Source: Anastatus disparis (lineage: Eukaryota > Arthropoda > Insecta > Hymenoptera > Eupelmidae). From it: a stretch of DNA of 64,000 nt. The position numbers and the translations under genes were made by a program. Location: NCBI GenBank assembly GCA_017163975.1, contig JAFFSR010000097.1, forward strand, positions 496,001 through 560,000. Direction: 5' to 3'. Shown here one piece after another: positions 1 through 64,000 of this stretch (positions are counted from its first letter, which is position 1; each line of letters starts with the position of its first letter). The notes below the pieces were generated by a model. It was not told where the DNA came from, did no database searches, and saw only the letters and a program-made list of their open reading frames with translations.

Positions 1-59
1 TTCGATTTTGGTTTTTGTTGGTATTGGATCCTAAATGGGCCTAAAATCATATCTAAAAA

Positions 60-325
60 AAACAATTGAAATGCAATATAAAAATTGAATTCAAAAGATA
101 TATTTAATTTATTAAAAGTTTAAATGCAATAAAATCCATCCTTAAGTTATTAAAATTTGAATATAATGAATCAATTTATTTAAAAAAAGTATTTAAGTTA
201 TTCAAATTCACATGCTATAAGAAATTAAATTTAAAAAAGAAATATTCAATATTCAAACTTACATGTAATGAAAAATAAATTCGAAAAGAAATATTTCATT
301 TTTTTATATTTACATATAACAAAAA
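60..325. repeat. Degenerate 50-bp tandem repeat, left block
   Basis: AT-rich degenerate copies of a unit containing TTCAAACTTACATGTAATG followed by an A-rich stretch. The TTCAA landmark recurs at about 203, 253 and 303, a 50-bp spacing. The same unit reappears as a cleaner array at 2505-2925 and as a fragment near 55.0 kb. No coding potential. Confidence 0.7.
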
Positions 326-640
326 AACGCTGCCAAGTGCTTTGGCGGAATGCTTTCTCATAGAGCTCTTTGAGTTTCATTATTTTTTTATATTTATTTA
401 AATGTGATTTTAATATAAAAAAATTGTCCATCATTAATATTTATTCATTTTGTACTTTATAAATTTTGAATATATATGCTAGTTGATTGCCTTTTCAACA
501 TTTTGTTTGGGTTAAATGTTAGCTTTTAAAGTGTTTAATTTTGTTGACTTTAGCTAGCCTTATACATAGGTTCGAATTTATTATTTTTGTTATCTTGTGG
601 ATATCTTTTTATCACGACTAAGCTTGGTAAATCCAAGTAG
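325..640. other. AT-rich spacer, no gene seen
   Basis: Unique AT-rich DNA between the 50-bp repeat block and the ~165-bp array. It holds GCTTTCTCATAGAGC near 350-366, which resembles the hairpin at 2481-2501. Nothing else recognisable. Confidence 0.5.
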
Positions 641-2345
641 TCAATTTTAGTAACGGTAATTAAATTCAGTAGTACTATTATAAATTTTCAAGAGTAACTC
701 AGAAAACAAAAGAAGTGATCAAAAAGCTACGCTAATAAAATTATTTATTTAAAACTTGGTTTATAAAGACAGTAGCAAATAACTTGTATACAAATTTTAG
801 AGTAATTCTATCAAGTACTTTACGTAAAATGGAAAAATACTGAAATATGAAAATTTTTTAAGAAAATTTTTAAAATTTTCTAAAAAGAAAACTACGCTAA
901 AAAGATCGGTTTATAAAAGTTATCCTTCTTTTGGCAGATGCAAATTATTCCCATGGAAATCTCAAAGCAAACTCATCAATTAACTTACGTAAAATACAAA
1001 AAAAAAATTAAAAATCGAAAATTTTTTCAAATTCTTAAAATGGCTCTATAATAAAAAAATACACTATGAATACAAATTTTCTATAGCTTCCCGCCTAGTT
1101 ATACAAAAACATAGATGGTATACAAAATTTGAAGCAAATCCATAGAGTAATTTTCGAGATCTAACTGGTTAAATAAATAACATTTTCTTTTCAAAATTTC
1201 TTTTTAAAAATTTTAAAAATGCTCTAAAATTAAAACTACGCTATGAAAATCAATTTTTGAAAATTTCCCTTCTTTTGGCAGTCGCAAATAATTTCCCTGT
1301 AATTTTTAGAACAAATCTATCGAGTACTTTACGAAGAATAAAAAAAATAAGAAAAGAAGAATCAAAATTTTTTTTTAAATCTTTAAAATTCTCTAAAATT
1401 GTAACCACTCTAAGAAAATTAGTTTCCAAAAGCTAATTTTTTTCAGACAATAGCGAATTAATTGTATGAAAATTTTGGAGAAAATTTATAGTATGGTTAA
1501 CGCAAAAAAGAAAATAAATGAAAAATAAAAATTTTTTTGAAAATTTTCAAAGTGTTCTAAAATTAAAACTGCGCTGAGAAAATTAGTATTCCAAAGCTTG
1601 TTTTCTTCAGATAGTAGCGAATTAATTGCATACAAATTTTGGAGCAAATCAATCAAATGGTTTTCGTAAAATAAAAAAAAATTAAAAATAAAAATTTTTT
1701 AAAAAATTTTAAAAATGCTCTAAAATTAAAAGTGCGCTAAGAAAATTAGTTTACAAAATTTTTAATAATTTTGGCAGTCGAAATAAAGTTCCATACAAAT
1801 TTTCGAACAAATTCTTCGAGTAGTTTACGTAAAATACAAAAAAAATGAAAAATCGAAATTTTTTAAAAATTCTTAAAATGATTCTAAAAAAAAAACTGCG
1901 CTAAGAAAACCAATTCCCAATAGCTTCCGCACCAGTTCATCAAAAAATTGAATTGTATGGAAAATTTGAAGTAAATCCATCGAGTAGTTTTTAAGATTTT
2001 ATTGGCTTAATAAATAGAAACATTTTTTTCAAAAATTTCAAAATGCTCTAAAATTAAAACTGAGCTAAGAAAATCAGTTTTTAAAAATTTATTTTATCCG
2101 GGCAATCAGAAATAAATTCCATGCAAATTTTGAAGCAAATTCATCGAGTAGTAAACAAAAAAAAACCAAAAAACGAAAAATCGAATTTTTTTTTTATTTT
2201 TTAAAAAAACTTTAAAATGAAAACTACGGTGGAAGAACCAAATTATCAATAGCTTCCCAGCAAGTTAATCACAAAACTAAATTCCATGCAAAATTAGAAG
2301 CAAATCCATCGAGTAGTTCTCGAGATACAGCTTACTAACTGAATT
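640..2345. repeat. ~165-bp diverged tandem array, about 10 units
   Basis: The landmark CTRCGCTA (variants CTGCGCTA, CTGAGCTA) recurs at about 727, 892, 1060, 1236, 1404, 1569, 1732, 1896, 2060 and 2224, a spacing of 163-176 bp. Each unit also carries a GGCAGT(C/A) segment and a segment like GCAAATCCATCGAGTAGTTT. Units are visibly diverged, so the array is old. No open reading frame of note. Confidence 0.85.
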
Positions 2346-2348
2346 CAT

Positions 2349-2352
<4 letters not shown>

Positions 2353-2379
<27 letters not shown>
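2353..2379. repeat. (AC)n microsatellite
   Basis: Uninterrupted AC dinucleotide run immediately distal to the ~165-bp array. Confidence 0.97.
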
Positions 2380-2383
<4 letters not shown>

Positions 2384-2480
2384 TACAGACATTTTCTGGA
2401 AACCACTTTTTTCGACTCACTGAGTTCAAATATGTACAAATTAATGAAAAAATAGAAAAAAATTTTTTTTACCGATACAA

Positions 2481-2501
2481 TGCTTTCTCTATGAGAAAGC
2501 A
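2481..2501. repeat. Perfect short hairpin
   Basis: TGCTTTCTC-TAT-GAGAAAGCA, a 9-bp perfect stem with a 3-nt loop. It lies at the boundary between the ~165-bp array module and the 50-bp array. A related half-site occurs near 350. Confidence 0.8.
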
Positions 2502-2504
2502 AAA

Positions 2505-2925
2505 TGAATCTAAAGAGAAATATCTAATATTCAAATTTACATGTAATAAATAAATAAATTCAAAAAGAAATATTTTATATTCAAACTTACATGTTATAAA
2601 AAATGAATTTAAAAAGAAATATTTAAACTATTCAAATTTACATGTAATAAAAAAATGAATCTAAAAAGAAATATCTAATATTTAAATCTATATGTAATAA
2701 AAAAAATGAATTAAAAAAGAAATATTTAACATTCAACCTTACATTTAATAAAAAATGTATTTGAAAAGTAATATTAAAATTATTCAAATTAACATGTAAT
2801 GAAAATGAATTAAAAAAAAATATTTAATTTATTCAAATTTATATGTAATAAAAAATAAATTTTTAAAGGAATATTCAATATTCAAATTTTCATGTAATAA
2901 AACATGAATTTAAAAGAAACTGAGG
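2505..2925. repeat. 50-bp tandem repeat, right block
   Basis: Eight copies with the TTCAAATTTACATGTAAT landmark at about 2531, 2581, 2632, 2682, 2733, 2783, 2832 and 2882 (49-51 bp spacing). Same family as the block at 60-325. Confidence 0.9.
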
Positions 2926-3832
2926 GGCAAGCGCGCCAATCCCCATCTCGCTTCCATGACTGTAAAAAAAATATTCAAGAATTTGCAATTTTTTAAATAA
3001 TTTTTATTTAAAATACTAAATAATTTTAATTTTTCAAAAGTTGTTTTCAGGTTAATATTCAGTGATCTTTTAAGGAAACTAATCCTCTTCATAAATTTCT
3101 TCAAATGTATTTGCAGAAAAAATAATTATGATTTTTCTAAGTAGATTAATAAATAAAAAGAATACCTGCGTTGACTGTAAAATAATGAATTAAAAAATAG
3201 TTCAATTAGTCTATAGTTCTATTAATCAAACGTTTTTTTTTCTTTTTTTATCGATATTCCAATGTTTTTTATTAAAAAATTTTTTTTTTCAGACGTTTCA
3301 ATGTAAACAATATTAAAGTTTTTTAATATCTATTTTTTCTATCATATAAAACTTTTTTAACTCTATTAAAACATTTTATAAAGTTTATTTTTTGTTTATT
3401 AAATTTTTATTACCCATTAAGACCAGGGTTGAAATTATTGAATATACTGACTAAAACATCTTAATTTTTAATCTCAAAAAAATAGAATAGAATTAAATTA
3501 AAATACTTGACGTTATTTTTTTTAACATCGCTAACATTTTCAAAAGTAATGTAACGTAACTTTTTTTATGCACAAGTTGTACATATGCATAAAATAAGAA
3601 TCTCATATAATCTTAAAAATAAATCATAGAAAAAAAAATTTATTTTTCACAAAATTGGAAGGCTGCAGAGGCTGAGGTAGGTGATAAGACAACATTGATG
3701 AGATTGATTTGAGGCTTACGTCTATATAATATATTCGACTACAGCTAACTATTAACTGACTTCTAGCTAACACGTATAAACGGATAATATACATATATAG
3801 AACATCTCATCAAAATCATGGTAATATATATG

Positions 3833-3836
<4 letters not shown>
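2926..3836. other. AT-rich DNA, no gene seen
   Basis: No convincing coding sequence, RNA gene or terminal inverted repeat was found. GGCTTACGTCTATATAATAT near 3714 recurs near 54,726, so this edge may be a dispersed repeat. Confidence 0.5.

Positions 3837-3908
<72 letters not shown>
3837..3908. repeat. (TA)n followed by (GATA)n, probable LINE 3' tail
   Basis: TA run to about 3875, then GATA repeats to 3908, directly abutting sequence that is shared with 52.68-52.84 kb. In both places the shared sequence ends in a GATA/GATATA microsatellite. This is what a LINE with a microsatellite-like 3' tail would leave on the minus strand. Confidence 0.75.
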
Positions 3909-4679
3909 TTGATTTATTTTGTAAAAAGAGTACAAAAAGGCGTTTAATACATGAAACAACGAGTAATAATTATATATAAAGTATTGCGCATAATAAGATA
4001 AGGTATCACAGTCAAATATTAAAATTAATACATTATACTGTATCAGTAAGTCACCATACAAAAGTGATATCACAGACTATTGTAAATACACGCAGAAAAC
4101 AAGAAAACATAAATTACAATAAAAAACAGTCTTAAATATCTATCAGTCATAGAATTAAAATCAAATAACGTAATATAAAAGAGGAATCACTGTCATGACA
4201 TCAATAAAAATAAAATTGGACAATATTATAAAAATAAAATTAGACAATACAACAACAAAGTAATAATAAATAATTGAAAAAAAAATGATAACATTTAAAA
4301 AATAAAAACTTGATACTGAAGATGTCATGAATAAAAAAATAATTCTAATAAAACAGAACCACTCATTCTTTCCGTATTCATTCATCCATCATTCACGCTA
4401 ATAAATACATTCACACCTTAAATCTATATATAGGACAAAACAAAATAAATCAACATAAAAAATTAAAATACTTAAAATTAAGTTAATTCGAGGTCGAGTA
4501 AGTACCTCCTCAAAGCCAACTTAAACCTGCCGAGCGATAGAAGATTTTTTATATCAGCAGGCAGAGAGTACCAAAAATGCATACCTTGAACTTGAACGGA
4601 ATTTCTTCCAGTCTCAGTATGCATGGAGGGCACTGCGAAATCCTTAATCTCCCCCCTAGTGGCTACCCTAGGTACATAT

Positions 4680-4877
4680 CTAGAAGAGACTCACTAGATA
4701 CTCGGGAGTATTCATGCGCACGATTTTGCACATAAGTACAGCCATAAAATACTGTCTCCTTGAATCAGTACGCAGCCAACCAAGCGCAGCTCTATGAGGA
4801 GAGATATGATCGCCCATTCCTACGCCTAATACATATCTCACACATGAATTTTGTATTATTTGTAATTGTCTTCTCAA
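4680..4877 (-). pseudogene. LINE RT C-terminal segment
   Basis: 65 residues matching the post-RT region of Jockey/CR1-type ORF2 proteins: an IQNSCVRYVLG stretch followed by ISPHRAALGWL and a YFMAVLMCKI helix. It continues the RT core after a frame change and lies just before the 3' UTR. Confidence 0.75.
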
Positions 4878-5076
4878 CCCCTGCGAAGCATCAAGCAGAA
4901 CTACTGAGCAGTAGACGAGGTGCGGAAACAGCAGGGCGGCTGCGAGTTATTTACGCAGGGCCTCAGTGGTGTACCAACGAAAAAACCGTAAACTATACAT
5001 TGTCCTATTAAATTTTTAGTCACCATATTAATGTGCGGCTCCCATAACAACTTAGCATCAAGAACAACACCAAGGC

Positions 5077-5682
5077 TCATAACGGTATCAGAGAAAGATA
5101 TGCCGACACCTCAATCGTTCTCGGCTCACTAGCATAAAAGTCATTAATAAATCGACTACTGCCAAAAACGATCGCCTTAGTTTTGCTTGCATTTAACGTG
5201 AGAAAAGCATCGACAGCCCATCCCGACACCATCCTGGTCGCCCTCCACATAATATGAATAACTTCATTCAGATGTTCATAAGGGACCTGAGCATAGATTT
5301 GGAGGTCATTAGCATATAATATGTGCTCGGCGAAACAGGGGTCGAGCGTGTCACGTATGTTCTTAATGTAAAGGCAAAACAACAGAGGCCCCAGCACTGA
5401 ACCCTGTGAAACTCCCAAGTTAGTTATTAGCCAATCCAAATTCTCTTTTAAATGTATAGAAACCATTTGTTTCCTACATGATAAATAGGACCTAACCCTG
5501 GAAAACCCCATCGATCTAAGCCTCGCAAGCAATTTGGAAGGGGAGATCGTGTGGAATGCCTTACTAAAGTCAAATAGAAGTAGTATCGTGGCAAGTTTCT
5601 TGTCAAGACCTAATCTTACATCGTCTGTAAGTTTAAGTATGGCAGTCTGCATAGAATAATGCTCTCTCAAGCCAATCTGCAA
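5077..5682 (-). pseudogene. LINE reverse transcriptase core
   Basis: 201-residue open segment of non-LTR reverse transcriptase. Visible motifs in order: LFDFSKAFHTI (RT motif A region, with the catalytic Asp), SQGSVLGPLLF (motif B), and LYANDLQIYAQ where YADD is expected. Asp-to-Asn in the first Asp of the YxDD box would abolish polymerisation. Followed by LNASKTKAIVFG, the usual post-catalytic segment. Its upstream continuation (5840-6127, with GEHLVTLFNSFFARGVFP) and downstream continuation (4680-4877, with IQNSCVRYVLG and ISPHRAALGWL) are in other frames, confirming decay. Confidence 0.85.
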
Positions 5683-5839
5683 AAAGTCAAGTATTTTGTG
5701 TCATAATATACTCTTGCAGTTGATCATGGGCAATCTTCTCGAGAACCTTTGAAAGAAAACATAATATTGCTATGGGCCTAAAATCTTTAGACATTTTTGA
5801 TGCAGGGCACTTCTTTAAAGGCACAATGCGTGTACGCTT

Positions 5840-6512
5840 TCAAAGGCAAGGGAAGACCCCCCGCGCAAAAAAGGAATTGAACAGAGTCACAAGATGCTCT
5901 CCAATAACCAGTAGTGCTTTAAGTATCACATTCTGCGCGATACCATCCTCGCCACAAGCCTGTGATGAAAAATGCCAAATCGCAAGAATTACATCATTAA
6001 TATTAATTGGCTTAAAGGCAAAGTCACTTTCACTACATTTAGAAAGAATCCTTTTACGTTCCGCAGTATCATCGTGTGACTGAAACCCCTGCAAAATGTG
6101 CATTAAGCTCGTCTGAAGAGAATCCATTCAAGTCCCCTTGAGGTCCGGACAGGAGTCCCAGGTCTTTTAACTCCTTCCAGACATTACCTCTAGCAAGAGC
6201 ATCGAACAGTCTATTATGATAATAATTTCTTTTAGCTTGTTTCGTCTGTTTCTCTATTGTTTTACGCAATTACAAAAATTCGGAGAGATATCGCTTCTCC
6301 TTCGTCCGTTTGAATTTACGATACGTGGCATCTCTCTTGTGCTGCATCTGCGACAGCTCTTTATCTATCCAAGGAAATTTATCTTTACCAATTTTAAGTG
6401 TTTTCAGTTGAGCCAGATTTTGTATTGCTGTCGTAAGGTTGTTACAGAGGCAGTCAGGTACTGTACCAACTGTAAATGGTGTCCAATCACAGCCGGCCAA
6501 ACTCTGTATCAA
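5840..6512 (-). pseudogene. LINE linker and RT N-terminal segment, frameshifted
   Basis: Three overlapping minus-strand open segments (6270-6512, 6069-6269, 5840-6127) cover the region between endonuclease and RT. Recognisable pieces are FPWIDKELSQMQHKRDATYR (pre-RT linker) and GEHLVTLFNSFFARGVFP (RT motif 0/1 region). Frame changes between them show decay. Confidence 0.75.
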
Positions 6513-6699
6513 TAAGTTTGGACAGATATCTTTATAATTCCTATACTTAATTATTTTATTATCTGTCTTGATATGATTATAAGAAATACATACATCAATT
6601 AAGTTGTGCCGACAGTGAAAATTCGCCGGTAAGTTGCGTGCGTCAAGTACTGTGTCATTATCGTTAACAAGAATCAGGTCATTCCACGTGTGAAACGTT

Positions 6700-7175
6700 T
6701 AATGTACTCCTGCAGTTGGTCATGGGCGATCTTCTCAAGAACCTTTGAAAGAAAACATAAGATGGCTATTCTGCCGTCCAAAGTGTAAAAGTGGTTAACT
6801 ACATTGGAATCCCATTGGAGTTAAGGTTTCCTTACTTTGGACGGCAGTATAGGCCTAAAATTTTTTGGCTGCTTAGGTGCAGCACACTTTTTCAATGGTA
6901 TAATACGTGCTTGCTTCCAATGGCAAGGAAAGACCCCCCGTGCAAAATAGAAGTTAAACAGAGTCACAAAATGTTCACCATTAAATGGTAGAGCTTTAAC
7001 TATCACGCTTTACGGAATGCCATCCTCACCACAAGCCTGTGAGGAAAAATGTGATATTGCAAGAATAACATCATTAAAACTTATTGGTTTGAAGGTAAAC
7101 CCACTTTCATTGCATCGTCCTGCGGCGAGACTGACATCCCAGCGAAATGTGCATTGAGCTTATCCAGAGCGCTAA
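6700..7175 (-). mobile_element. Second, older fragment of the same LINE family
   Basis: The sequence parallels 5700-6120 of the neighbouring copy (shared GGTCATGGGCGATCTTCT, CAAGGAAAGACCCCC). Its minus-strand reading MIVKALPFNGEHFVTLFNFY matches the RT N-terminal region, with breaks. It is interrupted by the small foldback at 6770-6847. Confidence 0.8.
6770..6847. mobile_element. 78-bp miniature foldback element
   Basis: Terminal inverted repeats CTGCCGTCCAAAGT / ACTTTGGACGGCAG enclose a ~50-bp centre. TAT lies on both sides (6767-6769 and 6848-6850). The paralogous LINE copy at about 5771-5780 reads straight through this point (GCTATGGGCCT against GCTAT-insert-TATAGGCCT), giving a natural empty site and supporting a 3-bp target duplication. 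Confidence 0.85.
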
Positions 7176-7649
7176 AAAAATTTTAGAAATCTTAAATTTA
7201 CGGATGTATGAGTGCGTGGTGTTCTGATTTCCGCTCTTAAGCATCGATTTGCTAAAAACTTGGATAAAAGAAAAGGAATAGCTCAAGAAACAAAATATAC
7301 CCTGTGCTGATGTAAATTTTTACTCTGGGAGAGGTACTAATTCCAAGCAAAATGTTCCATTCTTGAGCGATTTGGGATTAAAAACTCTAATTTTTAAATA
7401 AAAATTAATTTTTTCAGAAAAAAATAATTCTATAAAAAACTGAGATCATATTAAATAAAATAAATAGATAGAGTAAAACACTTTTAATTTGCTGATTTAG
7501 GCATATTCCTAGCTGCTATAGAACTTAAATTATAACCACTTTAAGATGATCACAAATAACAGTTTTTCTCAACATTCAGCTTATTTATTAAATGATTATC
7601 ACTATGCAAAAAGTGAGGCCAATATTTATATTTTCATACATATATCGAG
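7176..7649. other. AT-rich DNA, no gene seen
   Basis: No coding or structural signal beyond low-complexity AT sequence. Confidence 0.5.
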
Positions 7650-7748
7650 TATGAGCCCCAGTTACTGTGCCTAAACCTCATTCTGTGCCTTACATGTATT
7701 TTAATGGAAAGTACAGCATAATGTTTAGGCACAGTAACCGGGACTCAT
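7650..7748. repeat. ~99-bp foldback (MITE-like hairpin)
   Basis: Arms TATGAGCCCCAGTTACTGTG.. (7650-7676) and their reverse complement ending at about 7748 match over ~27 bp with two mismatches, around a ~45-nt loop. Flanking duplication not obvious. Confidence 0.75.
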
Positions 7749-8005
7749 ATCCTATTTACATGAATTATATTGATTTATATTATATAAAATTATATTATAT
7801 TGCATTATATATTATTTAATAATAAAATATATACTTCCAAACACGAAAAATATTATCATAAGAACAAATAATTCAGAGCGTATTGTGGTCTATATTCTAT
7901 TCTACATTATTGTCAGAAGATTCAAGATGTTTCAGGCTTCTATAATTATCCATAGTACTAAAATAGAGAAGATAGAACAAATAAAGCTCTAACTAAATGA
8001 TATGA

Positions 8006-8640
8006 TTAAGGATAAATAGTATCTATAGAGATGAAAGTACATAAAATTAAATTGTACCTCTCGAACAATTCTTGAAGATTATTGATTATTTCTCTATTCA
8101 TATAAAATTTCAAACAATTTCTAATGTAAACCAAAAATATTTTTGGATCGGAATAGTTTATAGCATAATTAAATACATTCATAATTCGATTTTCACGGCT
8201 GTTTTGCCGTGCATGATCCCTCATGTTTTTCCTATTAAGTTTATGCCATGCTTCACTGGAATCTACTAAATAGTAAGATATTGGCAATGTAAATTTACGG
8301 GCAATCTAGCATCCATGCATCAATACTTTGTGGGTTGTCAAGTTCATTCTAGCTCACTCGTATAAATTAAAGTACTGCTTATAAGTCTCGAGACAAATAT
8401 TCTCTAATTTATTTAAATCTACCTTCTGTTTGATCTTAAAAAATACTAAAATTTTTAAAATATTGCTAACAGAATTAATATCCAAATTCAAGCGATTCGC
8501 AAATAATTCTAGATGGCAAAAATATTTTCGAGCTATATTTCCAGTGTTTGTTGTTCCATGCCCTTGCAAACATAAATCGACTTTCACCCCGAGCTTATTA
8601 TGAGGTGTTTTTTGAACTTTTTGCTTGTGTTCATTAAATA
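8006..8640 (-). pseudogene. Transib-like exon 2 (C-terminus with candidate catalytic Glu)
   Basis: Begins at the inferred acceptor (8641/8640). The first codons are open and extend about 17 residues upstream of the first GTG at 8587. The GTTNTGNIARKYF segment aligns by eye with the NGNFARKL region of RAG1. A TGA and a TAG interrupt the frame, after which LPISYYLVDSSEAWHKL carries the presumptive catalytic Glu followed by a basic helix. The reading ends at 8006. Confidence 0.65.
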
Positions 8641-8849
8641 CTTGAATTAAGAAATTAAATCTAGTTATATTAAATGTAATGTGAGAAAAATAAAGGCATA
8701 GATATACACGGTTAGCTTTCTAAATTTATCAAGATATCAAACTTAATTTTTGGTCACTCAAAGTACATATAAGATATATCTTTCTTCATAACTTTTATAT
8801 ATACATATTAAAATATGAAAAAAGGTATAGCTTATATGGATCTTATATG
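8641..8849. other. Intron sequence left of the satellite
   Basis: AT-rich 209 bp between the inferred splice acceptor and the start of the GACA array. Nothing else seen. Confidence 0.5.
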
Positions 8850-11800
8850 CAGACAGACAGAGCCAGACAGACAGAGACAAACAGACAGACAGAGACTGAA
8901 GAAAACAGATAGACAGACAGGGACAGACAGAAAAAGACGAACAGACAGACAGAGACATATAGTAGGAGACAGACAGAAAGAGAGACAAACAAAGACAAAA
9001 TGACAGGAACAGACGCATGGACACAAACTAACAAAGACAGACGGACAGAGACGGAAAGACAGAGAAAGACAGACAGAGACAAACAGACAGGGATAGACAG
9101 AGACGGACAGGAAGAGACAAACAAAAAAAGACAGATGGACAGAGAAAGATGGACAGAGACAGAAGAACAGTGACAGACAGACAGAGACGAACAGACAAAG
9201 ACGGACAGACAGAGGCAGACAGATAGAAACAGACAGACAAACAGAAAAAGACAAACAGAGACAGACAGACAGAGACAGACAGACAGAGGCAGACAGATAT
9301 AGACAGACAGACAGAGGGGGACAAACAGACAGAGACGTACAAACAGAGACAGACTGACGTAGACAGACAGACAGAGACAAACAGACAAAGACAGACAGAG
9401 ACAGACAGACAGAAACATACAGACAGAGACAGACAGACAGAAACTGACAGACAGAGAAAAACAGACAGACAGAGATAGACAGACAGAGACAGACAGACAG
9501 AGACAGACAGACAGAGACAGACAGACAGAGACAGACAGACAGAGACAGACAGACAGAGACAGACAAACAAAGACAGGCAGAAAGATAACGACAGACATAG
9601 AATGACAGACAGAGACAAACAGGCAGAGACAGACAGAAACAAACAGACAGACAGAGACAGACAGACAGAGACAGACAAACAGAGACAGACAGACAGCAAC
9701 AGACGGACAGAGACAGACAATGAGACAGAGACAGACAGACAGAGACAGGCAGACAGAGACAGGCAGACAGAGACTGACGTAAGGCGTCAGACGGACAGAG
9801 ACGAACAGACAAGGACGAACGGACAGAGACAGAAAGAAAGAAACAGACAGACAGACAAAGACAGACAGACATCCAGACAGAGACAGCCAGAAACAAGACA
9901 GACAGACAAAGTTAGACAAACAGAGACAGGCGGACAGAGACAGACCAAAAGACAAAGACAGACAGACATAGTCAGACAGAGGCAGACAGACAGACAGACA
10001 GAGACAGACAGACAGAGACAGACATAGATAGACAGACAGACAGAGACAGACAGACAGAGACAGACAACGTTGGACAGCCAGAGATATACATACAGAGACA
10101 GACTGACAGAGACAAATAGACAAGGAGAGACAGACAGAGACAGGAAGACAGACAGAGACAGACACACCGACAGAGACAGATAGAAAAAGACGAACAGACA
10201 AAGACGGACAAGCAAAAACAGACAGACAAAAACTGAATGACAGAGACTTACAGACAGAGGCAGACAAACAGAGACAGACGGACAGAGACACACAGACTGG
10301 CAAATACAAGCAGACAGAGATAGACAGACAGAGACAGACAAACGGAGACCGACAAAAATAGACAGACAGACAGAGACTGACAGACAGAGATAGACATAAG
10401 GAGACAGACGGACAGAGACAAACAGACAAGGACGAACAGACAGAGACAGGCAGGAAGAAACAGACAGACAAAGACAGATAGACAGACAGAGACAGACAGA
10501 CAGAGACAGACAGACAGCAACAGAAAAACTAAGACAAAGAAACAGAGAGAGACAGACAGCGGAGATAGCCAGACAAAGACAGCCAGGCAGAGACAGACAG
10601 ACAGACAGAGATAAAAAGACACAGACAAAGACAGATAGACAGAGACAGACAGACAGCAACAGACGGACAGAATCAGACGAACAGAGACAAACAGAAAGAC
10701 AGAGACAGACAGACAGGGACAGACAGAAAGAAACAAACAGACAGAAACAGACAAACAGAGACAAAGAAACAGAGAGACAGACAGTGGAGATAGCCAGACA
10801 AAGACAGCCAGACAGAGACAGACAGACAGAGACAGACAGACAGAGAAAGACAGACAGAGACAGACAGGCAGAGACAGGCAGACAGAGACAGACAGACAGA
10901 CAGAGGAAGACAGACAGAGACAGGCAGACATAGACAGACAGACAGGGACAGACAGACAGAGACAGACAACGTTGGACAGGCGGAGATATACATACAGAGA
11001 CAGACAGACAGAGACAGACAGAAAGAAACAGACAGACAAAGATAGACAAACAGAGAAAGACAAACAGAGAACGACAGACAGAGACAGACAGACAGAGACA
11101 GACGCGGAGAGTGAGATAGACAGAGACAGACAGACAGAAAGACAGACAGAGACAGACTAACAGAGACAGACAAACAGAGACAGACAGACAGAGACGGACA
11201 AGCAGAGACAGACAGACAAAGACTGAATGACAGAGACTTACAGACAGAGGCAGACAAACAGAGACAGACAGACAGAGACACACAAACTGGCAAATGCAAG
11301 CAGACTGAGACAGAGAGACAGAGACAGACAAACAGGGACCGACAAAAATAGACAGACAGACAGAGACTGACAGACAGAGACAGACAGACACAGACAGACA
11401 GACAGAGACAGACAGACATAGACTGACAGGGACAGACAGACAGTTACATACAGACGGACAGAGAGAGACAGACAGAGACAGACAGGCAGAGACAGACAGA
11501 CAGAGGCAGACAGAAAAAGACAGACGGACAGACAACGTTGGACAGGCAGAGATAAACATACAGAGACAGACGGACAGACGAAGACAGACAGACAGAGATA
11601 AAAAGACACAGACAGAGACAGATAGACAGAGACAGACAGAAAGACAGAGACAGACAGACAGAGACAGACAGACAGAGACAGACAGACAGAGAAAGACAGA
11701 CGGAGACAGACAGACAGAGACAGGCAGACAAAGACAGACAGACAAAGACAGTTAAACAGAGACAGACGGTCAGAGACAGCTCGAAAGACAAAGACAGATA

Positions 11801-12577
11801 GACAGAGGCAGACAGAGAGATAGAGGCAGACGGGCAGACAAAGACAAACAGACAGAAACAGACAGACAGAGACAGACGAACAGAGTCAGACAGAGACAGA
11901 CAGACAGAGAGGCGGACAGAGACAGAATAACAGAGACAGACAGACAGAGACAGACAAACAAAGACAGACAGAAAGGGAAGGACAGACATCGACAGACAGA
12001 CAGAGACAGACAGACAAAGACAGACAGACAGATAACGAGAAACAGAGACACACTTACAGAGACAGATAGATATGGACGAACCAACAAGGATGGACAGACA
12101 GAGGCAGACAGACAGACAGAGACAGACAGACAGAGACAGACAAACAGAGCCAGACAGACAAAGACAGACAACGTTGGACAGGCAGAGATATACATACAGA
12201 GACAGACAGACAGAGACAAACAGACAAGGACGGACAGACAGAGACAGACAGACAGATAGAGACAAATAGACACAGGCCGAGACAAACAGACAGAGACAGA
12301 AGGAGACAGATAGACAGAGGCAGAAGGGGACAGATAGACAGAGACAGACAGACAGCAACAGGCGGACAGAGACAGACGGACAGAATCAGACAGACAGAGA
12401 CAGACAGACAGAGACGGAGAGACTAAGACAGACAGACAAAGACAGAGAAACTGAGAAAGACAGACATTGGAGACAGACAGACGAAGACAGCCAGACAGAG
12501 ACTGACAGACAGAGACGGACAGACAGAGACAGACAGACAAAGACAGCCTGGCTCTGTCTGTCTGTCTCTGTCTGTCG
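8850..12577. repeat. 3.7-kb (GACA)n-type satellite with higher-order structure
   Basis: Basic unit is 14 bp, (GACA)3GA, on the plus strand, diverged. Higher-order copies are visible: ACAACGTTGGACAG occurs near 10064, 10966, 11531 and 12167; ACTGAATGACAGAGACTTAC occurs at 10231 and 11221; AGATAGCCAGACAAAGACAG occurs at about 10563 and 10788. No phase of the unit contains a stop codon on either strand, so very long Ser/Val/Cys/Leu (minus) and Asp/Arg/Gln/Thr (plus) open frames arise by chance; they are not genes. The last ~30 bp (12548-12577) are inverted and match the reverse complement of the array start. Confidence 0.95.
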
Positions 12578-13131
12578 GACTGAAATGAAAGCTCTTTACC
12601 AGTACTTTAACAGAAATTTCTTATAGACATTTTTCTATCTTTTTCCAAAAATTGTGTAAACGAATTTTTATTTATCATATTGATATTAAATAAAATTGAC
12701 ATTAAGTGTTTATTTACAGGTTAATTTCCTAAAATGATGAGAACTTTTGACAATACTTCTATACATTGATTTTTAAAACTTTTGATGAGTATTTCAAAAT
12801 ATGTTTTTAAAAGTTTTTTACCTCACTTTTTTTAAATATATGATCAATTTTTCCACGCCTTTTTTTGCATAATGTTATAGAACAGTTGAGCCATAATGTA
12901 TATGAATCATGTGAATAAAATTAAATACCCTTCTGTGGACACGTTAACATACATATGTATAAGTATATGTAATTAATGTGCAGGTGTGCGTGCGTATGCC
13001 AGTGTGTTTATATTTGTATGTTTGTTTATGTGTCCTTCTTTATACATAAGTATATGGACGTGTATTCAACATATTACATAATCCCGTGAAAATTGAGGTA
13101 TGATATTTTTGAAAAATAAATTTAGTAAAGC
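12578..13131. other. Intron sequence right of the satellite
   Basis: AT-rich DNA with a TG-rich stretch near 12,980-13,050. No gene seen. Lies within the inferred intron of the Transib-like pseudogene. Confidence 0.5.
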
Positions 13132-14301
13132 TTACCGCGTATAATAATATTTATATACCTTACCTTTTATTTCAGCGGTGACATCCCATTTTTCAAGAGG
13201 TAGACGGTAAGAAATATTCTTTAAATGTTCGAACATTTTAATTTCTGCGTGCAACAATTCCAACCCATAAGATAGTGCATTTTCATTTGGAGTGAAATCG
13301 TTTTCAAGATTGCCAAATTGATGAACTGTGTACAAACATATTGGACATCTTGAAGTGGCTGGATCCCCGATCAATGTATTAATGTATTTACCGTCAAATA
13401 ACGTTTTGGTCACTATATATTTTATCCGAACATGTTTGCTGTTGCTTATTTGATACCGATGTTTATTTAAAAATTTTATTTCTTTGTCTAAGCGTGCATT
13501 TTCTGAAATAATTGCATTATTATCTTATTTCTTAAAACTAATTCGCAATGCTCTCGTAAAACGCACACTCTGAGGCGTTAGGTTCATCCACACACAGTCA
13601 TCGTCTAAGCAGCTGCGTAGTTGAATTATAGTAAAACTTGTTGTAAATAGTGATTGTTGTGCAGTCGTAAACTCTTCACTATCTTGCTTTGATTTTTTAT
13701 GTGGGCTCAAGTGTGCTGCAGAGCTATCGAGCCCAAGTGAGATAGACATCTCTAGATTTCTAAGTTTATTTCTATCCCAAACTAAAGCTACTGCTTCAGA
13801 TAAACGTTTGCTTGTTTTATTTAATATATTCTGCAGAGATACTCGAACTTCAGTTTCACTCTTATAAGCAATCTCACATATCACTTCTTTTTTTGCTTCA
13901 AGTATCATCTGATAATAGGGATAAATTGAAGATTTTCTTGCTATCGTATCCATATACAAACCTTTATACTGGTGTTTTCTGAAGTTGAATTTTAAATAAA
14001 ATGCTAATGCAGATTCTTTTATGTCACTTTTATAGCTAACGATTTTCGAATCACATTCTATAGGAGCTTTTGCTGCTTTTTTAGCAGCTTCTAACGCTGA
14101 TTCCAATAATTGTATATTATTATTGTATTCTTTTGCCAATTTCAAAGCTCTTCTCTTTAATGTTCTATACGAAATTTGTTCGTCATGATTTAATATATCT
14201 TTTAGTTTTCTGCCTGCATGAGTATTATTATTCACTCTTCTTTTTTTATGAGGTCTCCCCCGGTTTGTTGACTTACTTTTTCGTTTCTTTGCTCCTCTCA
14301 T
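13132..14301 (-). pseudogene. Transib-like exon 1 (N-terminus, two catalytic Asp)
   Basis: Starts at ATG 14301 with a very basic N-terminus. It is open for 258 codons, then after one TAA continues in the same frame past the second candidate Asp and the CPIC motif to KWDVTAEIK, where the donor splice site (exon end 13164) is inferred. The unspliced reading continues to a stop at 13132. Putative catalytic residues are intact despite the nonsense codon, suggesting fairly recent inactivation. Confidence 0.65.
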
Positions 14302-14853
14302 AATAATTCTAAATAATAATATATAAAAATATTATACACAGTATGTATATATATATATATAATTATAAGAGAAAAAACCTACACTGAAAAAGAAATTTAT
14401 CCGATTCGAATAAATTAAGTATTTAGATGCAATGTATCTGTATACAATGATTATTTTTCAGTTTGAAAATATTTATTAGAAAAAACCAAAGATTTCTATA
14501 ATTTATAATTTATTTGATTTAAATAAATAATTAATGGCTTCTATTAACACTTACATAGAAAAACAATTTTCATTAAACCAAATAATTGTATTTTATTAAA
14601 TGAAAAAGAAAGAATCAAAGAAATTATTATTTAAATTAAATAAAAATATATTGGAAATACAAATTTATGTAATAAAAAATAATACAGATGTTTTAAGACT
14701 ACTTAACTATTTAAAGTACATAACCACATAATTTTTACAAATACAATATTAGAAAAAAAATTCTATTTTTATACAAAATGATATTTGTTTTCATAATGAA
14801 CACATAAATCAATCAAAAATAGAAATACATATTTTTTTAAGCAAAATATACCA
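14302..14853. other. AT-rich upstream DNA, no gene seen
   Basis: Directly upstream of the transposase ATG on the minus strand. Contains a short (TA)n near 14,345-14,362. No recognisable promoter or terminal repeat. Confidence 0.4.
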
Positions 14854-14857
14854 TTAA

Positions 14858-15282
14858 GAGGCGGTCGGAACCAAATCGGTGACTTGCGGTATATATCAAG
14901 TCAGCATTTTTCGCTTTACGATAATATTTTGTATATTTTTATGGCTTAAACTATTTTAAATCATTCTTCATATACATGACTAGAGGAAATGACTATATTT
15001 TTACCATATGAATAAGTAAATAAATTATTATAAGCATTTATTACAAATATTAAACAGACTTGACATATACCGCATGCAAAAAACTGTCGTGTCGATTGTT
15101 AGGTGGCATTTTTCGCTTTATAACAATATTTTGTATATTTTTGTGGCTCTATTTTAAATTATTCTTTATATACATGACTAGAGGAAATGACTATATTTTT
15201 ACCATATTAATAAATGAATAAATTATTATAAGCATCTATTACAAGCACCGAACTAAGTCACCGATTTGGTTCCGACCGCCTC
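14858..15282. mobile_element. 425-bp TTAA-type MITE with internal duplication
   Basis: 28-bp perfect terminal inverted repeats beginning GAGGCGGTCGGAACC, flanked by TTAA on both sides (14854-14857, 15283-15286), the hallmark target duplication of piggyBac-like elements. The interior contains two ~200-bp direct copies starting GCATTTTTCGCTTTA at about 14903 and 15104. The first copy is itself bracketed by GCGGTATATATCAAGTC and its near-perfect inverse near 15,056-15,072. No coding capacity. Confidence 0.92.
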
Positions 15283-15286
15283 TTAA

Positions 15287-15640
15287 GTTTCCTACAAAAA
15301 AGATCATAATTGTCTTTAAAGAACATATTTTTTAGATAAATACATGAATTCATGAAATCGAAAGATTCCATTCATTCAATCGAATGATAATTAGATTCAA
15401 AATAAAGATATTCAATTATTAAATATGAAAATAATATTTATTGAATTTAAATAAATTAAGATGTAAATCATAAAAATGAAAAATTTGAATCCTTAAAAGT
15501 GAAAAATAAATTATGCATTTAAAACATTAATTATAATTATTTACATTGAGGGTTACATTTCTTAAGATGACATGTATTAATCTCAATGCCAAATAAATAG
15601 AGCTTACAATTTGGAGGTATGTATTAACACATAATTGATT
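15287..15640. other. AT-rich spacer, no gene seen
   Basis: Between the TTAA MITE and the long-TIR transposon. No structure recognised. Confidence 0.5.
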
Positions 15641-15644
15641 AAAA

Positions 15645-16189
15645 GGCTGATTCCATTTCAAATCGAACAGTCAGTATACACTCATGTCACCAATTACTGC
15701 GCTAATGGAGTATGTTATTCTACCCTAAAAATAAGGGTATACGTATTTTTTTATTTTGCTGAAATATCAAAATTGCATCAGATATGCACTTTTGAAAATT
15801 GCATACAAAAACTAAATGTTAAAACTGAAAATGTTGAGAATAACTTTAGAGAGCTATCGTTTTACCAATTTCCAATGAATTTTGATAAACCTTTTTTTAT
15901 TTTATTTCGTTTTGAGCCCTCTTCAACTCCGTGCAAGAAATTAAAAAAAAAATTAAAAAATGACTGAGATATATGCATTTTACCAAAAAATGCACTTTTT
16001 ATGCACATGCATTTTTCTAGAAAAGGCCATTTTTTTTTTTGCTGAAATTTTTTTTGCTGATAGAGGACCAAAATACCTATCTAATAGTACTTGTTTGATC
16101 CCGGCTTTTTTGGTTTGGAGCGAGAAAAAAATTCACAAATTTTGTTGGTGAAAAATGCTTGTATATACGTTCGGAAGTCTTAAGCAGTC
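15645..16189. repeat. Left terminal inverted repeat (with 69-bp insertion)
   Basis: Matches 18383-18858 in inverted orientation except for the extra 15677-15745 segment, which is bounded by GTA on both sides and contains an ACCCTAAAAATAAGGGT hairpin. Confidence 0.9.
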
Positions 16190-16336
16190 GACATTTAAAT
16201 ATTATCCTCCGTTTAGCATTATCGAGGAACAACGACGTGGACGTAGAAGGATTCTGTTCCCTTCGGGGTGCTTTTTTAGAGTGAGTTCCCTTTGCCTCTC
16301 ACTGTTGGGATGCGTCAAAAAAATAATTATAGATAA

Positions 16337-18049
16337 TTATTTTTTTTTATTTTTGCGCTTATTATTTTTAGTTTTAAATGTAGTCTCACGACGCTTGGCT
16401 TTTTTTTTCTTGTTTTTCACTTCATTTAGTGCATGTATAGCTGTCCTGCCAATAAATATATGTGATTTTAATTTCCCAAGTTTTTTTAACCACATATGAC
16501 TTTTTTGAATTCCATTATATTTAGAAACCCCACTCCATTCAATATTTTTCTTTTTTCTAAATCTTTCAATCTCATTTATTGGTAATAAAATGATTTTTAT
16601 TGCATTGGTGTAACTTTGAACCCAATTTATAAAATCGTCAGCATTTTGTATCGATTCTTCATGAACTCTTTTCAAGTTATGTGAAGTAGCATAATGCTTT
16701 AGAAGCCCACCTATTCCATCAACGGCTCCTTTCCCATGACCAGTCGCAGAAAATAACCATTTCATTTCATAAAACCAATGTTTGAATTCATGTAGTTGAA
16801 AACGATTTTTAAATTGGCTTGGAGCTCCATCTGATATGATAGTGACTTTAGTAACTAAATAATTCTTTTTCATAAGATCGATAATTTTATTTATTGCTAG
16901 CAGTGCATATGCAGTATCATGCTTTTTGTCGTCACTAACTATCGCAAAACTTTGTGTTATCTCTCCTTGGTAACAGACTGCAGTAAAAATAGAAATTTGG
17001 TTATTTACCCAATGATTTCCTTGAACCGCTTTATTATTTATTACAGACCAATTTTCTGCAAAGTCAACGTGGATGATTAACTTAGTAGGATCAGCTTTAC
17101 CTTCTTCTTTTTCTTTTTTTATAGCTTCACGTTGAATATTTTTTATGTATATATGAGTACTTGCTTTCAATGCGCAGATTGAAAGTTTTTCTTTAAAAAC
17201 TGTTAAGCTTATTGTTTGTTTAATAAGATTACCATTATCCCACAAAGCAAACGTAATTTCATCTTCACAATTTTGTTTCAGTTTTAACAATTCTAATGTG
17301 ATACCTGCACCACCGGGACAATCTTTGCATTCTTGCAAGAAACATGAATCAGATGGTTCAGAACACAACATTGTGTTAGTTATTTCTGAACGAATTGAAT
17401 CTAATTCGGAATTCTTATCGCCTCTAAAACGAATCAAACTTGTAAGAAACAGTTCAAAATTTTCGCAATGTACACAAAGACAAGCTTCCTTCACAGGGCT
17501 AGTTAAGACGAAACTTGGTCTTAGACTATAGAATTTCGATTTTCCTATTTGTAAGTTTGATTGTATTGATTCAACTGAAATGCCATACGCATCTTCTAAT
17601 TTACTTCCAACAGTAGCAGAAAAAGCTGAAATTAAGGATTTTTTCTTTTTAGATACGTAATTTCCTCCAAAATTTTCAGGTATTGCAGTTTTTCTTTTTA
17701 GGGGTGAGATGCATTCAGGTAAAACTGAATTAATACTCTCGTTTAATTCCTCTATTCGTTCGGGTGTCTTCGGAATAAAATCATCACCTCTTCCGCTAAA
17801 AAGTTCAGTGATTTCATTTTCAGATATAGACTCAAGATCACTTAAAATCATTTTTGATATGCGTTTATGGCAATTTTTACATACATTAGTAGATGGCAAT
17901 ATATTTAAATCTGGATGAAGCTGTGCCAAATTAATGGCTAAATCTTCCAACGGTCTAAAACGTGAATTACTGCTCATATAAACTACCTTTTTATGCATTT
18001 GAAAAAAATCGGGACATGAAATTCTTTTAGAAGAGTAAATTTCGGACAT
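16337..18049 (-). CDS. Putative DDE-type transposase, 570 aa, uninterrupted
   Basis: Single open frame from ATG 18049, filling the space between the TIRs. Order of features: a CKNCH motif near residues 57-61; Cys clusters at 190-195 (CLCVHC) and 228-244, possibly zinc-binding; then IHVDFAENW (Asp329), IISDGAPSQFKNR (Asp407) and ATGHGKGAVDGIGG (Asp444), which have the spacing and beta-strand-like context expected of an RNase H-fold DDD/E core. The C-terminus (about residues 545-570) is extremely Lys-rich, a likely nuclear signal. I recall uncharacterised insect and cnidarian proteins with this SDGA..Q.KN / HGKG..DGIGG pattern but cannot name the superfamily with confidence; the 4-bp flank would fit Sola-type elements. 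Confidence 0.8.
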   Translation of the reverse strand: MSEIYSSKRISCPDFFQMHKKVVYMSSNSRFRPLEDLAINLAQLHPDLNILPSTNVCKNCHKRISKMILSDLESISENEITELFSGRGDDFIPKTPERIEELNESINSVLPECISPLKRKTAIPENFGGNYVSKKKKSLISAFSATVGSKLEDAYGISVESIQSNLQIGKSKFYSLRPSFVLTSPVKEACLCVHCENFELFLTSLIRFRGDKNSELDSIRSEITNTMLCSEPSDSCFLQECKDCPGGAGITLELLKLKQNCEDEITFALWDNGNLIKQTISLTVFKEKLSICALKASTHIYIKNIQREAIKKEKEEGKADPTKLIIHVDFAENWSVINNKAVQGNHWVNNQISIFTAVCYQGEITQSFAIVSDDKKHDTAYALLAINKIIDLMKKNYLVTKVTIISDGAPSQFKNRFQLHEFKHWFYEMKWLFSATGHGKGAVDGIGGLLKHYATSHNLKRVHEESIQNADDFINWVQSYTNAIKIILLPINEIERFRKKKNIEWSGVSKYNGIQKSHMWLKKLGKLKSHIFIGRTAIHALNEVKNKKKKAKRRETTFKTKNNKRKNKKK

Positions 18050-18382
18050 TGTTATTTCACAATTTTGTTGAATTTTTCACAAGCCCGAGAAGCACCTTTC
18101 AAAGCAGCCGTAAAAATAACTAGCTTCTATTTAACAGTTCTAATATGCTGTTTTGGTTACGCGATGTATTTGTCCGCGAGTTAGCCTCCTATTGTTTGTA
18201 CATCGAAACATACATAATATAGATGTACACGAATAGAATTCTTTTTTTTCATGTTTAAATATTTATTTTTATAATTCGAATTTACACACATATATATATA
18301 TTATATATATATATATATGCTATATACATGCATACAAATGTAAACAAATGATGAGCCAAGCATACGACAGTGTTTGAATGCA

Positions 18383-18858
18383 GACTGCTTAAGACTTCCG
18401 AACGTATATACAAGCATTTTTCACCAACAAAATTTGTGAATTTTTTTCTCGCTCAAAACCAAAAAAGCCGGGATCAAACAAGTACTATTAGATAGGTATT
18501 TTGGTCCTCTATCAGCAAAAAAAATTTCAGCAAAAAAAAAAATGGCCTTTTCGAGAAAAATGCATGTGCATAAAAAGTGCATTTTTTGGTAAAATGCATA
18601 TATCTCAGTCATTTTTTAGTTTTTCTTTAAATTTCTTGCACGGAGTTGAAGAGGGCTCAAAACGAAATAAAATAAAAAAAGGTTTATCAAAATTCATTGG
18701 AAATTGGTAAAACGATAGCTCTCTAAAGTTATTCTCAACATTTTCAGTTTTAACATTTAGTTTTTGTATGCAATTTTCAAAAGTGCATATCTGATGCAAT
18801 TTTGATATTTCAGCAAAATAAAAAAATACTGACTGTTCGATTTGAAATGGAATCAGCC
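18383..18858. repeat. Right terminal inverted repeat
   Basis: Inverse copy of the left arm, lacking the 69-bp insertion. The inner boundary is CGGAAGTCTTAAGCAGTC in both arms. Confidence 0.9.
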
Positions 18859-19785
18859 AAAAATAAAGTAGATTGCACTTGAAAGTAATTCATACACTTC
18901 TTTAGTTGCCTAATCATATCTAAAAGATAAAGTATATCATAAATTTTATCTGTTGCATAGGTTGCTATCAGGAATTGGCTCGGTTAGTAAAAAATTTATG
19001 AAAGTAAATAAATATTTCTGAAAGAAACTTTAAAATACTGAAAATTTTTGTGAAAATTTGGACGAAACTATTGGTATGTTTCAAAATTTTTTTGAAATCC
19101 TCATAAACTTTTGGAAAGTCTCATTTTGTTTCATTTTCTAACTGACGAAAAAAAATCAGCTATAATGAAAGTTTTAGTTTGTTCCAGTTTGTCTTAATCT
19201 GTTTTGATTTCTCTCAAATTGCTTTAATTTTTCTTCACTTTTTTTCATTTAGTTTCTGTTTGTTTCATTTTCCTTCATTTTTTTACAGATTATTTCTGTT
19301 TGTTTCAGTTTGTATCAGTTTCTTTCGGTTTCTTTTGTTTTTTTCGAAAAGAAATGAAAGAAAATGAGACAAACTAAAATACTCTGAGTGTTTTGACCAG
19401 ATTCTTAAATAAAACATTTTATATCATTCTAAAAGTTATTGCAAGAATCTGAAAAAAACGAGATAAACTGAAACAAATTGAAATATTTTGAAAATATTTA
19501 TGAAAATTTGGACATTTTTTTCCGCTAGGATTATAATCAGTAAATATTTCTTGATTATTTATATTGAACAACAATTACTTCATTTACACTTAAATTTATT
19601 TGAAACTTAATCAAATGTTTTGGATTGAATTACTAAGACTTTTAAATCAATTAAATAATATATTAATGTACATAAATAATCTTTTGTTTTATCAAAAAAT
19701 TTATTTGATTTAAAAAATTTCATCCTATTGATTAATTATTTCATTAAATCAAAAATATTTTTCGTTGAAAGAAATATATTAGTAT
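18859..19785. other. AT-rich DNA with T-rich TTTCAGTTTG-like repeats, no gene seen
   Basis: A degenerate pyrimidine-rich stretch at about 19,170-19,345 repeats TTTCATTT/TTTCAGTTTG motifs. Otherwise featureless. Confidence 0.5.
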
Positions 19786-19789
19786 CGTA

Positions 19790-20890
19790 TGTAACGAGGA
19801 TAGCAAATTATACATATACTGTATGTCAGTATACTTCTACCTCTCTCCTCGTTGTGAGTCGCACAGCCTATTGTAAGCTTTTATGCTTACTTTATGGGTA
19901 TAAGAGTGAGACAGAGAGTGGATATTTCATCGTCTTGCGTGGCTGACGGTTAGCGAAGGCGCGTGCAAGACATGACGAGAAGGATTTCGGCAGCCATGAT
20001 ATACATTGTGTGAGCTCGTGCGTCGTGTGAATTTTATCAATTTTGTATAGAGAGGTAGACATCTTGTAAGAAGTTTCCTTTGTACGTGGCTTGTGCAGGA
20101 ATCAAGTGAGTTTGCCTGACTCTTGCAGAGAGATATAATCGTCCTGATAGGAAGATCTACGAGAGCTCAAGCTGCACCGCATTTTTTCGGTGCCGCTTCC
20201 GTTGTTCGATGAATTCGTCCTGGTTGGAGAGGATCATCGAGTTAATTGCGTGTCCTCCGACAGATATAAAAACGTAAGTCTGCAGACTATAGTACGGTGT
20301 ATTATTAACGAATGCGTATAGGCGATATATGTAAATATTGAGACCGTCGCGTGCGTTGCGCTTAGTAGAATGGGTTAGATTAAATTAAATTCTGTTTTCT
20401 TTCTTTTTATTTAACTTATTAATTTTTGCCATTATTAAAGTGTACAATAATTTCATTTCAATGTATTAAAATTTGTTTATCGTTTTGAATAAATTGAAGT
20501 TAAATTGAAATTATTCTGGAGTACCATATAACGTTATTTCTCTCTGTTTAAAATCGTGTGTTGTCTATATATATTGAACGTTATACACTTGCTTTCTTTT
20601 GATCTACGATATTTAAGAGAGTCTTAAGGTACACGCCGTGGGTTTCGTCGTACCAGACGTCCGGGAGGCAGAACTTCTAAGCAAAGTTCTGCAATAGAAT
20701 TAAATATTGCTTAACTGATTTTAGTTGTATGAAAAAGACATTCATATTCGATCAGTGGTAGTGCACGAGGCTGATCGTCTCTAAATCTAAAATCAGTTAT
20801 TTAACGGTAAGTGCGTATGTACTTGAAGTATGTACATATGAAGCCCACAAATATATTTGATTAGTTGATTTAAATATATTCCCCGTTACA
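19790..20890 (+). repeat. 5' LTR
   Basis: 1101 bp with TG..CA ends inside the inverted TGTAAC/GTTACA termini. A TATAAAA box lies near 20,266-20,272, followed at once by GTAAGT (donor-like). AATAAA is at 20,488-20,493. Same length as the 3' LTR. Confidence 0.95.
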
Positions 20891-20908
20891 TGGCGCCCAA
20901 CGAATCAA
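20891..20908 (+). promoter_or_regulatory. Putative primer-binding site
   Basis: TGGCGCCCAACG begins directly after the LTR end, as expected for priming by the 3' end of a tRNA. Which tRNA is not determined here. Confidence 0.75.
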
Positions 20909-22103
20909 CTCACGAAAGTTGATAAAAGCAGTGTATTACGTTATAATATCGCGTGCATAGTACATAGCACCAATATATGGGCTCACGTAAATAAAAAGTT
21001 TAACGTGATTTTTTTTATGGTGCGTATGATTACGTGGCGCGTGGCGTGACAGGAAAAAGGACGCGATAGAGAAATATAGGTGGCTCTCGGGTGGCGCGCA
21101 TTATAAAATGGCGTCCACTGAATAATCGAGAGCAGCTCATGCTTATCTTATTGCAGGGGCCTTGAGGGGCGCTGGTTGTAATAAGACATTTAAAGCATTA
21201 AGCTAATTCTAGTGGCAATAGTCATTGCGCGGTGGGTTATTAAAGCGTGTTTTTTTCTAGTTTCTGAAATTGGGAAGAGAAATTCATGCGATTACTTTTT
21301 GTTATTTTAGGGAATTTTTTCGGTTTTCTTTAGGAAAAATAAAATAATAGTTTTTTTAAAGAGAAAAATTTGCTAAATTGTACGGAAGAGCGACGGTCTC
21401 GTAGTTGTAAGAAAGTTCGACAAGATAGACGAAAGTAAAAGGAGAAGTCTTGTCGAACATAGGGCGCGCTTGTGAGCAACGGTAAAGTAGGCTGCTCACA
21501 GGCTACGATATAATTGTATAAGTCGGCCGCAAGCAGCAAAGAGGACAAAATTGTAATTTGTTTTTTTAATTGTGATTTTACCCTTGGTGTTGATTTTTTT
21601 TGAATTCTATTTCTTTCTTGTTAAGAGAGTTACTTCTCATATAAGAGAAACATAAATTTTAAATCTGTTCTTGGTTTAGTCAAAATTATTAAAATTTTTC
21701 TTTGAGAATTAGATTTGATAGTAAAGTTTTCTTTTGTGTGTTTTTGCAAAACTGAGGTTGCAGTTTTTGCAATAGCTGACTGGTTGAAGGTTTTGTTTTT
21801 TTTTCTTAACCAGTCAGCAGTTAGAGTTATTGACACCAAGAGGAAATTATAGAGTTCTTTTTTTCTCTCTATTAGGGGAAATTTAATTGTTTTTCTTTAT
21901 TGAAAATAATTTTATTGTTATTAATGGGAGAAGGTTGGCTCAATATATTTAGATTGAGCCATATAAAAATAATCTCTTTGTAGCTTGCGTAGAGAGGTTC
22001 TTGTGTGTGTTATAGTAGTTAGGTTCACTACACATATATATATTGTACACGTGTATATTTAGAATTTTTTTTTGCGGCTGTATAAGCAATTAATATTTTC
22101 TGA
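20909..22103 (+). promoter_or_regulatory. 1.2-kb leader with four perfect stem-loops
   Basis: Perfect stems: 21415-21425 with 21448-21458 (GTTCGACAAGA); 21471-21478 with 21493-21500 (TGTGAGCA); 21775-21785 with 21808-21818 (GCTGACTGGTT); 21936-21944 with 21953-21961 (TGGCTCAAT). No long sense frame. Such leaders can hold packaging or translation signals; that role is inferred from position. Confidence 0.6.
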
Positions 22104-24143
22104 ATGGCACACGCAAGTACTTCTATTTCAGGTGATAGATTTGCTTCAAGAGTGAAGATGGCAAGCAATCAGTCAAGAAGAGATGCAGCATCGACTGAGT
22201 TGCTTGATGACTGGCTGATATGTTTAAACGGTCAAGAACTGACTGAAGCCTTGTACAGTTTACAAATGCGAACTTCTGGCTCCAGGTTCGCTCAAGCTGA
22301 GAGGTTAAGAGTCTGGCTGCTCGGTGAATATACGGCAGCTGACTTTATGCAATCAGATCTGTCTGACGAAAATGCAATCAGACAGACTAGGATTGATCTT
22401 CGTCAGTCTTTTATTGAGACAAAGACGGCGGAGATAACAAACAGTTCGCAGACAGCAAGCAATTACACCTTGCATCCGCATCCATTGGCTGAGTTGCCTC
22501 AATTGCAGGTAGAAAATTGTGAGGTGATACAGTTATCAGCTAATGGAAGCGAGAGAACAGAAGGCGCCCTAGCTGATAACAGTAGTGTTGCTTCGCAAAG
22601 TAGGCAGACGAGACAACAGAAATCGACGAATAAAGAGAATGAAATCCAAGAAATTCCAAGGCACGAAATTGACGCTCACGCACAACAGGAGTTGCCGCAA
22701 AGTCATAAGAGTATGACTGATGAAGAGTATTTGTTGCATAGCAAGATGCTAAAAGCATTGCAACAGATACAACAGCAAATAGGTGATCTATCTGAGAGAG
22801 TTCGCGACCTCTCGGATTGGAGGGAGTCATGCTTGTCGAATCAAACAAGTGTGATTCCTACTGAAAATAGATTACCGTCTAACACAAGATTAGATGGCGG
22901 TATATCAGGTTGCGGCAGAAGAAGTCAACATAGTAATGTTGAATCAGGTCAACAACGGCCTGATGATAGACAGGTAAATTTTGACCAAATGACGGTCAAT
23001 GCGAGGGTCATCACGTCAACAGGTGGTGTACCTCGTGCTAACGGTTCAGACGTATCTGGGACATCTCGGTTACCACCATTTGGGGCTCTCAGCACAGCCT
23101 GGGGAAGGGGTAGCTCACCGACTCAGGTCTCAGTGAGTCATGGTGGTCAACCAAGAGATGTAGGCAGAGTCGTACGTCAATGGGAAGTACGATTTTCTGG
23201 TAAAAAGGACCAAAGTATTGACCTCTTTTTGACTAGAGTCGAGGAGTGTCGGGTCCTTGCTAATCTGTCGGAGAGTGATTTGTTGTATTCGCTCTCTGAA
23301 TTATTGACAGGTGTTGCAGCTACTTGGTATCGCAATAATCGGGACCAATGGCATAGTTGGCCCGAATTCTGTGAAGCTGCGAGACGATGGTACGGTACCA
23401 ACCGTCGTTTCCAACAGAGGCTTATAGCAGAAGCGAATGCACGCACGCAGGGCAATGATGAGCCAGTGCGTGACTACTTAACGTGTCTTATAGCAATAAT
23501 GCGAAGACAAAAACCACAACCGGACCTCAGTCAACAGTTAGATTTATTACATCGTAACTTGAGGCCGGAGCTGCAAAGACTCGTACGCAGAGACGAATTC
23601 AATAGCATTGATTCTTTATTAGAGATTGCTGTTGAAGCGGAGTTGACTTTAGAGGCTGAGAAAGTCTATAAACCTCCACCATCACCTGGCAAAGCATTAT
23701 TACCAGAAACAGCTTACCACCCTCCGGCGAATCAAAAGAAGATTCCGCCTAAGGTATCTAGTGTGGACACCAGTGTGTCTAAAGTTAAAGATATGGTGTC
23801 TACAGTTACTAAAATTTTGGAACAAAAGCTAGCTCAATTTGAAAAGAGATTGATTGGAAAAGCTTATCGATATACAACGCCAAAGAAAAAGAAATCCAAG
23901 TCGAGTCCTGCAAATCATCGGATGTCAAGAAGAACTGGTGATGAGGATCACGATTATCCTAATGATAATGTTTCAGATTCTGAGAGACAAAATTCTCGTA
24001 GTCCAAGAAAGGACCAGTATAGAAGAACAGGATCAAGTCCTCGCCATAATCGGGATAGTATAGTTTGTTATGGTTGTGGTAATCCAGGTTACATAAGGAG
24101 CGAATGTCCGAAATGTTCGGAAAACGCCATTGGGAGCAAGTGA
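22104..24143 (+). CDS. gag: Gag polyprotein of the LTR element, 679 aa
   Basis: Intact frame from the first ATG after the leader. The N-terminal ~80 residues (ELLDDWLICLNGQELTEAL and a following helix) look like the SAP-like segment seen in insect gypsy Gags. A low-complexity Gln/Ser-rich middle includes a short coiled-coil-like stretch (ALQQIQQQIGDLSERVRDL). The retrotransposon Gag domain spans roughly residues 355-520, with WYRNNRDQWHSWPEFCEAAR and RDYLTCLIAIMRR. A basic Arg/Ser tail ends in one zinc knuckle, CYGCGNPGYIRSEC, where the His of CCHC is replaced by Tyr. Structural, virus-like-particle role by family. Confidence 0.88.
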   Translation: MAHASTSISGDRFASRVKMASNQSRRDAASTELLDDWLICLNGQELTEALYSLQMRTSGSRFAQAERLRVWLLGEYTAADFMQSDLSDENAIRQTRIDLRQSFIETKTAEITNSSQTASNYTLHPHPLAELPQLQVENCEVIQLSANGSERTEGALADNSSVASQSRQTRQQKSTNKENEIQEIPRHEIDAHAQQELPQSHKSMTDEEYLLHSKMLKALQQIQQQIGDLSERVRDLSDWRESCLSNQTSVIPTENRLPSNTRLDGGISGCGRRSQHSNVESGQQRPDDRQVNFDQMTVNARVITSTGGVPRANGSDVSGTSRLPPFGALSTAWGRGSSPTQVSVSHGGQPRDVGRVVRQWEVRFSGKKDQSIDLFLTRVEECRVLANLSESDLLYSLSELLTGVAATWYRNNRDQWHSWPEFCEAARRWYGTNRRFQQRLIAEANARTQGNDEPVRDYLTCLIAIMRRQKPQPDLSQQLDLLHRNLRPELQRLVRRDEFNSIDSLLEIAVEAELTLEAEKVYKPPPSPGKALLPETAYHPPANQKKIPPKVSSVDTSVSKVKDMVSTVTKILEQKLAQFEKRLIGKAYRYTTPKKKKSKSSPANHRMSRRTGDEDHDYPNDNVSDSERQNSRSPRKDQYRRTGSSPRHNRDSIVCYGCGNPGYIRSECPKCSENAIGSK

Positions 24144-25411
24144 AGAAGGCCGTAACTGCTCCCACTGACTCTTCTAAGGCCTTCAAAGAGTCAGATGTAC
24201 CATGGACAGTCTCAGACAGAATTGAGCCTATCAACGTGGGAGAACCATTGAAGTGTGTTGCAGTAGAGCAAAATTCAGCCTTTGCTGAGATTGCAACAAG
24301 CATGGGCATCATCGAAACTAAAACTCGATTATGGTTGGGAAGTTTTATTGCAAATTGTAACATGTTAATTGACTCATACAACACTCGTGGAGCCAGAGTC
24401 GTAAAATGTGTAATTAACAAAGTCAGACTACGTATGGAGGGATGCCAGGTCAAGAAAGTTGATTATAGCAATTTGAAATGGTTTTGCTATCTGTATAAAC
24501 TAAATAGCAGATTAAGGAAAATAGTTTTGAAAGTACAAGACTACTTGCGTACGGTTGAACACCATAAAAGAGTACTGAAAAGTATATCAGTCACTCCCTT
24601 TCTAATGTATAAAGATGAAGGGATCGAAGAAGTTGAATTTTTGACTCTTCATACTGTAAATCCAACTCATGAACAATGGTGTCTAAATTGGTTTACTAAA
24701 GTACATTATTGTCGATTCTTTATGTATAGTCCGGACAGAGAAGTCGATATTATCCTGGATCTGGATGACGAGACGTGGATGCTCGTCATCTCTCAGGAAC
24801 AAACGAAAGGGGTGTTCATGGAATGTCATAATGGGACTGTAGCTGGTCGCTTAAGTAGAAGAAGAATCTACATAAGAGTGATAGTTACATATTTTTGGCA
24901 TTCCATTTGCAAAAACATTTATTTGATCTGCCAAAAATTTAAGTCTGACAATGATCCAGACAGCATCAAGGATGAGAATCAACCGCCGATGGATCAAGAA
25001 GTTGAAGTAGAAAGAGTGAAGAATTGCGGCGGGCCATCTGCGAATGGCCGACCTCACCACTTCAGCGATAGCGCACCACCTGCGTGTGGTATAAAGTGTA
25101 GTTTTAGGTCGGTATACGTGTATAGAAAACGTGATAAGCCGTGTAGGACAGCTTTGGTGGTGAGACGAGCGAAGGCGAAGTTAGTATGCGTTTCACAGCG
25201 ATCGGGTGAAAATGGTATGTATAAACGCGTTCGTAGTAAAGCAAAGGTAATTCTAGAAGATCTTCTGTTTTATCTTCTTAATTTCTCACTCAACTTTGGC
25301 AGTGTAGCAACTGGAGAGAATGACAGTTGTTGCAACTGGTTAAATACTGTCACAACTGCAATTATGAAATATTTGAGTGGTCTTCCAAAGGCGATGTTTG
25401 TTAATAAATAA
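24104..25411 (+). CDS. Pol remnant frame, 435 aa, lacking protease, RT and RNase H motifs
   Basis: Overlaps the end of gag by 40 nt in the -1 frame, the usual arrangement for a frameshifted pol. No aspartyl protease DTG, no RT YxDD and no RNase H motifs are present. Around the middle, ECHNGTVAGRLSRRR followed by YFWHSICKNIYLICQK resembles the N-terminal zinc-binding region of integrase, with the second His and final Cys lost. The rest is unrecognised. The frame is open through 435 codons in a recently inserted element, so it either has only just decayed or is tolerated as is. Confidence 0.6.
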   Translation: MSEMFGKRHWEQVKKAVTAPTDSSKAFKESDVPWTVSDRIEPINVGEPLKCVAVEQNSAFAEIATSMGIIETKTRLWLGSFIANCNMLIDSYNTRGARVVKCVINKVRLRMEGCQVKKVDYSNLKWFCYLYKLNSRLRKIVLKVQDYLRTVEHHKRVLKSISVTPFLMYKDEGIEEVEFLTLHTVNPTHEQWCLNWFTKVHYCRFFMYSPDREVDIILDLDDETWMLVISQEQTKGVFMECHNGTVAGRLSRRRIYIRVIVTYFWHSICKNIYLICQKFKSDNDPDSIKDENQPPMDQEVEVERVKNCGGPSANGRPHHFSDSAPPACGIKCSFRSVYVYRKRDKPCRTALVVRRAKAKLVCVSQRSGENGMYKRVRSKAKVILEDLLFYLLNFSLNFGSVATGENDSCCNWLNTVTTAIMKYLSGLPKAMFVNK

Positions 25412-25707
25412 CATTGATGATGATAGGTAAAAGTTACTGTTATCATTAAAATATTGGAAAGAGGTAATATGCAAGATCTTTCATTGATAATAAATTATCT
25501 AACCGTGACGATCAATATGATCATCAGTGTAGCGAGTTATATAAGATGATTTATAGAATCAAATGTTTCTTTTTGAAACGAGGGGAAAAATTTTTAACAT
25601 GGGATATCATAGAGAGATTTCCTTGTGGTATAGTCCCATTATATTTTGCAGTGCGACTAAGTATCGCAGAGCTGTCATACACAGTCTTCCAGCGTCTGGG
25701 GAAGGGG
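25412..25707 (+). other. 3' untranslated segment and polypurine tract
   Basis: Between the pol remnant and the 3' LTR. CTGGGGAAGGGG immediately precedes TGTAACGAGG and is the presumed plus-strand primer tract (about 25,696-25,707). Confidence 0.75.
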
Positions 25708-26808
25708 TGTAACGAGGATAGCAAATTATACATATACTGTATGTCAGTATACTTCTATCTCTCTCCTCGTTGTGAGTCGCACAGCCTATTGTAAGCTTTT
25801 ATGCTTACTTTATGGGTATAAGAGTGAGGCAGAGAGTGGATATTTCATCGTCTTGCGTGGCTGACGGTTAGCGAAGGCGCGCGCAAGACATGACGAGAAG
25901 GATTTCGGCAGCCATGATATACATTGTGTGAGCTCGTGCGTCGTGTGAATTTTATCAATTTTGTATAGAGAGGTAGACATCTTGTAAGAAGTTTCCTTTG
26001 TACGTGGCTTGTGCAGGAATCAAGTGAGTTTGCCTGACTCTTGCAGAGAGATATAATCGTCCTGATAGGAAGATCTACGAGAGCTCAAGCTGCACCGCAT
26101 TTTTTCGGTGCCGCTTCCGTTGTTCGATGAATTCGTCCTGGTTGGAGAGGATCATCGAGTTAATTGCGTGTCCTCCGACAGATATAAAAACGTAAGTCTG
26201 CAGACTATAGTACGGTGTATTATTAACGAATGCGTATAGGCGATATATGTAAATATTGAGACCGTCGCGTGCGTTGCGCTTAGTAGAATGGGTTAGATTA
26301 AATTAAATTCTGTTTTCTTTCTTTTTATTTAACTTATTAATTTTTGCCATTATTAAAGTGTACAATAATTTCATTTCAATGTATTAAAATTTGTTTATCG
26401 TTTTGAATAAATTGAAGTTAAATTGAAATTATTCTGGAGTACCATATAACGTTATTTCTCTCTGTTTAAAATCGTGTGTTGTCTATATATATTGAACGTT
26501 ATACACTTGCTTTCTTTTGATCTACGATATTTAAGAGAGTCTTAAGGTACACGCCGTGGGTTTCGTCGTACCAGACGTCCGGGAGGCAGAACTTCTAAGC
26601 GAAGTTCTGCAATAGAATTAAATATTGCTTAACTGATTTTAGTTGTATGAAAAAGACATTCATATTCGATCAGTGGTAGTGCACGAGGCTAATCGTCTCT
26701 AAATCTAAAATCAGTTATTTAACGGTAAGTGCGTATGTACTTGAAGTATGTACATATGAAGCCCACAAATATATTTGATTAGTTGATTTAAATATATTCC
26801 CCGTTACA
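25708..26808 (+). repeat. 3' LTR
   Basis: 1101 bp, about 99.5% identical to the 5' LTR by eye, followed by the CGTA target duplication. Confidence 0.95.
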
Positions 26809-26929
26809 CGTAGCTAATACAATTATTAATTGAAACATAAAAAATTATATTTCATTTAATATTATATTTTTTTATTACCATGAAATATTTATTGTTTGTT
26901 TTAAAAACGAGATTAAAAAAAAACATCAG

Positions 26930-28525
26930 TCCCAAAAAATATAGAGCCCAAAAGAATAGAAAGCCCAGAAAAAATATAGGGCCCAGAAAAATATAAAGCC
27001 CAAAGTATGTAGAAACCAAAAAAATATTAGGCCCAAAAAAATATTGGGCATAAAGAAAAATAGGGCCCAAGAAAATATAAGACCCAAAAAAATATGAAGC
27101 CCAAAAAAATATTGGGCCCAAAAAAATATAGAGACCAAAAAAAATATTGGGCCCAAAATAATATAAGGCCCAGGAAAATATAGAGCTAAATAAAATATAG
27201 GACCCAAAAAAATATAGAACCCAAGAATATATAAATTAAAAAAAATATTGGGCCCAAAAAAAATATAAGATTCAAAAAAATATTAGGCCCAAAAAATATA
27301 GAGCCCAAGAATATATAGGAATCGAAAACATATAAGGCCCAAAAAATATTAAGCCCAAAAAAATATAGAGACCAAAAAAATATTGGGCCCAAAAAAATAT
27401 AGGGCGCAAGCAAATATAAGGCCCAAAAAAATATAGAGACCAAAAAAACATTAAGCCCAAAAAAATATAGGGCGCAAGAAAATATAAGGCCCAAAAAATA
27501 TAAAGCCCAAAAAATATTGGGCCCAAAAGATATAGGGCGCAAGAAAATATAAGGCCCAAAAAATATAAGGCCCAAAAAATATAAGGCCCAAAAAATATTA
27601 AGCCCAAAAAAATATAGTGACCAAAAAAATATTAGGCCAAAAAAAATATAGGGCGCAAGAAAATATAAGGCCCAAAAAATTATAGAGACTAAAAAAACAT
27701 TGGGCCCAAAAAAATATAGGGCGCAAGAAAATATAAGGCCCAAATAATATAAAGCCCAAAAAAATATGGAGACTGAATAAATATTGGGCCCAAAAAAATA
27801 TAGGGCGCAAGAAAATATAGAGCTAAATAAAATATAGGACCCAAAAAAATATAGAACCCAAGAATATATAAATTAAAAAAAATATTGGGCCCAAAAAAAA
27901 TATAAGATTCAAAAAAATATTAGGCCCAAAAAATATAGAGCCCAAGAATATATAGGAATCGAAAACATATAAGGCCCAAAAAATATTAAGCCCAAAAAAA
28001 TATAGAGACCAAAAAAATATTGGGCCCAAAAAAATATAGGGCGCAAGCAAATATAAGGCCCAAAAAAATATAGAGACCAAAAAAACATTAAGCCCAAAAA
28101 AATATAGGGCGCAAGAAAATATAAGGCCCAAAAAATATAAAGCCCAAAAAATATTGGGCCCAAAAGATATAGGGCGCAAGAAAATATAAGGCCCAAAAAA
28201 TATAAGGCCCAAAAAATATAAGGCCCAAAAAATATTAAGCCCAAAAAAATATAGTGACCAAAAAAATATTAGGCCAAAAAAAATATAGGGCGCAAGAAAA
28301 TATAAGGCCCAAAAAATTATAGAGACTAAAAAAACATTGGGCCCAAAAAAATATAGGGCGCAAGAAAATATAAGGCCCAAATAATATAAAGCCCAAAAAA
28401 ATATGGAGACTGAATAAATATTGGGCCCAAAAAAATATAGGGCGCAAGAAAATATAAGGCCCAAATAATATAAAGCCCAAAAAAATATGGAGACTAAATA
28501 AATATTGGACCCAAAAAAATATAGA
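26930..28525. repeat. GGGCCC/A-T minisatellite with a 637-bp tandem duplication
   Basis: Short units of about 17-19 bp such as GGCCCAAAAAAATATA (variants GGGCGCAAGAAAATATA and GAGACCAAAAAAATATT) repeat across 1.6 kb. 27181-27817 is repeated as 27818-28454 with no difference noticed by eye, starting TAGAGCTAAATAAAATATAG. Minus-strand frames rich in Phe/Leu/Ile/Trp/Tyr are a by-product of the repeat and not genes. Confidence 0.93.
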
Positions 28526-28627
28526 TACTTTAATATTTACTAAAATTGAAGTTACTAAAATAAAAAAGAAAATAAAGAGAAGTTAAATAAATAACTTTTA
28601 AAACATTAATGATATATTCTTAATTTA

Positions 28628-29301
28628 CAAGGAGAGTGTCAGGGTATTGGGACGCCGATCTTGCTTAAATTTTGGAAAATGATTTTAGATGTAGAAATAT
28701 AAAAAAAGCCAAGGTACTAGACTCTAACGCTCAATATTTCTCTAGTTACAGGCAAATAAAGAAAATCACTATAAAAATTACAAGATTTTCAAACGCTTAT
28801 GATTCATTAGCATTGATAGCTAGAAGCCTGAACCTTTTTTTAAATGAAAGTTGAGCTCAAATCCTTTCGAATTATTACTTATAGCATCCCGAAATATTAT
28901 TTTTTTCTATAGTTATGGAGGGATGAAAATTAGACATGAAATTCGTCTTCATAACATTAAATTTAATTAATTAATAGTAAATGCTAAAATTTGTTTCAAT
29001 TTTTATTCCTCTATAACTTTAGAAAAAAATAATATTTCGGGATGCTATAAGTGATAATTCGAAAGGATTTGAGCTCAACTTTCATTTAAAAAAAGGTTCA
29101 GGCTTCTAGCTATCAATGCTAATGAATCATAAGCGTTTGAAAATCTTGTAATTTTTATTGTGATTTTCTTTATTTGCCTGTAACTAGAAAAATATTGAGC
29201 GTTAGAGTCTCGTACCTTGGCTTTTTTCATATTTCTACATCCAAAATCATCTCCCAAAATTTGAGCAGGATCAGCGTCCCAATACCCTGACACTCTCCTT
29301 G
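28628..29301. mobile_element. 674-bp foldback element with ~295-bp arms (TWA-type target site)
   Basis: Arms 28628-28925 and 29008-29301 are inverted copies starting CAAGGAGAGTGTCAGGG, around an ~80-bp centre. TTA flanks both ends. A nearby direct copy of the flanking DNA (about 29,740-29,870) is uninterrupted at the matching position (CTGAACTTAGTAGTTAA), i.e. an empty site. The 3-bp TTA duplication suggests PIF/Harbinger-type transposition. Two relatives exist at 50310-50966 and 60919-61357. Short frames in the arms mirror each other and are not genes. Confidence 0.92.
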
Positions 29302-30463
29302 TTAGTAGTTAATTTTTGAACAAAAAATAATCAAACACCAATGTTTTAAAGGTTGCTTATTTATCTGTTCTTTATTTTCTTTTTTATTTTATTAATAGTT
29401 TTAAAATAAAAATTAAAAATTTAATATTTAGTGAAAGAAAATTAATTAAAAAGTAAAAGAAAATAAAAGACTTAAAAAAAAATCTTTTAATTAAAAGAAA
29501 ACGTGTTAAAGACAGTTTACAAAAAAATGTCTGTTACTTTACAGAACAAAGTGTCCATGAAGAAATGACAATCACATTAAATCAAAAAGAGATTAAGAAA
29601 ATATGAAATTGTAAATGTCTTTTTTATTTTTTTCAATTACAGATAATTAAAAAATTTCATGAAAAATATAAATCATATTTTTAGTTAAAAATCAACTTAT
29701 TTAAGAATCATTTTAAAATTATAAAGAATAAAATTTAAAAAAAAGTTAAATAAATAACCTTCAAAACATTGATGATATATTCTGAACTTAGTAGTTAATT
29801 TTTGGACAAAAATTAATCGAACACCAAAATTTTAAAGGTTGCTTATTTATCTGTTCTTTATTTTCTTTTTTACGTTGGTAACTTTAAATTAACTAAATAT
29901 TAAAGTATCAATATTCATTTTAATTTTTAAAATAATAAAAGTTAACTTTTTTATAGAGAAATTATTTTGAAAATATAACTTACGAATAAATAAAAGTTCA
30001 CGTAAGTACTTCCTTTGAAATACCTATCAATTCAAATTAGGTTATCATGAGGTTATAACCATAAACAATTTTAAAGTTGAATTTCCGTTATATATGTCGT
30101 TTACCTCCAAGTCATTACATACGTAAATTTTCTTATTTCTAAGAGATCTACACCAATGTTATGTATTTTTTTATATTTTTTTTACATATGTTTTATTTAA
30201 TAGCTTTTTTTCTCTTTTCTTTTTTTTTGCAGCGTACGGTTACAATTTATTACAGTAATATAATCGCAACTTTGAATACTTTTATAAAAGCTCTGGGGTT
30301 ACAATAATAAAAGTTATTGCGCTAATAAATAATAAATCACGCCACGACGAGGTAACGTCAAATAACAGCCAGGCAAATATATGCATCGTTGGATTATCAA
30401 CTGTCGGTATATAGGATACTATACGTATATATAGATGAAAAAATATACAGCCAAAGCCATTCA
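29302..30463. other. AT-rich DNA with a duplicated flank of the foldback, no gene seen
   Basis: TAGTAGTTAATTTTTG and GGTTGCTTATTTATCTGTTC occur both at about 29,303-29,375 and 29,790-29,860. The second occurrence is the empty-site copy. No coding signal in the rest. Confidence 0.6.

Positions 30464-30498
<35 letters not shown>
30464..30498. repeat. (CT)n microsatellite
   Basis: CT dinucleotide run with one TTT interruption. Confidence 0.95.
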
Positions 30499-30564
30499 TT
30501 GAGAGTTTGGGACGTTATTCATGTAACTTTGGGTATTGTGTATGTAGTTTGAATTGTATATATA

Positions 30565-30835
30565 CAGGGTGATTGGAAAACATTGGTACATATTTATATC
30601 GTTAGATTCAGCGCAATAAACTGATCCCGAAAAAAATGTTCTAAATTTTTTTTTAATTCTACCAATATATTGCCAATATATTCGCAATGTGTTGGTAAAA
30701 TTTTCTCCAACATCGCCAATATATTGGCAATACATTGGTAAAATTAAAAAAAAATACTTATAATTTTTTTCGGAGTCAGCTTATTGCGCTGGATCCAATG
30801 ATATAAATATGTATCGATGTTATCCAATCACCTTG
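30565..30835. mobile_element. 271-bp TA-flanked MITE (Tc1/mariner-like)
   Basis: Inverted arms of about 77 bp begin CAGGGTGATTGGA at the left and CAAGGTGATTGGA (inverse) at the right, flanked by TA on each side. The core has repeated CCAATATATTG palindromes. CAGGGTG ends and TA duplication are typical of mariner-type elements. Confidence 0.88.
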
Positions 30836-30984
30836 TATATGTTGAAGATACATATATGTACAGAGCTTGTAATTCGGTCTGTGCGAATATAACAGAATCT
30901 AAATTTTCTTTTTCATTTTTTTTATAAATTTTATTTTTCGCTGTTGAAAATATATAATTCTTGTTGAAAAATTTAGACTTCTCT

Positions 30985-31850
30985 TTTTGTTTCCGTTACC
31001 CCGTCCTTGTTTCTTCGTCTCCATCTCTATGTCTCCGTCTCTCCGTATCCGTCTTCATCTCTCCATCTCCGTCTCTCCGTATCCGTCTTCATCTCTCCAT
31101 CTCCGTCTCCCTCTCCGTCTTCATCTCTCCATCTCCGTCTCCCTCTCCGTCTTCATCTCTCCATCTCCGTCTTTCTGTCTCCATCTTTCTGTCTCCGTTC
31201 TTCCGTCTTTGCCTCTTTGTCTCCGTTTTTTTATCTTTGTCTTTTCGTTTCCGTTCCTCCATCTTTGTCTCTCCGTCTTTGTCCTTTCGTCTCCGTCTCT
31301 CCGTATGCATCTCTCCATCTCCGTCTCCCTCTCCATCTCTCTATTTCTGTCTCTCTGTCTCCGTTTCTCCGTCTTCGTGTGTTTTTGTTTCTCTGTCTCC
31401 GTCTTTCTTTCTCCGTCTCTTCGACTCCGTCCTTCCATCTTTGTCTCTTCGTCTCCGTTTTTTCGTGTTTGCATATTTGTCTTTATTTCTCTATCTTAGT
31501 TTCTTTGTCTCTGTTTATCTGTCTTTGTCTCTTTGTTTCCATCTCTGTCTCTTTCTCTATGTCTCCATTCTTCCGTCAACGCCTCTCTGTCTCCATTCTT
31601 CCGTCTTCGTCTCTCAATCTCCGTCTTTCTGTCTCCATCTTTCTGCCTCCATCTCTTCATCTGCGTTCTTCCGTCTTTGTCTCTTTGTCTCCGTTTTTTC
31701 ATCTTTGTCTTTTCGTTTCCGTTCCTCCATCTTTGTCTCTACGTCTTTGTCTCTCCGTATCCGTCTCTTCATCTCCGTCTCCCTCTCCGTCTCTCTATTT
31801 CTGTCTCTCTGTCTCCATCTCCCTGTCTTTTTTTTTATGAAATCGTTCCG
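30985..31850. repeat. Pyrimidine-strand minisatellite (CTCCGTCT-type), ~865 bp
   Basis: Plus strand is almost purely C/T with G at every sixth or so position: units such as TCTCCGTC and TCTCCATC. A longer-range copy is visible: CTTTTCGTTTCCGTTCCTCC near 31,241 recurs about 468 bp later near 31,709. Long Ser/Leu/Val/Arg frames are repeat artefacts. Confidence 0.9.
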
Positions 31851-32096
31851 TGACTCTTATGCCGCCCTTTGACTCTGTTTCTTTGCTTCTGTTCATACAC
31901 ACGTTCGTCTACACATTGATGCTGATGTTTACGGCTCGATTATATAGCGATTATTTTCAATTATATTCTTTTGTATTATATGATTTATTCAGATTGTCTT
32001 CTTTATTATAAGAGATCCTGCTTTAGACGTTACTATTGATAATAATTTTAGTTCTTTTTTGCTTGGCACTAATATTAATATTCGCATTCCTTTAAT

Positions 32097-32925
32097 TACC
32101 CAGCGCTTACAATAGTAATCGTGTTATTTTAATTATACAGCGTTTACAATAAAAGTCGCCTTTTATCAACAACACCGTGCTAACATTGGCGGTCAAGCTC
32201 CATTAACTACACAGCGTTCAAAATAGCAACCATGAATACTTAATTACACAGCACTTACAATAGCAGCCACGTATTTTTAACCACACAGCGCTCAAAATAG
32301 CAGTCGTAAATTTGTAACTATACAGCGCTCAAAATAGCAACTGTGAATTCTCAATCACACAGCGTTTGCAATAGCAGCCGCGTTTTTTTCAACTACACAG
32401 CGCTCAAAATAGCAGCCGCCAATTTGTTATTACACAGCGCTTACAATAGTTGTTGGTTTTTTAACTATACAACATTTACAATAGCAGTTGCGTTTTTTAA
32501 CCACACAGTGCTCAAAATAGCTGCCGCGAATTTTTAATTACATAACGCTTACAATACTTGTTGCGTTTTTCATCTTTAACTCTTAAAATAGTCGCTGCGT
32601 TTTTTAAACCAGATACTGCTCTGAAAAGCAGTCACGATTTTCTAATTACACAGCGCTTACAATAGTTGTTGCGATTTTCATCTTTAGCTCTCGAAATAGC
32701 AGCCGCGTTTTCTAAACCAGATAGTGCTGTGAAAAGCAGTCGCGAATTTCTAATGACACAGCACTTACAGTAGTTTTAGCGTTCTTTCCCATTACAGCAT
32801 TTTTAATAACAGCTATGTTTTTTTTTAAATATACAGCATTTAAAAAAGCAATCGCGTTTTTTCAATGGCACAGAACTAACAATAACAGCCGTGATTTTTA
32901 ACCACACAGCGCTAAACTCTACTTC
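32097..32925. repeat. ~37-bp minisatellite (CACAGCGCTCAAAATAGCAG)
   Basis: Landmark ACAGCG(C/T)T(C/T)AAAATAGCAGCCG recurs about every 37-38 bp (near 32,202, 32,248, 32,285, 32,323, 32,359, 32,397, 32,434 and onward) with TTTTTAACTAC spacers. Copies diverge toward both ends. Confidence 0.88.
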
Positions 32926-33104
32926 ATAATTTTTAATTTTTTTATATTTAATGTTATTTTAGAGTTTTCAATATGTTTAATTTAATTTTCTTATTCGTTA
33001 TATTTATTTATCCTATTGTGGTTTTTATAATATTTCTTTGTAAACGATGTCTTAAGTATAGACCATTTCATCTGTAACTTTCCTTGATTTTTCTGTTATT
33101 AATG

Positions 33105-34306
33105 TTTTCAATTCTTTTTTGTTAATCGTCCTTGAAAGTGCCACGTATAACTGCTCATGACTTGGAAAATTGGTGTTGGTAAATACACTTCTACTTTCTT
33201 AAATGATTGTCCTTAAGACTTATCAATAGTCATTGCATGAGCAAGTTTTACAGGAAATTGTTTTCAGGTCATCTGGAATGGCAGTTCATCATTTGCTGAT
33301 AAGGTCATACGTGGTAAGAATATAGTGCTCTCTTTTTTACTCCCTGTAAATATTTGTGCAATAATAGTAAATTGTTTTTATTACATTGTTACTAATCAGG
33401 TTCCGTTACAAAATCCTTCATTTAAATTAACATTCCTTAGAAGCATTGCTATAGCTCTTTTTTTAATTATAATGTATGTGGAGGTAAACCGTTGGGTGTT
33501 CGAGAATTCAAAAATTCTTTTTGCAAAATTGCGTCTAAACTTTCGTCATTTGCATCTTTTGCGTTAATGCTCAAGTACTCTCTTACTGGTTCATTTATTT
33601 TTGATAAAATTTTTCCATTGATTTCTGTTACATCTACGTTTTTCAGTGCTAATATAATATTTTCGTAATAGTCACAATTTTCAATATTTATATTATGCCA
33701 GTAAATTTCATCAATCATATTGCCATTTGACAATATTTCTTTTGGAATTTGTATAACTTTATTTCCGTTTTCATATTTTGAATGAAAATTACCATTTCCT
33801 ATATTTAGTAACCAATTTTTAAATTTATTATCTGATTCCGATAAACGTTTATTTTCTTTCAAAGACATACATTGAAAATGTTTCCATAAATAGCTTTTTC
33901 GACACAATTTTCTACTGTCTGTGTTCTATTTCTATGTTTTACTAAATGTAATGTTTGTCTAAAATCACCTGATATAATAAATGTTTTTCCTCCAAATGGA
34001 TAATTATTACCACATACATCTTTAAACATGCGATCGACGGCTTCAAAAGCGTATTTTGATGTCATTGTGATTTCATTTCAGATAATAATTGATACATTTT
34101 TTCACCTATTTTGCTGTTCGCACTAATATTACATATTGTGTCTTCAGATATGTTGAACGGTAATTTAAATGCTGTATGTACTGTCACACTGTCCTGTAAT
34201 AAATTAGCCGTTATACCTGTTCATGATACAACTAAATAGTTGATTCCATGAATTTTTAGATATAATAAGTAGCTTTTACTACTGCTACCTGGACCGTCTA
34301 TATATT

Positions 34307-34364
<58 letters not shown>

Positions 34365-36115
34365 TTTTCAGTGCAGTTTGTATTCAATGAATTTATTATT
34401 GTATTAAAAATAGCCGTTTGAGTATTTGTTAGAGTATCAATGATTGACCCAATATTATTAATATTATTTACTGTAATATATTCAATTTTGTTATTTTCAA
34501 TATAGTATTCTGAAGTAGGTAAATTAAAGTCACTTAATGAGAATCCATTATTTGTTGAATTAACATTCATTATGCTTAATGCATATTATATACCTTTTTG
34601 TTCATTCATTTTTGGAGGATAAAAATAGATTTCATATTTTTCATATAATCCTCGAGCATAAATTGGATTGTAAAATGTACAAATGTAACTAAATAATTGA
34701 CAAAGAGCTTTTGGAAATTAAGATTTACATGATTCTTCTAAATATTTATCCCATTCATTATCGATTTCAATTTAATTTCTTGCTGTTTCTGCTTCAAAGA
34801 ATGTTGGGTACGTAATTCCATTAAAAGTTTTTTAGATTTCAAAAGATGTGTCAGCTTTTACGTGTGGCAGAAGTAATCTTAAAAAGAATCTTGCTTTTTG
34901 TTCTGGATTAACCAAGTATATTCTGGTTAGAATAGGTTTCATAGTCTTTTTTTTTTGTCCATGTTTCATGAATTCGATTGAAAACATAATGTTGCGGTAT
35001 ATCAGAATAAAAGTAATTATGTACCTCTGAGTCACTTTTATTAAGTATAAACCACGCTGTTAGTGTTGTCTTCACATTTTTCCCATCAATTTCGTATTCG
35101 GATTCTTCTTTTAATTACACATATTGTTCATTTTTATTATGAATGGCTAATCTATAAATTGTATGTGAAAGTTCACTAATATCAAATTCCAACATGTGAT
35201 GCATAGCTTCTCGCAGGCAAACGTATCTTGTGTTTATATATTGTTTAATTCTATCATAAAACATATCCAAATCATTTGTTTCATCCGTTTCATCATTAAT
35301 ATTACTTTCAGTATTTATTTTACTTGCTTTCATTTCTATAAATGCATAATTATGTCCTTTGAATGTAATTAAATGTGTATTTAAATAAGTATTTTATAAC
35401 TCCTATTGTGGAACATAATTCAATATTAATATGACAGTTAAACTTTAGTATTAAATACGGGTCATAAGGAACCACAAATCTATTGTCTTCCCACTTGTTT
35501 TTTGTGTATAATATCTCATTTTTTATTAGTTCTTTGTCAATAACCATTTGTCATTATTTTAGTTTCATTAAATCGTTTCGGAAAATTTTTCGTACACTTT
35601 CCTGATTCTGTATCCATACAAGGTGAGTTTTTATTCTGATCTTCACAAGGACCACGAATCATAAATTGTTTAACTATTTTATTTAATCTGGGATTTTCAT
35701 TTCTATTTACAATTTCAGCCATTATAAATTTATCAACGTCATCACTACTGTAAATTTTATCATCTTCACTCAAAAAAAATTAGCATATAAGCATGCGGTA
35801 ATCCACTTTTTTGAAATTCTACTACGCATGAATATGCAATGCATTTTCCCAAAATATGTTTTTAGAAATTTGCTCTATTTATAGTTTTAATTTTTGATGA
35901 AATTCTTCAACAAAAATATTTGGTCTATCTGTCACTTCTTCACTTCGTGCTATATTATTTGTGATTTCTTTCCATACCGGATTGCATGTCATATTAATAA
36001 AAAAACTTGTTTTCCCAATTTTTCGTACTTATGTCATGGGGTGAAGAAAATTTTGATATAAAGAACGCGGACTTTCTGTAAAAGTTGATGGTAATATAAA
36101 CATTTTTCTTATACT
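33105..36115 (-). pseudogene. Degenerate Helitron replicase-helicase (minus copy)
   Basis: Read from 36115 downward, pieces of the Rep and Pif1-like helicase appear in order. FILPSTFTESPRSLYQNF and INMTCNPVWKEI are at about 36,100-35,960. EFQKSGLPHAYMLI is the Rep HUH position, with H-x-Y instead of H-x-H. IVKQFMIRGPCED and KCTKNFPKRF fall at 35,537-35,773, VVPYDPYLILKFNCHINIE at 35,350-35,547, and RYVCLREAMHHMLEF at 35,115-35,333. LLLPHVKADTSFE lies near 34,832, the Walker A stretch DGPGSSSKS near 34,300, and GDFRQTLHLVKH at 33,859-34,065. PNGLPPHTL and the C-terminal LLRNVNL, AHAMTIDKS and LYVALSRT follow down to about 33,110. Many stops and frameshifts; dead. No Helitron termini were identified. 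Confidence 0.88.
34308..34362. repeat. (TA)n microsatellite inside the Helitron helicase
   Basis: TA run located just upstream (minus strand) of the Walker A sequence, reading as an Ile/Tyr run in the helicase frame. Confidence 0.92.
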
Positions 36116-36449
36116 ATGATTGTCAATAATAATTATTTACTTTTATTGAAGCTTATAAATTTACAAAAAATTAAAAAAAATATTTATTTCAATGCACAAT
36201 ATAATGATATGAATGTATGAAAAAAAATTAAATACATATTTTATATTGAACTGTTATTGTCAATGAAATTAGCAAATTTATATATAATAATATAATATAT
36301 GAAAATGCAACCGAGTGAAGTCAGGAGCAAGGTAAATTTTGCTCGTTTTATTATTAAGTTTAAAAAAAAGTAAAGTAATTTTACTAGTAAAACAGGTTAA
36401 ACAGTTATTCAAATTATTCTATATTAATGATTATTATTTTTGATATAAA
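36116..36449. other. AT-rich interval between divergent Helitrons, no gene seen
   Basis: About 330 bp separate the two head-to-head Helitron coding regions. No inverted repeats or promoter elements could be recognised with confidence. Confidence 0.5.
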
Positions 36450-36914
36450 ATGGAAAATTTAAAAATGATTGAAATTGATGAAGACGGTAATTGTTTATTT
36501 AGTTGTTTTGCTTATTATTCATACAATAATATAAATTTTCATAGAAAAGTTCGTTTGAATATTGTTAAAAATGTTATTACAAATTGGAATAATTATAAAT
36601 ATTTTATAATAGGAAATAGCTATTACAAACAAATTTTCAATGCTAATGAATATGAAATATTCATGTCTCAAAATTCAATTATAGGAAATGAATTAGAAAT
36701 TATTAGTTTTTCGAATATGTATAATGTTTACACCATAATAAATGTTATTAATTCTGGTAATTTTCATTACTTTGTAAATCATGTAAGTGAATTCAAATTA
36801 ACATTATTATTAACTGGAGAAAAAGATTTCGGTCACTATCAGATAATTGCATATAATAACATAAATATAAAATTTGAAATTAATAAATTAAGGCGACTAC
36901 GGAAGTTCGGTTGA
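36450..36914 (+). pseudogene. OTU-like cysteine protease domain of the Helitron, MITE-interrupted
   Basis: Starts ATG 36450. Motif IDEDGNCLFSCFAYY gives the catalytic Asp12/Cys15, and EKDFGHYQII gives the His near residue 129, so the triad positions are visible and intact. The last eight or so codons come from a MITE inserted at 36892. Beyond it the same protein continues from 37101 in the frame that ends at 37366. As an OTU enzyme it would cleave ubiquitin-type linkages; in Helitrons its role is not established. Confidence 0.8.
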
Positions 36915-37096
36915 ATTTCATTTTGTAGTTTTCAAATTACTCTTTCAGTTTCTAAAATTTTTTGGATTTTTTAATTTTTTACCATTAATTATAATCCGTA
37001 GAATGGTGGAAAATTAAAAAATCTGAAAAATTTTACATATTGAAAGAGTAATTTGTGAACTCAAAAATAAAACCTAACCTAAAATCCGAAGTCGCC
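36892..37096. mobile_element. 205-bp TTAA-type MITE in the OTU frame
   Basis: Ends GGCGACTACGGA / reverse complement GGCGACTTCGGA, flanked by TTAA at 36888-36891 and 37097-37100. Longer imperfect inverted arms include GAAAGAGTAATTTG and its inverse. Removal of the element and one TTAA leaves one continuous open frame across the site. piggyBac-type by target duplication. Confidence 0.92.
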
Positions 37097-37100
37097 TTAA

Positions 37101-37366
37101 AAAATAAAAACGATTATAAAAGAGAACTTAATTTTTCTGATTCAAATGAGATCCAGAGTAAAAAATTTAAATCAGCGGAATATTTATTTGTGGATAACAA
37201 AAAGAAAACTGTTTATTCTCACATAGACGTAGAAAATGAAAAACATAAACAAAATAATTCAGAATATATTTCTTTCTTTGGTGAAATGGACTTTTTTGTT
37301 CTAACTGTTCTGCAATATTTTGGAAAGAAGAAAGTAATAAAAATTGTTGTCAATAAGGAAAAATAA
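37101..37366 (+). pseudogene. Helitron linker segment downstream of OTU
   Basis: Continuation of the OTU-bearing protein after the MITE: a basic Lys/Asn-rich stretch, then FFGEMDFFVLT, which resembles the start of the Helitron N-terminal region with its Cys residues lost. Broken before 37,370. Confidence 0.6.
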
Positions 37367-37369
37367 TTT

Positions 37370-38525
37370 TATCACCGTTAAGTAAATACCCTGGGAAATT
37401 AAAATCTCTATTATTATACGACAATAATTTTAGAATACTAATTCGTTATTATAATAATCTTTTCTCATTTGCTACATTTAACGCTAATGTTAAATATGAA
37501 AGACAAAAAGCAATTTATAATTTGAAAATTCAAGGTCAAGTGTGTCATATAACACCTAATTTTTTATTACCAGTTAATAATGAAGATCCCTCTTGTGGTC
37601 AATTGTACATTTATGATAAAAATAAATGCAGTTGAAAAAACATTGAAAAATAATGAAAATTTAAGTAAAGAACACAGAAATTCTTACTAAAATTTTGAAT
37701 AATAATCCTTATGCCAAAAATTATAAATATTTACATCAATTATCAAATTTGGAAAACCATCCTAACTATAAATTATATTTCATTCGTAAAAATAATGAAC
37801 AAAAACATGTTTATAATAAACCACTTATATCAGAGTGTGGTGCTATTATTGTTTCTGATTCTGGCATTTCAAGTAATTTTGATATATGCGTATATCCTAA
37901 AAATGATTTGAATGATATAAAAAGTCATACTTATATTAATAAGTTATCGCATCATGTTGATCCAATGGTTTTTCCAATAATGTTTCCTGCTGGTGATTTA
38001 GGATGGAGTATTGGATATAAAAAAATTCCTAATTTAAATAATAATGAAAATCTTAGCATTTTACAGTTTTATACATATAGATTATCTTACAGACTTGATG
38101 CAAAAAATTTTAGTCCATTATTATTCGGAGGAAGATTAACTCAGCAAATGTTTTTACACGCATGCATTATGGTAGAAAGTAATAGAATGAATTTTTTTAG
38201 AAATAACCAAAAGCAATTAAGATTAGAATACTCCCAAGGTCTATTAGGTCACGTTATAGGTACTGCTTCAAATGATTCACAAAATAAAATTTTTTTTATC
38301 GATGGTCCTGGTGGATCAGGTAAAACATTTTTATATAGAACTTTAATTTTTTATTTTCTATCTATCAATAAGAGAATTTTATCTATGGCTTGGACTGGCA
38401 TTGCATCAATTCTATTACCTTGGGGTATGACAAGTCATAGAACATTTAGATTACCTTTAGATATGAGTAATATTGAAATTGCCTTTTTAAAATTAGAGTC
38501 AGATAAAAAAAATACGCGAAGCTGA
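37370..38525 (+). pseudogene. Helitron N-terminal domain fused to helicase start
   Basis: Segment 37,370-37,640 reads FRILIRYYNNLFSFATF and a following QVCHITPNFLLP stretch. The frame from 37,695 contains DPMVFPIMFPAGDLGW, FYTYRLSYRL, LLFGGRLTQQ and RMNFFRNNQKQLR, all Helitron N-domain hallmarks. It then jumps to IFFIDGPGGSGKTFLYR (Walker A, intact). The Rep HUH and Tyr motifs that should separate these are deleted. Confidence 0.85.
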
Positions 38526-39541
38526 TTGTATAATTTGGGATGAAGCTTCCATGATTTCAAAGAAAGCTTTGGAAATTGTTGATAGAACATTAAAAGATGT
38601 ATGTAATAATGATTTACCATTTAGTGGTAAGTTGATAACACTAGGAGGTGATTTCCGTCAAATTTTACCAATTATAAAAAAAGGGATTAAAGATACAATA
38701 AAAAAGAAAAAATATAAAATATTCACATTGTTGGTCATTATTTAACATCTTAAATTTGAAATCAAATATACGATCTCAGAATAAAAATTTTTCAAAATTA
38801 TTATTAAAAATTGGCGAAGATAAAATTAATACATTTAAAATATCAGAAGAATGGAAAACTATTGATATATGTACAACAATTTATAAAAATATTAATAATT
38901 CAGATATTGAAAACAAAGTTATTTTGGCTGCACATAACGATGATGTAAATGTACTTAACAATAAAATATTAAAATTACTTGATGGTGAAATTATAACATA
39001 TTATAGCATTGATTAAGCTTTACATAAAGGAATTGATGAAGTAGATGAAAATATTCATTTAAATTATCCAACTGAGACGTTAAACAAAATTCAGGAAGGA
39101 CTTCCACCCCATAAATTAAATTTAAAAATTAACGCAATCGTTATGTTAATTAGAAACTTAAGCATAAACGACGGTTTATGTAATGGTACAAGATTAAAGA
39201 TAAATAAATTATTCAAATATAATATAGAAGCAGAAATTATAACAGGTGAAAAAATTGGAAATAAAGTTTTCATTCCTAGAATTACGTTAAATACTGAAAA
39301 TTCTTTTTCTTTACCATATAATTTGTACAGAAAACAATTTCCAATAATATTAGCATTCGCGATAACAATTAACAAATCACAAGGACAGAGTTTTGATAAA
39401 ATAGGTTTATATATTAAACGTCCATTATTTTCTCACGGGCGATTACATGTTGCTCTTTCAAGATGTAAAAATCCAAATAAAATTTTCATACAAAATGATG
39501 TAAAAAATTTACAATTTATACAGAATATTGTTTGGAGATAA
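38500..39541 (+). pseudogene. Helitron Pif1-like helicase, C-terminal part
   Basis: After a frameshift in an A-run, IIWDEASM (Walker B/motif II) appears, then ITLGGDFRQILPI, a break near 38,745, LPPHKLNLKINAIVMLIRNL, a TAA near 39,015, GLCNGTRLKI, ILAFAITINKSQGQSF and LHVALSRCKNPNK. These follow the SF1B helicase motif order to the C-terminus. Ends at 39,541. Confidence 0.88.
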
Positions 39542-39638
39542 GCTTTTGAAAATTAAAATTTTTAAATTAAATGAATTTTAAACTAATTGAATTTCATTTG
39601 CTATTATAATCAAATGAACAAAAATCATTTATTAATGT

Positions 39639-39711
39639 TGTTTATTTTAATAGGATGGCAGTGAACAACAATAAGGTGCAAAAACACAAGAGACAAAAAT
39701 ACTTTAATGTT
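39639..39711 (-). repeat. BEL 3' LTR stub
   Basis: Matches the end of the 5' LTR up to ACTTTAATGT, then switches to pol sequence: a deletion junction. Confidence 0.88.
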
Positions 39712-40739
39712 TATTTCTGTACTGAATTGGATAAATGATACTCAAGAATAGCACCTAAAATGAAAGGGCTACACGTTAGACCGAAAACTAAACGCTTATG
39801 ACGAAAAACTGACACTTTACCGTCTGAAAACCATAAAAATCTTAAGTAATCTCTGACTTTTTGATTTATCTCAATCTGTAAAAATGCTTTACGTATGTCA
39901 GATATTACACCAATTTCATTTTCCCGGAATCTTAATAAGGTGTCCGGTATTAACTCTATAAGATTTTGACCTTTCTCGAGGCACTGATTCAAGGAGGGAA
40001 ACCTTTTTTCACGAGCGGACGCATCAAAGACTGGCCGGATTTTTGTAGTACGAAAAGGTTTAATAACATGGCGATGCGGTAGATAATGTGAAAAATTATC
40101 AATTTCCTTTGCCGGTACAAGTTCAATAAAATCTTGATTGATCCAATCTTTAAATACGTTATCATACTCTTCGAAAACCCCGTCTTTTTTCAATTTTTCC
40201 GATAATTTAATGAGGTGTGTCTTGGCTAATTCTAAATTACGCGATACCGGCGCATAATTATCTATCCACGGTAAATCAACAGAATATCTTTTATTCGAAT
40301 TTAAATATACGGTTTCTAAAAAGCGTTCTTTTATATTTTGTTCTTTTGTAAGATAATCAGATTTTTCTATTGGATCGCGTATACCCAAAACGTCCAAATG
40401 CCACAAATCAGTAATTTTCGCTTCATTAACAAACATAGACATTGAGGTCATAACATTATCTACTTTTTCTGTGCTCGGAATTTTTCCCATTATCGTCCAG
40501 CCAAATTTATACTCAAGCGCTGTCAAACCGTTATTTAACGCCCATTTATTTCCAGTAAGAAGCTTGCCTGCTATATCAGCACCTATTAGTAGGTCAATCG
40601 TATCATCGCAACATTTTGAATTTACTGTTAAATCACTGAGAATAATATTTCTATCTTTTATTTCTTCAAGGCATACATTATTATTAATCTTAGGTATATC
40701 AGCGCAAATAACGTTTTGACTCACGACTTGAAATTGCAC
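39711..40739 (-). pseudogene. pol: BEL Pol, N-terminal RT portion, truncated
   Basis: 342-codon frame covering the protease-RT linker and RT up to FGLTCSPFILGA. Visible RT features: YLPHRHVIKPF, TTKIRPVFDASARE, NQCLEKGQNLIELIP, IGVISDIRKAFLQIEI (catalytic Asp of motif A) and FRHKRLVFGL. The YxDD box is absent because the element is deleted right after EYHLSN. A one-base frame change near 40,740 separates it from the SLNGDYSCNF segment at about 40,740-40,764. Confidence 0.9.
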
Positions 40740-41885
40740 GAATAATCTCCGTTTAAACTTTTCATATGCGCTTTATATATGGGTCAAAATAACATCTTTT
40801 TATAAAAGTGTGCGCATGTGGATCACCGATTTTGCTGATTTTGAGATATGTTTTAGTATTATTAAAGTTAGGAATCTGTGCAAAATTTCAGCTCTCTAAG
40901 TGCAAAACTCGCCGAAATATGGCCTTTCAAAGGTCAAAAACTCCGCTTTTTTCGGCTGTTTTTCACTCTTTTTCAAAATTCTGCCAAGACTCGAGTTTTT
41001 AACATATTTTAATTCGGCAGGCGGCAATTTCTTCGTTTTTATGTTAATTTTAAATTTTCGTAATTATATTTTTAAAAAATTCTAATCAGGCTTCTGAAAA
41101 CTCTTAGAATAAAATACTGATTTTTGACATTTTTGACAATTTTTAAACAGCTGTAACTCATTTGAATTTTGATATTTTTAAATTATCAAAATTTTGTTTT
41201 ATTGGTCAAAAAGAAAGCTTTAATTTGCATTTTTAAATTTTCAAAAAGGTTTAAAATTGACGGAGATACAAAGGTTTAAAGTTTGCAAAATTTCTAAAAT
41301 ATACGTTTTTTACAAAATTTAGATCATTGTAACTCTGGCCGGACAACTTCAAATTCACTAAATCTTACAAGAAAACTTTCTATAAGTCACGTAAAATGAG
41401 GCCAAATAGGCCTGGTCAATGGTATCCTACGATTTTACTATTATTTGAACCTCTCATAATTCAGTATTTTTGCTTCACAAGTAAATCAATACACCCAGCT
41501 GTTGCGTCTTCTACTCATAAATGCGAAAACCTTAAAAGATTCAACAGGCTATAAATTATGAAATGAGCGATAAAAAACTTGATTTTATGCTTGAGTATAG
41601 GTCTCTAGGTCGTTTAGAATAAAAGTTATAACAGTTTGAGAATTTTTTATTTCTCAAGGTATCAAATCCGTGAACGCTTACTCTAGCCGATTTTTAGATT
41701 GGTCTTAAATTTCCTATAACTTAATTTTTATGATACTTCAGGACTCTTATTGAAGCTCTAATTAAAAATTATTGCTTGTAATTTCAATATCTTTGATGAA
41801 GTATAAATGTAAGTCTGCTAACATCTAAAATAAACAACTTTATTTTTTCTTATAACATCGTTAAGTCCCTATTGAAAATAATGAC

Positions 41886-42012
41886 GTCTTTTAAAGACGT
41901 CTTTGAAGAAACGTCTTTTAAAGACGTCTTTAAAAGACGTCTTTGGATGTGTCTGGATTTGTAACAAAAAAAGACGTCTTTAAAGACGTCTTTGAAAGAC
42001 GTCTTTTAATAA
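41886..42012. repeat. AAAGACGTCTTT cluster, left arm
   Basis: About eight to ten copies of the 12-bp palindrome AAAGACGTCTTT (or close variants) in 127 bp, partly overlapping as GACGTCTTTTAAAGACGTC. Mirror image at 42562-42700. Confidence 0.9.
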
Positions 42013-42561
42013 CGTCATAAGTCACAAGAGAAAATTCAAAAGTAGTTAAACTACAGGATAATAATTATTTTTTATTTTTCATTAAAACCTACAAAAATAC
42101 CTCTATTCATTAGTTGAAATAGAGTGTGAGAAAACTATCATTATTTTAGATCAAACGAAACTGTCAGTTTATATGCTCTGAACTGTCTTATTCTTTTCGT
42201 GCGCATTTGCTTACCATAAAGAAATCAATCGCTAAAAAGCGCGGTAGCCCTCTAACGAGCAATCATTAGTACTATTATATACATTCATATCAATTTGTAT
42301 AATAGTACTGATGATTGCTCGTTAGAGGGCTACCGCGTTTTTTAGCGATTGATTTCTTTATGGTAAGCAAATGCGCACGAAAAGAATAAGACAGTTCAGA
42401 GCATATAAACTGACAGTTTCGTTTGATCTAAAATAATGATAGTTTTCTCACACTCTATTTCAACTAATGAATAGAGGTATTTTTGTAGGTTTTAATGAAA
42501 AATAAAAAAATAATTATTATCCTGTAGTTTAACTACTTTTGAATTTTCTCTTGTGACTTAT

Positions 42562-42700
42562 GACGTTATTAAAAGACGTCTTTCAAAGACGTCTTTTAAA
42601 GACGTCTTTTTTTGTTACAAATCCAGACACATCCAAAGACGTCTTTTAAAGACGTCTTTAAAAGACGCCTTCTAAAGACGTCTTTAAAAGACGTCATTAT
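42562..42700. repeat. AAAGACGTCTTT cluster, right arm
   Basis: Mirror of the left-arm cluster with a few point differences (for example GACGCCTTC), showing the arms diverge slightly here. Confidence 0.9.
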
Positions 42701-43813
42701 TTTCAATAGGGACTTAACGATGTTATAAGAAAAAAATAAAGTTGTTTATTTTAGATGTTAGCAGACTTACATTTATACTTCATCAAAGATATTGAAATTA
42801 CAAGCAATAATTTTTAATTAGAGCTTCAATAAGAGTCCTGAAGTATCATAAAAATTAAGTTATAGGAAATTTAAGACCAATCTAAAAATCGGCTAGAGTA
42901 AGCGTTCACGGATTTGATACCTTGAGAAATAAAAAATTCTCAAACTGTTATAACTTTTATTCTAAACGACCTAGAGACCTATACTCAAGCATAAAATCAA
43001 GTTTTTTATCGCTCATTTCATAATTTATAGCCTGTTGAATCTTTTAAGGTTTTCGCATTTATGAGTAGAAGACGCAACAGCTGGGTGTATTGATTTACTT
43101 GTGAAGCAAAATACTGAATTATGAGAGGTTCAAATAATAGTAAAATCGTAGGATACCATTGACCAGGCCTATTTGGCCTCATTTTACGTGACTTATAGAA
43201 AGTTTTCTTGTAAGATTTAGTGAATTTGAAGTTGTCCGGCCAGAGTTACAATGATCTAAATTTTGTAAAAACGTATATTTTAGAAATTTTGCAAACTTTA
43301 AACCTTTGTATCTCCGTCAATTTTAAACCTTTTTGAAAATTTAAAAATGCAAATTAAAGCTTTCTTTTTGACCAATAAAACAAAATTTTGATAATTTAAA
43401 AATATCAAAATTCAAATGAGTTACAGCTGTTTAAAAATTGTCAAAAATGTCAAAAATCAGTATTTTATTCTAAGAGTTTTCAGAAGCCTGATTAGAATTT
43501 TTTAAAAATATAATTACGAAAATTTAAAATTAACATAAAAACGAAGAAATTGCCGCCTGCCGAATTAAAATATGTTAAAAACTCGAGTCTTGGCAGAATT
43601 TTGAAAAAGAGTGAAAAACAGCCGAAAAAAGCGGAGTTTTTGACCTTTGAAAGGCCATATTTCGGCGAGTTTTGCACTTAGAGAGCTGAAATTTTGCACA
43701 GATTCCTAACTTTAATAATACTAAAACATATCTCAAAATCAGCAAAATCGGTGATCCACATGCGCACACTTTTATAAAAAGATGTTATTTTGACCCATAT
43801 ATATTATGCGATT

Positions 43814-45389
43814 GTTTGTCTGAACTAACACCACCGAATAATGCGTGTTTTATTTCAATATTACCGACAGGTTTATAACCTAAAAATTCAGCGACTTCAG
43901 CGCGTATATACGACCGTTGTGAGCCATCGTCTATGAGTGCACGCGCAATTTTACTTCGAGAGCCAGCATACAAAATTACGCGCAACGTTTTCAAACTAAT
44001 ATCAGGCAAACCGTAAAAATTCGAAAGAGCGAGTTTCGTTTTCTCTTTATTTACATCTGTATCATTTTTCTCTATAATCGTGCTGCTCGTTGTATTACAG
44101 AGCGAAGGACAAACTAACATTGAATGCCGTTTACCGCACCACGCACATGATATCCTTACTTAACAATTTTTTGCTCTATGTGCATGCTTAAGACATTTAA
44201 AGCAACAATTATTTTCTTTAATAATCTTTTTTCGTTCGTCTATACTTAATCTTTTTGCTTTCTCACACGACGTGTTATTATGATTTTCGTCACAAAAGAT
44301 ACATTTTATTTGTTTATTTTCGCTCGATAATAATACGCTCGCGGTCGACGTGTCGCTAGGTGACGTTGGCTTACCTTTATTTTCTTTGAAATAAACGCGC
44401 TTATTTTCTTTCGATTCTATAGAAAAGCCGCTAACTGCCATGTTGATACTCTCTTCATTATCCGCTTCTGTTTCTAAGAATTCCAATTGTCTTGTAAGTC
44501 GATCTGGTATTACAGCGTCGCCGTTGTTTCCATTAATAACACTGTGATTCGCTCGTTGCCAAATTCTAAGAATTTCCTCTGGTAGCGAGGACTCTACCAG
44601 CGGATATAGCATCGTCGCGCAATTATTCGTTTTAACACCTAAAGTCTCTAATGCGCGTATATGTGATGACACTTTATCATAAATCGATGAAAGGCTAGTT
44701 TGTTGTTTTCCTTTATTTGATGCGTTTTGTAAAGCCAACGATAATAATTCTCTCATATAATATTCTATTAAGAGATCATCGCGACCGTAGCGATTCTTTA
44801 AACTTTCAAATGCTTTATCGTAATTTTTGGGTGATGTAGGGAAACCTTCTACTATACTTTGCGCTCTCGAACCTTTTTCCATCTATCGTTTCAAGTATTC
44901 TAATTTGTCTTCTTTTGAAATACTCGCGTCTTCATGTATTTTCTTATAATGCGACCAAAATTGCAGCCATTTGCTTACGCTGCCTCCAAACGTTGGTGGT
45001 TCCAACGTGGGTCGCTTAAACGGTTTTTCTACACGAATCCCAGCTTGATTTACCGCTGCTACTTGATTGTTGAGATTGGCTTGTTCTAAGAAATCATATC
45101 TTGCCTTTAGAAAATTTTGTTTTTAAGTTTCGTGCGATTTTGCTTCTGTTTCGATAACTTCGTCGGTTATGCGTTCTTTATCAAAAAGATATTCAATAAA
45201 TTTTGTACTCGCTATTTCCAATTCCGACATTCTAGCTTCGAGCAATTGTAAAGCCACGTGTCTATCAGCGAGACTAACATTTGCGTTACCATATTTTTCC
45301 TTAAAACTGTTCAAGTTTCTCGTAAACAAAGTACGTTGGATTTTGCGTTGCTTTTTAAGACTGTCCATGTTTAACAAAAAATAACGCAC
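43814..45389 (-). pseudogene. gag: BEL Gag plus protease, three in-frame stops
   Basis: One frame from ATG near 45389 through Gag (RYDFLEQANLNN, RPTLEPPTFGGSVSKW, GFPTSPKNYDKAFE, YMRELLSLAL; DUF1759-type BEL Gag). Zinc knuckles CIFCDENHNNTSC, CFKCLKHAHRAKNC and CAWCGKRHSMLVC follow, then the aspartyl protease with ARALIDDGSQRSYI (Asp-Asp-Gly at the DTG position). Stops: TAA near 45,123, TAG near 44,883, TAA near 44,160. No frameshift over ~1.6 kb, so decay is mainly by point nonsense. The frame is cut by the palindrome at 43,804. Confidence 0.88.
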
Positions 45390-45452
45390 TCACAAAAAAG
45401 AAATTAACTATGCACTTTTTCTCACTGCGCAGTCCAAGTCACGGTCGCCAGA

Positions 45453-45720
45453 TGTTTATTTTAATAGGATGGCAGTGAACAACAATAAGGTGCAAAAACA
45501 CAAGAGACAAAAATACTTTAATGTTATACAAAAACTTTTATTACAAATAACTAACAAAAGAGTGTAATACAAGCATCCAAGATATGTGTAACCTATCTCT
45601 CGCGTGTCCAATTTGGAACTGAACTCTTCGTTATACTCGCCGGGACTCGAGGCCCTCATTCGATCGCTTTTCTAACCTAACCTAACGTATTATACGTAAA
45701 TTACTCCCATATTTCGAACA
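45453..45720 (-). repeat. BEL 5' LTR, 268 bp
   Basis: Begins TGTTCGAAATATGGG and ends AATAAACA on the minus strand. The terminal ~73 bp match the stub at 39639-39711. Contains short GGTTAGGTTAGG repeats that are common in insect DNA. The boundary is fixed by the matching AATGT target duplications. Confidence 0.88.
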
Positions 45721-45773
45721 AATGTTTTTAAATTATTTTTTCAGATAAATAAATTTGAAATAATTTAATAAAA

Positions 45774-46105
45774 TGGAATGGGATCCAATAAACAACAATT
45801 TCGTTAATCTACAAAATGAACAAGAAAAAAATAGATTGAGACAATTAAATGAACGAATTTAAAATCATGTGATAGAACAATATGAATATGAATCGTACAT
45901 AGACTCATTAGAAAATGATAATCCTTTGGATAAAGTAAGATTGGAAAATTATTTAAAAAAATCAAATAAAGATTTAAAAGAAATCGAAAAAATTAATTAT
46001 TCTTTTAATAATTTCTTGGGTTGGTCAGAAATTCCATATCATATTAAAAGACCAGCTATACAAATCACGATGTTGAGATTAGAAAAAGAAAAAACTATAT
46101 TTTAA
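45774..46105 (+). pseudogene. Unrecognised small ORF 3' of the Helitron, one stop
   Basis: ATG 45774 opens MEWDPINNNFVNLQNEQ, runs 29 codons to a TAA, and continues in the same frame to 46105 (KKSNKDLKEIEKINYSFNNF, ending RLEKEKTIF). Glu/Lys/Asn-rich, probably helical. With the BEL insertion removed it would start only ~230 bp downstream of the Helitron helicase on the same strand, preceded by TTTTTTCAG, which looks like a splice acceptor. It may be a terminal Helitron exon or a captured gene piece. Function unknown. Confidence 0.4.
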
Positions 46106-46869
46106 GAAAATAATATACCAGAATCTAAATTAAATATTTGCTTTGATATATTTCTTTTGAAAATTGCGAATCTTATTTATAAACTATAATAATTTTAAAA
46201 TTAAGGATAAAGTTTTTCTCATAAAATATTTTAAATTAAAATGAATAGTAAATGAATATATTTAAAAAAAGTATAAAAAAAAATAAATATATTTATAAAA
46301 TTATATAAATATAAATGATTATAAATTGTAATAATTAAAGAATTTTTTAAATTAAAAAGATATAAATCAATTAAAAACATTTTTAACTATAAAGCATGAA
46401 AAGTAATAATCTATAAAGTATAAAGATTATAATTAAAAATTTAATTTATTATAAAATATTTAATAAAAAATTAGAATTTTTTAGTTGAATATTTTTAAAA
46501 ATTATAAGTTATGATTATTATGAAATAAAAAAATTTGATATAGTTTCATTTATTTCAATAAAATATTCGATATCAAAATTTTATTTGAAGGTTGTAGTTC
46601 AAATGCAGACTAATCATTATAAAAAAAGTTCTATTTTATATTATTGTAAGACATGTTACAATAATATTTAACTGAAAAATTTTTAGTTATGATTATTCTC
46701 ATACACATATTCAAGCAAAGATTTAAAAGAGATTTTTTTTTAAATTAAAATTTTATAGTTGCATCCCCCTGGTTAGAGTATTAGCAACTATAGGTACTTT
46801 ATTGAAATTACATATTTACTTACAATAATTGGCTTACAATAGATACATATATATGTTATTTTATAATTT
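46106..46869. other. AT-rich DNA, no gene seen
   Basis: Very AT-rich with long A/T runs. No coding or structural feature recognised. Confidence 0.5.
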
Positions 46870-47128
46870 GAACATTATAAATTATATATTATTTTTTAGA
46901 TCGGTTGAGTCTATTAACTTGATAACTTTCTTAATTTGATTGTTATTGTTCAATATTTCTTTTACATTATTTTTTATTTTTAATATTTTTCTAAGATCAA
47001 TGTATTTGGAGCACTGTATTAAGATATGTTCAACACTATTTTTTATATTACATTTTTCACACTGGTTGGATGTACTTGATATTTCCTATTTAGTTTGGTG
47101 GTTAGGTTTTTTTCATAGATGTCGTTTC

Positions 47129-47530
47129 TTATTTTATTGATAAAGCTATTTCCTTTTTTCCAGTGATTGTTCCATTTTTTAAGTATATTAAGTTTGATTT
47201 TTTTTGTAGATCTTCCTTCGTGATTTTTTTGTTTATGTTTGAGTGTATTGGTTGGCTCGCGTTTTTTGCTGCTATTATTGTTTCTTGTTTTATTGATGAA
47301 TTGATTTTGTAGTGGGTAATTTTAATTTTGCCTTCTGTGTTTATTAGTTCTCTATTGATATTGTATTTTATGGCATTCTTGTTTTCTTGATTTCTTAGTC
47401 TATGGATATTTTCTATGTCTGTGTAAATTATTATTTCGTTTTTATTACTTTTTTTCGCGCATTCTATGGCCATGAATGAATTGATTGTTTGAAGGTTGTT
47501 GTTATTAATCCATTTGGGGTATTTATGCAA
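47129..47530 (-). pseudogene. LINE RNase H-like domain remnant
   Basis: Contains SFMAIECAKK followed by EIIIYTDIENIHRL, which fits the central E and D motifs of RNase HI-type domains of I/R1-like LINEs (normally IIYTDS). Upstream the frame is broken by a stop near 47,710. Downstream the Cys/His tail follows in a different frame. Confidence 0.65.
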
Positions 47531-48080
47531 TATTTGTTCTCCATTAGGTAATACTATTACACTTCCGGTCGCGTTGTTATTTTTATAAGTTGCTGTATAT
47601 ATTTTGTAGTCACTTGTGCTATTGCTCAGAGTTTCATTGGTGCTTGATTCTGGTTGGTCAAGTATGAATGAGTTGAAGTCTTGTTTTTTTGATCCGGGGC
47701 ACAGACAAGTTTATTCTATTAGATATGTTTGGTATTCCTCTATTTTATATTTTTTCACGTTGGTGCTGAATCTGTAGTGGAACGGTTTTTTGTATTTTTT
47801 TTTTAAATTATAGTCTATTGTGTTGTTTTGTTTTGTTAAAATTCCATATACTTGATTTTTGGGTGTCGTTAATATTTTTGTGCCAAAGTTGAGTGTGTTT
47901 TTGATTCTTCTGTATTCTAGTGGTCAGATGTTGCATTCACTTAATATACTATTGATTGAGCTGGTTATGTATGCTCCTGTAGCGATTCTCATACTTGTAT
48001 TTAAGACTGTGTCCAGTTTTTTAAGTATGTGTTTTTGGCTGAGCCGTATACAATGCTACCATAGTCAATTTTACTTTGGA

Positions 48081-49076
48081 TTATGGCTTTATATGTGTTT
48101 TTAATGATGTTTCTGTTAGTTCCTTATTTTCGAGTAAGTCTTTGAATTGGATGTAATTCAGCATAGTGTTGGATTCATTTAAGTATGTTCTTAAACTAAT
48201 TAATTTTTTGTCTAATTCATCCATTGGAGTTGTAATTAGTTGTTGGGTGTTTGTTTTATTTTTTCCAGTAAGTATAGCGTTTAGATTAATTGTTTCTTGA
48301 GTTTTAGTTATATTTTCCTCTGTTGTTATAATTTTTTCTTTTTTTGTTTGTTTTATTGTTTTGTCCTGTGTTAATTTAGGAAAATCATCATTGTATTTTT
48401 CATTTGAACTCATTTGTGTATCGGTTGAACTAATTTGTGAGTATACTCGTTTGTTTTCTCTTCTACTTAATTCCATTTCCATTTCTTCCGTAGGTTCTTC
48501 ATTGTTGCGTGTAATTTTATTTTCTAATATTTTGTCTTGTCCGTTTTTATTTACATCTTGAGTTTCGTTTAGATTGGTCATAGTGTGGTTAGCAAAACTT
48601 GTATCATTATTCATAATGTTCACATTCGTACTGTTATTTACCGTTGGAATTTCACTATCTTGGCTTTGTTTATTCTCGCAATATCGTGCGATGTTCCCTT
48701 CTTTCTTACATATAAAGCATCTTAGTGTGTCTGTACTGGAATAAATGAAATAGCTTATGTCTTCGTAATTCAATTTAAAAACTTCAGGTATTTTTTTTAT
48801 GTCTTCCGTTTTGACGTAAGCTTGTCTTCGTGAGCTGATGACATGGTCATATCCCTCTTTTTCTATACTAGCTTTTAATATCGAGACAGATGCATTTCGG
48901 TTGACTTTTAGTTCGTCCAATAAGTCTTCAAATACGATATTGGGAATATTTGGTGATATGTTAGAGAATATAACTTTTTTGTATTTAAAGGTATAAATTT
49001 TAATCACTATAGACTGTTGTGTTTTCCCTATACTATTGCTTAACTTCGTTGAGATACACGGATTGTTTGCAAACAC
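48081..49076 (-). CDS. LINE ORF1 (Gag-like), 331 aa
   Basis: Open frame with an N-terminal domain (SNISPNIPNIVFEDLLDEL, then KEGYDHVISSRRQAYVKTED) and a zinc knuckle CFICKKEGNIARYC whose His is replaced by Asn. A long polar tail with PTEEMEMELSRRENKRVYSQ, typical of LINE ORF1 proteins with CCHC knuckles, completes it. Only one knuckle is visible where families often have two or three. The last ~20 residues cross the deletion junction. RNA-binding role by family. Confidence 0.72.
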   Translation of the reverse strand: MFANNPCISTKLSNSIGKTQQSIVIKIYTFKYKKVIFSNISPNIPNIVFEDLLDELKVNRNASVSILKASIEKEGYDHVISSRRQAYVKTEDIKKIPEVFKLNYEDISYFIYSSTDTLRCFICKKEGNIARYCENKQSQDSEIPTVNNSTNVNIMNNDTSFANHTMTNLNETQDVNKNGQDKILENKITRNNEEPTEEMEMELSRRENKRVYSQISSTDTQMSSNEKYNDDFPKLTQDKTIKQTKKEKIITTEENITKTQETINLNAILTGKNKTNTQQLITTPMDELDKKLISLRTYLNESNTMLNYIQFKDLLENKELTETSLKTHIKP

Positions 49077-49100
49077 GTGTGTTCACGACGAGCTCTCGTC

Positions 49101-49499
49101 GAAGACTGTAAAAGAGATTAGTATTATGAAAAAAAAATTGTTATATAACAATGATATCATTAACAAATTTGATGAATAATAAAATAACTTTTAAAAAGTT
49201 GCTTGCATATGTGTGTTCCTAATGGTGGAGGATGGTTTGCAGGTGAAGTCTATGGTATAAGGAGGTGAAACATAGACTCTCATGGTTGTGAAGAGCTACA
49301 GGCGAAGGTAACCATGGTTTTATTTTAAATATTTATATAAAAACAATCGAAAAATATTAATTAATTCTAACATGTCTTAAAATTACTTAAAATTATTATG
49401 TTTATTAAAATAAATAAATATAATAATTTCAAATAAAATAAAAAAAATCAACGCGCCGATACCATACATTGTTTATTGCTTAACTTATGTTTTAAATTA
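49101..49499. other. AT-rich spacer, no gene seen
   Basis: Includes the presumed 5' UTR edge of the LINE (GACGAGAGCTCGTCG palindrome on the minus strand near 49,085-49,100) and otherwise unique DNA. Confidence 0.45.
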
Positions 49500-49503
49500 T
49501 TAA

Positions 49504-49879
49504 CCCTTTCAGAACGGAATTATTATTTCATCATGAAAAGTTCTGATAACCACTTAGCGATGATAAGTGTTCATTTATTAAGCAATTTTTGCGATAAAAA
49601 AATTTTTTTTTTTTTTTTTCTTTTCAAGTTTTCTCAGTATCTATCAAAGATATAATACTATATTATTAAACTTAGTTTTTTAGTTTAGTTTTTTAGTTTA
49701 GTTTTTTAGTTTAATTAAATTAAGTTATTAAACTTAGGCCCTCAGTTTGAGATCGGAAATAGTCCACTTCAATCTAATACACATATTTTTTTTTACAAAA
49801 TTTGAAGCCACTTTTGCACAATTTCAAAAAAACCAAAAAATTTCAATGTACATTGTAATGTACATTGGTTCTGAAAGGG
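49504..49879. mobile_element. 376-bp TTAA-type MITE
   Basis: 12-bp terminal inverted repeats CCCTTTCAGAAC / GTTCTGAAAGGG, flanked by TTAA (49500-49503, 49880-49883). Interior has a TTTTTTAGTTTAG triplet repeat and a palindromic AATGTACATTGTAATGTACA near the right end. Non-coding, piggyBac-type by target site. Confidence 0.87.
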
Positions 49880-50045
49880 TTAAATGTAAGGTATCAATGA
49901 CGGTACCTCTTTGGGTGGTGTGAAAACCTGTCATTCTTTTAAAATTTAAATAATTTTTAAAATTTTATAATAATTAATTAAAATTAAATTGAACTAGTAT
50001 AATGAGTAACGTGTAATTATGTTTTCAATATAATCGATTTTGTAA

Positions 50046-50116
50046 AACGGGGAGTTGGCGAGCGGAGCGAGCAAAGGGGGTACCCCCCTGTTCGTTCTGC
50101 TTGCCAACCCCCGTAA
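50046..50116. repeat. GC-rich ~71-bp hairpin
   Basis: Strikingly GC-rich for the window: arms ACGGGGAGTTGGCGAGC.. and ..GCTTGCCAACCCCCGT pair imperfectly, around an inner perfect palindrome GGGGGTACCCCC (50076-50087). Most arm mismatches are G/A or C/T, i.e. G-U compatible in RNA. Confidence 0.75.
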
Positions 50117-50309
50117 AGTGAGATAAATATAATTTTAGAATATAAATATTTGAAACTTAGTAAAGATAAAAACAAAAGTATAGCTTGATGTTAGCAAGTA
50201 ATTTTTAAGATGACTATTGGTGTCAAAATAAGAAAATATTTTTACAATTTCTGTAAAAATACTGTCAAAATTAAAATTAATTTTTACAATTTTTATATTT
50301 TTTAGCTAA

Positions 50310-50966
50310 AAAGGAGAGTACCCGACCTTCGGGAAATGGATTTGGCTGAAACTGTAGAATATGATTTTTTGATGAAAAAAAATTAAATCGTGTTTTTTCT
50401 TTTCATTGAATAGGCCCTATAGGCAGAGATAAGGACATTTTTTGAAAAATATAATAAAAAGAAGCATTCATAAGATCTTAAATAACCAAACAACTAAGAT
50501 TCTTACGAAAAAATGTACTAAAAATAAAATAACGTACAAATTAAATGCTTTAAATTAAGCTTTGTTGCACTAGAAAAGCTGTCACATTTCAAAACGTGTG
50601 CCTAATTGAAAATTAATAAATTTGTTAATATTTTTTGCGTGTAACATATCATCAATTTTTTAGGCTATTCCATTAGCATATCTTAATCGCCTGTAACTTT
50701 TGAACCACTAAAGCTTTCTTGATGCATAAAAGCTTTAATTAAAGAATTGAATCTGTTCTTTATTTTGTTTCCAATATATTTTTTTGTAAGAGTCTTAATT
50801 ATTTGGTTATTCAAGATCTTATAAATGCTCCATTTTATTATATTTCCAAAAAAATTTCCTTATCTCCGTTTATGGTTATAAAACACGGGTCCATTTTTTT
50901 TCATCAAAAAATCATATATTGCATTTTCAGCCAAATCCGTTTCCCGAAGGACGGGTACTCTCCTTG
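50310..50966. mobile_element. 657-bp foldback element, same end type as 28,628 element
   Basis: Inverted arms (~300 bp each) starting (A/C)AAGGAGAGTACCCG, flanked by TAA on both sides (50307-50309, 50967-50969). Ends share CAAGGAGAG with the foldback at 28628-29301, and the TAA/TTA duplications fit a TWA target preference. Non-coding; the frames in the arms mirror each other. Confidence 0.88.
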
Positions 50967-51020
50967 TAAGTTTATTGCTGCATCCATTAGAGAGACAGAT
51001 ATTTAAATAAATATAAATAT

Positions 51021-51146
51021 TTAAATATTCAGTAAAAGTAGTTCTTGAGAAATTTCTTGACTTGAACTACACGAATCCATTAAAGAAATATAGTGCTGTT
51101 TGATGTTTATCTGAGGTAATGTTGAAGTTCCAGTACTTGACATCAT
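51021..51146 (-). other. Coding-like 41-codon frame, unrecognised
   Basis: Minus-strand ATG-to-stop frame starting MMSSTGTSTLPQINIKQHY and ending LLLLNI. Composition (Ser/Thr/Gln-rich, varied) is more protein-like than the surrounding AT-rich translations. No family recognised; could be chance. Confidence 0.25.
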
Positions 51147-51348
51147 TGTTATAACACTATTATTGATTATAAACCTTAAAATAATACGATTTGAGTTATT
51201 TTTAAATTAAAATTTTGTTCATGTGTACATGAAAAAAGTGATTTTTTTTACCTTTATCGTCCTTAAGTCTGCGCGTTGAAAAAATACGTAAATACTTGTT
51301 TACATGTGAAGTGCATTTAAGCTTCACACGTGTGTAAAATCATTGTTA

Positions 51349-51543
51349 TTATACAGATGCTTTATCATTGCTTGTATCACAGGTTGAATTATCAAAATTA
51401 ATACGTTGTACAGGAAGTTGTTTTTTCATTGTAGAAAAAATATCTTTCTCATTTTGAAATGAAGGTTTTAAAAAAAGTTGTTTGTGTGCAGCTATATGAT
51501 AGGAATAATTAAATTGTAATTTAACACAAGAAATTGGACTTTG
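51349..51543 (-). other. Coding-like 64-codon frame without start, unrecognised
   Basis: Minus-strand open stretch ending in a TAA at 51349, with IAAHKQLFLKPSFQNEKD and MKKQLPVQRINFDNSTCD. Balanced composition for an AT-rich region. Possibly an exon or relic of a decayed gene together with the neighbouring stretches at 51.0 and 52.2-52.5 kb. No family recognised. Confidence 0.25.
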
Positions 51544-51779
51544 ATTATTTTTTGGTTAAGGTGGATCATGCATGTAAGACTGTATCATATTTTGGGTTCC
51601 TTGGTGGTATTTGTATTATTGCAAATTTTTATAAATTAATACACTCTATATGTCTCAATTATAACTATTATTATTTTGAAAACAAAAATCATCGCATAAG
51701 TAAATGCGTAGAAAAATTTTTTTTTCTTGAAAAGCCCCTAGTGATTATTTACTTATATGCGGCACTATACAGCTGACTT

Positions 51780-52183
51780 CGTAATATGTATACATGCACT
51801 CTAAGCATCTTAGGATTATCACGCATGCGCAGTGTATACCAGCTGATTTACTCGATTCTACGTTAATCAAATAATTTCAACTTTTACACTTAATTTCTCT
51901 TTATTTACATCGTTTACTCCCTTTTTCCTCGATCATTTTATAATTGTTATTAAATCGTCAGTCTTCCATACTTTTTTTATCAAAAACTTTTAAGTAACAA
52001 AAAAGTTATAATCAACTTTATGCATGAATCATGATTTTTTCCATTTACGCGTGTGTATAATATCTTTTTTTCAGACATTGATTACTTAAAATTTTGATGG
52101 TTTACCTTATGTTTTTATTATACCAATAAAAAGATGGGTATTTCAAGATTATTATAGTAAAGTTTCGTCAAAAACTTTTAGGT
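51780..52183. other. AT-rich DNA, no gene seen
   Basis: No coding or structural feature recognised. Confidence 0.45.
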
Positions 52184-52530
52184 TTACAAAATATCATTGG
52201 GAACGCAAGATACCTTAAATTTAAAATAAATTTTACTCTCTGCAGGTGTAAGTTTCAAATAATTTTTATGATAATTTCGTGATCCTTCATAGTTATTTAG
52301 CTGAATCGAAGGAGAAGACATAAAGAGTACTTGATCATATTTAGAAACATTTTCACCTACTTTGTGTAAATCATTGGATTTATCCATTTTTTAAATTTCA
52401 TCCATAAAATTTACAATTTGCTCATGTAAGTTTTGGAAATGACTTGCTGCAACTTTTATACCTTTTTTACTTAATTGTAGTTGATCACTACATTTTGAAT
52501 AATCATCAAGTTGAACTTGATATTACACAT
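52184..52530 (-). pseudogene. Unrecognised coding relic, one stop
   Basis: Minus-strand frame open from about 52,530 (VQLDDYSKCSDQLQLSKKG, FQNLHEQIVNFMDEI) to a TAA near 52,391, then on from ATG 52387 to 52184 (MDKSNDLHKVGENVSKYDQ, ending FKVSCVPNDIL). Two-part continuity in one frame with a protein-like helix composition suggests a decayed gene. I cannot assign a family. Confidence 0.35.
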
Positions 52531-52655
52531 TCATGCTCTTCAAGTATAAATTAATAAAGTAAATAATTAATAATAAATATTAAATTTTAAGACAACTAAA
52601 GAAAATTTCCGACAAATCTTTGACATTCTTTTAGTTATAAGACATCGAATGAATT

Positions 52656-52843
52656 TAAAATTAGATATAGATATAGATATAGATATAGATATTTATTTAT
52701 TTTGTAAAAAGAGTACAAAAAGGCGTGTAATACATGAAATAGTAAGTAATAATTCTACATAAAGTATTGCACATAATAAGATAAGATATCACAGTCAATT
52801 ATTAAAATTAATATATGATACTGTATCAGTAAGTCACCAAATT
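52656..52843 (-). mobile_element. 5'-truncated LINE 3' end with (TATATC)n tail
   Basis: The ~165 bp from 52,680 to 52,843 match 3911-4055 (shared TTGTAAAAAGAGTACAAAAA, CTGTATCAGTAAGTCACCA), the 3' UTR of the LINE at 3.9-6.7 kb. Both copies end in a GATA-type microsatellite. This is a dead-on-arrival copy. Confidence 0.88.
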
Positions 52844-53791
52844 CAAAGTCTTTAAAAAATAAGTTTTTGAAAGATAAATAATATTGCAGTGTGTAATATC
52901 TTAAAAATTTTTTTACATAATTAAAAATCTATTACGAGATTTTGAAAAATACATTAAAATAGAAAAATTTCAAAGTCCTCAATTTTATTATTAAAAGGAA
53001 ATATTATTTATCTTTTATATAAAAATATGATACTTAATCTTATTTCATTTGTTTTTAAGAGTTATCTTGTTAGGTTAATAAAAATAGTGTTAAATTTTAA
53101 TGTTGTTTTATTGAATCTGTTGTTTACAATATTTAGTGCAGATTTATTAATACTGGTTTTTAAATTTTTTGTGTAAAGTTTTTTAATTTTTTTTTCAAAT
53201 GGTCTTAAATTTGTAGTGTAATTATATTAAATCTGTTTGGTTAAAAGTTTATGAATTTTTTATATTCTGGTTTTCGTCATAATAAATTATAAATTTTATC
53301 TTTTTTATAAGTAAAATTGACAAAATTATTTCGGGTAAAATTATTTTAAAATTATTTTATTAAAAAAAAGTTTTTGATTATTACATAAAACTTTGATTTA
53401 CTAAAAAGTTTTTATAAGTTGAATAATAAAAAGCATATTAAAAAAATTGTGAAACATTCAAATTTTTAATCATTGTAATGTTTAATTATTATATTAAGAA
53501 TAGAATAAAATCTTACATAATATTTTAATCAATATGGTTTTTATAAAACATTGGTATAAGTTTCAGTATACTGATACTAAAAAAAAGTCATATTCTTAGG
53601 ATCATTTTTAGAAATGTAAATTCAATGAAATTATGAACTTACTTCAGAGTCGATAATACAATTGGTAATGGAATTCTATAATAATTTGATAAATGTTTTA
53701 ATGTTAACAAACAAAGTTATTTATTATAATTTTGATGATGTTCCAAATTTATTTTAATAATAAATCATGCTGTTTAAAGTTTTGATTGTCA
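52844..53791. other. AT-rich DNA, no gene seen
   Basis: No coding or structural feature recognised. Confidence 0.5.
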
Positions 53792-54196
53792 TCCCACATT
53801 AACATGTTAAAACTGTTGACTATGAATCCATAAAGAATATATACTTTTTTATTTGTAAGTTATATTTTGTAGCCTGATAGTTAACGTTAGAAAATTTTTG
53901 TATAAGACAGTAACTTTCTATTCGGTAGCAAACGTTGTTGTTAATCATTTAAGGATTTTATTTTATTTATTTGAAATATTTGAAGTAATAGCGAAACGAA
54001 AAGATTATCTATTAAAAATTATGGTTATTTATGATATATATAATTGTTAAAATAAAAGCAATTTGTGACATGAATTAAACAAGTTCACTAATTTATAAAA
54101 ATACAATATCTATATAAAAACTATATAGAATACAAATAAAAAAATATATATTTTTTATAGATTCATAGTCAACAATTTCAACATGTTAATGTGGGA
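53792..54196. mobile_element. 405-bp MITE with ~63-bp inverted ends
   Basis: Ends TCCCACATTAACATGTT and their inverse, extending through GTTGACTATGAATC on both sides. The target duplication is unclear (flanks TGTCA / CGATA). Non-coding. Confidence 0.8.
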
Positions 54197-54224
54197 CGAT
54201 ATTCAAAATTAATAAGTTCAAAGA

Positions 54225-54720
54225 GGCGTAGTATGAGGCGAGGCATGAGGAGATGTAAGAGGAATACAGAATATATTCCTCATTGTGAGGCGAAGTATGA
54301 GGCGTTGTAAGAGGAAGTAATAAATAGAGGATGAGGCTATTCAGATGCGTTTGCAATCATTTTTACTATTTTTTTTACATTTATATAAAAAATACCTCCT
54401 TAAAACTTAAGGCATTCCAGAGGCATTTTGAGGAATTTCTGAGGCGTCTTTCAAGCAATGCATGAGGTTATGTATGAGGCGATCTTAGAGGTAACAAACG
54501 TCGAGGCGATGTAAGAGGAAGGGGGAGGCAGGGTAAGGAGGAGAGAGGCAACATGAGGATGGAAGAGGAGGGGGAGGAAGGAGGAGGTAGCCAGTAAGGC
54601 TGAAAAAACGGTAATTTACCTTAAAAAAATAAGAGATGGTGGGGAGGGGAAGGAAGGGGGAGGATGGGAAAGGAGGGGGGAGGAATACAGAGGATGGAAG
54701 AGGCTACAAGAATGCTTAAT
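54225..54720. repeat. Purine-rich GAGGCG/GGGGAGG tract
   Basis: Plus strand is rich in GAGGCG and TGAGGC motifs to ~54,520, then GGGAGG/GGGGAGG runs to ~54,690. Multiple G-tracts of three or more could form G-quadruplexes. Confidence 0.8.
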
Positions 54721-54744
54721 ATTGGGGCTTACGTCTATATAATA

Positions 54745-54910
54745 TATATATATATATTTTAGCTGAATTGAGCTGGGAAATTTAAATTTTAGTTAAAATT
54801 TACAATAAATTAGCTAAACGTATCATATTTTAGCTTAATTTTGCTGAAAATTAACTAACATTTACAATAAACCAGCTAAAAGTATCATTCTTTTAGCTTA
54901 ATTTAGCTGA
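54745..54910. repeat. Short tandem duplication with TTTTAGCT motif
   Basis: Two to three ~68-bp copies built on ATTTTAGCTTAATTTAGCTGAAA and TTTACAATAAA(T/C)(T/C)AGCTAAA segments. Confidence 0.6.
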
Positions 54911-55004
54911 AAATATCTGAATTTCTTAATAATGGGGTGGGGTCGTTGGGGGTTCGAAAGCCTGATAGCGGCAGCGGCGGAAATCTTTTATAATATACAA
55001 AGAT

Positions 55005-55065
55005 ATTTAAATTATTCAAATTTACATGTAATAACGAATTTAAAAAAAAAATATTTAATATTGGT
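55005..55065. repeat. Fragment of the 50-bp repeat family
   Basis: AAATTATTCAAATTTACATG.. matches the array at 2505-2925, showing that the family is dispersed. Confidence 0.75.
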
Positions 55066-55733
55066 TTTGAGAGAAAAATCAATGTCAATCCTATTTGAAA
55101 TTTAACAAAAAAGAAATGAAAATATACAAGAGAATAAATGTTAAACCTATTAAGATTTAAATTCTCAAAAGGAAGAGAGAGAAAACTTATCTCTTATAAA
55201 ATGTTGTACACCTCCGGATGCGAGGCTCCCTTCGCGGAAATGACGACTGATGTTGAACTGGTCAAGTCGTCGAATTCGTGGGAATAGTTCGTTGCCTATT
55301 GCGCCTTGACGTTGGTTCTATGAATTGGTCGTAGCTTGTTGTACGCCTTGACGCTGATTCTAAGAACCACTTCTGTCCTATACTTTACGCTTACACTAAC
55401 ATGCACGCGACGTCAGCCACGAATTCGTGAAAATTCAAAACTGTACAGGAGGCACCATGTTTTGTCGGGGAGGCTTACTTGACTTAAGTGGCAAGTAAGT
55501 CAAATTAAAAAATAAATTAAAAAAAATGAATTTAATTTAAATAAACTTCAAAAAATTATTAAACTAAAAAAAAAAAAATTAAATTGAAACCCAAAATTTA
55601 GATAAAACGTAAACCTTTAAAAAGAAAAATAAAACCCTTTTTGAATAAAATTTACTCTAAAACCCCGCTGAAATTCGCACTTGAATTATGAAATATACTA
55701 CCCCTATTTAGATTTAATTAGTTAGTATTTAGA
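55066..55733. other. Mixed unique DNA, no gene seen
   Basis: 55,200-55,470 is less AT-rich and ends GGAGGCACCATGTTTTGTCGGGG, which could be an LTR/primer-site junction of a minus-strand element, but no second LTR or coding region supports it. Confidence 0.4.
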
Positions 55734-55796
55734 TTTAATTTGTAGGGAGTTGATATATGCCACCTAGGGGCATATGTCAACTTCCTATAAATTAAA
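55734..55796. repeat. 63-bp hairpin with 28-bp arms
   Basis: Arms 55734-55761 and 55769-55796, loop ACCTAGG. The three arm differences are all transitions that leave G-U pairs in a plus-strand transcript, so an RNA copy would be fully paired. Confidence 0.85.
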
Positions 55797-57055
55797 TTTG
55801 AATCGTAAGCACGAAATAACTAAATAAAAAATTTAAATTTTGAATGAAAAAAAATTCTATTTTTATAAACTCAAAATCGTCATAACTTCGGTTCTAATTG
55901 ATAAAAAAATTTGATTGTGGGTTTATTTTGAAGATTTTCGTTGATATTTTTGACACATTAATAAATAAAAGCATATACGAATTGTAAGAAGACGTAATAG
56001 TTGGAAAAATGGCAAAACTCGCTATGGTATCAATGCTTTAAAATGTAAAATATAAAAAAAAATTTTTAGAAATCTGTTTAAAAAAATAAGGCGAAATTGC
56101 ATATTCTCACCTATCCTAAAAGTTAGTATTTTTTATGTATAAAAATATACATGAAAAAAATATATAGTTTTTGAAAAAATTGCGTTTAAAAGAAATCGTC
56201 TTTTTTCGATTTTTTCATGAATAACTTAGGGAGATCAACTCGCATCACGAAAATCGGGACGGCTTAAATTCCGCACATTTTTCTTAGAAGAACATTAGAA
56301 AAGGTAAAAAATTAACGGAGTTACAGCAATTAATGAATTCAGGTTTATTTTCAAAATACTTTTTTCATTAAAAATAAAAAGAAATTTTTAAAACATTGTT
56401 TATTATTATAATACTACATCCAAAATAATTACTATAACGCTTCTTTTATTATTAAATTTGATATTAATTACTATGAAAATTAAACAATACTTAATTCACA
56501 ATAGCTGACGAAATTACAAGTCTCTTGGGCATCAAAAGTAAGAATTTTTAAGCCGGACAAATCCCATGAACATTCTCTTGCTATTGTACCTTGGATAGTG
56601 ATAAAGTATATTCACTTGGTGGCACTTGGCCACAAGGCGTCAGGCTTAAGTAATATTAGCCTAAACGTTCTAGTAATATTTCCTTTAAATCCATCAAGCT
56701 ATTAATGCAATGAATTTAAGTTATAATTTCTTAATTTTAAAACTATCTTATTTATCCTTATTCATAATCATCTGACGGCGTTAAACTTTTGATTTACAAA
56801 TAAGAAAAATTTAATGACAACGTTTAAAGCTTTTTACGATTTATGATTACTATAGCTGGCGCCTGAGCTCGAGCATACATAGAAAAAAGAGAAGGCGTAG
56901 TTCGAAGTGAAAGGGGGACGCCTTAAAAAAATTTTTGGGGAAGTGAGGTGTCAGTCAGATGAGAGTTGAAGGGTATAGGTAAAGAGTGCTGGCGCTAGAT
57001 TTTATAAGTATATATAGTGGAGTTTAAAAAAAAATTTTTGAGCAAACTATTCATT
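55797..57055. other. AT-rich DNA, no gene seen
   Basis: Text such as CGTCATAACTTCGGTTCTAA and AACGGAGTTACAGCAATT resembles the arms of foldback elements in the window in style, but no inverted partner was found. Confidence 0.4.
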
Positions 57056-57740
57056 TTTTTTTGTAGTCAAAAAACAGGTAAATCTGCTATGAGACCTACA
57101 GCGGCATAGGCTACGACCGAATCACTGAAGCTGCAGTATATACCACTGGTGTGACGGGTTTCTGATACTGTGGCAGCTTAGAGACAGAAAAAAGTCTGAT
57201 AGGCTTGCATTTGCCCTCCAAGCATCCACAGACAGAAACTTTCTAAACCCTCTTCACCCTGGCCGTGGAACGAAGATAAGAAAATGTTCCCGTTACATGG
57301 ACAGGGATCCATAACATCCACTATTCTCATCCACAACGTGGGAGTGCGTTAGCATTACTTCACGTTGCGGATCCTGTCCGTAGTCATTCATTTCGTCTGT
57401 CCGTGTAAGCGCCAGGCTCTGTCTGTTTATGCGTCCATCATAGCGTGCATTCTTTCATCCTTCTCCACTCACTTTGCTCCATTTACTTGTAGCTCGGGTA
57501 CGTAGGGTCGCTCGGCCCAAGGGCTTTTCAGTCCCCTTGCGTCAACACACATCACTTTTTAGACATTCTTCCATTCCTACAACTTACCATTCGCTTAGAT
57601 CGGGTATGTGGGATCGCTAAGCCCAAAGATATTTCTGTCTCCCTGCACGTATTAAGCTCAGGTACGTAGGTCCACTAGGCCCAAAGATGTTTTAGTATCC
57701 TTGCGTATTTGAATTTCATATTCGCTTATCGTTCCAAGCA

Positions 57741-58446
57741 TCATTCCTCTTTCCTTCTTCTAAGGATGATCTCGACAAAAGCCGCCACTGCTGCCCAGCT
57801 TTCTTTGTCCTCTAGCATTTCGTCAATGATGTTGTTTGGCGTAACAACTCCTGTCCAACTTTCCAAGGTCCGTCTGTCGGTACTCAAACGTGAACACTCA
57901 GAGAACGTATGTTCCGCATCGTCTCTGTCATGTCCACAGTAGGTACAACCTGCATGCTGAACTTCCCGCCTCATGTACAGGTACCGGTCCACTTCACCAA
58001 AAGGCTGTTGCATCCACCGTCTCAGGTCTCTTATCAGTCATCTTGTCCACGTGCCCGTGCTGTCCCTCATTCATTGTTCGTTTGATAGCGTCATGGTCCG
58101 GTCTCTTTTACGAACTGCCGCCTCTGTCCGTCTTATGTCGGTGCTTCTTTTATACACCCTCTTGCCCAAGCAGGTCTATAGGAACAACGCCTGCGACTAC
58201 CATCACAGCCTGTGCGGAGACCGTCCGGTAAGCATAGCCTATCCGAAGTGCCCCCTGTCTCTGTACGTCCGTCAGTCGTTTTCTGTATTTTCGAACGCAA
58301 AGAGTGTTGGTCCATATTTCTGGCCTGTACAGTATGATCGAGTGAGTCGTCGTCATTAGTAAATGTCTCTGGCTTGGTCTTAATCCGTACGTATTTGTCA
58401 TAAGTCGGCCTAGCGAAAAGGTCAATTTTGTCGCCCTTTCGGCCAC
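57741..58446 (-). pseudogene. R1-like ORF2 C-terminal region with CCHC-type motif
   Basis: 58150-58446 contains LTDVQRQGALRIGYAYRTVS and AGVVPIDLL, typical R1 post-RT sequence. 57741-58013 contains CTYCGHDRDDAEHTFSEC (a C-x2-C..H..C motif) and WTGVVTPNNIIDEML, followed by a basic end. The two lie in different frames. Confidence 0.85.
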
Positions 58447-58624
58447 CCTCTATATGTGTGACTAGGACGTAAGCCTAGTATCCAGGGTCACCCCAGGTAC
58501 CTGAGGTACGTTACGGTCTCCGTCCGTTCCGTACCAACTGTTATTGGAATGAGCGTAGGTATGCGCCTCCTTGTGACTAGCATCAGTTCCGACTTATTCA
58601 GTACCAGTGTCAGCCCGTATTCCG

Positions 58625-58990
58625 TTATCTGCCGACCCGCCTCATAACATTGTTCAACGTCAGCTGTGTCAATTCCGGAGTTCTTTGGACGACTGCTATG
58701 TCATCAGCGTAAGCAATGAGCGATGTGACCTGCGTTATCTCCAGTCTCAGCAGGCTGTCGTAGTCTACATTCCGAAATTCTGATCCCAGAATGGAACCCT
58801 GTGCCACCCCCACAGTTATCGATCTGCCGTCCAGTCCTTTCGTCGTTTAGTACGTTATGCATCTGTAACGCAAATAGTTCTCCACCATCCTCATCAGGTA
58901 GTTCAGCACCCCGAAAGACCTACAGGCCCCGAAAATATCGGAGAACCTGGCGCTGTTGAAGGCGTTTTTTGCGTCCAGAGTAGCAAGTAG
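58625..58990 (-). pseudogene. R1-like RT catalytic core
   Basis: Segment with LDAKNAFNSARF (motif A Asp) near 58,970, then GVAQGSILGSEFRNVDYDSLL (motif B) and LIAYADDIAVV, the intact YADD catalytic box. A frame change falls between motif A and motif B. Confidence 0.85.
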
Positions 58991-59008
58991 GACTATGGGT
59001 CTCGGTCT

Positions 59009-59689
59009 TTAGTTTGTCTGTGTCATCCTTATGGAAGGCTCAAAAACCTCCCGGATAACGTCTACCGTCGATCGGCCCTTGCGGAATCCGTACTGATTGA
59101 CTGTAAGCCCCCCTGCCCTGCCCACTACGTCCGTCAGTCTACTTTTCAGTAATGGTTCATGCACCTTTTTTTCTGTATCTAAAAGACACAACAACCTGTA
59201 GGAATTTGGCACGTTCGGCTCTCCCTTTCCTTCATATAGAAGAACCAGCATGGCTTTTTTCCAACGTGTGCTGAAGGTTTCCGACTGTAAACATCCGTTA
59301 TACGTATCCAGAAGTAGCTTTGGCCTGCCATAGCGACCTACGAAAGAATCTCCGCTGGAATGACGTCTGGTTCTGTCACCTTCCGGTTTCAGAGAGGCAG
59401 TTAGTATTAGCAGTTTTACCTCCGTGAACTCCGGAACAGCTTGGCATCGATAGTCGACTGGTCCCTCCATCACTGGGTGGTTCTGGAACAGCCGGTCTAC
59501 CATCGCTGACGTTGACTGTCCGTCCCTGTGTTCAGAAGGACCAAACGCCCCGAGTTTTTGAGTCATTAATTTATAACCCAGATGTAAGGGGTTACGGTTT
59601 ACCTCTTTGCACAGACATCTCCAGCATCGCTTTTTACTGTACTTTATGGCATTCATCAAGGTCTTTCGTGCGTCTTTATACGTTTTCAA
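59009..59689 (-). pseudogene. R1-like RT, N-terminal part
   Basis: 226-codon frame. Features include LGYKLMTQKLGAFGP (pre-RT linker), WKKAMLVLLYEGKGEPNVPN and SYRLLCLLDTEKKVHEPLL (RT motifs 0-1) and LTVNQYGFRKGRSTVDVI (motif 2/A region). These are the diagnostic order for R1-clade RT. The continuation toward motif A (LLATLDAKNAFNSARF) lies past a stop at about 59,010. Confidence 0.85.
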
Positions 59690-59702
59690 AAGTGTCGTAA
59701 CC

Positions 59703-60460
59703 AGGGTTGCGAATATTTAAATCATGTGCAGCTTTAAATAAATTTTAATTCACAAATCCTTTTTGAATTCGTAATTAAAGTTTTATTTAATTAACAATTC
59801 CTTTTAAATTGATAATTAAAAATATTTTAATTGAGGAATTTGATATTTCAATTCAGATTTTAAATTTACACTTAAATTATTAAGAAATAGATCTCTTTTA
59901 AGATATTTAAAAATCATTTGTTCGTATATTGCATTATCTATAATCGAAGAACCAAATCCACAGTATATATGTTTTAAATTGAAAATTCTATTTTATTTTT
60001 TAATATTCAAAGTTCTATAGCTCTTCTCTCAGTTCTATGCCTAAGATGAGACAAAGCTCACTTTACGATATTATAAAAAGACATAACATAGTGCAACCTG
60101 AGTGAAATCAACCAGGCCGAACACCAGAAATTCAAAATTACATGAAAGTACAAAATGAACCAATCAGAAGACAGCAATTCTGAGATTTAAAAAAATTTGT
60201 GTAGATTCTACTCATCATTTGCAACAATAAATATATTCATAAGTGAATCTCTAAAATCCTTAGTTTGTGAGGAAAAAAATAATTAAGTTGGTAATTTCAC
60301 AAAAAAATTTGGAAAATCACAATATTCTATTACTTATTAATCGTAATCCCTTTGACCTATGCCTCTAAAATTTTTTTTGTATTCTTTGGGTATCAAATGG
60401 AACCTCTTCAAGGATTTTCAGCAAATTTTATTGTTTTGTCAGTTAAGTTGACATGAACCG
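59703..60460. other. AT-rich DNA, no gene seen
   Basis: No coding or structural feature recognised. Confidence 0.5.
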
Positions 60461-60464
60461 TCCC

Positions 60465-60765
60465 ATATATATATGGGACATTTCATGTCAACTCGCACGT
60501 ACTCGCAAGCACAGGTTTTTCTTTACAAATGGGACATTTCATGACAACTTGTACACACCTATCTAAGCACCCTTAGGTTTATATATATGAGACGTTTCAT
60601 GTCAATTTGCATGCATGCACACACGCGTTCATGTGAATGGGACTTTTCATGTCAACTCGCAAGCATGATATAAACATATATATATACATAAGGGACATTT
60701 CATGTAGAATCGCACGTACAAACACAGGTTTATTCAAGTTTATATGGAACATTTAATTTAACTCA
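60465..60765. repeat. Degenerate tandem repeat with GGGACATTTCATGTCAA
   Basis: The landmark GGGACATTTCATGTCAACT recurs with variation near 60,475, 60,532, 60,590, 60,648, 60,702 and 60,748 (about 45-58 bp spacing), with CGCACGTAC/AAGCACAGGTTT between copies. Confidence 0.75.
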
Positions 60766-60805
60766 TATGCGCACGCACACGCTCACACCTACAAACACAT
60801 ATTTA

Positions 60806-60810
<5 letters not shown>

Positions 60811-60839
<29 letters not shown>
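60811..60839. repeat. (TA)n microsatellite
   Basis: TA dinucleotide run. Confidence 0.95.
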
Positions 60840-60841
<2 letters not shown>

Positions 60842-60918
60842 TACATACTTTACCTTTTCGATGTAGACACTCTTAAAAAAATAGTTATTTACTATTCTGT
60901 GGTACCCACGATCGCCGT

Positions 60919-61357
60919 CTTTTCAAATCCTTTCGAAAAAGCACCTATAGCATATCAAAATATTATTTTTTCCCAAAGTTACAGCGTTATAAGAATTTGA
61001 GCTGAATTTCCTTTTAAAAATATTAATTAATGATAAATGTTAAAATGTAGTACAATTTTCATAACGCTGTAACTTTGGGAAAAAATAATATTTTGATATG
61101 CTATTGGTGCTTTTTCGGAAGGATTTGAACGTAGCTTTCATTTAAAAACAGTTACAAGAGTCTAGCTGTTAATGCTAAAGAATTATAAGCGTTTAAAAAT
61201 CTAGTAACTTTTTTAGTGATTTGCTTTAATTGCCTGCAACTAGAGAAATATTGAGCGTTGGGGTCTATAACTCTGGCATTTTCCATATTTTTACATCTAA
61301 AAACCCATCTCAAAGTTAGAGCAAAATCCGTGATCCGGAGATGTGATACTCTCCTAG
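60919..61357. mobile_element. Truncated foldback, same family as 28,628 element
   Basis: The right part (61,060-61,357) matches the right arm of 28628-29301 (shared CTAGCTGTTAATGCTAA-like, AATATTGAGCGTT and ending ACTCTCCTAG then TTA). Only the inner ~72 bp of the left arm remain (60,919-60,990). One end has been lost. Confidence 0.85.
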
Positions 61358-62667
61358 TTAGAGTTTAATAATTACTTTGAATGTTGCAAATGCTATCTAG
61401 CTAAACATGGATGTTCCGAGTAAGATAAACATTGTCTACAAGAATATCTTTTGAAATTTAGCCATTTTCTATTAATAACATGTACGTTTCCCGAGATGAC
61501 ATCTCACAATATCCAGGTGATCCTGGCTACCTGGAAATCGTCTATATGAATGAATTTTGAAATTTTCCATACCGGTTATGAAGTTTACAGGCATTTGCAG
61601 GGACTACTTCTAATGAAACTTGGAGATTCTTTTAGATTTCGATTCTAAGGTTGTTTGATTAGGTCGAAGAATACTCGGAAATCAAAAGATTTTCAAAGAA
61701 CAATTGTTTAAGATTCATGCAACTTCCATGAAATATGTTGATTTACTCGTAGTCGATACCCATACATAAAGATCATTCATACAAATCATGTCGCATATAA
61801 ATTTGCGGTAGTATCCCTACTGATTTATGAATTTATCGTTCAAATAATGCCAGCGAAATTCAACTTCGAGAAAGCATATAACTATCGTAATTAGTGAATA
61901 ATTTTAACCTTTTTTCATCAAACATCATTCCGATATACAGGTAATAAGCGTTATTATTTAAAAAATTTGAGAATTTATGAATCTTAGCAATTATTTACTT
62001 ATCACGAAAGTTAAGAAATCATATTAGTAATTCATTTTATTTGAATTAAATCATTTAAAATCTATAAAAGTCAAATTCCAAATATAAAGAAATCTTGAAT
62101 CAGTTATGCATTCACATATAATTTTTATTCAATCTTTAACATTTTTGTTTATTTAACCGAACAATAAACATTCTTTCTATTTACATGAAATCATGAAACT
62201 CTAATTTTTTACAAAAATAAAAAGTAATTGTTTTAAACATGATTTATTACAAATATTATTTCCTTAATAGACATAAATCTTTGAAATAATTAAAGATATC
62301 TAATACTATTACAAAATTATAGAAAATGAGGATATATTTTAAGAGGAAGAATCATATTTCTGTCCTTTGCTAATGAGAAAATTGGTTTTTCGAATAAAAA
62401 TAAATTAAAATAGAGATAATATATTGACTATGAATAAGATTTACATAATTAGGCGCATTTATGCATATTGTGTATGGACTATGGATACATCGTATATTAT
62501 ATGTGGGCTCATATAAATACACAGGTTCTCTATAGCTTTTTATGCATGACTTCTGAATTTTTTTCCATACGATGTGACCTTATGTAAAGCAATAAAACAA
62601 TTTCTTTTATGTCATTTATTTAAATTATTTATTTACTTCATGCTGGTAAAAATTTACAATATTATAT
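61358..62667. other. AT-rich DNA, no gene seen
   Basis: No coding or structural feature recognised over ~1.3 kb. Confidence 0.5.
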
Positions 62668-63000
62668 GTGGCGATAACTCAGCCAATGTTCATTTTTGGA
62701 TAATTTTTAATATCATGATTGAATATTTAACACAAGAGTTTGAATATTAACTTTTCAAGTGGCGATTACTCAGCCAATGTAAGTTGTCAGATATTTAATA
62801 ATATCGCGATTATTTTCTAATATGAAATATTTGAAAAGAATTTATTAAGTGGCGATTACTCAGCCAATGTAAGCTTACATATATTTAATAATATCGCTAT
62901 TATTTTCTAATATGAAACATTTAAAAAGAATTTATTAAGTGGAGATTACTCAGCCAATGTAAATCTTTAGATAATTTTGAATATCGCGATTATTATTTTA
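62668..63000. repeat. ~90-bp tandem repeat, four copies
   Basis: GTGGCGATTACTCAGCCAATG begins copies near 62,668, 62,760, 62,849 and 62,939 (about 90 bp apart), each followed by TTTAATAATATCGCGATTATT-like text. Confidence 0.9.
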
Positions 63001-63139
63001 AAAAATTTTTACCTATTCATATTGAAAGATTGCTTTTATAAAAAATGTTTCTGTATAATTATAAATATTCAATTATAAATTATTAAACTTTTTGCTTATT
63101 CACAAACATAATAAAATAAGTATTATTAAGTTCAAAGCT

Positions 63140-64000
63140 TTATACCCTTACAAATAACTTTTGAGTCTATTTGCTTTATACAGTGCTCGTTTTTCGAATT
63201 CAATATCAAACAATCTATTAAATTTTGGCATGTTCATTAAAGTAGCATAAGAAAATAATCTTTCTACTGGAGCTGAAGAAGGTAATGGGGTATTGAATTT
63301 CAAAAATAAGCTTTTAACAACTGGAAAATTATTTAAAGACTTCAAAGACATAGTTTTTTCATTTAAAAACCTCATCTGTTCATTTTCTTCTTGTTCTTGA
63401 GGTGCAAAAGCCGTGTTCAGTAATGCATTTGAGCTGTCATCATCAAAATCAAAAAACGTGTCTTCAGTATCCTCATTATCTGGAACAGTTAACCAATTAA
63501 CCAATTCTTCAACAAGCCTTTTTATTTTTGCTTGTGTATTTTCATCAAAGCACGAAATTCACTTTGCTCTAAATTTGGGGTGCGTGAGTGCTGCTATAGC
63601 TGCTAATTCGCCATTATTAAGGATTTCAAAAGAAGCATGAAATCTTTTGTCTAAAGCTTCCTTTAAATATTTCAACAGTGGCTCACACATAGGCAAACTT
63701 TTAGGCCGATAAAGTATTCCATTTTTTTCGGATAGTCAACAATGTTGGTAAAAGATAACCATAATGACAATCTTTTTCTCCTTGTAAAATATCAAATGCG
63801 GAAGCCAGGGGTCGACACAATTTTAAATAATCTTCAATAAATTCAAAATCTTTTTTTCGTAAGATTTTATTAGATTCCAACATGTCAAGAATTCTTTCAT
63901 CATCAATTTTTTCTTTTAAAGAAATGTTTAAAGGCGTTATACATAGAATTCCATCTTGTTATAGCGGGCCTCTGTAAACTGCATTCGAAAATTTTTTTCA
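63140..64000 (-). pseudogene. hAT transposase, C-terminal half, runs off the window
   Basis: Minus strand. From the window edge: ITRWNSMYNAF (the RW motif), then FIEDYLKLCRPLASAFDILQG and HYGYLLPTLLTIRKK. A one-base frame change follows in an A-run, then MCEPLLKYLKEALDKRF. A TGA near 63,555 precedes the C-terminal dimerisation region with FLKFNTPLPSSAPVERLFSY and FNRLFDIEFEKRALYKAN. Motif order is that of BED-type hAT transposases. Dead because of the stop and frameshift. No TIR within the window. Confidence 0.88.

What the first reader, a model, noticed from the sequence alone, without database searches (positions are those of the whole stretch)
40774..43804. 3-kb near-perfect palindrome inserted in BEL with a 9-bp target duplication
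Arms of ~1.5 kb face each other around a spacer of a few dozen bases, carry no coding sequence, and are flanked by TATGCG(C/A)TT. Removing the insert and one flank leaves the BEL reading frame continuous at the junction, so this is a real transposition event. Length, foldback shape and 9-bp duplication fit a Foldback/MULE-type non-autonomous element. Perfect palindromes this long are unstable, so near-identity implies recent insertion or arm-to-arm gene conversion.
Basis: partly seen in the sequence, partly recalled or inferred. Interest (0 to 1): 0.75.

Follow-up and report, generated by a model that had tools for sequence, protein, structure and literature searches.

The report
Three-kilobase palindromic jumping DNA
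A 3-kb stretch of DNA that reads almost the same on both strands has jumped into an old retrotransposon in what looks like an arthropod genome; it is a long and nearly perfect example of a known kind of non-coding jumping DNA, and the 9-base target duplication first proposed for it is really about 6 bases, so its family is still open.

Summary
The palindrome is real: arms 40774-42288 and 42289-43803 abut, practically without a spacer and without coding sequence. It did insert into a BEL element. The claimed 9-bp duplication TATGCG(C/A)TT is wrong: both 9-mers are ordinary BEL sequence, and BEL relatives show that the AT run at each end is BEL sequence too. The insertion is then 3,022 nt: a 3,016-nt element (40781-43796, GGGTCAAAA...TTTTGACCC) plus a 6-bp ATATAT duplication. 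This junction wins against 27 of 27 relatives with a usable score and by 16.8 bits on a 13-sequence profile. Duplications of 4 or 2 bp stay possible; 9 does not. The main argument for Mutator/MULE falls and the superfamily is unassigned. Best reading: a non-autonomous foldback-type DNA transposon moved by a transposase encoded elsewhere, the longest of five palindromic structures the self-comparison found in this window. Arms agree at 1,498 of 1,512 columns; outside one repeat-array cluster, every substitution lies in the innermost 50 nt. The own-genome search did not complete (15 attempts), so copy number, partner and superfamily are untested.

The parts
40781..43796 (.). palindromic insertion (3,016 nt), ends GGGTCAAAATAACATC / GATGTTATTTTGACCC
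40781..42288 (+). left arm, 1,508 nt
42289..43796 (-). right arm, 1,508 nt; 1,498 of 1,512 aligned columns identical to the left arm
42280..42297 (.). apex: 18 nt holding the three innermost arm mismatches; predicted loop 6 nt at 42286-42291
40775..40780 (+). left copy of the target duplication ATATAT (BEL coding sequence)
43797..43802 (+). right copy of the target duplication ATATAT
41879..42009 (+). array of 12-13-nt units AAAGACGTCTTT, each unit itself a palindrome, in two blocks in the left arm
42572..42699 (-). mirror array in the right arm
40820..40836 (+). subterminal sequence GGATCACCGATTTTGCT, shared (one base apart) with another element in the window at 61320-61336
43741..43757 (-). 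mirror copy of the subterminal sequence
43803..44159 (-).
39711..40774 (-).
44160..44882 (-). BEL gag-like frame with Pfam DUF1759

Best explanation
A non-autonomous foldback-type (long inverted repeat) DNA transposon. Shown: a 3,016-nt near-perfect palindrome in which no coding sequence was found sits in a BEL retroelement between two copies of ATATAT where the relatives have one. Inferred: a transposase made elsewhere in the genome bound the identical ends (GGGTCAAAA..., perhaps also the subterminal GGATCACCGATTTTGCT and the GACGTC array), cut the element out and joined it to staggered breaks in an AT run, and gap filling made the 6-bp duplication. Also inferred: near-identity of the arms reflects a young insertion and/or arm-to-arm correction, with the apex, where a hairpin is opened or stays unpaired, escaping correction.
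For: Palindrome and identity. Different BEL sequence outside each end, adjoining parts of one gene, which a mirrored read would not give. Of 21 relatives aligned to both flanks, 17 have exactly four residues more between the anchors than the bare left-flank frame supplies, and the 6-bp junction supplies them. It scores 45.8 bits against 29.0 for the 9-bp reading and 22.3 for no duplication, and wins against 27 of 27 relatives with a local score of 60 or more. The exact direct repeat ends where the symmetric GGGTC/GACCC ends begin. Tandem repeats of like size near or inside the inverted repeats are described for Tm1 (PMC3169594) and Muta1 (PMC5225508). Four other palindromic structures were found in the window, one of which shares the subterminal sequence.
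Against: No second copy was seen: none in the window; the own-genome search did not complete; scans of viral and prokaryote collections, which may leave out the window's own genome, found no relative. No transposase with these ends was found. By symmetry alone, 4 bp (TATA) or 2 bp (AT) fit as well as 6. A single locus cannot prove mobility. The link to the window's other palindromes is thin: of the 3 matches (0 of 100 shuffles had 3, the largest had 2) two are this element's own arms, the pattern was picked after seeing the alignment, the wider alignment to the 61-kb element scores no more than the best of 60 shuffles (51 against 51, z 4.1), and the alignments to the 28-kb and 50-kb elements are at background (z -1.3 to 1.8). 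Six of the 13 profile segments come from one spider species.
Confidence: 0.8

Rival explanations
1. Mutator-like (MULE/Foldback) element; with a 9-bp duplication in the reader's form, or an atypically short one. (Partly compatible with the best explanation: it names a superfamily.)
For: Long inverted repeats with tandem repeats inside; most foldback elements are thought to be MULEs (PMC4079207 section 17). Plant MULEs that target TA repeats have GGGG ends (MuTAnT), and this one has GGG next to an AT run. The two 9-mers agree at 8 of 9 (0.13% of random draws).
Against: Collapsing the 9-mers removes 6 residues that relatives have; 0 of 27 relatives with a usable score prefer it. The longest exact repeat at the true ends is 6. 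Tm1, and MuTAnT copies outside perfect TA repeats, have 9 bp.
Confidence: 0.2
2. Member of a superfamily that makes 6-bp duplications (Polinton/Maverick or IS3EU/GingerRoot).
For: 6 bp is the length stated for Polinton and usual for IS3EU (PMC10045372 passages).
Against: IS3EU ends are TA..TA; here counting the TA as element sequence leaves no 6-bp duplication. Polinton ends (5'-AG, recalled) are not met. No integrase or polymerase was found in the insert.
Confidence: 0.12
3. Assembly artefact: the true element has a unique middle or a single arm, and the assembler mirrored or collapsed it.
For: Foldback read artefacts exist in long-read data (PMC12870357 passages). Five of the 14 differing arm columns are single-base homopolymer lengths, as noise in long reads would give. 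Reads could not be examined.
Against: A mirrored read would repeat the same flank; here the two flanks are different, adjoining parts of one gene. The arms also differ by substitutions at the apex and by a change cluster in the repeat array.
Confidence: 0.08
4. Inverted duplication formed after insertion: an ordinary element landed and later became palindromic by fold-back repair, giving a Mu killer-like hairpin locus.
For: A transposon-derived inverted duplication is known in maize (Mu killer, PMC3440606, abstract read). Foldback priming at breaks is one proposed route to inverted duplications (PMC10622511, start of abstract in a search listing).
Against: Both ends abut the same 6-bp duplication, so two like ends were present at insertion; other structures in the window are also palindromes with small spacers. 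Conversion of an original centre cannot be excluded.
Confidence: 0.1

Closest known systems
Tm1, Mutator/Foldback family of root-knot nematodes (PMC3169594; abstract, parts 1-2 of 3 of the Results and part 1 of 2 of the Discussion read)
   Same: Foldback-like inverted repeats holding tandem units of about 14 bp; non-autonomous members without coding sequence; MITE-like members.
   Different: 9-bp duplications; whole elements of 0.17-2.5 kb with a distinct middle between the repeats; a transposase-bearing member is known.
MuTAnT, TA-targeting MULE of Medicago (PMC4486113; passages and Discussion read)
   Same: Foldback, G-rich ends, next to TA repeats, mostly non-autonomous.
   Different: Plant; 9-nt duplications in the copies outside perfect TA repeats; about 0.2 to over 1.6 kb; the target here is a short AT run inside a gene.
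Tetris foldback element of Drosophila virilis (PMC4079207; abstract and one section read)
   Same: Foldback, non-autonomous, repeats inside the arms, transposase unknown.
   Different: 8-10 bp duplications; internal repeats of about 220 bp.
Muta1 of Aedes aegypti (PMC5225508; passages read)
   Same: 12-bp tandem repeats near the ends; 3.2 kb long.
   Different: Encodes a transposase; 145-bp inverted repeats; 8-9 bp duplications.
Arthropod MULEs in general (PMC13359780; abstract and section 3.2 read)
   Same: Some have very long inverted repeats, up to 1,193 bp.
   Different: Those are transposase-bearing elements; in most species the repeats are 20-95 bp; the arms here are 1,508 nt with no middle.
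Mu killer of maize (PMC3440606; abstract read)
   Same: Long inverted duplication including transposon end sequence, proposed source of a hairpin RNA.
   Different: Built from part of a transposase gene and two end copies, and shown to silence its family; here no transcription data and no coding sequence.

Membership tests
Foldback-type (long inverted repeat, non-autonomous) DNA transposon | very long inverted repeats filling the element | tested here: met
   arms 1,508 nt, predicted apex loop 6 nt
Foldback-type (long inverted repeat, non-autonomous) DNA transposon | tandem repeats inside the arms | tested here: met
   12-13-nt AAAGACGTCTTT units in both arms
Foldback-type (long inverted repeat, non-autonomous) DNA transposon | target duplication at both ends | tested here: met
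   ATATAT
Foldback-type (long inverted repeat, non-autonomous) DNA transposon | several dispersed copies | not tested
   The genome search did not answer in 15 attempts (first, last); no second copy in the 64-kb window
Mutator/MULE | 8-10 bp target duplication | tested here: not met
   at most 6 bp; 8-10 bp is the typical length, 4-10 bp is quoted for the MuDR/IS256 group
Mutator/MULE | inverted repeats over 100 bp | tested here: met
   criterion
Mutator/MULE | MULE transposase in an autonomous partner with the same ends | not tested
   genome search not answered; 7 of 10 arm frames gave no Pfam match better than E 0.055
IS3EU/GingerRoot | TA..TA ends with a 6-bp duplication | tested here: not met
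   the 6-bp repeat uses up the TA run; ends are then GGG..CCC
Polinton/Maverick | 6-bp target duplication | tested here: met
   4 or 2 bp not excluded
Polinton/Maverick | integrase and DNA polymerase genes; 5'-AG ends (both recalled) | tested here: not met
   no coding sequence found, ends GGG; a non-autonomous derivative would also lack the genes

The most novel reading that the evidence does not exclude
A DNA transposon lineage whose normal non-autonomous form is an almost spacerless palindrome of up to 3 kb, with 6-bp duplications in AT runs, kept symmetric by arm-to-arm correction that fails only at the apex. Read-through transcription would give a 1.5-kb hairpin RNA, making each copy a possible Mu killer-like source of small RNAs against its own family.
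Probability: 0.12. Interest if true: 0.6.

Novelty: new member of a known kind. Interest (0 to 1): 0.3.

Why it matters
Long palindromes with alike arms and little or no spacer carry the highest risk of instability (review PMC7999016, passages read). A 3-kb one that inserted with a short duplication and stayed symmetric is therefore a good test case for how such elements move and survive. It also shows a general trap: in AT-rich sequence a look-alike direct repeat just outside an AT run can be mistaken for the target duplication. Comparing host protein relatives across the junction fixes the ends and changes which superfamilies are plausible.

Tried and rejected
A first look at the frame seemed to break it: the downstream open frame in the listing is one nucleotide off because the BEL copy carries a frameshift beyond the junction.

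An argument from a mismatched 9-mer against near-identical arms (older insertion plus arm correction) was dropped, because the true duplication is 6 of 6 identical. My first description of an 18-nt hairpin loop was corrected to 6 nt.

Relatives of the element were sought in viral contigs (0 matches each; 3) and prokaryote genomes (0; 80, the listing cap). These collections may leave out the window's own genome. A blastn of the left arm against all 83 fetched loci gave one 27-nt match; I take these matches as chance. BEL was sought in viral contigs: 2 pattern matches, no relative. A 73-aa arm frame used as a handle on unannotated copies: nothing. The 28 Rfam matches at relaxed threshold are all below gathering score and are what a long hairpin is expected to give; none reached gathering score in the whole window. 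The promoter/terminator scan uses bacterial models and was not used. The transposase-like gene at 16337-18076 with 475-nt inverted repeats was considered as partner, but by eye its ends do not resemble the palindrome's. Literature: one search gave 0 papers for its terms; (19 of 19 listed; 16 of 16; 12 of 5,914) I saw no such long palindrome in the titles and abstract openings. I make no claim that none is in print.

Full report
What is there. Inverted-repeat search and global alignment place two abutting arms at 40774-42288 and 42289-43803. Self-comparison of the window finds the palindrome as one 3,038-column match at 99.08% identity. GC content is 29% against 31% for the window. With the refined ends (below), each arm is 1,508 nt and 1,498 of 1,512 columns agree. 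Predicted folding pairs 2,998 of 3,016 bases, all within 6 positions of the mirror base; the predicted apex loop is 6 nt, 42286-42291.

Arm differences. Of the 14 differing columns, five are single-base differences in homopolymer length (one in the GACGTC array), which could be sequencing noise. Four form a cluster in the GACGTC array, one of them a substitution. Five are substitutions at arm positions 1459-1506, in the innermost 50 nt; the last three lie within 9 nt of the centre. Taking only the two at 1459 and 1487, the chance that both fall in the inner 50 of 1,498 positions is 0.0011, a test chosen after seeing the data. Homogenisation that fails at the apex, or damage at the apex, would both give this pattern.

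Contents. The longest stop-to-stop frame in an arm is 73 aa; 300 mononucleotide shuffles average 70 and 101 of them reach 73. Seven of the 10 arm frames of at least 40 aa were scanned against Pfam; the best match was E 0.055. Each arm carries two blocks of 12-13-nt units around AAAGACGTCTTT, itself a perfect palindrome; 14 of the 18 GACGTC sites of the window lie in the element.

The host. On the minus strand the element interrupts a BEL-type element: a gag-like frame with DUF1759 (44882-44160), then a stretch whose relatives are annotated as aspartic protease (DUF1758; its own best Pfam match of that kind is only E 0.2), the insertion, then sequence running to a reverse-transcriptase match below Pfam's cut-off. 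A search with the downstream flank found 110 relatives; those that bear an organism name are arthropods (for example Colletes, Cardiocondyla, Leptopilina, spiders, beetles). The window is therefore probably from an arthropod; the species was not determined.

Where the ends are. Read on the minus strand, the right flank runs ...K Q S H N I Y and only then GGGTC; the left flank, after GACCC, reads (I Y) K A H M K S L N G D Y S C N F. Relatives read, for example, Q H H N I F S V K M R D L N D N F A C N F (P0003). The AT run at both ends is therefore BEL coding sequence, present twice. Of 21 relatives that align with both flanks, 17 have exactly four residues more between the anchors than the bare left-flank frame gives; two have two more, and two have no usable local alignment.

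Tests of the junction. A profile was built from 13 relatives' segments, picked from the 110 by a pattern; six of the 13 are from one spider species. Removing 6 bp gave the best score of 17 tested lengths, 47.3 bits; the next best was 41.3. Among 2,880 combinations of ends and frames, the 22 best rows, and 23 of the 25 shown, all remove 3,022 nt. Pairwise, 27 of 27 relatives with a local score of 60 or more prefer the 6-bp junction. The direct repeat at these ends is ATATAT exactly, and the ends of the remaining element are the symmetric GGGTC/GACCC. By symmetry alone, a 4-bp TATA or a 2-bp AT duplication, with one or two more AT bases in the element at each end, would fit equally.

Consequence for classification. 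MULEs typically make 8-10 bp duplications (PMC5225508 passages), although 4-10 bp is quoted for the MuDR/IS256 group (PMC10045372 passages). Polinton and IS3EU make 6 bp, but the IS3EU TA..TA ends do not fit, and the Polinton AG ends (recalled) do not either. I therefore leave the superfamily open. Among arthropod MULEs the longest inverted repeat reported in one survey is 1,193 bp (PMC13359780 section 3.2), shorter than the arms here. Structure says foldback-type; the mechanism (cut-and-paste by a transposase in trans) is inferred.

Neighbours. The self-comparison (pieces over 150 columns, E below 1e-10) shows four further palindromic structures, at 28552-29395, 30560-30840, 50311-50965 and 60922-61129. 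Those at about 28.6-29.3 kb and 50.3-51.0 kb begin with AAGGAGAGT at both ends; the 61-kb one ends in AGGAGAGTA. The 61-kb one shares GGATCACSGATTTTGCT with the big palindrome: 3 matches in the window when up to 3 mismatches are allowed, all exact. No shuffle of 100 had 3 and the largest had 2, but two of the three are this element's own arms and the pattern was chosen after seeing the alignment. The wider alignment is weak: score 51 against a best of 51 in 60 shuffles, z 4.1; alignments to the 28-kb and 50-kb elements are at background, z -1.3 to 1.8. So palindromic insertions are common here and this one is the longest and most perfect, but a family link is only a lead.

What could not be done. 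Copy number, empty sites, the autonomous partner and read support are therefore all untested.

Verdict. A true and striking observation with a mistaken target duplication: a long and highly symmetric new member of a known kind. Its superfamily is open, and the point is quickly testable once the genome can be searched.

Noticed in passing
15743-18829: Transposon-like unit: inverted repeats of 475 nt (97%) around a 579-aa frame (16337-18076, minus strand) with no Pfam match at E 0.01 and no PDB match at E 1; of 32 relatives listed (best 7,995 candidates scored) the two with an organism name are Ixodes ticks. No target duplication was recognised.
   Followed up: partly
28627-29302, 50306-50970, 60922-61365: Smaller, more diverged palindromic elements with AAGGAGAGT or AGGAGAGT ends; the 28.6-kb and 61-kb ones are about 75% alike over some 450 nt. 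No clear target duplications at the 28.6-kb or 50.3-kb ends.
   Followed up: partly
19790-20890 and 25708-26808: Direct repeats of 1,101 bp, 99.5% identical, around a frame with a weak retrotransposon gag match: probably the long terminal repeats of a young retrotransposon.
   Followed up: no
8850-12546: 3.7-kb array of 14-nt CAGACAGACAGAGA-like units, open in several frames on both strands, up to 654 aa of low-complexity translation.
   Followed up: no
26934-28524: 1.6-kb array of 17-nt AAAAAATATAGGGCCCA-like units.
   Followed up: no
37665-39541: Broken Helitron-like helicase pieces (PIF1 and Pif1_2B matches) close beside the truncated BEL.
   Followed up: no
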